64,000 bases of DNA from Gigantopelta aegis (lineage: Eukaryota > Mollusca > Gastropoda > Neomphalida > Peltospiridae), in NCBI RefSeq assembly GCF_016097555.1, contig NC_054702.1, positions 65,560,513-65,624,512 of the forward strand, given 5' to 3'. Shown in pieces: positions 1 to 64,000 of the stretch. The position numbers and the translations under genes were made by a program. How positions within the stretch are numbered: position 1 is the first letter of the stretch; every line of letters starts with the position of its first letter. The notes under the pieces are model-generated. The model was not told where the DNA came from and made no database searches. It saw nothing but the letters and a program-made list of their open reading frames with translations.

Positions 1-1
1 C

Positions 2-180
2 AAGATCCACGAAGGTGTCCCACAGGGAGGTGTTATACCTCCAACTCTGTTCAACATCTATATAAATGATGTGTCAACAAACTTCTCCAAGTATGTATCA
101 CACGCTCTCCGTGCAGATGATCTGGCCATCTGGAGCTCTGCTGAGAAACTAAACATTACTATGTGCCGAGTACAGGATAC
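2..180 (+). pseudogene. Non-LTR retrotransposon reverse transcriptase fragment
   Basis: The frame starting at base 2 reads EGVPQGG, then PTLFNIYINDV, then RADDLAIW. This is the order and spacing of the palm motifs of LINE-type reverse transcriptases (GVPQGS, then YADD). Similarity fades near base 180, although the frame stays open to about 289. The residue before ADD, normally aromatic, is arginine, and there is no fingers or thumb domain in view. It is therefore a dead internal fragment, cut by the window edge on the left. Jockey/CR1-like clades fit best, but the clade cannot be fixed from 60 residues. Confidence 0.75.
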
Positions 181-739
181 CCGTATAGTGATTTCCCTAG
201 AAATTTGGCAAGGCATGGTAGACCAAACACTTTTGGGGCATTTTCACCATTTTTGGGGCACTTGTATTTCATTAAAAATACACAAAAATTAATTGAAATA
301 AACATTAATGTAATTTATGTGCTTCTTTAATAAATGAATGGCAAAAGATATAAAAGGCATACTTTATTAATTAATAATACCTTTTTGGGTGTTTTATTAT
401 AAAGGCAATTTTAGAATTAATTACTGAAAAAGGCTTCTTTAATCTCAGGGCAGCATGGTGCTGATTAAGGCAAGATGGTGCTAGACTATTGAGGCATGGT
501 GCCGCACCATGCTAAAACAAGCTAGGGAAAACACTACTCTTAACCACATCAATGAGTGATCCAAAACCTCATACGCCTTTCAAAGACCTTTTAAGACATA
601 AAAATTAGTCTTGGTTGTTATTTTGATTTTGTGTGTTTTTTTATATAAAGATACTCTTTTAAACTCTGAAATTCTTAAGTTATAGTGAATACTAATAATT
701 AGCATATCAGTGTGTTTGAAAGGCGTATGAGTCCAGTGT
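181..739. other. AT-rich intergenic sequence, no gene seen
   Basis: No convincing reading frame or RNA gene. Around 440-530 there are loose repeats of a GGCA(A/G)GATGGTGC-like motif, too irregular to name. Confidence 0.4.
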
Positions 740-854
740 TTAGAACGTCGCCATGCGTGTCAGCTGAAATTGTCTGCCAGCGTAACTGTCTGCTAGAATC
801 CGCTCGGTAAAGTCAGACTTTTTTCCTTTAATTCAAAGTGAAGATCGTTTCAAA
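740..854 (+). other. Candidate 5' untranslated exon of the lark-like gene
   Basis: A stretch without repeats ends in a consensus donor GTAAGT at 855-860. The first coding exon of the lark-like gene begins at an acceptor (AG 4141-4142) only 6 nt before its ATG, so a non-coding upstream exon must exist. This is the clearest donor upstream, but the exon start and the link are guesses; other donors between 1 and 4 kb are possible. Confidence 0.25.
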
Positions 855-910
855 GTAAGTATTTCTTGGTCTCAGATTAGGGTGGGGAAATGTGATGGTA
901 ATCGTTATTA

Positions 911-1036
911 CCCCCCCCCCCCCAGCCAGTTCGCCCCCGGTCAGTTCGCCCCCAGTTTGACCTGTTCGCCCCATGTACCAGTTCACCCCCAACTGTTTGC
1001 CTGTTCGCCCCCAAATATTTGTCAGTTCGCCCCCAA
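911..1036 (+). repeat. C-rich minisatellite, left arm of inverted pair
   Basis: After a run of 13 C, about six imperfect copies of a CAGTTCGCCCCC-type unit (12 to 20 bp spacing) follow. The same unit recurs on the opposite strand at 1571-1708, so the two arrays form arms around about 530 bp. Confidence 0.75.
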
Positions 1037-1340
1037 TTAGTTGTTACTTTTAAACAATTATTGTACTGTTTCTTTAGAGGATGTTAAAGTGTGTTTGTGT
1101 TGTGTGTGTTTCTTTTCTTAGAGGGGAGGGTTGATGTCCTTCCACAATTTGGACTGATCATGAATCATGAGAATTGTAATACGGGGTTATATTTCTAACT
1201 GAGGGATTATTGCGGGGGTTCTTTTGGCCACTAATTAGTAACCATGAAAATCAAAAAAGATGATCATCTTCTAAAAACACTATGACTGATTACATTTAAC
1301 AGGTTAACACGTGATAATGGCCATAAAAGCGCGTAACGAC

Positions 1341-1440
1341 CAGCCTAGCCAAGGCCGGCTCTTGTGCCCGTGACAGGCGTGCGCTACAACAGCTTGTTCT
1401 GAATGTGCACGTAAAACCCTATGACCTGACCTGACCTGCC
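1341..1440 (+). repeat. Interspersed repeat family B fragment
   Basis: Contains AAGGCCGGCTCTTGTGCC, GTGACAGGCGTGCGCTACAA and CGTAAAACCCTATGACCTGA, ending in TGACC repeats. Related copies lie at about 2950-3105 (+) and 27657-27880 (-). No coding potential. Probably a SINE or MITE 3' part; class not recognised. Confidence 0.6.
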
Positions 1441-1570
1441 TAGCCTGGCATTCATATTCAACATAGAACAAACACGTATGGATATATCAGAACAGAACTT
1501 TATTACAATCAGGCCGTTCCATCACCAATATAAAAATTTCATGACTTTCCAGGCCAGGAACATGACCCGA

Positions 1571-1708
1571 ACTGACTGGGGGCGAACTGGTACCTTTGTA
1601 GGGGCGAACTGGTTATGCATGTGGGGGCGAAATGACTGGGGGTGAACAGACCGGGGGCGAACAGACCTAGGGGCGAATTGACTGGGCGCGAACTGGCTGG
1701 GGGGTGAA
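1571..1708 (-). repeat. G-rich minisatellite, right arm of inverted pair
   Basis: About seven degenerate copies of GGGGGCGAACTG, the reverse complement of the unit at 911-1036. A long open frame on the minus strand here comes from the repeat and is not a gene. Confidence 0.75.
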
Positions 1709-2386
1709 ACGTCTGGTACCCATTTTGACCACAATTTCATTTCGAGCAAAATTCCTCGCAACCGTTGTCCAGAAACTGCTAATGGCGGAATGGCTAGGCC
1801 AGGTAAACCTTGCTGTTGTGTTTGCACGCGAGGTTTATCTTGGTGAACTAAATTGAACGAAGAACTTGGGCAAGTTGCCCTCCAATAGAGGGCAAAAATT
1901 GCGTTAGAAATAGCCTGCATCGTGAAACCTTTAAAAAGAATAAAAACCTCTAAGTGAATTACCTCTGATGAAGAGTATCTTGCAACTCTTTTTGACGTTC
2001 ATAATATTCTACATTTGAAGTCGCCATTTTGAAACATATTTGTTGCTACGCAGTTATCTCCCCTTGTAGGGAAACACTTCCGTCATATTCGGATGAGTTC
2101 CGAGTACATCCGAAGTCAAAATACCCCAAAAGAGGGCGCTGCTCTGTGAAGCCATCGGTTGTTTTGTACAGAAATTATGTTAGTGTTTTGTTAATTTTCT
2201 CTGTGTTTTGGTTATTTCACTTAAATTAAAGCTCCTAGTTAAGAAATTTTAATATTAATAGTTTTACAGTGTACATTACAGATGGACAACGTTATGCAGT
2301 AATTATATTGCGAGGCGTGCGTCGTCAATACATTGAATTACATTGACATGATTGTTCGCGCGTTTCGTGAATCATCATTGATTTAT
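1709..2386. other. No gene seen
   Basis: Low-copy-looking AT-rich sequence with short open frames only. Nothing recognisable. Confidence 0.35.
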
Positions 2387-2446
2387 GGGGTGGGATGTAG
2401 CCCAGTGGTAACGCGGTTGGTCTCGGATCTATGCCCGTCGGTGGTA
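2387..2446 (+). mobile_element. SINE head fragment (head 1, tRNA-like)
   Basis: GGGGTGGGATGTAGCCCAGTGGTAA followed by a diverged B-box region and CCGTCGGTGG matches the 5' end of the common SINE of this window. The body and tail are missing. Confidence 0.7.
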
Positions 2447-2949
2447 TATGCATACCAAACTTGAAACTGCGTTGGCCTAACGACAAAAATACGAATATGA
2501 CTTTTACGGAAATACTATTCAACATTTTTCAGCAACAATACGTGAAACAAAATAGATTGCAACCAGTTAACATATAAACAATCAACATTCATTTCATTGT
2601 GGATGTAAAGCAAATCCATTCTTATGATTCTAGTATTAAACCAAAGTGAAGTGCCCTCCAGTAAATACGAAAGAGTGCAATGTTTCTAATTGCATTCAGG
2701 TCCATGCGTTAGCAAAACATATTGTACCATTGATGTCAATTGTGCAAATCATGGGGAAAATATCGGCCCGCCCCCCCCTATTAATGTAAAGAGGGATTAT
2801 TTTGATGGGGCTTATTATATATGGAATGAATGTAGGGGGGACCCGGCGGATATTTTGCCATCCCGTGCTTAGTTGCAATTAACAGGTTAAAACCCATCCC
2901 ACTGCTGATCCTAGTCAGGTTACTTGTGCTTTCTTGCACTTGTCAAGTG

Positions 2950-3105
2950 CGGGTGGTCCCTTCTCCCACTCAACACAACCCCTTTCTTACAAGTCCTTGA
3001 CGAAGGAGCCAGTGGAAACCTACACCTTTGTCCATGACAGGCATGTGCTACAACAGCTTGCATTGAATCGATGCATGTGCACGTAAAACCCTATGACCTG
3101 ACGTG
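2950..3105 (+). repeat. Interspersed repeat family B fragment
   Basis: GTCCATGACAGGCATGTGCTAC and TGTGCACGTAAAACCCTATG match the copy at 1341-1440, with an extra 9-bp insertion in the middle. Confidence 0.6.
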
Positions 3106-3119
3106 ATTGAAAAATGTAG

Positions 3120-3219
3120 CATGTTTCCTCTCTTATGTCAAAATTACCAAATGTTTGATGTTCAATAGCCAATGATTAATAAATCATTGTGCTCTAGTGG
3201 TGTTGTTAAACAAAACAAA
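3120..3219 (+). mobile_element. SINE tail 1 fragment
   Basis: Carries the tail consensus: ATGTCAAAATTACCAAATG, CAATAGCCAATGATTAATAA and TAGTGGTGTTGTTAAACAAA. It abuts the family B fragment on its left. Confidence 0.8.
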
Positions 3220-3461
3220 TTAGCCATGGGAAATTATGGTTTTGTAGCAGTTTTTGTTTTTAATAAATTCTAAACATGTATGTCATGCTGATCATAGCTT
3301 TAAATTACACCAAAGCCGAGATGATAAAGGGTGTGCCCAAAATAAACAGGCTCAAATTAAGTACCTCAATTTTCACTGCAAATGAATTCCTATTTTTTAT
3401 ACAAACTACCTTACTAAACATCAAGAAGTTTTAACTACCCATTTACCTCATTGCATTGCTT

Positions 3462-3585
3462 CAGGTGCATGCTTCGCAGGATCGAACCACCTTTGTGGAT
3501 CCCTCCACCATTTATTGTTTTTTACATTCCAACCAGTGCACCACAACTGATCAAAGGCCATGGTTTGTGGGAAAGTGCATATATC
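3462..3585 (+). mobile_element. SINE fragment with head 3
   Basis: A tRNA-like B-box area (GCAGGATCGAACC) is followed by TTCCAACCAGTGCACCACAA and CAAAGGCCATGGTTTGTGGG, the start of the shared SINE core. It is truncated after the core. Confidence 0.6.
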
Positions 3586-4142
3586 CTAACATGTTTTAAA
3601 AAATATATTTTATTTCATGATACAAAAGCTATAGTTTGATACATAATCTATTTGACATCAGATTCACGTTGCTTGAAATTCCACCCAAACACTCATGTTT
3701 ATCCAAGCTAATTGGCTATAGCTTACAAGTTATTATGATTTTGGAGGCATGTCGTTGCTCAACATCGATTTCAATCTACCACCCATTCAGACCAACAACT
3801 TTTAAATCGGCTGACCTATTGGATGCACTTCTTACATAATATTTACAAATGTGAAATCATGATTCATCTGGTTTGTAAAGCAAATAATAATAATACTAAT
3901 GACATAGTTGGCTAATTAAAATATGCATAAAGAGTCGCCCTTGTTTTTATTACATCCAAATAATTTTTTAATAATTTAATAAGATAATTTTAGAAACTAG
4001 AGAAATACAGTTGTTATAGATGTATAAAATTAAAAAAAAAAAATATTGCTATATCTTTACTAATTTAGTTTTTTCTTTGTATCCTGCTTGAATCAGTATG
4101 CATTTTACACTATTGTCAAAAAATTTCCCGTTTAATTTTCAG
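3586..4142. other. Sequence upstream of lark-like exon, no feature seen
   Basis: AT-rich, no repeat recognised. It ends in a good polypyrimidine tract and the acceptor AG at 4141-4142. Confidence 0.4.
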
Positions 4143-4283
4143 ATAATCATGTCGAGGAAAGTGTCGACAAAGGTTTTTATTGGCAACATGCCCGACACAT
4201 GTCGAAAGACAGACTTAGAGGAGATGTTTTCTAAATATGGAGAAATCGTCGAGTGTGACATTGTCAAAAATTTTGGCTTTGTG
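4143..4283 (+). CDS. lark: Lark-like exon 1 (coding from 4149)
   Basis: Acceptor AG at 4141-4142, six bases of 5' UTR, then ATG at 4149 with A at -3. It encodes 45 codons through the first half of the RRM and ends in phase 0 at donor GTAAGT (4284). Confidence 0.85.
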
Positions 4284-7200
4284 GTAAGTTGACACATTTT
4301 GCTACCTTTTATATTTAATTTGCCTACCATAGTTTACCCATAGATATAAACAAGTTGGATCTTCTCAATGTCTGACTTTTTAATGGTCATTTGAAAAACC
4401 CAAATTGGATTACATGATCAAACAATGGAAAATGCCACAGTAGTGAACCACAAGAGTGAAAATCGGACAGGGCTAAGCCTGAATGAGAAGATTTATTTTA
4501 AATATTAACACCATGCATAAACTATCGGCTATATTAATCATTCAGGGACAAACTTTCCAAAGCATACACAATTTGTGTTAAAATACTAAAATTCAGTTAG
4601 GGAAGTATTTATTCTTTATAGGTCTATTCCCAGCAAACGTTTATTAAATAGGCAGTGAGTAATCATTGGCAACTATCTATTAATAACATCCCTGAGAACA
4701 CATACATGTTAGATTACTACTTGAATCTATAGTAATCCACCGGCCTCTGTGGCGTCGTGGCAGGCCATCGGTCTATAGGCTGGTAGGTACTGGGTTCGGA
4801 TCCCAGTCGGGGCATGGGATTTTTAATCCAGATACCGACTCCAAACCCTGAGTGAGTGCTCCGCAAGGCTCAATGGGTAGGTGTAAACCACTTGCACCGA
4901 CCAGTGATCCATAACTGGTTCAACAAAGGCCATGGTTTGTGCTATCCTGCCTGTGGGAAGAGCAAATAAAAGATCCCTTTCAGCCAATCGGAAGAGTAGC
5001 CCATGTAGTGGCGACAGCGGGTTTCCTCTCAAAATCTGTGTGGTCCTTAACCATATGTCTGACGCCATATAACCGTAAATAAAATGTGTTGAGTGCGTCG
5101 TTAAATAAAACACTTCTTTCTTTCTTTCTATAGTAATCCCTTCTTACTATGCAGCTACATATATTGTTATTTCTTGTCTGGAATAAGCTGTTTAATGCTT
5201 ATTTTTAGCATTTTGCTGATCCAACATGTGCTAAAACAGCTGTCGACAATTTGAATGGCATTCAGTTTCAAGGAACTGATCTAAAGGTTGAGGTAAGTGA
5301 TGAATCAGTAGAGGTTGTACCTTTAATATTAAAATTCTATCAAATGACATGTTTGAGATTTATATTTCTCATGAAGTTATTACATGTTTATGTCTCTATG
5401 AATTGGGTACATATTTGGTTATGTATATAATTAAATAAGTTTGTTCATGCAAAGTTTATAAATTATGTTTTTGTTTCGCATTTATAAAGTCAAAGTGAAA
5501 TAAAGGTACATGTATTACTTTTCTGACTGTCAACTTAATTAAAATTAAAACTTAATTTTTTTTTTTTTTTTTTATTTAAAAAAAAAAAACGTGCATTGAG
5601 ATGAATATCTTTGGATGCAACTGTTGAAGACGATAAATAAGTTTATGATAGGCAAGACTTTTCATTTTGTGGAATTCTTGTTTATTACTGTTAAAACTAA
5701 CTTATTTTGTATTTTTAACTTGTATACAGTCTGACCTCATTACAACAACCGTCATTACTTAGTACGACATTTACATCATCTAACCACAAATTGTTGGGAA
5801 CAAACTTACATCAGTGTTATTCTGTTCATTACACCGGAATTCACACCTTCCGGCACTAACAGAGCAAATTAAGAACCAATTGTACATCCAACATTTGAAA
5901 ACACCTCTCTACAACAACATTACATAATCACAGACACTGTGGCACATTGGCAGTACACACACAGCCACTTAGAATACTTGATCTCATAAGTGAGCCGACA
6001 GTGTCACATGCTGTCCAAGCTACCGATGTCTGCTAAATCTATAGACATGTATTGCTTTTGCAAATAAGCCTTTTCTCAACCAATTAAAGGATTAACTTCG
6101 AACAATCAAATCTTCTATCTGTAGGATATTTTGTAAATGAAACAGGTACCAATCGTAGATGTCTTTAACCAAAGAATATATGTATGTGTATTTGTTGTTT
6201 CTAATAATAATTGCAATGCATTAATTATTAATTAGTATTGTTTCTTACATCATTTTGGCAAAGGAGATAACTCATAACAATTTGATACAATAGCAATTTC
6301 GATATAACGACAAAGTGATCCAGGGACGAACATGGTCGTCATAACGAGGTCTGACTACATATTTTGGTGGGTTTAAAAATTTTTGGGGTGGGGGGGGGGG
6401 TATTCATATACAAGTTTGCCTTTGTATGACACCCAGTACCCAGTGTATATTTTTGTGCTGGGGTGTCGTTAAACATTAATTAATTAATCAATCTTTGTTT
6501 TTCAGTTATCTCATAGCCGAGTAAGACAAAAACCTGGCATGGGAGGACAGGGAGACTGTTATAAATGTGGCAAGAGTGGCCACTGGTAAGATGCTTTTTA
6601 AAAAAAATATTTAGTATTTTAGACCATCCTGGAAATAAAAAAAAATATTGTATTCTGGCTCATCAGTGTAGCTTTGAGCTTGTTGTTTGGCATTTTATAT
6701 TGGGAAAAAAGAGAGTATGCAGGAGTCACAACACTGGAACAACTTTAAGATATGTGGATTATTTTGTTAATTTTTTTTTTTGTAATTGCTAATTTAATGG
6801 ATATTTTATTATCCAAAAACTAAATGTTGTAGCAAGCTACTTTGTATGAAAATTAGCAATTGGTTAATTTGGCAATGAACAAGGTGAACCCTGTTAAAAT
6901 TAAGATGAAGAATCGAGTTACCAAAAGTAAAGATGTCATGCATTTTTTCTTCTTTTGTCGGTGCAGTTAGAGCAGGCCTTCTAGAATACGGTGGCCCGAT
7001 ACCCGAGGCCAGTGTTTTTTGGATTCGGGCCAGTAAAAGTTACTTTGTGCAATCCCGATGGCAGTGTTCGAGATTAAAAATTGTGGGCAGTATCCCAGTT
7101 GGATACTAACATTTCAAAATCTGATATCCCACCTGAGAATTTAGTATCCCACTTAAACGAAATGCATAAATAACATCATAACTAACTTGGAAGACATTGT

Positions 7201-10200
7201 TCTCGTTCCCAGTCTATTGCTACGCCGCAATCGAAATCGCGGAATTCGTGAAATTCGCAATCAGACGGAATCGGCAAAAAGATTTGTTGCATCTATGTTT
7301 GAGTAATACTGACATAAATTAATATTTAGCAGTAATATATAAGTGTTTCTGACATTACTAATGATAAACCTACCTGTATCAATTTTCTGCAGATGTGGAA
7401 TCAATATCTCAAATAAAATTTGAAGGGACGAAACATCCAACAAAAACGATAGCGACTTCCCAGTCAATTGCTATGCCGCTATTGCTCCAGTGTAGCATTA
7501 GACTGGGTAACAAGTTAGAGAAGATATTACTATGGCATAGCATTAGACTGGGTACGAGCTCAAAAATACTGTTACTTAACTTCACCAGTATATGACGACT
7601 TTCATTGTTTCAGCGAAAAATAAAAATGCAGGATTAAAAAAACCAACAACATTATATGGTATCCCGGTGGGATACTGGGTTATTGAAGTCTGGTATCCAA
7701 AATTGAATTCTGGTATCATCGGGATACCGTTAATCTCGAACATTGGATGGCAAGTGGTAAAAAAATTCTACAACGCTACGTCTTACGATCATACAAAAAA
7801 AAAAAAAGCATCTACAAGTCACTTCTTTCGATTTGCTATCACATGCATTATTTCACTAACAAATAGTTGGCCACCAGTAATCTCTGACCCATCCATGACA
7901 TCAATATACCTACTGATATAACTTTATTAAAGTTATAAAGTGTAAACATTGGAAAAACAAAAGTTCATTGTTTTGCCGCCATTTTGATTTTTTACACTGA
8001 AATCCAAAAATTTGTTACTCTAATACTAATAATAAGCAAAACGATAACCAGTCTTTTATTAGTTTTAAAGGTTGTACGTCACTATTTACAAATACTTTAA
8101 ATGTGTAAATTATTAATTTAATTTATAAAATATAACATAAATTGCAAAAAAAAAAGAAGAAGAAGAAGAAGCTTAAGAACACAGTATCATGAAATGGATA
8201 ATTTAACAAAGTACCCAAATTGCAAAATTACTAATATGGTGTGTGTGTGTGGGGGGGGGGGGGGGGCTTAAACTGCAATACATGTACACTTTATGCTAAT
8301 AAAGGTTCTTAATTGTTTCTTTTCTCTTTTTGATTTTTGAGGGGGTGAGTAAGTTCCCATTCATAAGTAAATGAATAATGCTGTTAATTGTTGTAATATC
8401 TCGGTAACATGGATTATTTTTTATAACTTATGTGGTTTTAGTGGAAATAATTATTTTAAAATTTTAATAGGTACAGTAACTTTATTCTAAACTGATGAAA
8501 ATTATTTGCATATTTTTCTAAACAAACCATAAAGCATGCCCAATGAGTCTGTCTGTTGTGTAAATTGATTAAACATGATCTCAGTATGAAAAATGGATAT
8601 TAAAAAGTTAATTATTTTAATTTACTGTATTTTTCACCATGGCCAGTGAATTTTCAAATCCACTGGCCCTATGGCAAGTGAATTTTAAAAATATTCTAGA
8701 ACCCCTGTAGAGATTGATTTTCATTTATCACTTATCATATTATTTAGTAAATAACGGGTGTCAAAAGTAAATTACTATTTATTAACCTTCTGACTATTGC
8801 AGGTGAGTTATCTCACCCGACATTACGTAAGTCGCCATACTATACACTATACAGTGCATTCCACAATTCATATTTCCAACCGTTTTGCAGCAATTACAAA
8901 ATGTCGCTGTCATTTTCAGAAATCGATAGCTGATTGTGACAGCTAATTTGATCATAAATTTGGCATTTTTCCTAACAATGAAAATCATGAAATATTGGGA
9001 TATCGATCGTAGTTCGTTTCCAAAAAAGATCTGGTCAGAAAAACACAGTTATTGGGAATAATGGACATAAATACTGGACATCTGGCCACAAATGCACACA
9101 AGTAAATGCAACATTTTGCCTAATTTTAATCAATATTAACTGATGTAAAATATAAAAATTACAAACACACACAAAAATAATACTTATTGATTTAAATATA
9201 AACTTTAAAATCTTAAGTGAAAATAAAAGTTATTTAAATTTGTACCCCATCAACATGATTTTTGTTAAAAATTAATCCAGTAGTCAGAAGGTTAATAGTT
9301 TTTAAATGTCAGACATGATTAAATATATTTAGATGTGCTTAATTGGAAAATGACACTCCACATATTCACACAAAAATAAGCCAGTGCTTTTTAAGGATTC
9401 CTTGTCTGTAATAATATTATATATATGTGATTTTTTATTACAGTATATATATTTTCAGGTCAAAGGATTGTCCATCTGGACCGTGAGTATTTTCATATTG
9501 TAATATATTGTGTATTAGGTAGTTTGAAAGTCTGTTATTGCTAAACAGCTTGCCATACTTTGAGGTATTGTAATAATTTCATTATTGAGTACTTATAAAA
9601 TGTTTATTTTTATTATTTGCTATTCTGATTTGATGGCTGAAGAATAGAAATTATGTTTTGTTACAATTTTTGTATTTTATTGTAAAACAAGTGGAAAGTT
9701 AAAATTGTTTTGTTTAACAACACCACTAGAGCATATTGATTAATTAATCATCTGCTATTGGATTTCAAACATTTGGCAATTCTGACTCGTAGTCATCAGA
9801 GAACACCTGCTACATTTTTCCTAATGGAGCAAGGAATCTGTTAAATGCACTTTCCCACAGACAGGAAAGCACAAACCACGGCCTTGACCAGTTGTGGTGC
9901 ACTGATTGGAACAAGAAAAAGACTAATGTTATTGAGTTCCAACATATTTAAATAAATGTTAGTAAAAATCACTGAATTGACAGAACAAGACCCAGATACC
10001 CTCCAAGGGAAAGTCCGTATGCGCGACCTCGAGATCCGTACGATGACCCTTACTACAGAGACCGATATTTGCCACCGCCACCTCCGATGGACCGATACCG
10101 ACCCTACCCAGACATCTACGATCGCAGGCCACCTCCTCCACCCAGAGATCCGTATTACAGAGACCGAGATCCGTACACAAGACCTCCACCGGATTATTAC

Positions 10201-13200
10201 AGGAGATCACCACCTAGGTATGTATTTTAAAGTTGTAATGTCGGGGATATTTGTAATACTAAAATATAAAAGATATAATACTGTAGATCCTGAAATTAAT
10301 GTGATCATAATATTAATGCGAAAAATGTGAGTTTGTGTTATTCGCATTAATATATAATTTGACACATTTATTTGTATGTTTTGTCCATCAGTGTGTCTCA
10401 CACGCTATTAAACAAACAAAGATTAAAATTATAGTACATTTATAAAACAACTGGAGCACAATTCATCGTAGGCAAGACAGACTAATTGTCTTATAGTTGA
10501 GCAAAAGCTGACACGATTCATCGCGCATGAATGGGTTTTAGCACACTATTCCTGAGGTCATCCATTTTTTTGTTTTTACTGTTCAAGTTTGCTGCAACTT
10601 TCTCGGCATATCTTAGGAAGATACAGTTGTAATAGTACATGTTTGCTCATGTTTAGCCAGATTTAGGTGAATATATACATGTTAGATAAACAATTGCTGC
10701 AAAAATATGCTTTGATTTGATCTCACAGGAAAAAAATAGGGACTAAACAGGTTAATTAATGTGTACCCTGACATGTTGGTGAGTTGATCTCATTGAAGAC
10801 GCCCAACTCAGGGTTAGTCGAAAAATGCACAGACGTGTTATTAGGAAAGTAGTATTTCATATGGAGGTCAATCGCATTAATTTCAGGATCTATAATATAT
10901 TTTCTAGTACCTTTTTGATCTTTGGACAAATGAATATTTCTAATAATAAGGCTTTGCTAAAACCAATTTAAGCAGTGTATTTTCTGTTTTCCTGTCATTA
11001 ATCTTATGCAACAAAAATGTCATCATTTTATTATTAGTATATTAGATGTCACCAGCACCAATAGAAATGGGCTCAATTTTTACTGCTAAAAATTCACTTG
11101 TCTGTCAATATTTTTCACTTGTCAAATTAAATGGTTTGTTTTCTTTAAGTACAAGGATGATGTTTTTGTTTGCTGAAGATAAAACTGCAGTGAACAATGT
11201 TACTTGTCCACTAGACAACCATTGAGATAACGTTTGCTTGCCTGAGCTGATTTTTACTAGTCAGGACAAATGGACAAGTTCTTATTTCAAATGTAGTCAT
11301 GGGATGACATATGTATTGGATTTATGCTTTGTTGTAACTCTTTGTTGCATAACATTAAAAAAGTAAATCAAATAGTAATTTTCATAGTATACATGGAAAA
11401 TAATATAGACACAAATTTTATGCTTTGCAACTGTTTTTACCAGAAGAAATGTTACAAATAAAAATTTAATCTTTATTTTCAAAAGTCATTGTTCAGTTAA
11501 AATACTGAAAACAGCTTGTGACTGTATGAATTGAATATCTTGGTTCGTTTGTTTCAGAGATCCTTACTATGATGATTACTACAGGAGACGGTGAGTCGAG
11601 ATGTTTACAAACTTCAATATTGTCAAGCTTTTGTGGTGTGCGGGTGCATGGTTTCATTGTTTATTATGTAGAGTAATGTCATGTTATGTGAATTGTGTAA
11701 TCCGATATGGTGTTCTTGTTTGGTAAACTTGATTTGCCCTAAATACTTTCAAAATGTTGTGTCTATCTGTAGTTTGAATTACAAAACTAAAATGTATTTT
11801 GGGGGATACATTTTGTTTTCAAGTGTTTGCTGCCCTTGGCTTGGAAAATGATCTCCTTTTGCACTTTTTTTTTTCTTTCTTTGTGAGGTAATGCATGTAA
11901 AATATCGCTTGCTGCTCTGTGGTTATAAGAGTAGTACTGTGTTGGCGGTGGTGGTTTTCATCTTAACACTGTACACATGCTTAAATTAATTTACATAATT
12001 ACTGCTGACTATACAAAATGTGGTGTAATATCAAATATTCCTTTTACTCCTAATTTTGTCGGTTTAAATTTGGTCTTTACAATAAGTTAAGAGTGTATTC
12101 CAGTAATGGGTCGAAAAAGGATAATATTTGTTATTATGGATAGCTTCTTTTGGTCTGAATGTTAAATGTTTATTGCTGGCAAGTTGTGTTATCAAGTAGG
12201 GTCTGATGTACACTGTATTGTATGTGAATTAACGTTTCCTCATGGTAAGGATCTTGGTAAAGATATTTACATGTGAGGATGGATGAATTGTACATATTTA
12301 TAGTATGCATGTAAGTTGGTTGTGGAAAAAAATATTTAATAAACATTTTGTTTTTAGCATGAATTGTACAATTGGGATTGTTGTTTCAATCAACTGTATT
12401 ATATTTTTAAACCTCAAAATGTGTGCACTGTGCACTGAGCCTGAAGGTTTGTGTGTACATTATTCAGTATTTACTATTTTACAGCATATGTTGGCGAGAC
12501 TTTTTAGGTGTTTTGTTTTTGTTGGGTTTTTGTAAAGTATGCTGAACATTCAGTTGATAGTGTACTGCAGCACTTTGTGTTGATCTCTCCATTATGATGT
12601 GGGAAGGGCATAGATTGAAGTGTTTCATAAAAAGTGGTTTCTGTTTAGACTATAAGCACAGTAGACGCAGTAAAAAGCAATTGACTACGGTCACTTTTCA
12701 TATTTGCCCACTAATGATGTGTTATTTAGTAATGGGAAGATAATTGGTTAATAAGCCGTAAATCTCCCATTAATTTGATTTGTTACATGAGTCCCTGTGA
12801 ATGTTTCATAGCTGACTTTATCAAATATTACTTAATTGAACCATTGGTCCTAATCATTGAGTACAATTTTTGAATGTTACCACAAGACAGAGTTAATTCC
12901 CTTCTACTTCTCTGTGGTCTTTGGCACAGGAAGTAATAAACGTTTTTACCATTATATTCAGTTTATATTATATAATACTACATGTACATTTTATTCGGAT
13001 GCTTGTCAGAATCCACAAATGACACGTTTGCTGATTAATATTTACATCAGAAAATTGTATTAGATATGTTTCTAAACATTTTAATTATTTTGTTCAGCAA
13101 AAAGTGGGATTTATTTGTTGCTTTAAAATTACACTTCAAAGTGTGGTATAAAGTTGCAAATGTAATTTAATTCCACAAAGCACAATGTACATTTGAGTGT

Positions 13201-16200
13201 TAATCTGTTGATGGTTTATTTAAACTGATGATAGTCAAAATTTTATCTTGATTCCCTCCCAAGACAGCAGTTCTTGATATTTTCTGTGAATTTGTTGATT
13301 TTTAATTTTTTTTTATTATACATTCATAAGGTTTAAATTTTAATTGGGGGATAGTTACATGGCAATATTGCCTTCCTTTTTTAAGTAACAGGAATTGTGG
13401 CATCAAGGCCAGTTGGAGGGGCACTATGGCAAATATTTTCTTCATAAGAAGGCACGAAGGCAACTTACTTTCTGTTGATTTAAAATATTTTCACATGGTG
13501 TCTGTGGTTCTAGCCTATGCAGTTTGTGGGATACAGATGCATTGTGTCATGTTACCAATGATAATTTGACTATTTCTTACATATACAGTGTGGAATGTAT
13601 GGGAGGGGCATTCACATGTGGCAAACCAGGTAGGGCACCACAGCATTTTTCTTGTCATTGACAACATCTGTTTGGGGGCAAAATGGTAAGCAATTTGTGG
13701 ATTATTTACAGATTGCATTAAAATTATGTCAGATATTTCCTGAAGTAGAACATTGGATCATACTTCCATCATATAACCAATGCAGTGATGTCCAGTGATG
13801 ATAAGTTCGAGATTTACAAAACGAAAAATACCGTATCATTTACATCTCTCTGCTGATCTTGCAATTACTCTGAAACCCATTCATCCATTCTTGATTTTTT
13901 TATTTTTTTTATTATATAAAGTTTGATAGCAAAAAGATTTCCTTTTGTTTATCATTGAAAATAATAAATAGTTTTGGGGAATAGATGAGGTGTTTCAAAT
14001 GAGCTTTCTAGTTTGATTAACTGAAAATAACAAAAATGTTTGAAATCATGTGACTGTATCAGTGTCAGTGTATCAGTGTCCAGTGTACAACTTTAATGTG
14101 ACATTAAATATATTTCGGTGGCATTTATTTAATATTTTATTCAAATAACAAGTGGATATTAATGTTTGTATTCCATTTGAAAGTAAACTTTCTAAATGAA
14201 ATCCTGAACGAGATTGTAGTTAAAATTCTTCCATCAAAAAGGATCATCTTGTGTTGGATGTTGTTGTTATATTTGATTCTACTTCATCAGATTCGGAGGC
14301 CGAAGTAAAGCTATGTATGTATTATAACTGTTGCTTTATGTTCATGAAGATTTTGTTTCTTCTTTGATTGTAAAAAGTTACCGACATGTTTCCATTACAA
14401 AGATAAATGATGATGTTAATAAGTTCTGATAATTGTCACTTAATTTGTGTGTTCATATGAGAACTGTCAGATTTCAGTTTTGGAACAGTCAGTTATATTA
14501 TTTACTGTTACATAGTTTTCCCATATCTGTTTCACTTTAGTCATTAATTATAATGAAGATGATAGTACTATTACCAAGTACATGTATGTCTTATACGCAT
14601 GGATTGGCATAAAGACTTTTTAATACAGTAAAATTCAGATACATACAGAAGTTTATTGAATTACTTGTTTTTACTAACCTATCTAACAGTTGCATTGCTC
14701 TCTTTTTCTGTCTTCTTTTTATAGTTTTCTTTTCACTAAATTGTAATGCAAATTCTTCCCCATTAAATAACTGTTCCTACCCTCTGTGCTCTCCCCCGCC
14801 TCTTCCCCCAATATCTAAGCTAAAGACTGAATACCTTTTTTTTTCTATGTAATGAGAGAAATGACATCCGGTTAGTCAAAAGGCCTTTGCCACTTTTCAT
14901 TGGCCCTCAGAATAATGTTTTTTTGTTCTTTTCTTACTAACGTCATTATAAGTTACTGTTAAAACTGTTCCGACCTTTAATTTTTCTTTTTTTAACTAAA
15001 ATATTTGTATTGTCCACCAACATTTGATCTGTGTACTATCCAACAATACCTTACCTTCATTCACATTGTCTATTTTTCTTGTACAGGTCTTTGAAAATTA
15101 TGCAGTCGATAGCATGTTTCTAGTGCAAACGTCTCAAATTTTGTGTAACCCGTTTTTTGTTTGTACATTTACACTGGGGCATGATTTACATAGTCTTAAA
15201 AGATGGCGCAAAATCAAATGGGTTAGGAACTGTTAACAGAAATGTTCAATTTTCAGAGACCTGCTGTTCTGGATAGACACAACTGTTCTTTGCTTACAGT
15301 GTTACACATTGGTTTGAATAGCTTTTTTGCAGTTTTTTTTTAATTAAGCATATTTATTTTAAATTATTGACAGATTTAACTTGAAGATTTCATAAAAGTT
15401 TAGTGCTAGAACTTTGGCATTACTATTAGTATTTTCATTTTGTCTTTTACAGTCACTTTCCTGTTGGGTTGGGTTTTTTACTAATCTTCATCAAACTGCA
15501 AATCAGTACATACATATAATTTAGGATTAATCAAGATCATTTTTTGGAACTGTTTGATTGGGTGTGTGCAGGGGATCAGTTATTCGAAACTTTGGAAATA
15601 GTCCACATTTCATTTGTACGAGGGAAGAATTGGGTCAGACAAAACTGGTGGTTTATTCCTGTCAATGATTTAATTGATATTTTACTCTGGCAGTGTTGTT
15701 TTATCTTGTTCAAAAATATATATATAAACATGCACTTAGCTACACATTTGTTTTTCAATATTTACATGCATGTATGTAATAGAAAATTATCATGTATGCA
15801 AATATCTTTCTTAAATATAGAGATGTGAAACAAGTCTGTAAAATATGTACAAACTATCTTAGTGGCAATATAGTTGTACAATTAAGGTTCAAATTAAATA
15901 TCAGGAACATTGGAAAAGGTTGAGAAATTTTATACAAAAGGTACATGTACCGGTATTTGTTGAATGTTAGTTATTATTAACCCTTTCTTACTATGGAACG
16001 TGAAATCCCATTAAAAAAAAAATCACCGTTCAGACTACAGAACGTGAAATTCCGTTGTGTGTTTTCAGTTTGTATTTACCACCAAATTTGTCACAGGTTG
16101 ACATGCACAATAGAGGCAGTGCTAACAACAACATCCTGTAGAAGTGTTACATGGTTTGCCGTGAGAATGTGCTCATTTGTTCGGCACTTTTCAGCCTATT

Positions 16201-17512
16201 TGGTATAACTATTCTGTTAACTACAATGGCGACATCCATTTTCTATAATACGACCTTCACAGAAAATTATCGCAATAGTGATGTTTTATCGTAATGTAAC
16301 TGTGATAATTCCGTTGGAATTCCACTAGCTGAAATACTATCACGAATTCAAGATGACATACCACTTTAGAGATTTGCACGTGGTCAGAAAGATTTTCTAA
16401 ATGGGTTTATTCATTTACACATTTTCATAGAAATTTGGTATGTTTTTATAATCAGTGATTTTGTTTAATATACCTCTATATATGTATAATAATGAGCTCC
16501 TTCTCATAGAAAATTGATTTACGTTTACAAATATGCTTGAACCAGTCTTCTACTATATATAGTATTGCATTCCAAACAGAACTCTGAATAATACATTACA
16601 GAAGATTTTGTAGTAGTAGTATGGATAATAGTAATTTATATTTGAAATTTCATGAAGATAACCTAATGTTTTCAAAAGTGTCAGTTTATCAAGACCTCTT
16701 AATATTGATACAAATATTTGTATTCTGAATCAGTCTCATAGAGCTATCAGTATAGGTACAATTTATACTTTGCGCTAAGTTTTATTTTAATTTTGTACAT
16801 GGAGGTGATATTATTTTTGGTTCCCTACCGGTCCAATAGGAGGGGACTATAGGTTTTGTCTTCGTCTGTCTGATATATAGTTTTTCCAGATATAGGACTG
16901 AAATTTTGTTCATAGCTTTATCGTGTTTGACTTCCATGGGGATGTATCCTTTTTTGACAGAGTTATATACATGTATAGACTTGAACTTAGGAAATACAGA
17001 AGTAAAAATTCCATACACTTTTTTTTCTCTTCATCATTGTTTTTTTTCTGCATTGCCTCCAGATATTGAGCAAACATTTTGTGTATAGCTTTATCATGTT
17101 TTGTTACAGATATTTTCTTTTCTTTTCATAGTCATTTACCCATTTTTGACAGAGTTATAGCCCCTGAAGTTAGGGGATACAAATATTTGTTTTGCCTGTT
17201 AGTGGACATGTATTGCTTTAGCAGTAATCTCAGAATGCTTGTTAATTTATGCTGATGGATATACGGATAACTTTGTTGTGAAATTTTACTTTTGTTCCTG
17301 GAGATAGTGAGATAGTATTCTTATTATTGTGTTGGTGCCGATGTAAACAAGGATAACTATTGTTTTTTTTTTTATTACTGTGTTGGTGCCGATGTAAACA
17401 AGGATAACTGTTGTTTTTTTCTACGCACAGCCCTCTTCCACCAGTTCCTGGTCGTGCTGCCTCGCCTCCGCTGCCAGTCCCTCCTCGATCCCGCGTTCCC
17501 GGGCCATACTGA
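4149..17512 (+). CDS. lark: RNA-binding protein, Lark/RBM4-like (spliced, 7 coding exons, 223 aa)
   Basis: Seven exons (4149-4283, 5209-5292, 6506-6585, 9459-9482, 9984-10217, 11558-11590, 17431-17512) all have GT-AG junctions and join in phase to 223 codons ending in TGA. Residues 6-73 form one RRM, with RNP2 KVFIGN (8-13) and RNP1 KNFGFVHF (40-47). Residues 91-104 are a zinc knuckle, C-X2-C-X4-H-X4-C. The linker [16 protein letters not shown] and the run [11 protein letters not shown] are typical of Lark/RBM4 rather than SRSF7. Residues 109-223 are rich in Arg, Asp, Tyr and Pro with repeated RDPY, then a Pro-rich end. Lark and RBM4 normally have two RRMs; here only the one next to the knuckle is present. 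Family members bind RNA and act in splicing and translation. Introns are 0.5 to 5.8 kb and full of transposons. Confidence 0.88.
4738..5130 (+). mobile_element. Full-length SINE, head 2 + tail 2
   Basis: Lies in lark-like intron 1. The tRNA-like head CCGGCCTCTGTGGCGTCGTG has a B box GGTTCGGATCC. The middle carries TGTGCTATCCTGCCTGTGGG and GTGGCGACAGCGGGTTTCCT. The tail is GTTGAGTGCGTCGTTAAATA, ending in CTTT repeats. Nearly intact, so probably young. Confidence 0.88.
5209..5292 (+). CDS. lark: Lark-like exon 2
   Basis: 84 nt, 28 codons ([15 protein letters not shown] then [13 protein letters not shown]), completing the RRM. Acceptor TTTTTAG, donor GTAAGT at 5293. Confidence 0.87.
5725..6357. 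mobile_element. Non-autonomous DNA transposon, Tigger/pogo-like ends
   Basis: The left end CAGTCTGACCTCATTACAAC and the inverted right end ATAACGAGGTCTGACTA are imperfect inverted repeats of about 25 bp, with TA next to the left end. The ...CTCGTTAT...ACGACC terminus is usual for Tigger/pogo. About 630 bp, no transposase, in intron 2. Confidence 0.65.
6402..6478 (+). mobile_element. SINE tail 4 fragment
   Basis: Contains GACACCCAGTACCCAGTG and GCTGGGGTGTCGTTAAACAT. Related tails occur at 20320, 42808 and 61668. Confidence 0.55.
6506..6585 (+). CDS. lark: Lark-like exon 3
   Basis: 80 nt after acceptor TTTTTCAG. Encodes the Lark-type linker and the first three zinc ligands C91, C94 and H99, then splits the Trp100 codon at donor GTAAGA (6586). 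Confidence 0.87.
7062..7745. mobile_element. MITE with 5-bp target duplication (copy 1)
   Basis: 684 bp with ends CAGTGTTCGAGATTAA and TTAATCTCGAACATTG, 15 of 16 inverted. It is flanked by the direct repeat GATGG (7057-7061 and 7746-7750). The subterminal regions carry many GTATCCC/GGGATAC motifs in both orientations. No transposase. A second copy lies at 18600-19268. The CAG ends with a 5-bp duplication fit a hAT subgroup or Transib; class uncertain. Confidence 0.85.
8239..8266 (+). repeat. (GT)n followed by poly-G
   Basis: Simple repeat in intron 3. Confidence 0.85.
8782..9295. mobile_element. piggyBac-like non-autonomous element
   Basis: TTAA at both ends (8782-8785, 9292-9295) encloses 506 bp with 16-bp inverted termini CCTTCTGACTATTGCA / CCTTCTGACTACTGGA (14 of 16). 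TTAA duplication with CC-starting ends is the piggyBac signature. No transposase frame. Lies in intron 3. Confidence 0.75.
9459..9482 (+). CDS. lark: Lark-like exon 4 (24-nt microexon)
   Basis: Only 24 nt between TATTTTCAG and GTGAGT. It completes Trp100 and encodes SKDCPSG, supplying the last zinc ligand C104. Skipping it would keep the frame but destroy the knuckle. Confidence 0.85.
9704..9922 (-). mobile_element. SINE (tail 1), 5'-truncated
   Basis: Minus-strand copy starting with the tail GTTTTGTTTAACAACACCAC and running to the core CACTGATTGGAACAAGAAAA; the head is missing. It ends about 60 bp before the acceptor of exon 5. Confidence 0.85.
9984..10217 (+). CDS. lark: Lark-like exon 5
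   Basis: 234 nt in the frame beginning (CC)A-ACA-AGA. Encodes the R/D/Y/P-rich region with RDPY and PPPPP runs. The donor is GTATGT (10218). The acceptor GAATTGACAG has almost no polypyrimidine tract, and a SINE ends about 60 bp upstream. Long open frames on either strand here are shadows of this exon. Confidence 0.82.
10284..10892. mobile_element. Non-autonomous DNA transposon, mariner-like
   Basis: The ends TAGATCCTGAAATTAATG and CATTAATTTCAGGATCTA are a perfect 18-bp inverted repeat, starting and ending in TA, 609 bp apart. Sited in intron 5, 66 bp after exon 5. No transposase. Confidence 0.7.
11558..11590 (+). CDS. lark: Lark-like exon 6
   Basis: 33 nt between TTTGTTTCAG and GTGAGT. Encodes [11 protein letters not shown] and splits an Arg codon (CG|N). 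Confidence 0.82.
14291..14314 (+). CDS. lark: Candidate alternative microexon of the lark-like gene
   Basis: ATTCGGAGGCCGAAGTAAAG plus CTAT lies between acceptor TTCATCAG and donor GTATGT. It is 24 nt long, so it can be included or skipped in frame. Inclusion inserts FGGRSKA and changes the neighbouring residue to Ile. Seen as sequence only; its use is inference. Confidence 0.4.
16790..17200. repeat. Unclassified interspersed repeat with internal duplication
   Basis: Two diverged units share TCATAGCTTTATC(G/A)TGTTT and TTTTTGACAGAGTTATA. The left edge GGTTCCCTACCGGTCC...GGACTATAGG has a counterpart near 55420-55500 in the opposite orientation. Confidence 0.45.
17329..17430 (+). repeat. Two-copy 51-bp tandem repeat next to the exon 7 acceptor
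   Basis: GTGTTGGTGCCGATGTAAAC recurs at 17329 and 17380. Each unit ends in a T-run; the second T-run is the polypyrimidine tract of exon 7. Confidence 0.85.
17431..17512 (+). CDS. lark: Lark-like exon 7, stop codon
   Basis: After acceptor CTACGCACAG the exon completes an Arg codon and encodes 26 residues, [20 protein letters not shown] then RVPGPY, followed by TGA at 17510-17512. Confidence 0.82.
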
Positions 17513-17850
17513 GAAACGGGTACCGCGTTCGTACAGACACGTGGACTTCCTGATGTATTCGCCTCGTTGATTGTCACGGTTTTCATCTTCGGAAAATTTA
17601 ACACTTACGTTGTGCTTGTTTAAAAAAAGAAAGAAAAACAAAAAAAAGACGGGATTCGTGGATTCGGTTCGACGGATTTCATGTATCATTTTCATTGTGT
17701 ATTATACATTCATTTTCCATATCGTGTTTAGACAATTTTTAGATCATGACAATTACGGAAGAAAAATTGTTTACATGTTACTTTTAGAATAGTGCATTTG
17801 ACATAAATCGCCTACGTTCGGTGAAGACGTGTTCGTGTTTCTTGGAAGGA

Positions 17851-17856
17851 AATAAA
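17851..17856 (+). terminator. Polyadenylation signal of the main lark-like transcript
   Basis: AATAAA 339 bp after the stop codon, in sequence free of recognised repeats. A second AATAAA lies at 18161-18166. Confidence 0.55.
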
Positions 17857-18160
17857 ATCGGTATAACGGTCAAGTGAAATTTCATTCTGCGTGTATTACG
17901 AAAAAATCTGTTTTATTGTCTAAGCTTAGTTTAAATGTTATCCTCTTTGCAAAGTTGTACTTCGTACCTGTTACAGTTTAAGTCGTAGTACGTTTTAAAG
18001 CAGTTACATAATTATATTGTAATTATGGATTATGTTCTTGTCTGTACAGTTATGTGTTCAGGGGTGCAGAAAGTACTCATCCACTTACAAATGTGAGTGA
18101 AAATTTTGACGGACTAGATTAAGAATACAACCACTAGTGGGTTTTTTTTAACTGACTGCA

Positions 18161-18166
18161 AATAAA
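18161..18166 (+). terminator. Alternative polyadenylation signal
   Basis: AATAAA followed by T-rich sequence, 649 bp after the lark-like stop codon. Confidence 0.35.
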
Positions 18167-18378
18167 GTATTTATTTTTATTTCCAATGAATCCTTTATTC
18201 CACATGTCACAGTTTCAAACTCAAACTACTTAGAATGTTGACTAAATACTCTGTTTCTGTTTCTTTATACTTTATTACTCATTTCATTTATCATCCATTT
18301 TAAATCAGTATCACTAATGCAAACAAAAGTTACAATTCAAGAGATCTGAACATTTGGTTTTATTGGATGATCACTTCA

Positions 18379-18600
18379 AATGAAGTTTGTATTATAACAA
18401 GTTACAACACATGTATTATGTAGTGCTGTAGGCCTTCAGACAAGTTTAACTTCTAGCAGAATAGTAAATGTTACTTGTTACTAGTCTGAAATGAAGTTTG
18501 TATTATAACAAGTTAAAACACATGCATTATGTAGTTCTGTAGGCCTTCAGACTGGTTGAACCTCTGGCAGAATAGTAAATGTTACTTGGTACTAGTCTGC
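18379..18600 (+). repeat. Two-copy 111-bp tandem duplication
   Basis: AATGAAGTTTGTATTATAAC begins at 18379 and 18490. The units differ at about ten positions. The MITE at 18600 inserted at the very end of the second unit. Confidence 0.85.
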
Positions 18601-19268
18601 AATGTTCGAGATTAAAAATGTTGCGCAGTATCCAAGTTTGATACTAACATTTCAAAATATGGTATCCCACCTGAGAATTTAGTAAACCACTTAAATGAAA
18701 TTCATAAATAACATCGTAACAAACTTGGATGACACTGTTCTTGTTCCCAGTCTATATTGCTATGCTGCAATCGAAATCGCAGACTTGGTGAAATTTGCAA
18801 TCAAATGGAATTGGCAAAAAGATTTGCTGCATCTGTACTGACATAAATTAATATTTAGCAGTAACCTATAAGTGTTTCTGACATTACTAATGACAAACCT
18901 ACCTGTATCAATTTTGTGTAGATGTGGAATCAATATCCCAAAAATATTTTGAAATGAGGAAATATCCAACAAAAACAATAGCGACTTAGCAGTTTTCAGT
19001 CTATTGATACGCCGCTATTGCTCCAGTATAGTATTAGACTGGGTACGAGTTGGGGGAGATATTAAGGCATAGCATTAGACTGGGTACGAGCTCGAAAATA
19101 CTGTTACTCAACTTCACCAGTAAATGACGACTTTCATTGTTTTAGCAAAAAATAAAAACATGATTAAAAACAACATTATATGGTATTCCGGTGGGATACT
19201 GGGTTCTTGAAGTCTGGTATCCAAAACTAAATTCCGGGATATCGGGATACCGTTACTCTCGAACACTG
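18600..19268. mobile_element. MITE with 5-bp target duplication (copy 2)
   Basis: 669 bp, the same family and orientation as 7062-7745. Ends CAATGTTCGAGATTAA and CTCTCGAACACTG. Direct repeat GTCTG flanks it (18595-18599, 19269-19273). Internal GTATCC motifs are conserved. Confidence 0.85.
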
Positions 19269-19273
19269 GTCTG

Positions 19274-19923
19274 GTTGATTGGTGATTTACATGTATTTTC
19301 CATTTCTGCACCCCTGTATGTTGTGTGTGTTAGCCTGTCATATATAAAAGATCAACTCAGATATTTGTTTCTTGTTTGTGAAAGTCATTTGTTTGGCTCA
19401 TCAGATACCGCGACGTGTATTTCGAGAAGTCGCGTTCTGTCATACTGAAATTAACGTTTCGGATTTACTTGATTAAACTTGGCAGCTTGTCAGATATGTA
19501 ACATATGCATTTGTCACACTTATCTATTATTATTATTTTTTTATTATTTTTTTTTTTTGACAATACACTGTATCTAGAGTTTTTGTTAATTGGTGGTGAT
19601 GGAGGTTGTGGGAGGTGGAAGGAAACTTGGGACCAGAAAAAAGAAGACTATCATCAGTCTGTGGCACAAGCAGAGAACACATTTAGTGTTTTTTCCCAAC
19701 AGACTGAGCCTTCATGCATCTTACAATTTGAATGTAATCCTTCCCACTTGATTAAACACTAGGATCAATGCAATGGGATGAGCAGCTTGCAAACTGGTTT
19801 ACCCCTAGAGCAATACAGTATCACATCCAACTTACAAATACTGGTAATCATATTTTGCTACTAAAGATGATATGACTGGATGTATTGTAGTTTTGTACCT
19901 AATTCACTCTTGTTAGCTATGAG
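19274..19923. other. No gene seen
   Basis: Short frames only; one T-rich run near 19530-19560. Confidence 0.4.
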
Positions 19924-20206
19924 GGTGCGGGATGCAGTCCAGTGGTAAAGCGCAATCCTGATGCACGGTCAGTGTGTGGGCCCACTGGGCTATTTCTCGT
20001 TCCAGCCAGTGCACCACAATTGGTATGTCAAAGTATGTGGTATGTGTTGTCCCGTCTGTGGGATGGTGCATTTAAAAGATCCCTTGCTACTAATGAAAAA
20101 CTGTAGCAGGTTTCATCTCAAAGACTGTGTCAATATGTTTGACATCCAATAGCCGATAAAAAATAAATCAGTGTGCTCTAGTGGTGTCAGTAAACAAAAC
20201 AAACTG
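19924..20206 (+). mobile_element. SINE, head 1 + tail 1, diverged
   Basis: Head GGGATGCAGTCCAGTGGTAA, core GGGCTATTTCTCGTTCCAGC and tail TAGTGGTGTCAGTAAACAAA are all recognisable, with many substitutions. Confidence 0.85.
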
Positions 20207-20319
20207 TTAGCTATGATGTCGATGTGTTTGTTCATAATCAAATCTAAACATGAAAGTAAATCAACATGGGATTGATGGAGATTGACTTACAGGCATGTAA
20301 TTAAAAATGAATGAATGAA

Positions 20320-20386
20320 TGTTTAACAACCCCAGCACGAAAAATACATCGGCAATTGATTGTCAAACTTAGGTAAATGCAAAAAT
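20320..20386 (-). mobile_element. SINE tail 4 fragment
   Basis: GTTTAACAACCCCAGCAC...ACATCGGCAATTGATTGTCA matches the tail-4 motif also at 42808. Confidence 0.55.
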
Positions 20387-20401
20387 TAAATTGGCATATA
20401 A

Positions 20402-21189
20402 TTAAAACCGCACACCCTAGTTCCATCCAGCGAAAATAAATTATAATTTGGTTAATCTACAAATCTGTAACACACTTAGATCACGTTTTTATCAAATGGA
20501 GTGAAAAAGCAGGTTTTATATCGATAAATATTATGGGAATCCCCATGTCCCAATTGCTTGAAATAATTTTGAAAGTTAGTATTCTGATGTCACCGGTAGA
20601 AGCACAACAATGCCTACGTCACGACAAATTTCACAGACTTGGGGTGTGTTCGTTTCACCTCTCCTGAACATGTTCCAACTGTTCTGTCCTGGTTGTATCC
20701 CCTCTCCAGATATCGTAAGACTTAGCAAAATTATTGGTTTTAAGGGTTTGTAACGTTTTGTATTGAGACACTTACTTGTCTGAACTTTATTGTTACTGAA
20801 AATGTTCACGAACTGTGAAGAAAAATCTCACAAATGAACAACAACAAATCGGATGTTGATTGCGCGAACCGTGCACGAGAAAACAAACCGAACCAAAATG
20901 ATAACGGTCACGTGATATACCAACGTCTGTGACATTAAAAATAGATTGGACCTCGCTTGCGTAACGGTTTTTTCTCGACAACACGTTTTGTGAAAAAATG
21001 CAAAAAATGCATTTCGTGGTTTTACAAACATCAGCATTACCAAAAAGCACTTCAGGTGAATGGAAATGTGTATTCTAAATAATAAAATGTAAGTAAAGTG
21101 CAATTTTATTTGTGAAAAATGGGGTTTAATAGCGAAAAACAACGCCGTAATGGTTAACAAATAAACGTAACTAGGGTGTGTCCCTTTAA
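20402..21189. mobile_element. Kolobok-like non-autonomous element
   Basis: TTAA at 20402-20405 and 21186-21189 encloses 780 bp. The 17-bp ends AACCGCACACCCTAGTT and (inverted) AGGGACACACCCTAGTT match at 13 positions. A TTAA duplication with A/G-starting ends suggests Kolobok more than piggyBac. Minus-strand frames of up to 110 codons inside it look fortuitous. Confidence 0.65.
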
Positions 21190-22113
21190 ATGAATGTGAA
21201 CTTCTGTTATTGGGAGTTGGGGTATTAAAGCATCCTCTCTGTTTTGTGGTAGTACCGTGAGAGTGTTCAGTTTCATTGTGTGTGTATTATCTCAATGTGA
21301 AGATTTAAAATCCAGTCCCAAAGAGACCTGTGACGGCTTTCAAAATGAAAAGCGTTATTGGTCCATTCTTGAAAGATTTGTAGCTCATTGGGCTTTACCC
21401 ATTCCAGCCAGTGTTCAGATGATGTCAACAATGTCCTGTCTGGTAAATTATGTATAAGAGACTGCTTGGGGTTTTTTTTATATTTTATTATTGAATTTGT
21501 AATAGTTGCTTATTTTTTTTATTCATATTGATATGGGATAATATTGTGGTACTATAAAGCCATGATTTTGGTGTCAATGAATATTTATGTCCTGTTACTT
21601 TTCTTTTTATTTATGCCTTTTTTCCTTTTTTTTTTTTTCTTTTTTTTTCCAATTTGTATATGATGAAGATATTACAGTTTGTAAAATGCCTGGTAAATGA
21701 TGAAAACTGGAGTGATGTTCACAGGGCTTGGTGTAGGTAGCAAAATCTTTAACATTGCACGTTAATGTTTACATCAACTGGTTTGTATTTTGTTTACCTT
21801 TCAAGCTTCTATAGATTAGTCTTTCGGTGACTTTCAGAATTACTGTACCAAAGTCATTTTCATCTTGCATAATGATATGAATTTTAATTAACACCATGAA
21901 GAAATTATTTTTAGAATATATTTGTGAATCAGATGAATTGAAAAGTTTCATTTATCATCATCATTGGTACTGTAATATTTCCTTTTTGATTTTGGGTCCA
22001 ATTTCTTTACAGCAAGGAAATGAATAATATAAAATTCATATTTTGTATAATAACATGTCAGACATTCGGGACAGCACTGAGAATTCTATGAATTATATAT
22101 TTGTATCTTTCAG
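21190..22113. other. No gene seen
   Basis: AT-rich. A SINE-core scrap (TGGGCTTTACCCATTCCAGC) lies near 21390. Polypyrimidine runs at 21600-21650. Confidence 0.4.
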
Positions 22114-22271
22114 ATTTGGGTAGTTCCTCACTGCTGATGAATGAGAGTCGAACTACCACAGTTCCTGGGAGTAGTAAAGCCACAGACGTGAAGACATTTG
22201 CCGAGAGTCCTTGTTAATGGGACTCCATGCTGGTTACCTTCTATGTACTGCATCCATTATTCTCCATTGAG
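22114..22271 (+). other. lark: Candidate alternative terminal/3' UTR exon of the lark-like gene
   Basis: Acceptor TATCTTTCAG and donor GTAATG (22272) bracket 158 nt without repeats. Joined to exon 6 (CG|A) it would read Arg-Phe-Gly-stop (TAG 22121-22123), giving a 199-residue protein that lacks the Pro-rich end. The start, A-TTY-GGR, resembles that of the 14291 microexon. A transcript is needed to confirm it. Confidence 0.35.
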
Positions 22272-22438
22272 GTAATGGCTGATAGGTTTTAGTAATTAAT
22301 TAATAATTCATTAGTGTGACAGTGGTATGAATTCTTTGTAGATTGAATAATGTTTATCTATACAGACTTATGGTTAGAAATGTAAGAAAGGTGTTGTGTG
22401 TTTTGTTAAAGTAAGAATGCAGGTTTCGTTAATGTAAT

Positions 22439-22589
22439 CAGGGCTAGCTCTGGCACTCACCAAATTCACCAATTGCTAATTTTGAAAGCAGTTGGCACAT
22501 TTTTTAGAAAATAACTGTTGGATTCTGCAATTTTTGAAGTTTAATAAACAATTTGGCAAATTGTTTTTGCTCACCCAGAGCTAGCCCTG
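22439..22589. mobile_element. Short MITE with 5-bp target duplication
   Basis: 151 bp. The ends CAGGGCTAGCTCTGG and CCAGAGCTAGCCCTG are perfect 15-bp inverted repeats, flanked by GTAAT on both sides (22434-22438, 22590-22594). Confidence 0.85.
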
Positions 22590-22837
22590 GTAATAACCAG
22601 TTTGAAGTTGGACAAGTAGAAAGCAGATATTTAATTAAATTTTTAATCTTGTAAATTGCCAACAGTAATTTCTACGTATCATGGAAACCTTGTGCAACCT
22701 TTACTTGACACTTAATAGGAAGACAGACTATAATAACCTTGATTCTGAGATCTGCAAAAATTGTACTTTTTTGTCTGGCAGAGTAGATGTATTAACGTTG
22801 TAGCTGTTGTAAATTTCATTGAACTATTAAAGAAAAA

Positions 22838-22976
22838 ATAATTAGTTAATGGTGTAGGATATCGGCTTTATGTTGTGAAGGTAAGAATGGATAATTCTGC
22901 GAGGCTTGCCAGGCCGAATTTCTTATTCGGCCTAGATGGATAAAGCCAATATCCAACGTCATTATTAGTTATTATC
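22838..22976. mobile_element. Palindromic MITE
   Basis: Imperfect inverted arms of about 36 bp, including GGATATCGGCTTTAT / ATAAAGCCAATATCC. A second palindrome AGGCCGAATTTCTTATTCGG lies off-centre. Confidence 0.7.
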
Positions 22977-23164
22977 TCTTTCCTGCAGACCATAAAAATT
23001 AAGGTGGAAAGTCATTATTTCTGTTATTTGAGCTACATTGTATGATGACCTAGAGGTCAAATACCCCGGTAAGCGATTTTGTAATGTAGCTATGTCAAAA
23101 GTCATAATCTGCTAGTATACGTTTATGACTTTGCTATAATCGGTCATCATAGTAAATGTGTATG

Positions 23165-23732
23165 TATACTGATGGAAAGAAATAAGGGATCACACCAACA
23201 GTAACAGCAAATAGTGACTGAAACCAAGACCCTCAATCCATAGTGTCTGAAGTTTACCGTGTTGATGGCAGTCATTTCAACACTACTGTTGTGTAGTCCC
23301 ATATTAAAACTTTTTATTATCCACATGGTTCAAGATATTCACGGAAATATAACCAGTATGACACATATGTGTCATAATGATTTCACATGCACATCAAATG
23401 ACGTCATTTTGGGAAGCGACGTCATAACTTAATGCGGCTTCTCCTGTGTAATCGCTTAACAAAATGACATCATTTCATCATCTCCTAGTTACATTTAAAA
23501 CGTTTTGACATGGTCCTTGTTATTTGTAAAAATAATTACTGATAATGTGAATAATAAAGAAATTATTACACTTGTGTGTGAATCGTACTGATTTTACGAA
23601 ACGAAATCAGTACAAAACATAGGCTCATGTAATAATCTCTATATATGATATACAGACATTACAATGCTTGTAGTGAATTACATTTGGTCTACAATTCCAA
23701 GTGTTTCCTTTCTTCTTTCCGTCAGTGTATAT
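23165..23732. mobile_element. Non-autonomous DNA transposon, mariner-like
   Basis: Left end TATACTGATGGAAAGAAATA and right end CTTTCCGTCAGTGTATA form an inverted pair starting in TA, about 568 bp apart. Inside are further inverted repeats around 23395-23480 and a perfect hairpin at 23586-23614. Confidence 0.6.
23586..23614. repeat. Perfect small hairpin
   Basis: GTACTGATTT and AAATCAGTAC, 10-bp stem with a 9-nt loop. Confidence 0.8.
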
Positions 23733-24373
23733 CAATGGCCAGGACCCTGTTCCATGCATGAATTGTAGCTGAGGTTAATTGTAGTGACTTAATGTGAGTT
23801 TACCAACTGGCACCATAAACTTTACAGCCATTCCACAAAGCAACCTTAAGGTAGTCGTAAGTGCCCTTTTAATTATTAATATATTCTTTGCAAAGAAGTG
23901 CAAATTAGTTAAATAATAAATTGGTTACTGACTTTTCGGAACATTTTGGATGTATTCATTGGTATCGGACATCCTTGAAGTAACTTTGTCAATTTATGTA
24001 CTAAGCAAAAATTGCCGAATGCATAAGACGTGAGAGTTATCTCCCGTATTTTCGTGTGAAGGTCGAATGGCCTAGAATGCGTTTCATGGAACGCCGAGTT
24101 TCTTAAAAGGTATTTGGTATGAACTAGATCTACTTTTACACAATAATTTAGTATCCTTCTTAGAAAATTATCACATCATCATTAAACTGTCATTTGACAG
24201 CTACGTTAGTGGCTTACAACTGCCTTGTACCTATTGTAAATTTTCACAGTAATTTACGACAATAGTAAGCTACGCCGTGTCATGGAATGGGCTGGCGATC
24301 GTAGACAGATATTAAGGTCCCGATGGTAGGTATTTACGGTGATAGTAGTTCTAACATAGCTTCGTGGACGAGG

Positions 24374-24500
24374 CCCTGGCCTTGTGCTTATAATAGAGTC
24401 TAAGACAGTAACGTCATGACAATGCCATACAAATTGTATGCCTGTGACGTCATTAGAGATTGAGTCTGGACTCTAAAAGTTTTATAAGCACGGGCCCAGG
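24374..24500. mobile_element. Palindromic MITE
   Basis: About 127 bp, one long imperfect palindrome. Outer arms CCTGGCCTTGTGCTTATAA / TTATAAGCACGGGCCCAGG; inner arms AACGTCATGACAATGCC / GGCATACAATTTG-type with GTGACGTCATT. Confidence 0.75.
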
Positions 24501-24583
24501 TCTGAAATATTCGTAAAAATCAGCCTAAGCATATAAATGTGTTTATACACATGATTAATGGGGCTTTGTGATATTTGTTTCAG

Positions 24584-25010
24584 ACACTAGTACCTTACAT
24601 CTGCCATTTCCTGGAAGACGTGTGTTCCTGATTTTAATGGTGCAACCTGCCTCCTGAGGATTGAGTCTGGTACATTGCCACCATTCCACAGGCTTTCGTT
24701 CATGAGACTGTGCAGTGCTGAATTTTTATAGCAATGAATGTCATCTTCTTGTGTTAATAAATTTTCCACATTAATCTGTTGGGATTTTTTGTTTATATAT
24801 ATATAATCTGGTTTGTTCACTCAGCATATTAAAAAAAATCTATTGCATAGGTAACCAGGGAGCACAAATATGTATTTATATCTGTAGTTTATGTTGTTAG
24901 GTTACATGTACATTGAAGTTACAGGTAGCTACTTAGCCACATGTTGACATTCGTGGACTATGTGATTTGATTTTGGTGGATATGTATGTTCTAAATAAAG
25001 TAAAATGGAC
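24584..25010 (+). other. Candidate final 3' UTR exon
   Basis: Acceptor ATTTGTTTCAG starts a stretch of largely unique sequence that ends with AATAAA at 24994-24999. It would follow the exon at 22114-22271 as untranslated sequence. Confidence 0.3.
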
Positions 25011-25101
25011 CAAAAACATCCGTACACATTTAAAAAGAAGAACATACATTTGCTTTTTGACTTCTATTAATGATACTGATAACATTTGGCTGCAATAAAA
25101 C

Positions 25102-25404
25102 AAAGTTTGTTTTATTTAACGGCACTACTAGAGCACATGGATTTATTAATCATCAGTTATTGGATGTCAAACATTTGGTAATTTGGACATATACTCTTAG
25201 AAAGGAAACCCACTACATTTTTCCACTAGTAGAAAGGGATCATCCCACAGACGTGATAGAACAAACCACAGCTGTTAATATACCAGTCGTGGTGCACTGG
25301 CCGGAACAAGAAATAGCCCAATGGGGCTTACCGACGGATCGATCCTAAACCAACTGCACATCAAGCGAGTGCTTTACCACTGGGCGACTTCTATATCCCC
25401 CCAC
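25102..25404 (-). mobile_element. SINE, head 1 + tail 1, full-length
   Basis: Runs from the tail GTTTGTTTTATTTAACGGCA to the head GCTTTACCACTGGGCGACTT. Diverged copy. Confidence 0.88.
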
Positions 25405-25726
25405 CACTAGAATAGTGATTTTTGTATATTGTGTGTAATAATATAGCAATAAAACATCCAAGTGCGTTTTGTGATGTAGAAAATGATCACTGCAGAGCTC
25501 ATCACTATGTTCTGATGTTTGCAACAGACAGAATTGTCTTGTCTAATATTGGTGAAAACTATGTGTCCAGTAGTTCCAAAGATATGTAATGGCTCATTAT
25601 TTTAGACAAAATAGTTTGTTCTTAAACCATTATGCACGATGAAAGTTTAATGGAAAGTCGTCCTATTTTAATTTTATTGTTTTCTATTTAGATGAGGTTC
25701 TGTCACAGTCATTGGATAGTTGTTTA

Positions 25727-25810
25727 TGCTGTCTGTCCAGGACATGGGTTAATGGTTAGTGAGAGAAGTCACTGTAGTAATCTTGCACTTGCCTACCCAT
25801 TGAATCGTTT
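25727..25810 (-). mobile_element. SINE-C fragment
   Basis: GCTGTCTGTCCAGGACATGG, TTAGTGAGAGAAG and TGCCTACCCATTGAATCG are the reverse complement of the SINE at 34145-34420. Confidence 0.7.
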
Positions 25811-25984
25811 TAATTTGCTCTGTTGGACATTAACTCTGTATCTACCATCTATAAGTCTAATGGCTTGGCCACTAAAAGTTACATACTCTGGGTTAGGCAG
25901 AATGTTCTGTTTACAAATATAACTGCATCTAACGGTTATTTAAATAAAGCAAAAGTATGATGGTCAACAGTTTTGGAGGGGGGG

Positions 25985-26291
25985 CGGCGGAGATTGATGA
26001 ATCGGATTTAGCTCAATCGGTTGAGTTCTCGCCTGTGGTGCTTGTCGTAGGATCCATTCAACTGATTGGGGTTTTTCTCCTTCCAGCCAGTGCACCACAA
26101 CTGGTCAAAGGCCGTGGTATGTGTTTTCCTGTCTGTTGGAAAGTGAATATAAGAGATTCCCTAGCTGCAGTAGGAAAAATTTAACGCGTTTCCTCTGATA
26201 ACTACGTGTCAGAATTACCAGATGTTTGACATGCAATAGCCGATGATTACTAAATCAATGTGCTCTAGTGGTGTCATTAAACAAAGCAAAC
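25985..26291 (+). mobile_element. SINE, head 3 + tail 1
   Basis: The tRNA-like head is different from head 1: TTAGCTCAATCGGTTGAG as A box and GTAGGATCC in the B region. Then the common core and tail TAGTGGTGTCATTAAACAAA. Confidence 0.8.
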
Positions 26292-26756
26292 TTGCTTTCT
26301 CCCCGTATACGTATAGTCGTTATTGTGTTAAGATACTCCTACCCCACAAGCTTTTGCATTTTGTGGCCAATGAGTATAAAATTTTCTTGTTGACTAGCTT
26401 TGCTGTTAATTAAATAGTAACTAAGATAATTATATTCCTATTAAAGTTAGATTGGTTTAAGCACGGTTATGGTCATCTGCCTAATTGAAATACTGGCAAT
26501 CCAAAGAGGCAATTGCGGGAAATGATTATGTGGGTGGGAGAGTTTATTCCCCCGACCCCTTTAGTGGCTCGGCCAGATGTGGCAACACTGACATCACATC
26601 TGGGGGTTATTTTGGGAATGTGGGCTTTCACTCCAACGTATGGTTAAAACTGAAAACGCATTAGTAGATTTGTCTAACCCACGACGTATTTATTTGTTTA
26701 AGCTTATGTTAATCAATTAAAAGTATTGTGTAGCAGTCATGTCTTGGTCCACATTG
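26292..26756. other. No feature seen
   Basis: Low-copy-looking sequence without a convincing frame. Confidence 0.4.
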
Positions 26757-27053
26757 TGAGGCGGAACAGTTCAGTGGTAAAGCGCATGGCTAATGCGCGG
26801 TCGGTCTAGGATCATCCCCGTCAGTGTGCCCATTGAGATATTTCTCGTCCCAGCCAGTACACCACAACTGGTATATGAAAGGCCGTGGTATGTGCTATCC
26901 TGTCTGTGGGATGGTGCATATAAAAGATCCCTTGCTACTAATGGAAAAATGTAGCGGGTTTCCTCTCTATGACTGTCAAAATGACCATATGTTTGACATC
27001 CAATAGCCGATGATTAATAAAACAATGTGCTCTAGTGGTGTCGTTAAATAAAA
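26757..27053 (+). mobile_element. SINE, head 1 + tail 1, full-length
   Basis: Head GCGGAACAGTTCAGTGGTAA, GGATCATCCCCGTCAGTGTG, core and tail CTAGTGGTGTCGTTAAATAA. Confidence 0.88.
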
Positions 27054-27154
27054 ACATAATGGTCCACATTGAACAACCCCCACTCGTTCAAACCTGCATA
27101 AAACAGGTACGTGTCGCCCAGTAAAACTAGTGTCGCATTTTTTTTGTTCACACG

Positions 27155-27347
27155 AAAACTTGTTTTTGTTTAACGACTCCACTAGAGCACATTGGTTATT
27201 GGATGTCAAACATTTGGTAATTCTGACAAGAGGAAACCCGCTACATTTTTTCATTAGCAGCAATATATGCATTTTCCCACAGATAGGAAAGCACATACCA
27301 CGGTTTTTGACCATTTGTGGTCGACTGGTTGGAACGAGAGAAAAAAA
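27155..27347 (-). mobile_element. SINE tail 1 + core, 5'-truncated
   Basis: Starts CTTGTTTTTGTTTAACGACT and ends in GGTTGGAACGAGAGAAA. Together with 26757-27053 it forms an inverted SINE pair about 100 bp apart. Confidence 0.82.
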
Positions 27348-27384
27348 TAAAACTTAAACTATGTCATAAAATGACTACGGCCCC

Positions 27385-27468
27385 ATTTTACGAAGCGATC
27401 TTAGCGCTAAGATAATCTTGGGTGCACTACAGGTGACCTTAGCGCTAAGATCGCTACGTAAAAAGGAT
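27385..27468. mobile_element. Short palindromic MITE
   Basis: Arms TTTTACGAAGCGATCTTAGC and GCTAAGATCGCTACGTAAAA are near-perfect inverted repeats of 26 bp around a 24-bp centre. CTTAGCGCTAAG in each arm is itself a palindrome. Confidence 0.75.
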
Positions 27469-27656
27469 ATTTTATACCATCTGATTTCCAGTTTTAAATA
27501 AAGACGAGTACTTCAGGCCCATCGGAACGATATCTGAAATTGTGGTGGGCGGAGAGGGGCAGTTTTTTTTTTTTAAAATCTTTGTGTATCTACAGTAGGG
27601 AGAAAAAATACATGTTCGTCCTCATAGGGTGGGGGAGGTACAGGCCCCAGGTTCTT

Positions 27657-27880
27657 GTCATGTCATGTCATAGGGTTTTACGTGCACATTCAGAACAAGC
27701 TGTTGTAGCGCACGCCTGTCATGGGCACAAGAGCCGACCTTGGCCGGCTCCTCCGTCCATGACAGGAAAGGGGGGGGGGGGGGGCGCCTGCACTGGCAGG
27801 TGCAAGGGAGCATCAACAGCCCGACCAAGTCGGTAGTGGGGGGGGGGGGGGGGGGGGTGCTATGGAATTTTGAATGGAGC
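27657..27880 (-). repeat. Interspersed repeat family B, longest copy, with poly-G runs
   Basis: TCATGTCATAGGGTTTTACG, CTGTTGTAGCGCACGCCTGT and CCGACCTTGGCCGGCTCC are the reverse complement of 1341-1440. Two poly-G runs (about 27769-27783 and 27838-27857) interrupt it. Confidence 0.65.
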
Positions 27881-28509
27881 AATTATATGCCAAAGAGAAG
27901 AGGTGCGCAATTTTGATTGAGGAAATTTGGCGCAATTTTGAACGGTCGGTCAAAAAGTAAATGGCAGAGCTAGTATAGGTTTTAACATTAGTGAATCGAG
28001 AGTAGCTCGTTAATTAGACCTCTAAGATGCTGTGGTGCCTCCCTAGATTGCCCATAGGGCCCATTAGAAAGGGTCTGACCTCTTCCCCAGGTTCTTGATG
28101 ACCTGTGCATATTATACCACCACTGAAAAAGAAAGAGATTCATTTATTTATTATATCGATCCATTTAACATTGGATATTCGGGGTATTTTGAAAGTCGCA
28201 CCCCCTATGAGTCCGCGGCTGTACATATTAACCTTGAATTTAAAAAAAAGAAATTGTCCATACCCCCACCCTCACTACTTCAAGAAGAAATGTGCTGTTG
28301 TAAATACTGACTGCCAGTTCATCGGTTAACTTTTGGCGTAAACAGACTTACACCATATTATATATGGTGGAAACTCGGGGGACAGGCTACATCCGATTAT
28401 GGACGATATATCCTGCAGGTTTGAATATCAGTCGTTGAAATCAGCCGCAACTAGAACTAAAGATTTAGGATGTATCTAAAAACTGGCATTCCTGCCATTT
28501 GTTTCCGGA
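27881..28509. other. No gene seen
   Basis: Only short overlapping frames; no recognised repeat. Confidence 0.4.
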
Positions 28510-28570
28510 GAAATATAACCGTAAATAAAATGTGTTGAGTGCGTCGTTAAATGAAACATTTCCTTTCCTG
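28510..28570 (+). mobile_element. SINE tail 2 fragment
   Basis: ATATAACCGTAAATAAAATG then TGTTGAGTGCGTCGTTAAAT and a CTTTCC tail, as in 4738-5130. Confidence 0.75.
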
Positions 28571-28770
28571 TCGTTTGCAGTATCATTTAAAATGGCATAA
28601 CAGTTACTTAGGTGACTTTATTTGTAATTAAAATAAAATGTATTGTTACATGTTGCTACGTGTTTTATTTGAACATTATTATATTATTGAAATACGGAAG
28701 TGATCGATATTAATTACTACTAATGTAAATACATAATTCTACTGAGTAATGGCTTGTGAGACCAAAACAT

Positions 28771-28820
<50 letters not shown>
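28771..28820 (+). repeat. Poly-A followed by (AT)n
   Basis: About 30 A then 9 AT units. Confidence 0.9.
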
Positions 28821-28827
<7 letters not shown>

Positions 28828-29133
28828 TTCTGTGCAAAGATCGTAACAGTATACGAATCGACAAGACATCAGGCATTGCCTAATCCATGCATATGTACCT
28901 TTCGTGATGTCACTATACAGGGATTCGTGGTAATTGCTGCAGGTAGTCTTCTTACCTAAGCCCGATCTATATTAATCGACATGGCTAAGTAGAACATGTT
29001 GATTGATATCGGCAAATGCAATCAAGCATCCAACTAGTGATATGCGAAGAAGGAAAATTGCCCGTTGAAACATTTTGATACATGCGCTTGCGCATATAAA
29101 AGCAAACACGCTTACAAATATATGAGCGCGCTC

Positions 29134-29176
29134 GCACACGCACACACACACAGACCTACACAGACACATGCCCACA

Positions 29177-29211
<35 letters not shown>
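29134..29211 (+). repeat. (CA)n microsatellite, interrupted
   Basis: CACACA runs with GACCTA and ATG interruptions. Long frames on both strands here are repeat artefacts. Confidence 0.9.
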
Positions 29212-29247
29212 CAAAAGCCCCCAACGTTTCAGCCATTACAGTACATT

Positions 29248-29372
29248 ATAGAAAATCCTTGTACAGGCCATATCTTCCTTATCAATTCATATAGGAACAT
29301 CAAAACTTGAATGCAAGTACAAGTTGGGATGGCGGTGTGTCGCATTCCATAACTAGGTCACTGCGACCTACT
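29248..29372 (+). repeat. Isolated diverged copy of the 146-bp repeat unit
   Basis: AAATCCTTGTACAGGCCATATC, AAGTTGGGATGGCGGTGTGTC and TAGGTCACTGCGACCTACTA match the unit arrayed at 31603-32135. Confidence 0.65.
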
Positions 29373-29462
29373 ATTCATCAAACTCCTGACGAACGTATGA
29401 TGTACCCTATCGGTTCTTTTGTTTTGGGTTTGGGTGGAGAGGGGGGTTCTATTATTACTTCA

Positions 29463-29698
29463 GGAGCCAATTTCACAAAACATCGTAAGTTTACGTCTGC
29501 GACTAGCAGTTGCACCTGTCATACGTTTACATGTCTTTGGCATCTATTTCACTCAGAAGATTACATCATTACGGAGATGGAGTATTGTAAAGATGAAAGA
29601 AAATGAAACACGTATACTTAAAACTACATTTGTTGTACTGTTAACAGTAATACGAACTATGGTTTAATCGTAGATTTACGTTTGCGTGAAATTGGGCC
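29463..29698. mobile_element. MITE with short inverted ends
   Basis: GGAGCCAATTTCAC and GTGAAATTGGGCC are inverted, with subterminal GTAAGTTTACGTCTGCG / GTAGATTTACGTTTGCG. Confidence 0.55.
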
Positions 29699-29699
29699 A

Positions 29700-29846
29700 G
29701 GTGGGAAAGTGCTTGTAAAAGATTACTTGCTGTTATTTGAAAAGGCTTTCCTGTAAGACTACTTGTCAGAATAATCCAATGTTTGATATCCAATAGCCGA
29801 TGATTAATAAATCAAATATGCTCTAGTGGTGTCATTAAACAAAACT
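29700..29846 (+). mobile_element. SINE core + tail 1, 5'-truncated
   Basis: GGGAAAGTGCTTGTAAAAGA through CTCTAGTGGTGTCATTAAAC. Confidence 0.75.
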
Positions 29847-30705
29847 AACTAACTTTCCCATGGAATTAAGTACCTATCTATCGCTCTCACTCCCACCTCT
29901 GAATATAGACCGGTATTTATTGGAAGTTTGTATTATAATTATTTAACATCATGGTTTATAATCGTTTAGACTTACAATAACAACATAAATAATTGAAATT
30001 TAATTATATAGAATTTAGGAATAGACCAATGTTTATATGATGGATTCGTTGGGGAATAGTCAAGATTGCAATAAGAAGGTGGGGGTTTTTGTTGTTTTTT
30101 TTGTTGTTTTTTTTGGGGTGTGTGTTTTTTTTTGTATTTTGTTTCATCCTCCTTGTTATCTTTTTTTCGTCTACTTTTTCTGCTTTTTTTTTTTCCGTTC
30201 TTCTATTTTCCCGCTGATTTACTGATAGCTTTATGCATTTATGAAAGGTAAAAGTGTGTCGGGGAAACCATATGGATTACATGTTGCCCGACACGTGCTA
30301 TCTTAACTGTATAAGATGATAACAGCTTAGGCTGTTAAACCTTTTCCCCGCCACTTCTGTCGACCTTGTGTCAAATCAAAGATAGTACCAAACGGTTAGT
30401 TTCAACTGGCATAAGTACAGCCGGAGTCACCGTAGATACGTTCTTGCGTTCTGTGTGTATCTTTTTTCACCATCTCCTGATTATAAGGCGTTTGATTTCG
30501 GTAAATAAAATAAAATCTTGCCATGCTTTCGACATTCAGTTTCTGATAATGTCCACTTTGCTTTTGGATGGTGATTGCAAAAGAGACAAACGCCCATTTT
30601 TCGGTTTTATGATATATGATTGTGTATTTTTGTCTTGAGTATCTCATAAAATATTTTGATGAAGATGAAAAAAAAAAAAGATACTGAAACACTCCAGACA
30701 TTTTT
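29847..30705. other. No gene seen; T-rich run at 30080-30210
   Basis: Pyrimidine-rich low-complexity stretch; overlapping frames on both strands around 30366-30700 have no recognisable content. Confidence 0.4.
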
Positions 30706-30904
30706 ATACGCCCTTCTATGGGTCATATTATGGTATGGCATTGTCTTCTGTCCGTCCGTACATCCGTCTGTTAATTTTTTCTTGTCCGAACCATATCTTG
30801 CATACACATGCATACAGGACCATCAAACCTCACATGTAGGAACAGTTTGAGATGTCGGGTTGTCACGTACTATTACTAGCTCACTTTGACCTACCTTTCA
30901 CGGT

Positions 30905-31599
30905 GTAAAGTTTGTTTTGTTTAACGACACCACTGCAGGGCTCGCGATGTCAGTAGTCAAATTAGCCATTGGCTAATTTTACAAAAAATGGCTAAAAAAA
31001 TTTGCAAGTGGCTAAAATTTTGGATAAGCCATTCTCTGTCTTCTGGTGTGAACAAACGGTAATCTATTCGACACCTCAAACATAATAATAATACGAAATA
31101 TTCAATTAGCGTAATAGCGATCTCGCGACCGGTAACGAGAGAAACGGTGTCATCAAAGAATACAGCGTAGGCCTTATGGTGTTCGCTTATTTTAATAATC
31201 ACGGTTATTAATTTTAACGGCATGCATTCAACATGTATGACAGCAATGTCTGGAAGATCTGTAACTTGTTATTTTAACTTTGTAAAGTCTTTGAACCAAA
31301 GTAATAAAACCAGACCGACAATGCTGTCAATTTTAATACACATGCCAGTTCAGGGCCGAAAGACATGGAGGCCAGTGACTGGAGCACATTGATTAATTAA
31401 TCATCGGCTATTGGATATCAAACATTTGGTAATTCTGACAAGCAGTCATCAGAGGAAACCCGCTACATTTTCCCTAATGCAGCAAGGGATCTTTTATATG
31501 TAACATCCCACAGACAGGATAACACATACCACGGCCTTTGACATACCAGTCGTGGCTCACTGGCTGGAACGAGAAATAGCCCAATGGGTCCACCGACAG
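30905..31599 (-). mobile_element. SINE tail 1 + core, 5'-truncated, inserted in the 146-bp array
   Basis: The 9-bp direct repeat TTTCACGGT flanks it (30896-30904, 31600-31608), a proper target-site duplication. Its sequence breaks off in ACGACACCACTG and resumes at 31382 with GAGCACATTG. Confidence 0.82.
30936..31377. mobile_element. DNA element nested inside the SINE
   Basis: 442 bp starting CAGGGCTCGCGATG and ending GGCCAGTG, flanked by ACTG on both sides (30932-30935, 31378-31381). It interrupts the SINE at CCACT|AGAGC. The start resembles the CAGGG MITEs at 22439 and 41462. An 88-codon minus-strand frame inside it is unrecognised. Confidence 0.7.
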
Positions 31600-31602
31600 T
31601 TT

Positions 31603-32135
31603 CACGGTCTACTGCACATAATAGTAAATCCTTGTCCGGACCATATCTTACATACACATGCATACAGGATCATCAAACCTCACATGTAGGAACAACTTGT
31701 GATGGCGGTTTGTCGTGTACTATTACTAGTTCACTATGACCTACTTTTCACGGTCTACTGCACATAACAGTAAATCCTTGTCCGGACCATATCTTGCATA
31801 CAGATGCATACAGAATCATCAAACCTCACATGTAGGAACAACTTGGGATGGCTGTTTGTAGCGTACTACGATTAGGTCACTGTCACCTACTTTTCACGGT
31901 CTACTGCACATAACAGTAAATCCTTGTCCGGACCATATCTTGCATACAGATGCATACAGGACCACCAAACCTCACAGGTAAGAACAACTTGGGATGGCAG
32001 TGTGTCGCGTACTATTAGTATTACTAGGTCACTGTGACCTACTTTTCATGGTCTACTGCACATAACAGTAAATCCTTGTCCAGATCATATCTTGCATACA
32101 GATGCATACAGGAACAACTTGGGATGGTGGTTAAT
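31603..32135 (+). repeat. 146-bp tandem array (about 3.6 units here)
   Basis: CACGGTCTACTGCACATAA begins units at 31603, 31749, 31895 and 32047 (CATGG). Each holds AAATCCTTGTCCGGACCATA and a palindromic GGTCACTGTGACC. Confidence 0.88.
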
Positions 32136-32348
32136 CCAAACCAAACTGTTCATCCATCCCATTGCAAACATTTCACAGAATTAGACTTGAATTTTAACCG
32201 TAACATATTCATTAATATAGATATTGTTTTCCATCATGATGGGCGTATCGTGTACCTCGCCGGTTCTCTTGTTAGAGTTAATATTAGTGCATTCAAAGGT
32301 TTAGAAAAACTCGGGTTAAATCCAGCTCTTTAATCACCTAGCAGTTAA

Positions 32349-32643
32349 GTGACATCACTAGAGCACATTAATTTATTAATCATCGGCTATTGTACATCAA
32401 ACATTTGGTAATTTTGACATATAGTCTTAGAAAAGAAACCCGCTACATTTTTCAATTAGTAGCAAGGAATATTCTATATGCACCATCACACAGACAGGAT
32501 AGTACATGCCATGGCCTTCGATATACCTGTCGTGATGCACTGGCTGAGACGAGAAATAGCTTAATGGGTCCACCGACGAGGGTCGATCGTAGATAGATTG
32601 CGCATCACCCGAGTGCTTTGCCACTACTGAGCTACATCCCGAC
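32349..32643 (-). mobile_element. SINE, head 1 + tail 1, full-length
   Basis: ACATCACTAGAGCACATTAA through GAGCTACATCCCGAC. Confidence 0.85.
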
Positions 32644-32767
32644 AGTCACCCAACAAAACCAAATAAGTCTAGCATTAGCTCCCGTTCACCGTCTTGTGTT
32701 ACTGCTATGTAGCAGAAGCAAAACATAAATAAATAAATAAGATGACCATAAACTAAAAAAAGAAAGA

Positions 32768-32985
32768 AGTGTTTTATTTAACGACGCACTCAACACATTT
32801 TATTTACGGTTATATGGCGTCAGACATATGGTTCAGGACCACACAGATTTTGAGAGGAAACCCGCTGTCGCCACTACATGGGCTACTCTTCCGATTGGCA
32901 GCAAGGGATCTTTTATTTGCGCTTCCCACAGGCAGGATAGCACAAACCATGGCCTTTGTTGAACCAGTTAAGGATAATGGCCGTG
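32768..32985 (-). mobile_element. SINE tail 2 + core, 5'-truncated
   Basis: TTTATTTAACGACGCACTCA, CCGCTGTCGCCACTACATGG and GGCCTTTGTTGAACCAGTTA, ending before the head. Confidence 0.85.
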
Positions 32986-33053
32986 CTTAAGGTTACACAC
33001 CAAGATTAATTACAACATTCAGTTCAATACAATATTTCTGTCAAAATATAAAG

Positions 33054-33452
33054 TAAAGTTTGTTTTATTTAACGACGCCACTAGAGCACATTGATTTTTA
33101 AAAATCTTATTATCGGCTATTGGACGTCAAACATATGATAATTCTGACACTGGTTTTTAGAGGAAACCCGCTGTCGCCACATAGGCTACTCTTTTACGAC
33201 AGGCAGCAAGGGATCTTTTATTTGCGCTTCCCACAGGCAGGATAGCACAAACCATGGCCTTTGTTGAACCAGTTATGGATCACTTGTCGGTGCAAGTGGT
33301 TTACACCTACCCATTGAGCCTTGCGGAGCACTCACTCAGGGTTTGGAGTCGGTATCTGGATTAAAAATCCCATGCCTCGACTGGCATCCGAACCCAGTAC
33401 CTACCAGCCTGTAGACTGATGGCCTAACCATGACGCCACCGAGGCCGGTCTG
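33054..33452 (-). mobile_element. Chimeric SINE, head 2 + tail 1
   Basis: The tail reads CACTAGAGCACATTGAT...ATCGGCTATTGG (tail 1), while the other end reads TTAAAAATCCCATGCCTCGA and GGCCTAACCATGACGCCACC (head 2). Complete. Confidence 0.85.
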
Positions 33453-33834
33453 TCAGAATATATTCTGTGACGAGTACCACAATATCGCGAGGGGTACTGG
33501 TTTCAGTAAGTGCTCATTCTTGACGGCTACGTTGCAAAAATAATATAAAAAACATAGGTGTCGACTACAAACATTTTCAGTTGATCATTCTCACATCTAA
33601 ATGAATATAAGGTAGCACGCATGATAGGATCAGACTAACTATCACGATGGAAATGGCCAACTCGCCGATTTCACTACTTCTACGACTGTCCAGTTGCTAG
33701 TCTAAGCGCTCTTATAACTCGATTCTCGTCGTGTACAACATCCAGTCGAAAGTCGGGAGTGGCGAAAATTACAACGTAACCGTCGAGTTGGATAAATCCG
33801 TCTTGACAGTTGATAGTTTGAGATTAGCACAAGA

Positions 33835-33837
<3 letters not shown>

Positions 33838-33873
<36 letters not shown>

Positions 33874-33987
33874 GCGCGCGTGCGTGCGTGTGTTTGTGTG
33901 TGTGTGCGCGTGTGTGTGCGCGCGTGTGTGTGTGTGCGCGCGCGTGTGTGTGTGTGCGTGCGTGCGTGGATGCGTGCGTGCGTGTGT
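33838..33987 (+). repeat. (TG)n/(CG) microsatellite
   Basis: About 150 bp alternating purine-pyrimidine, with GCGCGCG stretches favourable to Z-DNA. Confidence 0.92.
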
Positions 33988-34144
33988 AAACCGGATTCAC
34001 TTGGGGTCTATGAAATATGCCGGTGTAGACAGATTTTGTCCAAAGTTATGGTTCTTGCGGTATAGTAATCAAAAAATACCAACGTAAATAAAACGTCATA
34101 TTGACCAAACGTTTGGACTATGTGTAAGACATCTGTGAAAGCAA

Positions 34145-34420
34145 CCGGCCTCGGTGGCGAAGTGGTTAAGCCATCGGATTACAAGCTGGTAGGTACAGGG
34201 TTCGTAGCCCGGTACCGGCTCCAACTCAGAGCGAATTCTTAAGGGTTCAGTGGGTAGGTGTAAGGCCTCACCCTCTTCTCTCTCACTAACCACTAACCAA
34301 CTAACAACTAACCCAATGTCCTGGACAGACAGCCTAGATAGCTGAGGTGTGTGCCCAGGACAGCGTGCTTGAACCTTAATTGGATATAAGCACGAAAATA
34401 AATCGAAATGAAATATGAAA
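34145..34420 (+). mobile_element. SINE-C (fourth tRNA-like family), full-length
   Basis: Head ACCGGCCTCGGTGGCGAAGT with B box GGTTCGTAGCC. Body CCTGGACAGACAGCCTAGAT. Tail GAACCTTAATTGGATATAAG and CACGAAAATAA. It supplies the body found in the 106-bp satellite. Confidence 0.82.
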
Positions 34421-34803
34421 GCAAGGCAAAGCAATGCTTGCTTTAGTGATTGGTATACACCTGATTCATATAATCCGATCGATCTTGCTACCTACAACCT
34501 GTTACAACAGGTATGGTTCAAGAAGCCTTCAAAGAGGCGCGATTATTTCAGAACACTTTGGTGTCCTAATTCCTGGGGAACTGCTGTCAGTGTGTGAAAG
34601 GTGACCACTGGCAGACAATGGAAGTAAGATCGCGTTCCGGTGGAGACAGAGCTAATTACTACATAAACCATTCTTTTCTTCTTGAATTTGCATCTGAAAT
34701 CCGGTGTAGGCAGCGTTTTATTAATAATAAATTAACGGTAGCTGGACGGGACTTTAAAACTGTGCCCGTTCACACAGAAATCCGGTTTAGACAGATGCCG
34801 GTT

Positions 34804-34908
<105 letters not shown>

Positions 34909-34987
34909 CAGGGAGAGACAGACAGAGAGACACACACCTCCCTCCAACTTACGATGACTTCTCTTAATTACAAACATTAAATTGTAC

Positions 34988-35159
<172 letters not shown>

Positions 35160-35169
35160 CACATTCACT

Positions 35170-35265
35170 GGTCTTTGGTATACAAGTAGCGGAGCACTGG
35201 TCGGAACGGGAAACAATCCAATGGAGAATCGATCCTGTAAACCCCTTACCTCTGGGCGCCACTGG
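35170..35265 (-). mobile_element. SINE head 1 fragment
   Basis: GGAGCACTGGTCGGAACGGG and AGAATCGATCC, ending in CTCTGGGCGCCAC. The (AG)n tract sits at its truncation point. Confidence 0.65.
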
Positions 35266-35274
35266 GAAACTGTA

Positions 35275-35375
35275 TTAACGTGCCCCTATCCAAAAAGGTT
35301 CAGGCACGCCCACTACGGATTTAGCCTCTGACTTCGCCAGTGACTAACTCCGGAGCAGGAGGGGGGCGCCACTGA
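35275..35375 (+). repeat. Interspersed repeat fragment shared with 58025-58120
   Basis: AGGTTCAGGCACGCCCACTA and TAGCCTCTGACTTCGCCAGT are found in both places. Confidence 0.65.
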
Positions 35376-35634
35376 TCTACAATGATCAGTTTAAATGAGT
35401 CCAGTAAACATAATTGCACAGACCACTGGTTTTTATTTATTACTGCGTCGTTAAGTATAGTGCCCTGGAAGATCTGGAAAGCCGTAAAAAACACATGAAG
35501 GTAATTTGTAAACAGGGGAAAACCAGATCCTCTTAATTACCATTAAATTAACTCACGCGTGAGTATACTGAGTACAGAAATCTATGTTTAACATACAACT
35601 GGTCAATCAACCTGTCCCAATGTTGATTTTCATT

Positions 35635-35860
35635 TCAACTTATTTTCGTGCTTATATCCAATTAAGATTCAAGCACGCTGTTATTTGCACACACATCGGC
35701 TATCTGGGCTGTCCGTCCAGGACAGTGGGTTAGTTGTTAGTGGTTAGTGAGAGAGAAGAGGTGTAGCAGCCTTACACCTACCCATTGAGCCCTTAAGAAC
35801 TCGCTCTGGGTGTGAGCCGGTACCGGGCTGCGAACCCTGTACCTACCAACGTTGAAGTAT
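35635..35860 (-). mobile_element. SINE-C, minus copy
   Basis: CGTGCTTATATCCAATTAAG, GTCCGTCCAGGACAGTGGGT and GGTACCGGGCTGCGAACCCT. The head is truncated. Confidence 0.82.
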
Positions 35861-36179
35861 GTAGATGGAATTCTAGTGCTTCTGCTGGTGCCAACTTACT
35901 TGGTAGCCAACATGTAATGATTTCATTTTGTAGGTTAATTAGAAACCAATTGGAGACCGATTCTAGATGGAGGTGCTGTAACGAAGGGTCGTTTTCCCCA
36001 GGAGGAGACACTAGTTTCTATTTTCCCGTTTCAACCAATGTGACATGTCTGGTATGTCAAAACAGCAGTCCTATATGTGGCGGCAACGGGTTTCTTCTCT
36101 TTATGTAAACCAAATGTTGTAAGCATTATTATATAAACTATCTCATAGCTGTACTTTAAAATATATTGGGGTATTCTTA

Positions 36180-36343
36180 ACCAAGAAGTGGAATGGTACG
36201 TATAAAAGATGCCTTGCTATTAATGAAAAAACATAGCGGGTTTCCTCTCCAAGACTAAATGTGAAAATTATAAAATGTTTGACATCCAATAGCCGATGAT
36301 TAATAAATCAATGTGCTCTAGTGGGTTTGTTAAACAAAACAAA
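36180..36343 (+). mobile_element. SINE core + tail 1, 5'-truncated
   Basis: GTATAAAAGATGCCTTGCTA through GCTCTAGTGGGTTTGTTAAA. Confidence 0.82.
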
Positions 36344-36439
36344 CTTTTGATCCGACAGACATGGTGCTATTCAAGACCAATGTAAATCATCCTTCTTTGT
36401 TTAGTTCGCTGGAAAAAAAAAAGAGCGAAAAAAAGAGCA

Positions 36440-37000
36440 GAAAAAACAAAAAACCCAAATCCGACTTTGATGCCATAATGTCATGTGCGAGAGTTTCATT
36501 AGACATTATAATTCCCATGTCTCGCAAATTTAGCTTCAGCCTTTTCCATTTCATAAACATTTCATCACGATCCTGCCCTAATGGAAATGAAAGATCAATT
36601 TCGAATCTTGACTCTATTCCGACATGCAGCGTGCTGAAGGAAATCCCAGTGTGTGAATTAAGACACGGCTTTATCACAGTCTTGTATATCTTCTCTCTGC
36701 TTTGTTCACGGTCGTAGGTCTCTAACTGGCTTAACAAGTCACGCAGGTTGTTAAACCCTAAATTAAAATGCGCGCGTTAAACATGTGTATACTTTGATAT
36801 CATGTGCAAAGCGAAACTCAGCGGGTCCATGAGCTTTTATGTTATTCTTCATAGCTTTAATCTCTATTTCGCTAATACTGTGGTATGTGCTGTCCAAACT
36901 AAAAAGCTGCGAAGATCAGTTGCTAGGCAATTCCACGACGATTGACGTTAAATCTTCAGGGAATTTTGAATTTCAAATACCAGTATTTTGGTTAATTGTG
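36440..37000 (-). pseudogene. Unidentified broken coding stretch
   Basis: Reading leftward on the minus strand, a protein-like text runs in three pieces: PEDLTSIVVELPSN, a TGA, SSQLFSLDSTYHSISEIEIK...FAHDIKVYTCLTRA, a one-base frameshift near 36770, then HFNLGFNNLRDLLSQLETYD and onward to about 36440 (...MKWKRLKLNLRDMGIIMSN). The composition is that of a folded protein, unlike the low-complexity frames elsewhere. I do not recognise the family. It ends in a T-rich run. It could be a decayed gene, a processed copy, or part of a transposon protein. Confidence 0.45.
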
Positions 37001-37077
37001 TGTCCAAGCAGGTCTTTCTCTTAGGTTTATATCTGAAAACCACAGACTACGTAATGCTGCAATAAAACTTCATCAGG

Positions 37078-37222
37078 CTTTCTTAAGTGGTCTTTGGTTG
37101 CCATTCAATTAATTGCTGACTGTAAATTCGGTCACGGTCAATTATATTATGGTCATCAAAGTCTATGGATTTTTGTAGCCTATTTAGTACGGTAGCCTGT
37201 TAAGTAGCTTATGGTCATCTCA
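37078..37222 (-). mobile_element. MITE-like fragment related to 50556-50795
   Basis: Reverse complement gives AGATGACCATAAGCTACTTA, GATGACCAT and GGCAACCAAAGACCACTTA, in the same order as the element at 50556. Confidence 0.55.
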
Positions 37223-37332
37223 TATGAGCGTAACGGCAATGCTTCGATGCAACAGTGATGAAAATTCAGGTTTTTGAAACTCAAATTGACTAATTAAAAA
37301 ATAAAAAAATAATCTTATTACTACTTGGCACA

Positions 37333-37455
37333 CATTACAGGGGCTGAATGTAGGTCAATGGTAGAGGGTCCGCCTGAGGTGCGAGAGGTCGTAGGATCGA
37401 TCTTCGTCGATGGACTCCGGTTTATTCCTGCCATTTCCCCACGACTGGTAGATCA
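37333..37455 (+). mobile_element. SINE head 3 fragment
   Basis: GGTCAATGGTAGAGGGTCCG with GTCGTAGGATCGATC, running into the core GCCATTTCCCCACGACTGGT. It then joins head-on to an inverted SINE. Confidence 0.65.
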
Positions 37456-37456
37456 A

Positions 37457-37775
37457 AGTTTGTTTATTTGTTTTCTTTAACGACACCACTAGAGCACATT
37501 GATTTATTAATCATCGGCTATTGGATGTCAAACAGTTGGTAATTTTGACATACAGTCTTAGAGAAGAAACCCGCTACATTTTTTACATTAGTAGCAAAGG
37601 ATATTTTATTATATGCACCATTTCACAGACAGGATATCACGGGATTTGATATATACCAGTCATGGTGTACTGGGTGGAACGAAAAATAGCCCAAATGGGC
37701 CTATCGATGGGGATCGATCCTAGACCGACCGCACATCGGGCGAGTTCTTTACCACTGGGCTACGTCCCGTCCTCT
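37457..37775 (-). mobile_element. SINE, head 1 + tail 1, full-length
   Basis: CTTTAACGACACCACTAGAG through ACCACTGGGCTACGTCCCGT. Confidence 0.87.
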
Positions 37776-37794
37776 ATCTAGTAGTCTGTACATA

Positions 37795-37925
37795 CCTAGC
37801 CTATATGGTGACAGCGGGCTTCCTCTTCCTCTGTATCGAACCAATGTTGATATAGCCATATGTTAGACACCAACTAGCCGTAGTTTAAAAATATGCCGAG
37901 GTGTCTTTAAACAAACATTCCTTTC
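37795..37925 (+). mobile_element. SINE tail 3, seed of the 67-bp array
   Basis: GGTGACAGCGGGCTTCCTCT, ATATGTTAGACACCAACTAG and CCGAGGTGTCTTTAAACAAA form a third SINE 3' end. The array repeats its last 28 bp. Confidence 0.7.
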
Positions 37926-39578
37926 CTTCCCACACCTTGTATCCATTGACTGAACAATGTACCCGAGGTGTCTTTAAACAAACATTCCTTTCCTTCCCAC
38001 ACCTTGTATCCATTGACTGAACAATGTACCCGAGGTGTCTTTAAACAAACATTCCTTTCCTTCCCACACCTTGTATCCATTGACTGAACAATGTACCCGA
38101 GGTGTCTTTAAACAAACATTCCTTTCCTTCCCACACCTTGTATCCATTGACTGAACAATGTACCCGAGGTGTCTTTAAACAAACATTCCTTTCCTTCCCT
38201 CACCTTGTATCCATTGACTGAACAATGTACCCGAGGTGTCTTTAAACAAACATTCCTTTCCTTCCCACACCTTGTATCCATTGACTGAACAATGTACCCG
38301 AGGTGTCTTTAAACAAACATTCCTTTCCTTCCCACACCTTGTATCCATTGACTGAACAATGTACCCGAGGTGTCTTTAACAAACAGTCCTTTCCTTCCCA
38401 CACCTTGTATCCATTGACTGAACAATGTACCCGAGGTGTCTTTAAACAAACATTCCTTTCCTTCCCACACCTTGTATCCATTGACTGAACAATGTACCCG
38501 AGGTGTCTTTAAACAAACATTCCTTTCCTTCCCACACCTTGTATCCATTGACTGAACAATGTACCCGAGGTGTCTTTAAACAAACATTCCTTTCCTTCCC
38601 TCACCTTGTATCCATTGACTGAACAATGTACCCGAGGTGTCTTTAAACAAACATTCCTTTCCTTCCCACACCTTGTATCCATTGACTGAACAATGTACCC
38701 GAGGTGTCTTTAAACAAACATTCCTTTCCTTCCCACACCTTGTATCCATTGACTGAACAATGTACCCGAGGTGTCTTTAAACAAACATTCCTTTCCTTCC
38801 CTCACCTTGTATCCATTGACTGAACAATGTACCCGAGGTGTCTTTAAACAAACATTCCTTTCCTTCCCACACCTTGTATCCATTGACTGAACAATGTACC
38901 CGAGGTGTCTTTAAACAAACAGTCCTTTCCTTCCCACACCTTGTATCCATTGACTGAACAATGTACCCGAGGTGTCTTTAAACAAACATTCCTTTCCTTC
39001 CCACACCTTGTATCCATTGACTGAACAATGTACCCGAGGTGTCTTTAAACAAACATTCCTTTCCTTCCCACACCTTGTATCCATTGACTGAACAATGTAC
39101 CCGAGGTGTCTTTAAACAAACATTCCTTTCCTTCCCTCACCTTGTATCCATTGACTGAACAATGTACCCGAGGTGTCTTTAAACAAACATTCCTTTCCTT
39201 CCCACACCTTGTATCCATTGACTGAACAATGTACCCGAGGTGTCTTTAAACAAACATTCCTTTCCTTCCCACACCTTGTATCCATTGACTGAACAATGTA
39301 CCCGAGGTGTCTTTAAACAAACATTCCTTTCCTTCCCTCACCTTGTATCCATTGACTGAACAATGTACCCGAGGTGTCTTTAAACAAACATTCCTTTCCT
39401 TCCCACACCTTGTATCCATTGACTGAACAATGTACCCGAGGTGTCTTTAAACAAACATTCCTTTCCTTCCCTCACCTTGTATCCATTGACTGAACAATGT
39501 ACCCGAGGTGTCTTTAAACAAACATTCCTTTCCTTCCCACACCTTGTATCCATTGACTGAACAATGTACCCGAGGTGT
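37898..39578 (+). repeat. 67-bp satellite array, 25 units
   Basis: The GAGGTGTCTTTAAAC start recurs every 67 bp from 37898; the last partial start is at 39572. One unit (8th) lacks one A. Units differ only at CCCACACC/CCCTCACC and AACATTCC/AACAGTCC. The first part of the unit is SINE tail; the rest, TTGTATCCATTGACTGAACA etc., is unique. Repeat-born open frames occur on both strands. There is no cas context and no spacer variation, so it is not CRISPR. Confidence 0.97.
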
Positions 39579-39673
39579 TAAAGTCTTAATTTATTTAGGC
39601 TTTTTGTGGTTTGGTTTAGAATTTGTTTTTATTTGTTGTTGTTGTTCTTCTCCTTCTGACTTTAATTGATACG

Positions 39674-39743
39674 TGTGTGTGTGTGTGTGTGTTTTGTGCG
39701 TGTGTGTTTGTGTGTGTGTGTGTGTATGTGTGTGTGTGTGTTT

Positions 39744-39774
<31 letters not shown>

Positions 39775-39803
39775 ATGTGTATATATATATATATATGTAT
39801 ATA

Positions 39804-39834
<31 letters not shown>

Positions 39835-40025
39835 GTGTATATGTATGTATGTGTGTATGTATGTGTGTGTATTTGTGTGTATGTGTGTATATGTGTGTAT
39901 GCATGTGTGTGTATGTGTATGTGTGTATATGTATGTGTGTGTAAGTCTGTACGTATGTGTGTATGTATGTGTGTATATGTTGGTGTGTGTATGTGTTGTT
40001 GGTGTGTGTGTGTGTTGTTTGTGAG
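39674..40025 (+). repeat. (GT)n-type low-complexity tract, about 350 bp
   Basis: GTGTGT, TATATA and GTATGT blocks. Frames of over 130 codons on both strands are artefacts. Confidence 0.95.
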
Positions 40026-40105
40026 TTAGTTTGTTGGTGACTATGTGTGTACACGTGTGTGAATTGGGGTTTGCCAGAAGCAGCAGGGACAATGTTTATA
40101 TAGTT

Positions 40106-40375
40106 TTGTTTAACGACACCACTAGAGCACATTGATTTATTAATCATCGATTATTGGATGTCAAACATTTGGTAATTTTGACATATCGTCTTCTACATTT
40201 TTCCATGAGTAGCAACGGATCTTTTAAATGCATCATCCCACAGACAGGGTATCACATACCAAGGCCTTTGATATGCCAGAGAAATAGCCCAATAGGCCCA
40301 CCGACGGGAATCGACCCCAGACCGACCGCGCATCATGTGAGCGCTTTACCATCAGGCTATTACCGCCTCCACATA
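40106..40375 (-). mobile_element. SINE, head 1 + tail 1
   Basis: TTGTTTAACGACACCACTAG through GCGCTTTACCATCAGGCTAT, with a roughly 30-bp deletion before GAGAAATAGCCC. Confidence 0.87.
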
Positions 40376-41053
40376 TATAAATATACATAAACCATCCGGG
40401 ATTGTTAAACAATAAGTGTTGCGGCACTGTGTAATACAACAATGCTGGCTGTGAAGAAAAAAAAAAGGAAAAAAAAAGGAGACAATAAAAAGACGACAAT
40501 AACAACAGACAAAAAAATAAACAATTCTTCAAACATACCAAGTTTTATGCGCTGTTACACTTACAACAGCGATGTAAATCAATTAAGAAGACCCGTGCGA
40601 AGCCATCGCCAAAACCTTTTGCGCTCTCTAGAATCTTGACTGAAAAAAGCCGCTTCAGTTCCACTCGAGAAATCTCGATAAGTTGCCTTTGTTTATGGCA
40701 TCAAGGAATTCGCGTCTAATAGCCTTGTAGATTCCTCTCCCATTCGCGTCTGACTACGAAGCGCTGTTTACCAATACTATACAGTTATACACACTTGGGC
40801 TATCGGAGAACGTGCAGGTGCAACCTGGGGAAACCACAGCGTACAGATTATAAGAAGTTATTTCAGTGTTTCGTTGGAACACACGGAAATAACAGGCTGC
40901 GAGTGTGTGACCGCGAGTGAACTGATATTGGATATGGAATAGAGAATATTTGGTGACCATTTACTGGGAATATTCAGCGGGTTTTTTTGTTGTTGTTGTT
41001 GTTGTGAATAGTTCTTGGAGATTTGAAGATACAAAAAAAAATTAATTTAAAAA
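40376..41053 (+). promoter_or_regulatory. Presumed promoter and 5' UTR region of the stum-like gene
   Basis: Mostly unique sequence upstream of the ATG, apart from an A-rich run at 40456-40520 and (GTT)n at 40986-41005. No clear TATA box. Assigned by position only. Confidence 0.3.
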
Positions 41054-41252
41054 ATGGCTACTGCCCGTGATGATGTAAAGACCTCTTTAACAGGGCAGCA
41101 CAACCACAAAAAGAATGTTCACATCAGTGAAGAGAGGGCTGAGATTATTGAAATTGTCGAAAAACACGGACCTCTCTACAATGCCATACCGTGCATGCCT
41201 CTGCCCGTGGCAGTGTTCTGTTGCGTTTTTAACATCGTCATTCCTGGATTTG
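41054..41252 (+). CDS. stum: Stum/SPEC3-family protein, first coding exon (partial gene)
   Basis: ATG at 41054 (AAAATGG, good context) opens 66 codons plus one base, ending at a consensus donor GTAAGT (41253). Residues 1-43 are hydrophilic with EERAEIIEIVEKHGPLYNAI. They lead into CMPLPVAVFCCVFNIVIPGF, the first hydrophobic segment of the SPEC3 domain as in protein stum homologs. Stum acts in mechanosensory neurons of Drosophila; SPEC3 was first described as a ciliary protein of sea urchin. The next exon should continue with Gly-Thr and a second membrane segment. I found none before 64000, so intron 1 exceeds 22 kb or the exon is orphaned. Confidence 0.75.
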
Positions 41253-41461
41253 GTAAGTGAAGACTTTTGTTTTTCTTTGTAAAAATTCCATTCCATGCAA
41301 CATCATTCAGCATGCAATTATATAAATAAATAGAGAGATAGATAGATATTAATGGGACTGTCTTGAATCTAGAGCCTTTTGACGAGTAAACTAAATTTTC
41401 TTGTTTGAAATATCATTGTCTGTATTTGATATCCAATGTGTTGGCGATTGTGTGCTAATGT

Positions 41462-41616
41462 CAGGGCCGTACTCTGACCAAAATCCTAGGGGGAGGGGCA
41501 CTACTTTTTATAAACAAATGAAACACTATACAAATTAAACCCTGAGATGTGTATTCTATTTTCTGGAGTAACAAAACTAAAACAGTGAGATTCTCAGGGA
41601 GGCAACTGCGGCCCTG
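41462..41616. mobile_element. Short MITE with 5-bp target duplication
   Basis: 155 bp from CAGGGCCGTA to GCGGCCCTG, ends inverted over about 9 bp, flanked by AATGT at 41457-41461 and 41617-41621. Confidence 0.75.
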
Positions 41617-42149
41617 AATGTTTGTACGGGCCTGAATGTTTGTAGTACAGTCATTGTCTTTTTTTTTAACTTCGTTATATATATGATTTTCGTACGTACG
41701 AAATTACTGAAAGGTGAAATCCATTTTGTTCTACTACAAACATTAGGAAAACAACAAAGTCCTTGTTTATACAGACACTGATAGTCTAAATAGGAAAATA
41801 TCAAGTATGTAAATTTGGTCATCGAAAAGGATTTGTTAGGCGTAAACCAAGTTACAATGGATCCAAAACCCAGCACACTTCCTTTAAAAGTGTTTATAAC
41901 AATGTCTTTGCCAGTGAAACTATGAAAACATTTCGTAACTATGAAGTTGAGTGGCAGTAAAGGTAATCTAGTGGACTTAGGAGAGGATGGTTCAATATTA
42001 ACTACATTTAAAGATTTTTGAACACACGTTGCTTTTATGTACAAGCAGTACTGTATTGTACAATAGAGAAACGCGTGTGAAGCGTCCTCTGCAGGGACGA
42101 GGTTGCAATACGGCGTGACGCATGTTTGTTTTAGCACCACGAGCTGCAT
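41577..42149 (-). other. Unexplained 190-codon open frame, doubtful
   Basis: The longest non-repetitive open frame in the window, antisense within the presumed stum intron. No recognised domain, Cys/Phe/Thr-rich, no signal peptide, and its 3' end overlaps the MITE at 41462-41616. The opposite strand holds short protein-like pieces (KVLVYTDTDSL at about 41755-41787; KFGHRKGFVRRKPSYNGSK), so the minus frame may be a shadow of a decayed + strand gene. Confidence 0.2.
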
Positions 42150-42176
42150 TGTTCACCGAGTCGTTTACAAAGGCCA

Positions 42177-42623
42177 CCTAGGGGTACAGAACAATAATGT
42201 GGCCTTAACAAACAGGTGGTCTTTATATAAAGATATTATACGATAAATTATACAGAAAGTAGTATATTAGTATCTGAAGCGTAATTTTCTTGACAACCAG
42301 TTGTTATGCACATAGTCTGGGATGAATATAAAATTTTCAACACCAATGGGCCACTGTGTAGGGGAGGGGGAGTAGGTGCTAGCATTTGTTTTACTGTACA
42401 TGAACAAAGTAATGAATGAATGATTATTATATAACATTTAGTGAAATATCTTAAAATATCAATGAAATAAAAGTGTTATCAGTTACTCAGTCACGATAAC
42501 ACATTTTAGAGTGAAAATTTCACTATTGTGTTATCGTCACTGTAGAAAGTGTTATCTTCACTGTAAGAATGCCGGAACTATTTTGCTGCTGGCATTTTAA
42601 AAATAACGGTAAATTGCCAAAAG
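42177..42623. other. No feature seen
   Basis: AT-rich. A short inverted GTTATCGTCACTG-type motif lies near 42478-42560. Confidence 0.4.
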
Positions 42624-42810
42624 TTATATAATAAATAGAAAATTTCATGTTTTTTGGTCAAATATGATTTATATCTCATCTCGTGAAATTTGCAATCATA
42701 TCACACTCGTCGCGCAAGCGCGACTCGTAATATATCTTTGCAAACTTCACTTGATAAGATATACATCATATTTGATCCAAAAAAAAAATGAAATATCCTC
42801 TATATATTTA
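42624..42810. mobile_element. MITE with long inverted arms
   Basis: Arms of about 70 bp. The left arm includes GGTCAAATATGATTTATATC and the right arm GATATACATCATATTTGATCC. The centre CGTCGCGCAAGCGCGACTCG is itself a hairpin. Confidence 0.8.
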
Positions 42811-42880
42811 ACGACACCCCATCACAGAGAATACATCGGCTAGTGGGTGTCAAACAAAGGTAAGTACACGAATGCAGTGG
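42808..42880 (-). mobile_element. SINE tail 4 fragment
   Basis: TTTAACGACACCCCATCACA, ATACATCGGCTAGTGGGTGT and CAAACAAAGGTAAGTAC. Confidence 0.6.
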
Positions 42881-43341
42881 GGAACTTTATTTTACACTTT
42901 TCAACAGATGTTTGAGAAAGTCACTAGCCCCCACAGAAGCGTTGACTAGTGCCCTGTGTATTATAGTAATACAGTTGATAATTTCCACTAGCCCAGACCA
43001 AAACACACTAGCCGAACCGATGGATAATGGAATTATCGAACCCTGACTTTAAATAGAGAAATGACAAATGGTATGTTATAGAGTGGTGCTTCGTATCTGG
43101 TCGGTACCGGGAATTATTGTGCCTGAAAACATGTGCGGGCTACCACTAAAATTAGCATGATATTTTTATGCGGATTTAGGGTAGCCAAGGACTCTTCCTA
43201 TTACATGCGAAACATACCTGCAATGGTTCAGACTTTCTTCGATTAACTGTAAATGCGCTTCAACTGCATATGACATTGTTATTATAGTCGTTTATTGAAT
43301 TTGATTTGGTGGTATTCAAGCTATAGAGTAAAAGTAAGTAG

Positions 43342-43344
<3 letters not shown>

Positions 43345-43438
<94 letters not shown>
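43345..43438 (+). repeat. (CT)n microsatellite
   Basis: About 47 CT units. Confidence 0.95.
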
Positions 43439-43439
<1 letters not shown>

Positions 43440-45046
43440 AATCAAGGAACCCCACGACTCCTCGTATCTTATGCCTTTTGTAGCAGATCCGATTGTGTAC
43501 AGTAAATATATTACATCTACCCAAAATAGTTTCTGTACTAATAACTAGTATATACAAGTTAATGATGAATCCACGTGGTTCTATATTACAGGACATCATG
43601 ATCAGTACATCAAAAATAGTTCTATATTAAAACGCAATAAACACAATCATTATAGATAAAATGTTAAATTGTTTTACTTCATGACTTGTCTTACAAAACA
43701 CTATTGTCACGATAACAAAACTGGCACAAGAAAATGCCATAAGCAAAACAAAACGACAATTCAATTTGTAGGTTTCAAAACTCGCCAAAACATATGGTGG
43801 CCCAAAATATAATAATACATGTTTGCAAATTATGGTAAGCGAACTATGAGCAAGATATTAATGTGGAATACAATATATTAATAGTGGCTCATGTGTTATA
43901 GCTCTAAAGAAGATAATATTATTTGGGCGACAAACACCATTAATGTTTTAATATTTAAGTCGCCCAAACAGGACATTGGTCGCATTTGGTGACCGGGCCA
44001 CAGGCCGTTCCGAGCCCTGAATTGTAAGAAAAGTTCGAGCCTCTAAAATATTTAATATTAAAAACAAACGTCTATTGACACTTCCAGTAGCAATTTACCT
44101 TGTATTTTATTTTCAAAACCAGTTACGTTTTTATTCTTCCGAGAAGAAAATTTATTGCGCTGTTTGTAGTGTCGCTTACCATAAATACATTATAATGTGT
44201 GCAGTTGTTTTGGAAACTGGCGTTGATGAGATTTCCATCCAGACAAGACTAACTAACATAACTATGACGCACACTGCACCTCTGTCCATTGCGTTTTCGA
44301 GAGAAAAAGTAGGAATGTGTAACAGGATATTTGTTATCCTTGAAAATAATTGAGCAATTACGACTGATATTATAATCAAAGTCGAACGGCGTTATCTCGA
44401 CCTCTCTTATCTCATTAGCTCAGGATACCTACTAGTATATCGAGATAAAGAAAGTGTCCAATGGCGTAATTTCCAGCAACAATTACCTTGTTGCTCGAAC
44501 CATCGTTATCTCGTCGAAACCAGAGGAACAGAGTATGGAGTGTACCCTCTCCTTCTTCCCCCATCCCGAGCGCTACAGATTTTCTAATATAACCCAGGTA
44601 TATAACGAACTGATGATTAACTTGTTAGAAAATAATAACAACAAAATATGTGTAAACAAAAGCAGCTGCTTCATTTGATGGTTGGCGTTTCTTCAGTAGC
44701 AATATAAATGGCATACTGAAATGAATCGAAAAATACGGGTTTAAAAAAGGCAAACATAAGAACAGTGATAACGCATTGTACAGTGAGTGTTGAACGTGAG
44801 TAACTCACTTCTCTCCCACTCACAAATATCATTTCCATCAGACAAAACCCAAACACCCAAACACCCACCCCGTCCCAAGGAAAATTCTAGATTCCCACCT
44901 GGTTTATACTTGCATGTTGCCTCCCTTGAAGTAAATTATACCCGATTGTCTTAGTTATATTTTCCCAGACAACTTTCCTTAACTACACATCAAATAGTAA
45001 TATGAGATGTGCATTTTATATAACTTCTTCCTAGGAAGGCCGATCA
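43439..45046. other. No gene seen
   Basis: A 10-bp-stem hairpin TTTGGGCGAC...GTCGCCCAAA lies at about 43922-43970. CCGAGCCCTG at 44010 looks like the right end of a CAGGG-type element whose left end I could not find. The frames at 44075-44353 (+) and 44176-44379 (-) are unrecognised. Confidence 0.4.
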
Positions 45047-45362
45047 TGGTTTATTTAACGACGCACCCAACACGTTTTATTTACGATTATATGGCGTCAG
45101 CCATATGGTTAAGGACCACACAGATATTAAGAGAGGAAACCCGCTGTCGCCACTTCATGGGCTACTCTTTTTCGATTAGCAGCAAGGGATCTTTTATATG
45201 TACCACCCCACAGACAGGATAGTACATACCACGGCCTTTGTTACACCAGTTGTGGAGCACTGACTGAAATGAGAAATAGCCCAACGGGTCCACCGATGGG
45301 GATCGATCCTAGATCGACCGCGCATCAAGCGAACGCCTTACCACTGGGCTACGTCCCGCCCT
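45047..45362 (-). mobile_element. Chimeric SINE, head 1 + tail 2
   Basis: Tail TTTATTTAACGACGCACCCA and CCGCTGTCGCCACTTCATGG (type 2), but head GGGGATCGATCCTAGATCGA and ACCACTGGGCTACGTCCCGC (head 1). Confidence 0.87.
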
Positions 45363-46200
45363 TTCTTCCACGGAAGTGACACATTTTCCCAGTTCAACAA
45401 TATTAAGTAATAGGGTAATATCAGTGGAGTAACTATTCTTCATGTGAGTCATTGTTCCTTTTTTCTCTCCTAGTCAAATTTTCATATATTATAGTTAAAA
45501 ATAATGTTAGTTTGATTTACAAAATCTCTATTTTCCATGCCAATGTAAGACCTTTATATTCATGTGAAACGTTCTATCAAAGTACATAATACTTGTATAC
45601 ACTGTAACTGTAGCAGATCGACAAAGACCGATCGTAGTACTGATACATTTTAAATTCTGAATCTCATGTTAACAAATGTTTGAGACTAGATATGTCCAAA
45701 ATGTAACATAATATTCAGCATTTTAACACCAATTAAAATGCATTAAACTCTTAGACTGTCAGCCTTTAAACACTAAGACATTTACTAGTAAATTACTGCT
45801 TTCAACACGATCGACATCGCATGACCAAAGAGAATATCAAAGAACAAAACCAAAACCAAGAACGAAAACCCCCAGCGTAATTCAGCTGTCTAAACCACAC
45901 ATATGACTGATGAGCATAAAACTAAAAATACACCAGAGAATAAACCCACGACAACAAACGAACAAATCACATATATAAACTTAGGACGATCAGTTCACGA
46001 TGCATTTAGTTTTACGTATCAGAGTGATTGCATGAAAGGGTATTTGACAACAGCGCAAATCTCGTAATTTACTGCACTGCATTCCGAAACGTTCCGTGGC
46101 ATGGGCTGCATTATGCATCTCATCACGGGATTATTAAAGTATCATGTTCGCATTCCAAGAGTCATCTTCTGCAGTTCTGCTTGAAACCGCTCTAGGCTGT
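45363..46200. other. No feature seen
   Basis: AT-rich, no convincing frame or repeat. Confidence 0.4.
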
Positions 46201-46201
46201 G

Positions 46202-46214
46202 GTTAAAAAAAAAG

Positions 46215-46244
<30 letters not shown>
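46202..46244 (+). repeat. Poly-A tract
   Basis: About 40 A with one G interruption. Confidence 0.95.
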
Positions 46245-46247
<3 letters not shown>

Positions 46248-46257
46248 GTTGAGCGGA

Positions 46258-46370
46258 GGAGTTCCGGTGGTGTAGTGGATAAGTCACTGGACTTAAGGCT
46301 GGTAGCTTCTGGGACCCCATCCCGGTACCGGTGTAAACGGAATACATGTCCGTAGGAATAGTTGTCTCCC
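46258..46370 (+). mobile_element. SINE fragment with a fifth tRNA-like head
   Basis: GAGTTCCGGTGGTGTAGTGG, then ATAAGTCACTGGAC. A similar head is at 57940-57975. Confidence 0.5.
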
Positions 46371-46387
46371 CGAACTCTACCTCCTAG

Positions 46388-46702
46388 GAGGGGCGGGACG
46401 TAGCCCAGTAGTATTACGCTTGCTTGATGCGCGGTCGGTTGGGGATTGATCCCCGTCGGTGGGCCCATTGGGCTATTTCTCGTTCCAACTAGTACACCAC
46501 GACTGGTATATCAAAGGCCTAGGTATGTTCTATCCTGTCTGTAGGATGGTGCTTATAAAAGATCCCTTGCTACTAATGGAAACATGTAGCAGGTTTCCTA
46601 TCTAACTGAGACTATGTGTCAAAATTACCTAATGTTTGACATCTAATAGCCGATGATTAATAAACCAATGTGCCTTGGTGGTGTCGTTAAACAAAACAAA
46701 GT
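46388..46702 (+). mobile_element. SINE, head 1 + tail 1, seed of the 106-bp array
   Basis: Complete from GGGGCGGGACGTAGCCCAGT to TGGTGGTGTCGTTAAACAAA. Its last 25 bp are the first bases of every unit of the adjoining array. Confidence 0.9.
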
Positions 46703-47738
46703 CCAATACACCGACTTCTGTCTCATTAACCAAACACAACAAACCACTAACCCACTGTCCTGGACAGACAGCCAAGATAGCTGATGGTGTCGTTAAACAA
46801 AACAAAGTCCAATACACCGACTTCTGTCTCATTAACCAAACACAACAAACCACTAACTCACTGTCCTGGACAGACAGCCAAGATAGCTGATGGTGTCGTT
46901 AAACAAAACAAAGTCCAATACACCGACTTCTGTCTCATTAACCACACACAACAAACCACTAACCCACTGTCCTGGACAAACAGCCAAGATAGCTGATGGT
47001 GTTGTTAAACAAAACAAAGTCCAATACACCGACTTCTGTCTCATTAACCACACACAACAAACCACTAACCCACTGTCCTGGACAGACAGCCAAGATAGCT
47101 GATGGTGTTGTTAAACAAAACAAAGTCCAATACACCGATTTCTGTCTCATTAACCACACACAACAAACCACTAACCCACTGTCCTGGACAGACAGCCAAG
47201 ATAGCTGATGGTGTCGTTAAACAAAACAAAGTCCAATACACCGACTTCTGTCTCATTAACCACACACAACAAACCACTAACTCACTGTCCTGGACAGACA
47301 GCCAAGATAGCTGATGGTGTCGTTAAACAAAACAAAGTCCAATACACCGATTTCTGTCTCATTAACCACACACAACAAACCACTAACCCACTGTCCTGGA
47401 CAGACAGCCAAGATAGCTGATGGTGTTGTTAAACAAAACAAAGTCCAATACACCGACTTCTGTCTCATTAACCAAACACAACAAACCACTAACCCACTGT
47501 CCTGGACAGACAGCCAAGATAGCTGATGGTGTTGTTAAACAAAACAAAGTCCAATACACCGACTTCTGTCTCATTAACCAAACACAACAAACCACTAACT
47601 CACTGTCCTGGACAGACAGCCAAGATAGCTGATGGTGTTGTTAAACAAAACAAAGTCCAATACACCGACTTCTGTCTCATTAACCACACACAACAAACCA
47701 CTAACCCACTGTCCTGGACAGACAGCCAAGATAGCTGA
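46678..47738 (+). repeat. 106-bp satellite array, 10 units
   Basis: TGGTGTCGTTAAACAAAACA recurs every 106 bp at 46678, 46784 and so on to 47632. The unit is SINE tail 1, then a linker with AATACACCGACTTCTGTCTC, then SINE-C body (CACTGTCCTGGACAGACAGC, AGATAGCTGA). Units differ at about five sites (TCG/TTG, GACTTC/GATTTC, CCAAAC/CCACAC, ACCCA/ACTCA, ACAGA/ACAAA). 106 is not a multiple of 3, so repeat-born 70-codon frames appear in every unit on both strands. Confidence 0.97.
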
Positions 47739-47790
47739 TGCGTGTGCCCAGTACAGCGTGCTTAATTGGATATAAGCACGAAAACAGGAA
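47739..47790 (+). mobile_element. SINE-C 3' end following the array
   Basis: GTGTGCCCAGTACAGCGTGC and TTAATTGGATATAAGCACGA continue SINE-C exactly where the last array unit leaves it. Confidence 0.82.
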
Positions 47791-48204
47791 TCAATGAAAT
47801 AACAGTAGTTTAATTCGCTTGCAACCTGACTTAGAATGCCTCTTTGTTTTTTATTTCTTGTTTGGTAAATTATGTCAAAGAATATTTTCAAAATGCTCTT
47901 CTTTTTTTTTTCTTTTCTTTTTTTTCGGGGTGGGGGGGTGGGGGGTGGTGGGGGGATGCATTTCGATAAGATCATTTATAATAATCAGTGGAAACATCTC
48001 TAGCGACTTTTTTCGTGTTCTCATTTTCAAGGGTGCCATAGATCAAGTTTTTACCTACTGGTGTCAGATAAAACGCATACAAAGTGTATCAACCCACGCA
48101 GGCTGAACAAATCAAGATAATAACACCTTGAGTTCAATCTGATTAAAGTAAAACAGGTGTAATAGTGTCACTTGAAACTTAAAATAACTTATGTTCAGAT
48201 TAGT

Positions 48205-48505
48205 GCATTTTGTATTCGTATCGTATTGCATCGTATACAGGGTATCAACCTCGAATGTATTTTGATTAACAGTTCACTAAATAAAACTATGGCAGTTTAT
48301 TCGGCATAGATAGTATTTACAAAAATAAATAGTAACTTTGTACTACCAATCATAGCTTTCTTTCTTTTACATTATGTTCGTGCTTATATTCAATTAAGGT
48401 TCAAGCACGCTGTCCTGGGCATACACCTCACCTACAATTGCTTAAGATGCGCAAGGGAGCTTATAAATACGGCGTGAACATTCGGAAGTCATTCTCTCTT
48501 TAAGG
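48205..48505 (+). repeat. Old direct duplication, unit A
   Basis: CCTCGAATGTATTTTGATTA, CAGTTCACTA and GTGAACATTCGGAAGTCATT recur in diverged form at 48818-49012. Unit A holds an inserted SINE-C piece (about 48370-48440). Confidence 0.6.
48370..48440 (-). mobile_element. SINE-C 3' end fragment
   Basis: TTCGTGCTTATATTCAATTA and GGTTCAAGCACGCTGTCCTG. Confidence 0.75.
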
Positions 48506-48507
48506 GA

Positions 48508-48783
48508 CTTGGTGCGCGGTTGATGTGGGATCGATCCCCTTCGGTGGGCCCATTGGTCTATTTCTCGTCCCAGCCAGTGCACCACGACTGATACACCAAA
48601 GGCCGTAGAATGTGCTATCCTGTCTGTGGGATGGTGCATATAAAAGATCCCTTGCTACTAATGGAAACAAGTGTAGCGGGTTTCCTCTCTAAGACTAAAT
48701 GTAAAAATTACCAAATATCTGACATCCAATAGCCGATGATTAATAAATTAATGTACTCTAGTGGTGTCGTTAAACAAAACAAA
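48508..48783 (+). mobile_element. SINE, head 1 (truncated) + tail 1
   Basis: Starts inside the head at GACTTGGTGCGCGGTTGATG (A box lost) and ends CTAGTGGTGTCGTTAAACAA. Confidence 0.87.
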
Positions 48784-48817
48784 CTTTTACAATAATTTAT
48801 GTTAAAAATCGTGCATT

Positions 48818-49012
48818 GTTTTTTTTTTATTGTATTGTATTGTACACTGGTCTGAACCTCGAATGCTCTTTGATGAACAGTTCACTATATACAACTGTAG
48901 AATTTTATTCGGCATATTATACCATACCAATCATAGATACACTTACTTAAGATGCATAAAGGATCTTATTAATAAAGTATGAACATTCGGAAGTTATTGT
49001 CTTTTAAACGTT
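48818..49012 (+). repeat. Old direct duplication, unit B
   Basis: CCTCGAATGCTCTTTGATGA, ATTTTATTCGGCATATTATA and GTATGAACATTCGGAAGTTA match unit A. Confidence 0.6.
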
Positions 49013-49256
49013 ATAGACAAATCTTTTTATAGATCGAACACGAGGGAGAACTTGTCTATGTCAGAATAATGGTATCTACACGCAGAGCAACAATCTCGTA
49101 TTTGTATGCGCACAGCAAACATTCTTTGACAGCAGCTGTTCATATTCTTTTTCAAAGAAAGTGAGCGCATCTTTAACACACACATCAACACATTGTTGAC
49201 GACTGACTTTATGTACCGTGCATGTTAATGATGCTATTTACGACACATAAAGGAAG

Positions 49257-49577
49257 GAAATGGTTTATTTAACGACGCACTCAATACATTTTATTTACGG
49301 TTATATGGCGTCGGACATATGGTTAAGGACCACACAGATATTGAGGGAGGAAACCCGCAGTCGCCACTTCAGGGGCTACTCTTTTCGATTAGCAGCAAGG
49401 GATCTTTTATATGCGCCATCCCATAGACAGGATAGCACATACCATGGCCTTTGATGTATCCAGTCGTGGTGCACTGGCTGGAGTGAGAAAAAGCCCAATG
49501 GGTCCACTGACGGGGATCGATCCCAAACCGACCGCGCATCGAGCGAGCGCTTTACCACTGGGCTACTTCCCGCCCCT
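49257..49577 (-). mobile_element. Chimeric SINE, head 1 + tail 2
   Basis: Tail TTTATTTAACGACGCACTCA and CCGCAGTCGCCACTTCAGGG; head CGGGGATCGATCCCAAACCG and ACCACTGGGCTACTTCCCGC. Confidence 0.87.
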
Positions 49578-49644
49578 TACGACACGTAAGGTCTGGAGCC
49601 ATTTGGGATGCTCGTTTTCAGGTGATCAAATGCTGATGATCATT

Positions 49645-49710
49645 TGCGTTCGTGCTTATATTTAAATACGGTTCGAGCACATAGTAGTGGGCATGGAATT
49701 GTGTTGGATT
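49645..49710 (-). mobile_element. SINE-C 3' end fragment
   Basis: TTCGTGCTTATATTTAAATA and CGGTTCGAGCACATAG. Confidence 0.6.
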
Positions 49711-49808
49711 TCCAGGACAGAGGTTAATGAAAAGGAAACGTCCCGTTACTACAGAACGAAAACAAAAATGGAAAGAACGTTACAGAGGTAGGCAGGAAAG
49801 AAAATCGT

Positions 49809-49828
49809 CCCCCCCCCCCCCCCCCCCA
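49809..49828 (+). repeat. Poly-C tract
   Basis: About 19 C. Confidence 0.9.
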
Positions 49829-49914
49829 ATAAACTCAGAAATCAGTATAAATAATGTATTTATGCAAGTGAGTGACAGTGAGTGATAGACCACTAGCCTG
49901 GCGCTGACGGAAAT

Positions 49915-50265
49915 AATCAGACACGTATATAAATGCAGTCTTCAACTTCATGCCAGTCTTCTGGGACAAGGGATTTCAGATATTACGTCTCCTAGGATAT
50001 GTCATCGATGGACATGCAAGCTAAACCATCGTGCATACCACGTAGAAGACGAAAGTCGATATCATCCATGATGTAGTTTGCAAGTCAGAGACTGGATGTT
50101 TTCACAGATAGTTTGTGTAAAATGGTAAAAGCAGCCACTTGGCTGGACATCAAGACCAAATACAGCTGTCATGAGTCTGAGAATGGAATCTTCCAAGTCG
50201 GTGACAACGGTGTCTACATTCAGATCTAGTTTCTGTTCTTCACACTTTTTAACTGCGGGATTCTA
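49915..50265 (-). pseudogene. MULE (Mutator-like) transposase fragment, frameshifted
   Basis: On the minus strand 50264-50070 reads VVTDLEDSILRLMTAVFGLD then PSGCFYHFTQTICENIQSL. This matches the MULE transposase core (TDFE...A...FP, then the CxFHxxQ block with its conserved Cys and His). After a frameshift at about 50075, MDDIDFRLLRGMHDGLACMS (the usual LAF-P-ddV block) follows. LKSLVPEDWHEVED follows in yet another frame, and a YF block in a third. The order is that of the family, so this is one decayed copy, not an active gene. No terminal inverted repeats were identified. Confidence 0.68.
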
Positions 50266-50430
50266 ATGAAGGCGTTTTCGGAGAACATACTTGGTGTCAT
50301 GAATAAGTTGCCATCCAGAAGAAGGTATCAGCTTCAGTTAACAGCTTACAATTTTACCTGTCATTTTCGTTCCACAGCTTATTTTCCTATGACTTTCATC
50401 CCATTGCCATTTTTTCTTGTGATTTTTTCC

Positions 50431-50932
50431 CCGTCTACCGCCGCACGGACCACTACCAGTCAGCAACAAAGAGATTCTTGACCGTTAACGTATAGTCAGT
50501 CGTAGAGATTCCTGATCGGAGTATATGACGTACTCGATATTGTATCCAAGCTCATGTTAGATAACCATAAGCTACTTATTGCTGTCGTAACAAATTCACA
50601 GCTATATTAAGTAACGTTTGATGACCATTTAATTGGCAGTGGCTAACGTTACAAAAACATGGTCATCCACGGTCATTGATATGGCTACCAAAGACCACTT
50701 ATTGTTGTTTGATGAATTATTTAATAGTTACCAAAGACCATTTATAGTTCATCAGTTGTACTGTAACATAAAGTAGCTTAATGGTTATCTGATACTGAAT
50801 CGACCATCTGATCATCGCTCTTCTGAGTCCAGCAATGCACTCACTCTGGTTGGAGCATGTACTGGAATGCTAACCTAGAACAAACCGATCAGAAACAAAA
50901 CGACTAGACCACAGCGTCATGGTCGATTCTTT

Positions 50933-50972
<40 letters not shown>

Positions 50973-51244
50973 CCCGCATTAGGCAGACTGTTTAATGTGC
51001 TCTTGGCCACAGACAGGTGATCAGTTGGCTCGGCTAGTCACACGCCTGTTTTATGCATCGCTTGGACTATAATATCGCGACTGCAATTTCCTGATTTAAG
51101 AGTCTCGCACAGTAATGATCACAATTATCGTGCTGTATCGCGCTACGAGAAGCTATCGCTATTGTGTCAACACCAGTGCACTTAGCAAGTTCTGCACACG
51201 AAAGCATATTTTTATGTGCGCATGAGTGGAACGCCAACATAACT
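50431..51244. repeat. Tandem duplication, copy 1 (814 bp)
   Basis: From CCGTCTACCGCCGCACGGAC to CGCCAACATAACT. I see no base difference from copy 2 except the poly-C tract, 38 C here (50934-50971). Confidence 0.92.
50556..50795. mobile_element. MITE-like inverted-repeat element (also in copy 2 at 51370-51609)
   Basis: GTTAGATAACCATAAGCTAC and GTAGCTTAATGGTTATCTGA are inverted ends about 240 bp apart. The inside has GGCTACCAAAGACCACTTAT and AGTTACCAAAGACCATTTAT. A relative lies at 37078-37222. Confidence 0.65.
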
Positions 51245-52046
51245 CCGTCTACCGCCGCACGGACCACTACCAGTCAGCAACAAAGAGATTCTTGACCGTT
51301 AACGTATAGTCAGTCGTAGAGATTCCTGATCGGAGTATATGACGTACTCGATATTGTATCCAAGCTCATGTTAGATAACCATAAGCTACTTATTGCTGTC
51401 GTAACAAATTCACAGCTATATTAAGTAACGTTTGATGACCATTTAATTGGCAGTGGCTAACGTTACAAAAACATGGTCATCCACGGTCATTGATATGGCT
51501 ACCAAAGACCACTTATTGTTGTTTGATGAATTATTTAATAGTTACCAAAGACCATTTATAGTTCATCAGTTGTACTGTAACATAAAGTAGCTTAATGGTT
51601 ATCTGATACTGAATCGACCATCTGATCATCGCTCTTCTGAGTCCAGCAATGCACTCACTCTGGTTGGAGCATGTACTGGAATGCTAACCTAGAACAAACC
51701 GATCAGAAACAAAACGACTAGACCACAGCGTCATGGTCGATTCTTTTCCCCCCCCCCCCCCCCCCCCCCCCCCGCCCGCATTAGGCAGACTGTTTAATGT
51801 GCTCTTGGCCACAGACAGGTGATCAGTTGGCTCGGCTAGTCACACGCCTGTTTTATGCATCGCTTGGACTATAATATCGCGACTGCAATTTCCTGATTTA
51901 AGAGTCTCGCACAGTAATGATCACAATTATCGTGCTGTATCGCGCTACGAGAAGCTATCGCTATTGTGTCAACACCAGTGCACTTAGCAAGTTCTGCACA
52001 CGAAAGCATATTTTTATGTGCGCATGAGTGGAACGCCAACATAACT
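51245..52046. repeat. Tandem duplication, copy 2 (802 bp)
   Basis: Directly abuts copy 1. Its poly-C is 26 long (51748-51773), which accounts for the whole 12-bp length difference. Confidence 0.92.
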
Positions 52047-52167
52047 TCCATCATGTCGCAAGAATCCCTGGTTTCTGTCTAAGCTCATTTACTGCACAAC
52101 CTTGTATTATTATGTACAACAAATAGTCAGCTACCTTACATGTCTCCCTCCCTCACCCTACTAGATC

Positions 52168-52837
52168 CACCCAACTTCCACCCATTCCACCCAGCTTCCA
52201 TCCACACTCCACCCACTCCACCCAGCTTCCATCCACTCCACCCAGCTTCCATCCACCCACTCCACCCAGCTTCCATCCACTCCACCCAACTTTCATGCAC
52301 TCCAGCCAACTTCCACCCACTCCACCCAGCTTCCATCCACACTCCACCCACTCCACCCAGCTTCCATCCACCCACTCCACCCATCTTCCATCCACTCCAC
52401 CCAGCTTCCATCCACTCCACCCAACTTCCATGCACTCCAGCCAACTTCCATCCACTCCACCCAGCTTCCATCCACTCCACCCAACTTCCATGCACTCCAG
52501 CCAACTTCCATCCACTCCACCCAGCTTCCATCCACTCCACCCAACGTCCATCCACTCCACCCAGCTTCCATCCACTCCACCCAGTTTCCATCCACCCTCT
52601 CCGCCCAGCTTCCATCCACCCCACCCAACTTCCATCCACTCCAGCCAACTTCCATGCACTCCAGCCAACTTCCATCCACTCCACTCGGCTTCCATCCACT
52701 CCACCCAACTTCAATCCACTCCACCCTTCACTCCACCCAGCTTCCATCCACTCCACCCAACTTCCATCCACCCAGCTTCCATCCACTATACCCAACTTCC
52801 ATCCACTCCACCCAGCTTCCATCCACACTTCATCCAT
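52168..52837 (+). repeat. G-poor minisatellite, about 20-bp units
   Basis: About 30 units of CTTCCATCCACTCCACCCAG with 4-bp insertions and AACTTCCATGCACTCCAGCC variants. G is almost absent on this strand. Frames of up to 246 codons on both strands are created by the repeat and have no independent support. Confidence 0.95.
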
Positions 52838-54147
52838 GTAAGGCACTGGATGGCTTAGAATGGCAATTTGAGGCATTACCTATTAAACATACCAAGACAG
52901 GACTCGCATACTCTCAATAAAAGATAGTAAGACCAATACTCGTAGAAGGGTTTTTTTCTGGAATCACGCATCCCCGTCTCTAGCCCACCTAACGAACGGT
53001 TTCTTGATTTAAAACGATTCTCTGCTTGCTACCCGTCGACTCCATATAACAATTCACTTCATTTTCGCATTTACCTTATTTTGATACCCCATTGTCGATG
53101 TATTTTTCGTGATATGGTATCGCTAAACATGTATTCATTCATTCCATATGACACCCTCTATTCCTCAGTTCAATGAAGAAAAGCAATCATCTCTTAAAGA
53201 CAAATGCAGACACTACTGCACTGATATTTCAAGTTCGATCCATTAGACTGGGGTCAAAACGATGTGTTGCTTCTTTGTTTTATTGTCGACTGATGGCATG
53301 TCCCGAATGACTAAACCTCGTGACTTTTCTACATAAACAGACCTGTTTTTATATGATTCACGCGGGAAAACTCATGCAATTTGTATGCGTTTTAAAGAAA
53401 TGTTTGGACAGTTGAACGCATTAGTCTAATGATTAGAAAGATCACAATCACATGGGATGTGTCGAAATGAATATTTCCAGCAAGAAGGTGTAAATCGACT
53501 TGCTACTGAGGATATACATAACTGCGAGATAGCATAGTGTTGCAGTTGGGAATTTTTTATTTTTGTTTGTTTGTTTGTTTGTGTGTGTTTTTTTGGTGTT
53601 TTTTTGTTGAAGCATCATAGTTTTTATTATTCATGTCGGCCTAGACGTACGAGACGAATGAACTGCAGGCCAAAACAAAAATCCAGAAATTGCAAAAATC
53701 GGAAAAATCTGAACGACAAAATCATTAACACTATCAAAACTTTATATATCTACCCAAAGCTGAGTTAATAAGATGCTAAATCACTGTCATGTGTTTTAAG
53801 ACTGATGCAGACCTCGCCGTTTAAGGGGAGCGATCACTCGCTCCTCATCACTCCCCTAAAACTATTTCAAGGAGAGTGATTTTTAGCTCTCCTTAGGTAT
53901 GTTAATTTATAGGGTATGAGTATGGTAATATCATAAATGGCTCTCCATAATCTAAGTTAGGGAAGAAGTTAATACCTCCTCTAATTGTTTTAACGCAAAG
54001 GTCTGCTGATATGGTAGCTTTCAGCAGTCGAACTCGTCAAGGAGAATTTTGTCTCCCTCGTGATATATCCGCGTACACCCATGCTTGTTGGGTATGCTGA
54101 CGATAAACAAACGTATACACGGTGATCATTAAAATTCAAAACGTTGT

Positions 54148-54149
<2 letters not shown>
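52838..54149. other. No gene seen
   Basis: Short frames only. A small hairpin GGAGCGATCACTCGCTCC lies at 53827-53844. Confidence 0.4.
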
Positions 54150-54178
<29 letters not shown>

Positions 54179-54215
54179 TGGGGTTGGGGTTGTTTTTTTT
54201 TTTTTTTGCAGACTA
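54150..54215 (+). repeat. Poly-G and poly-T tract
   Basis: About 29 G followed by GGTT and a T-run. Confidence 0.93.
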
Positions 54216-54274
54216 TTTAATTTTTTTCTTTGAGTTACAACAAAATGGTTTCTCGATCTTCCACCATCGGCGGG

Positions 54275-54555
54275 AAGGGACGTAGCCCAGTGGTAAATAG
54301 CTCGTCTGATGCACGATTGGTCTATGGTCGATCCATGTCAGTGGGCCCAATAGCCAGTGCACCATGACTGCTATATCAAAGGTCGTGGTATGTGCTATAA
54401 TTTCTGTGGATAAATACATATAAAATATGCCTTGCTAATAACGGAAAAATGTAGCAACATTTCCTCTCTAAGACTATATGTCGAAATTACCAAATATTTG
54501 ACATTCAATAGGCGATGATTTATAAATCAGTGTACTCTAGTGGTGTCGTTGAACA
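54275..54555 (+). mobile_element. SINE, head 1 + tail 1, seed of the 78-bp array
   Basis: GGGACGTAGCCCAGTGGTAA through TACTCTAGTGGTGTCGTTGA. Confidence 0.85.
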
Positions 54556-54842
54556 GATCTTGGTGTTACTAATATTCTGTCACTGGATGGTCTGGATTTA
54601 TATATCATTGTACTCTAGTGGTGTCGTTAAACAGTTCTTGGTGTTCCTAATATTCTGTCACTTGATGGTCGGGGTTTATAAATCATTGTACTCTAGTGGT
54701 GTCGTTAAACTGATCTTGGTGTTACTAATATTCTGCCACCTGATGGTCGGGGTTTATAAAGCAATGTACTCTAGTGGTGTCGTTAAACAGTTCTTGGTGT
54801 TCCTGATATTCTGCCACTTGATGGTCTGGGTTTATAAATCAA
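54531..54842 (+). repeat. 78-bp tandem array, 4 units
   Basis: TGTACTCTAGTGGTGTCGTT begins at 54531, 54609, 54687 and 54765. Each unit is SINE tail 1 plus CTTGGTGTT(A/C)CTAATATTCTG and TTTATAAATCA. 78 is 3 x 26, so a 119-codon repetitive frame stays open through it; I do not consider it a gene. Confidence 0.95.
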
Positions 54843-55502
54843 TGCGAAATGTTCCACTTTTCTCTCACGGTTGACCGGTCGCTCCTAAGATGTCGTTAAG
54901 CCTCGGGCTATTTTGAACGGCTGTCACGGAACGGCCGTGTACAGACCGAAGACACGCTGTCACGCAATGCCGGTAGGGATAAGGAGATTTTCATACCGTC
55001 AAACTTCCTATGTATACGAAACGGCGGAATTACGAATCTGCATTTGACTTGAGTACACGCAAGCGGTCGAGATGCTTAAGTAACAGAGTTGTCAAAGAAA
55101 CTAGATAGTTGTACATTGGATAGCTTGTATGGTTCTTGCGGAATATTTGCATAAAAATAACTTGACATGGCATCCGCTCCTTGAAATCGTTTCTTTTCTT
55201 CGTTTTATTATTATTATTTAATTTTTTTCTTCTTGGCTATCAGATAATAGATAATAAAGCTCTATGGGAAGTAAGATAACATATCTGCTAAATTCAAGGG
55301 CCGTAAATCTGTCAAAATGGTCAAATCCCCATGAAAGTCAACCTTGATTTGTAACTACATGATAAATCTGCATATAAACTTTCAGTTTAGTATCTTGAGG
55401 CATTGCGGAAAATTATATGTGGGACAGACGGACGAGCAGACGGGGACAAAAACCTGTAGATCCATCTGGTTGGACTTGTAGGGGACTAACAAGAATTAGA
55501 CT
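54843..55502. other. No gene seen; old interspersed repeat at about 55250-55500
   Basis: TGGGACAGACGGACGAGCAG and GGACTTGTAGGGGACTAAC resemble the edge of the repeat at 16790 in the opposite orientation. Confidence 0.35.
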
Positions 55503-55793
55503 CTATAGGGGCGGGACGTAGCCTGATGCGCGGTCGGTCTGGGATCAATCCCCGTCGGTGGACCCACTGGCCTATTTCTCGTTCCAGCCAGCGCACCACG
55601 ACTGGTATATCAAAGGCCGTGGTATGTGCTATCCTGTCTGTGGGATGGTGCATATAAAAGATCCCTATCTAATAATGGAAAAATGTAGCGGGTTTCCTCT
55701 CTAAGACTATGTCAAATTAACCAAATGTTTGACATCCACTAGCCGATGATTAATAAATCAATGTACTCTAGTGGTGTCGTTAAACAAAACAAA
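55503..55793 (+). mobile_element. SINE, head 1 with A-box deletion + tail 1
   Basis: GGGGCGGGACGTAGCC joins directly to TGATGCGCGGTCGGTCTGGG; the segment CAGTGGTAAAGCGCTCGCT is missing. The rest is nearly consensus. Confidence 0.9.
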
Positions 55794-56049
55794 CACACTA
55801 TGTAGACAGTAATTACTTGAAATAGACATAACCACTGCTTCCAAAAAGTAATAATCATCCTGAAAGTTAATACGGTTGTGTGCCTTTTTAGTAGCTTTCT
55901 CAGACACTGTCGCTAATAAAAACCTACCTATCCCACGGCACTAACTAATGATCGCTTGTAGCAGAGAAAACACAAATAGGTAATAATGACACTGGTGACC
56001 ACCGAGCACTCTCCGAAATGTCAGGCGTGTAGCCTGAATGTTTGTCTGT

Positions 56050-56175
56050 TTGTTTGTTTTGTTTAACATTGATCTATTAATCATGGACTATTGGATGTCA
56101 AACGTTTGGTAATTCTGACATATAGTCTCATATAGGAAACCAGCTACATTCTTCCATTAGTAGCATAGGATTGTA
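56050..56175 (-). mobile_element. SINE tail 1 fragment
   Basis: TTTTGTTTAACATTGATCTA (an internal loss of the CACTAGAGC part) through ATTCTTCCATTAGTAGCATA. Confidence 0.75.
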
Positions 56176-56407
56176 GCCTGAATGATGACAAGAAGACAAC
56201 TGCTTATTGGGGTTTGAGAGCCGAGAACTGGCAATATGAAATGCAAAAAGGGTCGAAAGACGATTGGTGCCAGCACAATAGGCAGATAATGACGGGCCTC
56301 CAAAATAAAAGGCAAAGTGGGAAAATCACTGATAAAGGAAATAATATTGAAGGTTAATGTGACAAAAGTACTTAGTCTGAGTAAGATATGCTATAATGGT
56401 ACTGTGC

Positions 56408-56731
56408 AAGGCAGATGAAATGCAAATATATGTGTTTTACCTGTTAATAAACACCACTTTTTGAAAATGTCTTGGGTCACCTTTGATGACAAGTTTGACC
56501 GTTAGACTCTGACCGTGAGAATAAAATGACCAGTTACAGTGTGATAACTGTGTAAATTAGCCATTGTCAAGGCTCATGCAATGCAAATCTGTGTATTTTT
56601 ACTTGTTAATAAAGACCACTTTTTGAAAATGTCTTGGGTCACCTTTGATGACAGGTTTGACCGTTAGACTATGACCGGGAGGGTAAAATGACCAGTTACA
56701 GTGAATTATCAGGGTAAATTAGCCATTGCCA
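56408..56731 (+). repeat. Two-copy 162-bp tandem duplication
   Basis: TTTTTGAAAATGTCTTGGGT, CACCTTTGATGACA and AAATGACCAGTTACAGTG occur twice, 162 bp apart, about 90 % alike. Confidence 0.88.
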
Positions 56732-57934
56732 ACACGTCGACCCACAGACCGGAAATCACATTCTTCCAGAACGTGGGCGTGCGCCAAAGTCATAATGAGC
56801 CTGTAGTGCCAATATCGTCTGCGAAACGCAGCACATAATCACACTAGCAAGGAAGGTTTGTTTTCAACTCTAGCGTCTTGGTGCAAACTGTGCCAGCAAC
56901 GTGTGCTACAAACCATAGCCTACTGACATTCCCATATGTTTATGTTTAAATCAGGTCAGACAGCAGCAAGAACATATATATGCAGCATGCCAAAAAGTAT
57001 TTCATGGGCATGCGTGTGACCCTGAGAGGAACATCCTTCGTAATGCATATTCCTTGAAATGTTGTTTTGTTTTTTACTATCAGGTAATAAATAAATATAA
57101 AATTTTCAGGATAATGATTAAACTTTGGGAGCAGTGGTCGATGTATATGTCTCTTTTAGGATGACTTACATTAAAGCGCCCTTCTAGCTTTCTCTGGCAA
57201 TATTTTTTGAAAAAAAGTATCTACCCCACGGCACTAACTAATGGTAATGGTGTTTGAGGGAGTCTGACTACAGGAGGGATTGGCCCACCCCCTCACCAAC
57301 CTCCCTCACCCCCACCTCGTATTCATATTTTTAACTTCCAGTCTTACATAAGAGCTGTACCACATGCACACATACCAGCATCTTGTTATAATTAGACTAG
57401 TTCCTCTGACAAAGATAGTAACTAATGCTGACAGAATATGCACACTGGTTGGTTAATGTGCGTCCCACAAATACCACAATCAAATGTCTTCCATGCTATA
57501 AGTCAATGCTATTTAAAAAAATATATATTATTATCTGTTTTGTTAATTTATTAATTACTTAAAATATGGCTGTTTGGTGTGTTAGTAATCAAAGTTCCAG
57601 ATGCCGTATACACATCACCAAATGCACAAAAGGCCAAGTACGCTTGCGCGGTAAATAAGTATCTCAGATATTGCAAAAGTCAAAGCTTCTTCAAGAAAAG
57701 AAAAAAAACGAAAACGAAAACAAAACGGCAACACTGTTACAGATGCAATTCTAATCCTATTACTAGATTAAGTCACTCATCGTAATGTGTCTAATGCTGT
57801 GTTATTATTAATTAAAGTACAAACATATTACTGAGGAGTTCAGACACGACACACATCAACAGGACTTCGTCATTAATAAGTGACACATTTATAAATATAA
57901 TAAATTAGTGTTTGTTTTAATTATGAAAAGTGGC
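56732..57934. other. No gene seen
   Basis: AT-rich, short frames only. Confidence 0.4.
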
Positions 57935-58215
57935 TTCGATAATATAATGGTTAAGTCACTGGACACCGGCTCCCAACCAGTGTGAGTTTTAATAACCCAA
58001 TGGGGAGGTGCTGGGATGGGAACTCTATTTACGTGCCCATATCCACAGAGGTTCAGGCACGCCCACCCCGGACTTAGCCTCTGACTTCGCCAGTGACCAA
58101 TTCCGGGACAGGAGGGGGTGGGGAGGTGAACGCTTTACCGCTACACTGATTTCTCTTTGACTGACCACAAACCATTAACCTATTGTCCGGGGATTACAAC
58201 TCAGATAGCTGATGT
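57935..58215 (+). mobile_element. Composite SINE-C-like element
   Basis: tRNA-like head GGCTTCGATAATATAATGGTT, a middle shared with 35275-35375, and SINE-C body (ACCACAAACCATTAACCTAT, CTCAGATAGCTGATG). Confidence 0.55.
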
Positions 58216-58246
58216 ATTTAAGTATTTTCAAATTATATCTACTTTA

Positions 58247-58592
58247 ACACACACACGCACGAACGCACATACACACGCACGCACAAAAAACACTCGTTCA
58301 CAAAACATACATTCAAATACACACACACACACACACACACATAAAAACACACAACACGCACACACACACACACGCACACATACACACACACACACACAAA
58401 CACACACAAATACACACTCAAACACACACACAATCACACAACACACTCACTCAAATACATACACACACTCAAACACACACGTGCACAATCACACACACGT
58501 ACACACACACACACACGTACACACACACAACATAAAACGTACACACAAAATACAACTCACAAAACACACACACACACACACATAAACACACA

Positions 58593-58636
<44 letters not shown>

Positions 58637-58715
58637 TACACACACACACACACACACACGCGCATACACACAAACAGACTCGCACATACAAACAAAATAC
58701 ACACACCCACGCACA
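58247..58715 (+). repeat. (AC)n low-complexity tract, about 470 bp
   Basis: AC repeats with A-runs and CG interruptions; long frames on both strands are artefacts. Confidence 0.95.
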
Positions 58716-59018
58716 CACTCGACCCCCAACGAAGGATGTGCTGGCAACTGTTGCAAAACTGTAATAATCCTGATAACGCAGACACTCGTGTAATGTATCT
58801 AGCTAGATAGAGTTAATCAAAACTGTTGCTGATACTGGATATTTAAGTCTTTTATTCAAGTACAAATTGAAAAGGCGCAATCATGCTGCTAGACAGTAGA
58901 CAGGTGGAGTTGGTTTCTTAGTGTTCGTTGTGCCTTGTATGTAATAAAGTAGGTTGTTGCTTTTCCTGTTTTAATATACGGGTTTTTAAAAAAAACAAAA
59001 ACATTATTTTAATATTCT

Positions 59019-59019
<1 letters not shown>

Positions 59020-59057
<38 letters not shown>
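59020..59057 (+). repeat. Poly-T tract
   Basis: About 36 T, followed by A-rich simple sequence to about 59330. Confidence 0.95.
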
Positions 59058-59058
<1 letters not shown>

Positions 59059-59743
59059 TTGAAAATTCGTTTATAAATAAATTACATTAAGAGCAAAAAA
59101 TACAAAACTAACAATAAAAACAACAACAAAAACAAACAAACAAACAAAAAAGTAATCCACCAAATAAATGTTCTAAATAGACCATTAATTTGAGGTAAAC
59201 TTCAACCTAAACAAAAACTGACAAACAAACAAGTAAATTAAAAACAAACACAAGTAAGTAAGTAAAAAAAAAAAAACCCCAACCAAGTGAGTACATTAAT
59301 TAATTAATACTAAAATGCATAAATAAATGAAAGCATTTATTCGTTTTGTAACATTAAATACAAAAATGTATTCACCTTGGTATCCCTTTCTTTTTTACTG
59401 TCATTTACTTAGATGTACTTGGTATCCTATCAATTTACGACGATATCATTTGCAGCGATTTGCACATGTAGCAGATGCAAAGTCGCGTACGACAATTAGA
59501 CCTGACAGTGGTGGCTATTAATTCAAAGCTTCACGGAAGTAATCCGTTAGTGGCCACTTTTCTTGACGTCACTTAATTTTGGCAGCACTGATAGGAACCT
59601 AGTGCTCTTCAGAATTGACCTGGCCACTCGGAACAGCCCATGGTGTGACAGAGTTTGTCTGATCTGTCGAATCGCCAACAACAAGGAAGTGATATTTTGC
59701 GAGTTAATTTTCAAGACATGTTTCGATTTCCCGAGGAATACGT

Positions 59744-59791
59744 ATGAGTGATTCCCTGAAACAGTTAGACATCTTTGACGATGATTCAATT
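59744..59791 (+). CDS. Possible first coding exon of an unidentified gene
   Basis: ATG at 59744 opens MSDSLKQLDIFDDDSI, ending in phase 0 at a consensus donor GTAAGT (59792). The surroundings (59500-59900) lack recognised repeats, and a CG-rich patch GGCGCGGCGGCGGCGCGG lies at 59851-59868, as near a promoter. An acidic N terminus, but no family recognised and no second exon found. Could be chance. Confidence 0.25.
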
Positions 59792-59924
59792 GTAAGTAAA
59801 ACGATACCGCAGTCATGATGAAGACAATAATGGAAAGTATAGAAAATCCGGCGCGGCGGCGGCGCGGATGTCATATCGTTGGATTTGAAGTTTATTTTGT
59901 TTATCGATATCTTTACAGAAGATT

Positions 59925-60100
59925 GATTAATCATCGGCTACTGGATGTCAAAAGTTAAGTAAATCTGACACGTAGTCTTCAGAAGAAACCCTCCATGTTT
60001 CCATTAGCATCAATGATCTGTTTATGTGCACTTGCCCACAGCCATAATAGCACATACCACGGTTTTTGATATACCAGTCTTTGGGTACTGGAGGTTGGAT
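59925..60100 (-). mobile_element. SINE tail 1 + core, truncated
   Basis: GATTGATTAATCATCGGCTA through CACATACCACGGTTTTTGAT. Confidence 0.78.
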
Positions 60101-60156
60101 TCAAGCATCTCTGGTGACAAATCTCAATAGTTCCGACATATGTAAAAAGTTAAAAG

Positions 60157-60372
60157 TTAAAGTTTGTTTTGTTTAACGACACCACTAGAGCACATTGATA
60201 TATAATCATCGGCTATTGGATGTCAAACATTTGGTGATTTTGACATACAGACTTAGAGAGGAAAGCCGCTGCATTTTTGTTTTCATTGGCAGGAAGGAAT
60301 CTTTTTATTTGCGCCATTCGAGAGATATGATAGCACATACCACGGCCTTTGATATACCAGTCGTAGTCCGAT
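60157..60372 (-). mobile_element. SINE tail 1 + core, truncated
   Basis: GTTTGTTTTGTTTAACGACA through CGGCCTTTGATATACCAGTC. Second copy in the same orientation within 60 bp. Confidence 0.83.
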
Positions 60373-60400
60373 ATATGTAAGACATATGATACTGACTGAG

Positions 60401-60462
60401 GTGATGATGATGATGATGATGATGATGGTGGTGATGATCATAATCATGAACATGATCATGAT
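60401..60462 (+). repeat. (GAT)n microsatellite
   Basis: TGATGATGA runs with GGT and CAT variants. Confidence 0.88.
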
Positions 60463-60509
60463 AAAAAGGAAGAAATACATTTTTTGGTAAAGATGATGAT
60501 ATAAATTAT

Positions 60510-60570
60510 TTTAGTGCTAATATCCAACTAAGGTGCAAGCACGCTGTATTGGGAATGAAACTCAGATGTA
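60510..60570 (-). mobile_element. SINE-C 3' end fragment
   Basis: TTTTAGTGCTAATATCCAAC and GGTGCAAGCACGCTGTATTG. Confidence 0.65.
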
Positions 60571-60804
60571 TGTGCATTGTCTGTTGGGGATTTACAGAGG
60601 ATAGTTTTAAAGATATCTGGATACGAACCTAATATCAACCTGCCTTAACCCAGAAGACATGATAAGATCACTGCGCCAGTGAGTTGTAAACACCGCCATA
60701 CATATTAGGTGTCCTCTTTTATTGCCAATTCAAGAAATTATTACACATGTATGGGTTTGAAAGTATCCCATTTATTTTGTATGGATGATGTGTCTGTGGG
60801 ATTG

Positions 60805-61667
<863 letters not shown>

Positions 61668-61750
61668 ATGTTTGTTTAGCGATACCCCAGCGCATCTTTT
61701 TACAATAAATATGCATTGGTTGTCTAACATTGGCTAATAACATATGGTAA
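61668..61750 (-). mobile_element. SINE tail 4 fragment
   Basis: TGTTTAGCGATACCCCAGCG and TGGTTGTCTAACATTGGC. Confidence 0.5.
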
Positions 61751-62211
61751 TTGCATATAGTGTAGCCAGGATTTTATATTGGGGGAAGGGGGGGGGGGGG
61801 GGGGGCGGAGGGATCACCCAGATTATGGGCTAACAACCCTGTCTATGACTCATAGAATGAGTGGTGTTTTGAAACGACATGAACATTTAAAAGTTGGTAG
61901 GTTGGCTGGCTATACCAGTGGGTAATTGTAATGCTTGATCTTGAGAATTAGAGAAGAAACCCACTTGCAACATAACAAGAAATAGGATGAATTTTGGGTT
62001 GTATTTTTCGCTTGGTTATGCTTTTTGTTTAATTTCTCGATTATTATCATTATGATTCACGTAGGCGATAAACATAATATTATGATAATTGCGACTCAGG
62101 GAGCTGAATAATGAGTAAACAAAAGTCTACCACTGTATGGTATACTTTTCTACAGGACAGCACATATCACGGTATTTTTTATAGCTTATAAGAAGCAGTG
62201 ATTTTTTTAAA

Positions 62212-62213
62212 TG

Positions 62214-62244
<31 letters not shown>

Positions 62245-62245
62245 A

Positions 62246-62276
<31 letters not shown>
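62212..62276 (+). repeat. (TA)n microsatellite
   Basis: Two TA runs around TTTAACTATT. Confidence 0.93.
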
Positions 62277-62281
<5 letters not shown>

Positions 62282-62397
62282 TATATTATTTAGATTTAGT
62301 TAACTAGTATTTCTCTTTTACAGTTAACATCACATATACATATAACATAAACAGGTTACATACATTGGAAACAGGAAAATATGCTAATGGAACATAT

Positions 62398-62460
62398 TTC
62401 ATGATAATATCCAATTAAGGTTTAAGCATGCTGCACTGGGCACATTATTCGAGATAGTAG
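62398..62460 (-). mobile_element. SINE-C 3' end fragment
   Basis: TGATAATATCCAATTAAGGT and AAGCATGCTGCACTGGGCAC. Confidence 0.65.
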
Positions 62461-62607
62461 TTCTGTTAATTTGAGAGTAAACTCGCTGGCTCCACATTGA
62501 TCATTTTCACTTTTAACATTCGCTTAGCAACAGACAAGATTTCATACACCACTGTGTTGGACAAACGAGTCTAAGTATTTTAGATTACTGGTAATGTCGT
62601 CGTGTAT

Positions 62608-62675
62608 AGATAGCACTCGATATTTCCCAGATGATCACCCATCCAAGAACTGACCGAGCTTAACTTCGCTTAACA
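62608..62675 (-). pseudogene. 5S rRNA-like fragment
   Basis: The minus strand reads GTTAAGCGAAGTTAAGCTCG, then TTCTTGGATGGGTGATC, then CTGGGAAATATCGAGTGCT. This matches the 3' two-thirds of eukaryotic 5S rRNA: GCTAAGC..., the C box TGGATGGGAGACC, and CTGGGAATACCGGGTGCTGTAG. It is diverged and lacks the 5' third, so it is a pseudogene or the head of a 5S-derived SINE, not a working gene. Confidence 0.72.
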
Positions 62676-62686
62676 GCAAGAACTAG

Positions 62687-62803
62687 CCCGAGTATTATGT
62701 CGCAGAGAGCAAGACGGACATTTGGACAGCTATAGTGCTGGCAAGAGAGCATTATATAACTGTCCAAATGTCTGTCGTGCTCTCTGATGGCAGACTACTC
62801 GGG
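62687..62803. repeat. Long hairpin (43-44-nt arms, 30-nt loop)
   Basis: The left arm (62687-62729) and right arm (62760-62803) pair over almost their full length, from CCCGAGTA/ACTCGGG at the base to GACATTTGGACAG/CTGTCCAAATGTC at the loop. The 30-nt loop and 117-nt total are in the range of a pre-miRNA, but also of a small MITE. It begins 12 bp beyond the 5S-like fragment. Confidence 0.8.
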
Positions 62804-63339
62804 ATAAGCGAGAACTCGCGTTTGATCATGGTATAACCAGTAACTATATTGGAAAGTAATGGATGTGAAACTGTAATATCTAATTAACTTATATGTGGGG
62901 CATGACGTTAGGGGGATAATTATTCACATACATCAGGTGAGCTCATGGCGAAGTAATTTTCTTCCTAATGCATGCGCAGGGATAGTTTATTACATGCCGC
63001 GTTCCAAGGACGTTTTAATAACTTAATACGACAGATCATTTTCTAACCGCACCATGTACTGAGTATAGTCTGCACCGCACCGAACGAGATAATTGCAGGT
63101 CGTCTGAACAGTCTGTAATGCAATAATAACAACTACATATTTGATTGTTGATATGCGACTGTATCTATTAATGAAAATACTATTTAAAAGTATATGATTA
63201 TCTAAACCCATAAGGCGGGAAAAGTAAAATTATGAAACAAGTACCATTTATAGTGTCCCTTTTCTCTAGTCCAAGAAGACACTCTGTTACTGTGTCTTGA
63301 TTCGCTTTCATTGCTACCATGGGCACAGAAAGCTGTATG
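62804..63339. other. No feature seen
   Basis: No recognised repeat or frame. Confidence 0.4.
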
Positions 63340-64000
63340 TATGTATACATGTATTCGTATGTATAGATGTATGAATATCTATATATTGTATGTTTGACAT
63401 GTACATACCGGTACATAGATATTAACGCACTGGCATTGGTGAAAAAAATCCTCTTTTTTATTGACTTACAAAATATCTATCATGCCGTTGCTGAGAATGG
63501 AACCTTATCCACCGAATAGTCTACAGTTTTCAGACCACCACGATAACCGTTCGGTCACCGAGCTTTTGGTGAAAAAAATGTTCAGTTAACCGATGATGTA
63601 CGTGGTGTTGTTAACGTACATGGATTTATGAGCATACCTGGCACTGGCAAGTATGTGCAGATGTATGAATATCTATATGCTGTTTGTATGTCGGGTTTGC
63701 CGAGTGCGTACATAGATATTAATGCATAGGTACAGGGAATAAACTCTTTTTTGGCCTCAAACATTGTCGCATGATGTTCCTGGGACTCGAACCTAAGGCA
63801 TCGAATCGACCGCAGTTTCCAGAACACCACGTTATCCATTCGGCCATCGAGACATTCTTGAATGTTGAATTAACCGATGGTAAACACGGGGCCTACCAAT
63901 CACTTGGTCGGCCCTTAACGTACATGGATCCGTGGGTAAACCTGGCACTGGAAAGTATGTATAGATGTATGGATATCTATATATTGTATGTATGTCGGGT
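63340..64000 (-). repeat. 0.3-kb tandem array with a tRNA-like segment, continues past the edge
   Basis: GATGTATGAATATCTATAT-type starts recur at 63361, 63655 and 63959 (spacing 294 and 304 bp). Each unit holds, on the minus strand, TCGATGGCCGAATGG (A-box-like) and GGTTCGAGTCCCAGG (B-box-like) about 40 bp apart, clear in unit 2 and decayed in unit 1. A tRNA-derived SINE arranged in tandem is the simplest reading. Confidence 0.75.

Follow-up and report, generated by a model that had tools for sequence, protein, structure and literature searches.

Minisatellite arrays that begin in the 3' ends of SINEs in Gigantopelta aegis

The window, a 64,000-nucleotide stretch of the Gigantopelta aegis genome (NC_054702.1, positions 65,560,513 to 65,624,512), carries three forward-strand minisatellites with units of 67, 106 and 78 bp. 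All three were recovered by TRF and, as a reading made from the sequence alone (the sequence-only reading) had proposed, each begins, at its left edge, within the 3' portion of a matched SINE. The host SINE presumably resembles the RUDI / V-SINE elements of molluscs. ARAGORN detected no tRNA in it, and an Rfam search returned three sub-threshold matches, with no tRNA up to E 0.5; a tRNA-like SINE head is visible by eye. The SINE tail motif gave 0 matches in collections of genome contigs and viral contigs, and six short strings from the host SINE had no match in the literature searched.

The 67-bp array (37896–39578) comprises 25 units plus 9 bp (TRF, ×25.1, 98% match). Just 5' of it lies an oppositely oriented A1 SINE copy (37467–37772, reverse strand, 88% to the A1 consensus by BLAST), and the array starts within an A3-type SINE 3' domain (37852–37931, forward strand, 90% to the A3 unit over 3–81), for which no SINE head was found. 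The unit is SINE almost throughout, being 85% identical to the A3b SINE 3' domain over 59 positions. Alignment showed the adjoining SINE piece to be A3a-like and the units to be A3b-like; the array therefore did not arise by plain duplication of its neighbor. Its right edge reads CCGAGGTGT, with 9 bp common to both ends, more than expected by chance.

The 106-bp array (46679–47745; TRF, ×10.1, 98%) is made up of ten units, each joining 22 bp of A1 tail to 84 bp of a second element, SINE B. The array starts in the tail of a forward-strand A1 copy (46388–46700, 89% to A1 over positions 1–309). Upstream of this copy is a forward-strand tRNA-like head (46256–46387). Unscored visual comparison with the B copy at 34170 makes it the probable 5' portion of the SINE B that hosts the A1 insertion; the remainder of SINE B follows the array on the same strand (47739–47802). 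SINE B positions 14–164 match 47653–47802 at 83%, a value to be read with the B consensus having been built partly from this locus; the post-array piece also matches copies at 34328 (82%) and 35713 (80%), and the B part of the unit is 86% and 80% identical to the copies at 34269 and 35765. The A1 copy appears to be nested in SINE B. At the right edge (TG|CGTGTG), 2 bp are shared, which is within chance (P 0.20), and GGTGT is absent. Unit variants at positions 7, 37, 55 and 74 are shuffled among the units, as exchange predicts. The B part recurs at many sites elsewhere in the genome. Of 1176 candidates, 40 were scored; among these, near-identical matches to the whole unit were confined to its own locus, and most other sites held a solitary, dispersed B part. 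A private whole unit containing a singly dispersed B part points to birth in place. Weighing against this, sequence at C12:31.749 Mb matches a dimer of the 106-bp unit through its unit junction (77%, two overlapping matches), and a related array may lie there.

The 78-bp array (54519–54841; TRF, ×4.1, 90%) consists of four units plus 11–14 bp and starts in the tail of a forward-strand A1 copy (54272–54555, 80% to A1 over positions 3–302). Each unit combines ~38 bp of A1 tail with ~40 bp of DNA without a SINE match clear of shuffles. The latter was rejected as a hidden SINE on both strands: its score was reached by at least 124 of 1000 shuffles on the same strand and, at best, by 82 of 1000 on the other. 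At the right edge 11 bp are shared, which exceeds chance.

The unit compositions bear on the sequence-only description of every unit as SINE tail plus the DNA following it. It describes only the 78-bp unit plainly; the 67-bp unit is nearly all SINE 3' domain, and in the 106-bp unit the non-tail part does follow the tail, as another SINE. The companion proposal, that the period equals the distance from one GGTGT to the next, holds at the right edge of the 67-bp array and not at that of the 106-bp array, and follows trivially within any array whose unit carries a single GGTGT; as a rule for the period it was discarded. GGTGT was present in 6 of 13 SINE B copy rows, a set that includes one weak antisense row.

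Taking these loci together, we favor, at odds of about two in three, an origin of the SINE-derived minisatellites by short tandem duplication at the SINE 3' end, with later expansion by exchange or conversion. An A-type SINE copy, or its end, would undergo a short tandem duplication, with one breakpoint, the downstream one, at the SINE 3' terminus or slightly beyond it, and the upstream one within the last 20–110 bp of the SINE. The unit would then be almost entirely SINE (67 bp) or would include a neighbor, be it SINE B (106 bp) or DNA without a SINE match (78 bp); from two copies onward, units would undergo unequal exchange or gene conversion, expanding the array and evening it out. Two lines of evidence bear on the order of events: i) the 106- and 78-bp arrays each have one SINE body, upstream, with only the tail repeated from unit to unit, which puts the SINE first, and ii) the 106-bp units are 98% alike, as against 89% identity of the host SINE to its consensus, which places expansion later than insertion. 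Where the arrays lie, what their units are made of, their recurrence and the gathering of breakpoints at the SINE end are observed; this order, and a DNA-level mechanism of slippage or repair at short homologies followed by unequal exchange, are what we infer from the loci.

For the 67-bp array a different history is possible, though doubtful: a copy of a dispersed 61-bp SINE-end satellite would have landed here and joined the SINE end by homology. The unit matches at 34 other places by hand count, at least seven of them single short matches, and the 20 fetched loci related to it all proved to be SINE-end arrays, with near-identity among some of them. Six fetched loci of the 61-bp satellite are linked by consensus identities of 97–100% (12 best pairs), as homogenization between loci would give; the like was not seen for the three window arrays. 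The different sub-types of the 67-bp units and the adjoining SINE piece also favor a landed copy. Against it, identity between the 67-bp unit and the fetched satellite consensuses does not exceed 78%, and full-length matches at 99–100% were confined to its own locus in the genome search. The sequence-only reading had named units recurring at many sites away from a SINE as evidence against its proposal. Arrays related to the 67-bp unit do occur at many sites, and of the 20 fetched just 4 have a SINE match directly upstream (by reading), although none of the 20 carries the 67-bp unit itself.

SINE ends are abundant (~72 per 200 kb in a random sample), and some arrays will inevitably start in one; we consider it unlikely that coincidence of this kind accounts for the pattern. 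In the window, the start precedes a SINE end by 0–50 bp for 3 of 7 arrays with a period of at least 40 (expected 0.19, P 0.0006) and for 3 of 4 arrays with at least three copies (expected 0.11, P 0.0001); under a ±30 bp rule only one array qualifies (P 0.20 and 0.13). Scored by unit content, 3 of 4 arrays have SINE-3' units (expected 0.25, P 0.001), a point against coincidence. All of these window P values are post hoc. The random sample, 20 stretches drawn within the available lengths or lower bounds of 12 contigs (577 Mb) with the fetched ones on 11 contigs, totals 200 kb and was scored by unit content, with the observed counts of 2 and 3 set manually, a 110-bp edge rule having missed one array at locus L037. 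It holds 29–30 arrays of 40–250 bp by the merging rule, all but two without SINE-3' units, and shows no excess: 2 of 29 arrays against an expectation of 1.34 (P 0.40) or, once two-copy duplications are counted, 3 of 43 against 1.94 (P 0.30), as coincidence predicts. The SINE-3' cases are arrays of 106 and 89 bp at L037 and a 95-bp duplication at L033. At E 1e-3 no SINE-body match was obtained for any unit consensus from the sample; single units of one array (L032, 5091–5819) match A1 body positions 99–159 at 74–75%. The absence of an unrelated 60–110 bp satellite, noted from the sequence alone, is borne out by TRF in the window, where arrays of 111 bp (×2) and 146 bp (×3.5) fall just beyond that range; as a generality it fails and was local luck.

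Across 1.149 Gb, exact tail–tail pairs at 54–84 bp numbered 763, against 0 for a reversed-pattern control. SINE bodies form arrays as well, which counts against the favored origin: a body motif gave 518 pairs, including one run of ~6.6 kb on C3. The body motif was the commoner of the two in the random sample, yet tail pairs outnumber body pairs, which argues against coincidence. Among the pairs listed for two contigs, at least 19 tail-pair loci were read, compared with at least 8 body-motif loci over the same rows. Per copy, we estimate that arrays start at the SINE 3' end several-fold more often than at the body motif, with body copy number itself estimated from the random sample and not counted. 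The claim that the tail seeds satellites throughout the genome therefore survives as recurrent starts at SINE 3' ends; its strong form does not, as SINE-3' arrays in the random sample are no commoner than random segments give. The tail is a favored part of the SINE and not a dominant satellite source, and SINE-end birth does not look like the origin of most arrays in the genome.

A further point against coincidence is the concentration of breakpoints at the SINE 3' end. Eighteen of the tail-pair loci were analyzed; they show 12 re-entry points, so births recur. In 17 of 18 the gap from the exact tail match to SINE re-entry is at most 21 bases (P 8e-7, on the simple assumption of gaps uniform over 0–57), leaving little or no flank needed. 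Homology between tail and flank, proposed earlier as the driver, is thus not supported; in the window, the sharing is beyond chance for two arrays (9 and 11 bp) and within it for the 106-bp array (2 bp).

A terminus-bound breakpoint in 17 of 18 loci is also what template jumping would give. Here a LINE reverse transcriptase copying SINE RNA at the target would jump from within the SINE back to a 3' end, either that of its own template or that of a different SINE RNA, and add several 3' domains after a full SINE, so that arrays would be born at retrotransposition and expand later. Several of the 18 loci have a T-rich extension resembling more SINE tail, and, of 17 A3 arrays scored, 7 stop no more than 2 bp from the SINE 3' terminus, with 5' starts spread evenly, both in its favor. 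We nevertheless judge template jumping distinctly unlikely: the 106-bp unit contains SINE B and the 78-bp unit contains flank; 3'-end clustering over all 17 A3 arrays is not significant (Rayleigh P 0.20; one of them, L023, is cut by the locus edge); and none of eight A3 arrays tested had a shared stretch above shuffles that would mark a target-site duplication, a result that likewise leaves simple insertion of these arrays unsupported. We give little credence to the broadest version, in which the SINE 3' terminus would be a hot spot of array birth by template jumping at retrotransposition, continuously feeding the genome 60–110-bp satellites, of which the 61-bp one would have spread to many loci, adjoining exons in some genes.

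The growth of repeat arrays out of SINEs is a known kind of event, SINE-derived satellites having already been published for squamates and a limpet. The squamate satellites (sSats) are tandem part-SINEs with a longer terminal unit continuing to the SINE end; they had many independent origins, and their homogenization rises with array length (PMC10702118). The Gigantopelta arrays resemble them in composition (the 67-bp unit nearly all SINE, the 106-bp unit from two SINEs, the 78-bp unit about half) and in a left flank that continues as SINE body (106 and 78 bp) or 3' domain (67 bp); they differ in deriving from the SINE 3' end and in units that may include a second SINE or flank. PcH-sat of the limpet Patella caerulea has a 179-bp unit, ~118 bp of it from the 3' part of Nin-SINE (PMC11121367); it is one abundant pericentromeric satellite, whereas Gigantopelta has many smaller arrays with differing units. 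Human minisatellites from Alu and other TEs are tandemly duplicated TE parts (PMC3389668), and the Haber and Louis model, as recounted in PMC6947457, proposes short flanking repeats as a seed for later local expansion. Unlike both, the arrays described here show weak breakpoint homology in one case of three, and their breakpoints are tied to the SINE terminus.

Several striking cases close together in a single window can make one element seem more important than it is. Even so, a single element group in Gigantopelta displays all stages of satellite birth, from two-copy duplication through locus-private arrays to a spread satellite; with all stages present and their breakpoints different, the seeding step is testable by breakpoint counts.

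TRF run on the window places three tandem arrays where the sequence-only reading had located them: a 67-bp array at 37896-39578 (25.1 copies), a 106-bp array at 46679-47745 (10.1 copies) and a 78-bp array at 54519-54841 (4.1 copies). Unit make-up was compared with a SINE library assembled from window copies, in which three elements are relevant: A1 (316 bp), with the tail CTCTAGTGGTGTCGTTAAACAAAACAAACTTTAA in many copies; A2, with a head as in A1 and a different 3' body; and B, whose 3' body is also different. Genome loci later revealed a third A sub-type, A3. Similar SINEs occur in molluscs, and the animal is probably molluscan.

The 106-bp unit consists of 22 bp of A1 tail and 84 bp matching SINE B (86% to the copy at 34269-34350 and 80% to that at 35765-35689), and the remainder of SINE B follows the array. 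Among genome matches to this unit (40 of 1176 candidates scored), identities of 97-100% along the full length of one or two units are confined to its own locus, and most matches elsewhere comprise the B part alone, at 78-93%. Taken together, an A1 copy seems to be nested within a B copy, and the array to span their junction; the B head upstream of this A1 copy was recognised by eye alone. The B part is also repeated at C7:36.77 Mb. At C12:31748739-31749007 (31.749 Mb), the 106-bp dimer gives two overlapping 77% matches that cross the unit junction and lie 96 bp apart; a related array, possibly the second with SINE B in its unit, may therefore be present there.

The 67-bp unit aligns to the 3' domain of sub-type A3b at 85% over 59 positions, and the SINE score of its flank-like 33 bp was equalled in just 2 of 1000 shuffles. 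The piece to the left of the array is an A3a-type 3' domain (90%), so that the unit and the SINE piece beside it differ in sub-type. The 78-bp unit combines ~38 bp of A1 tail with ~40 bp of other DNA, for which no SINE-library match stood clear of shuffles. The observation is thus real, while its claim that every unit is SINE tail plus the DNA following it holds plainly for one array of the three. Elsewhere in the window, a 146-bp array (31384-32113, 3.5 copies) lies against a SINE that is cut at position 68. Close by are single relatives of the array's unit (30781-30907 and 29237-29377; 89% and 76%), one leading directly into 28 bp of exact SINE tail on the opposite strand. A 20-bp array (52177-52826, 33 copies) has several frames open on both strands, probably by chance of composition.

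With 34 SINE ends in the window listed by hand, three of the seven arrays with a period of at least 40 begin at a SINE end or up to 50 bp upstream of it (0.19 expected, P 0.0006), as do three of the four with at least 3 copies (P 0.0001); these P values are descriptive, since the pattern was seen before testing. Under a +/-30 bp rule, just one window array qualifies. Short homology between tail and flank had been advanced as the mechanism; it is supported in part only, and is not needed. The duplication ends share 9, 2 and 11 bases in the 67-, 106- and 78-bp arrays (P 0.025, 0.20 and 0.005 against random window segments of equal lengths, values inflated by the inclusion of the window's own arrays). 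The right edge of the 106-bp array is without GGTGT; the motif occurs at the corresponding SINE B position in 6 of 13 rows and so may have been present there earlier, but the junction as observed can be accounted for without the motif. Variants are shuffled among the units of this array, which fits exchange between units.

Outside its own array, the 67-bp query identified 34 places, counted by row (40 of 52 candidates scored), at least 7 of which are single short matches. All 20 related loci that we fetched carry arrays of SINE-3' units, from 56 bp upward (73, 81, 94, 100), and in a comparison of 20 consensus units a SINE-end core was common to all. Consensus identities of 97-100% connect six loci, which represent a satellite that has spread. 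By our reading, a SINE match lies directly upstream of the array at four loci (L010, L013, L023 and L026); at the remainder, no upstream SINE match was seen or the locus edge cuts the upstream side. In seven of 17 scored arrays, the end lies no more than 2 bp from the SINE terminus. A Rayleigh test over the 3' ends of all 17, including L023, which is cut by the locus edge, gave P 0.20, and the 5' starts are even (P 0.99). No target-site duplication rose above shuffles in 8 of 8 arrays tested. Three tail-satellite arrays end close to exons: in L011 (array end at 872) ~7 bp before an exon with collagen similarity (Pfam, 4e-8), in L024 (2839-4199) ~11 bp before one with EGF_CA similarity (4e-8), and in L027 (1012-1650) ~31 bp before one with PRPF6 similarity (PDB, 1.7e-54). 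For ~20 arrays, three lying this close to a likely 3' splice site may be more than expected.

In squamates, Vassetzky and others report SINE-derived satellites whose geometry matches that of the arrays here (PMC10702118), the limpet PcH-sat derives from a SINE 3' part (PMC11121367), and satellites and RUDI in clams are the subject of PMC5139131. Reviews cover SINE-tail and Alu-derived minisatellites together with a short-flanking-repeat model (PMC9659126, PMC6947457), and transposable elements are credited with 23% of human minisatellites and satellites (PMC3389668). Searches of an open-access library found no report of the present case.

The prominence implied for the tail finds no support in a random sample of 20 seeded 10-kb stretches from 11 contigs (200 bases N in one). 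The sample yielded 29-30 arrays after removal of redundancy (40-250 bp, about 3 copies or more), and two of them have SINE-3' units (1.34 expected from equal-length random segments, P 0.40); both, of 106 bp and 89 bp, are in L037, with a SINE adjoining on the upstream side. Including two-copy duplications, SINE-3' units make up 3 of 43 (1.94 expected, P 0.30). No unit consensus in the sample came from SINE body (1.73 expected; P of none 0.17), and single units of one L032 array are 74-75% identical to it. On these counts, SINE ends are not over-represented as an array source relative to the genome at large, at low power. One locus, L034, has a long array of 66-132-bp repeats (1937-5830) that looks possibly coding.

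Genome-wide, the exact tail 14-mer occurs 43,715 times, and forms 763 pairs in direct order 54-84 bp apart, with 0 in the reversed control; a body 14-mer gives 518 pairs. Among the matches listed, which are the first places, from C1 to C2:46.2 Mb for tail and body alike, there are 10 + 9 tail loci (among the nine are two with a common unit, separated by 44 kb) and 5 + 3 body loci. In the random 200-kb sample, the body 14-mer has 18 exact copies versus 4 for the tail, a tail count too low by about half. The tail accounts for 19 of 27 loci, with P from 0.0025 to 6e-8 for 61,000 to 163,000 body copies, a range estimated from the sample. SINE-derived arrays of some length occur at C2:21.936-21.990 Mb (two neighbours of ~4 and 6 kb, with a 68-bp SINE-A1-end unit) and at C3:49.542-49.549 Mb (SINE body, ~67-bp units, ~6.6 kb), the latter indicating that SINE body too can become a long satellite; in L016 (608-825), 71 bp of SINE A2 body is triplicated within one SINE copy.

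Breakpoints were analysed for 18 tail loci, the nineteenth being probably related to its neighbour and so omitted. In these, the tail is matched exactly as far as A1 301-313, 0-43 other bases follow (one locus overlaps by 3), and re-entry into A1 falls at 245-275. The alignments give 12 distinct re-entry points, within a range restricted by the search pattern itself; the alignment at C1:18.54 Mb is weak. The extra bases number at most 21 in 17 of the 18 loci (P 8e-7, on the simple assumption of uniformity over 0-57). Seeding by the SINE tail is right in kind, its prominence being the part that the random sample does not bear out: births of such arrays are recurrent in the genome, and tied to the SINE terminus.
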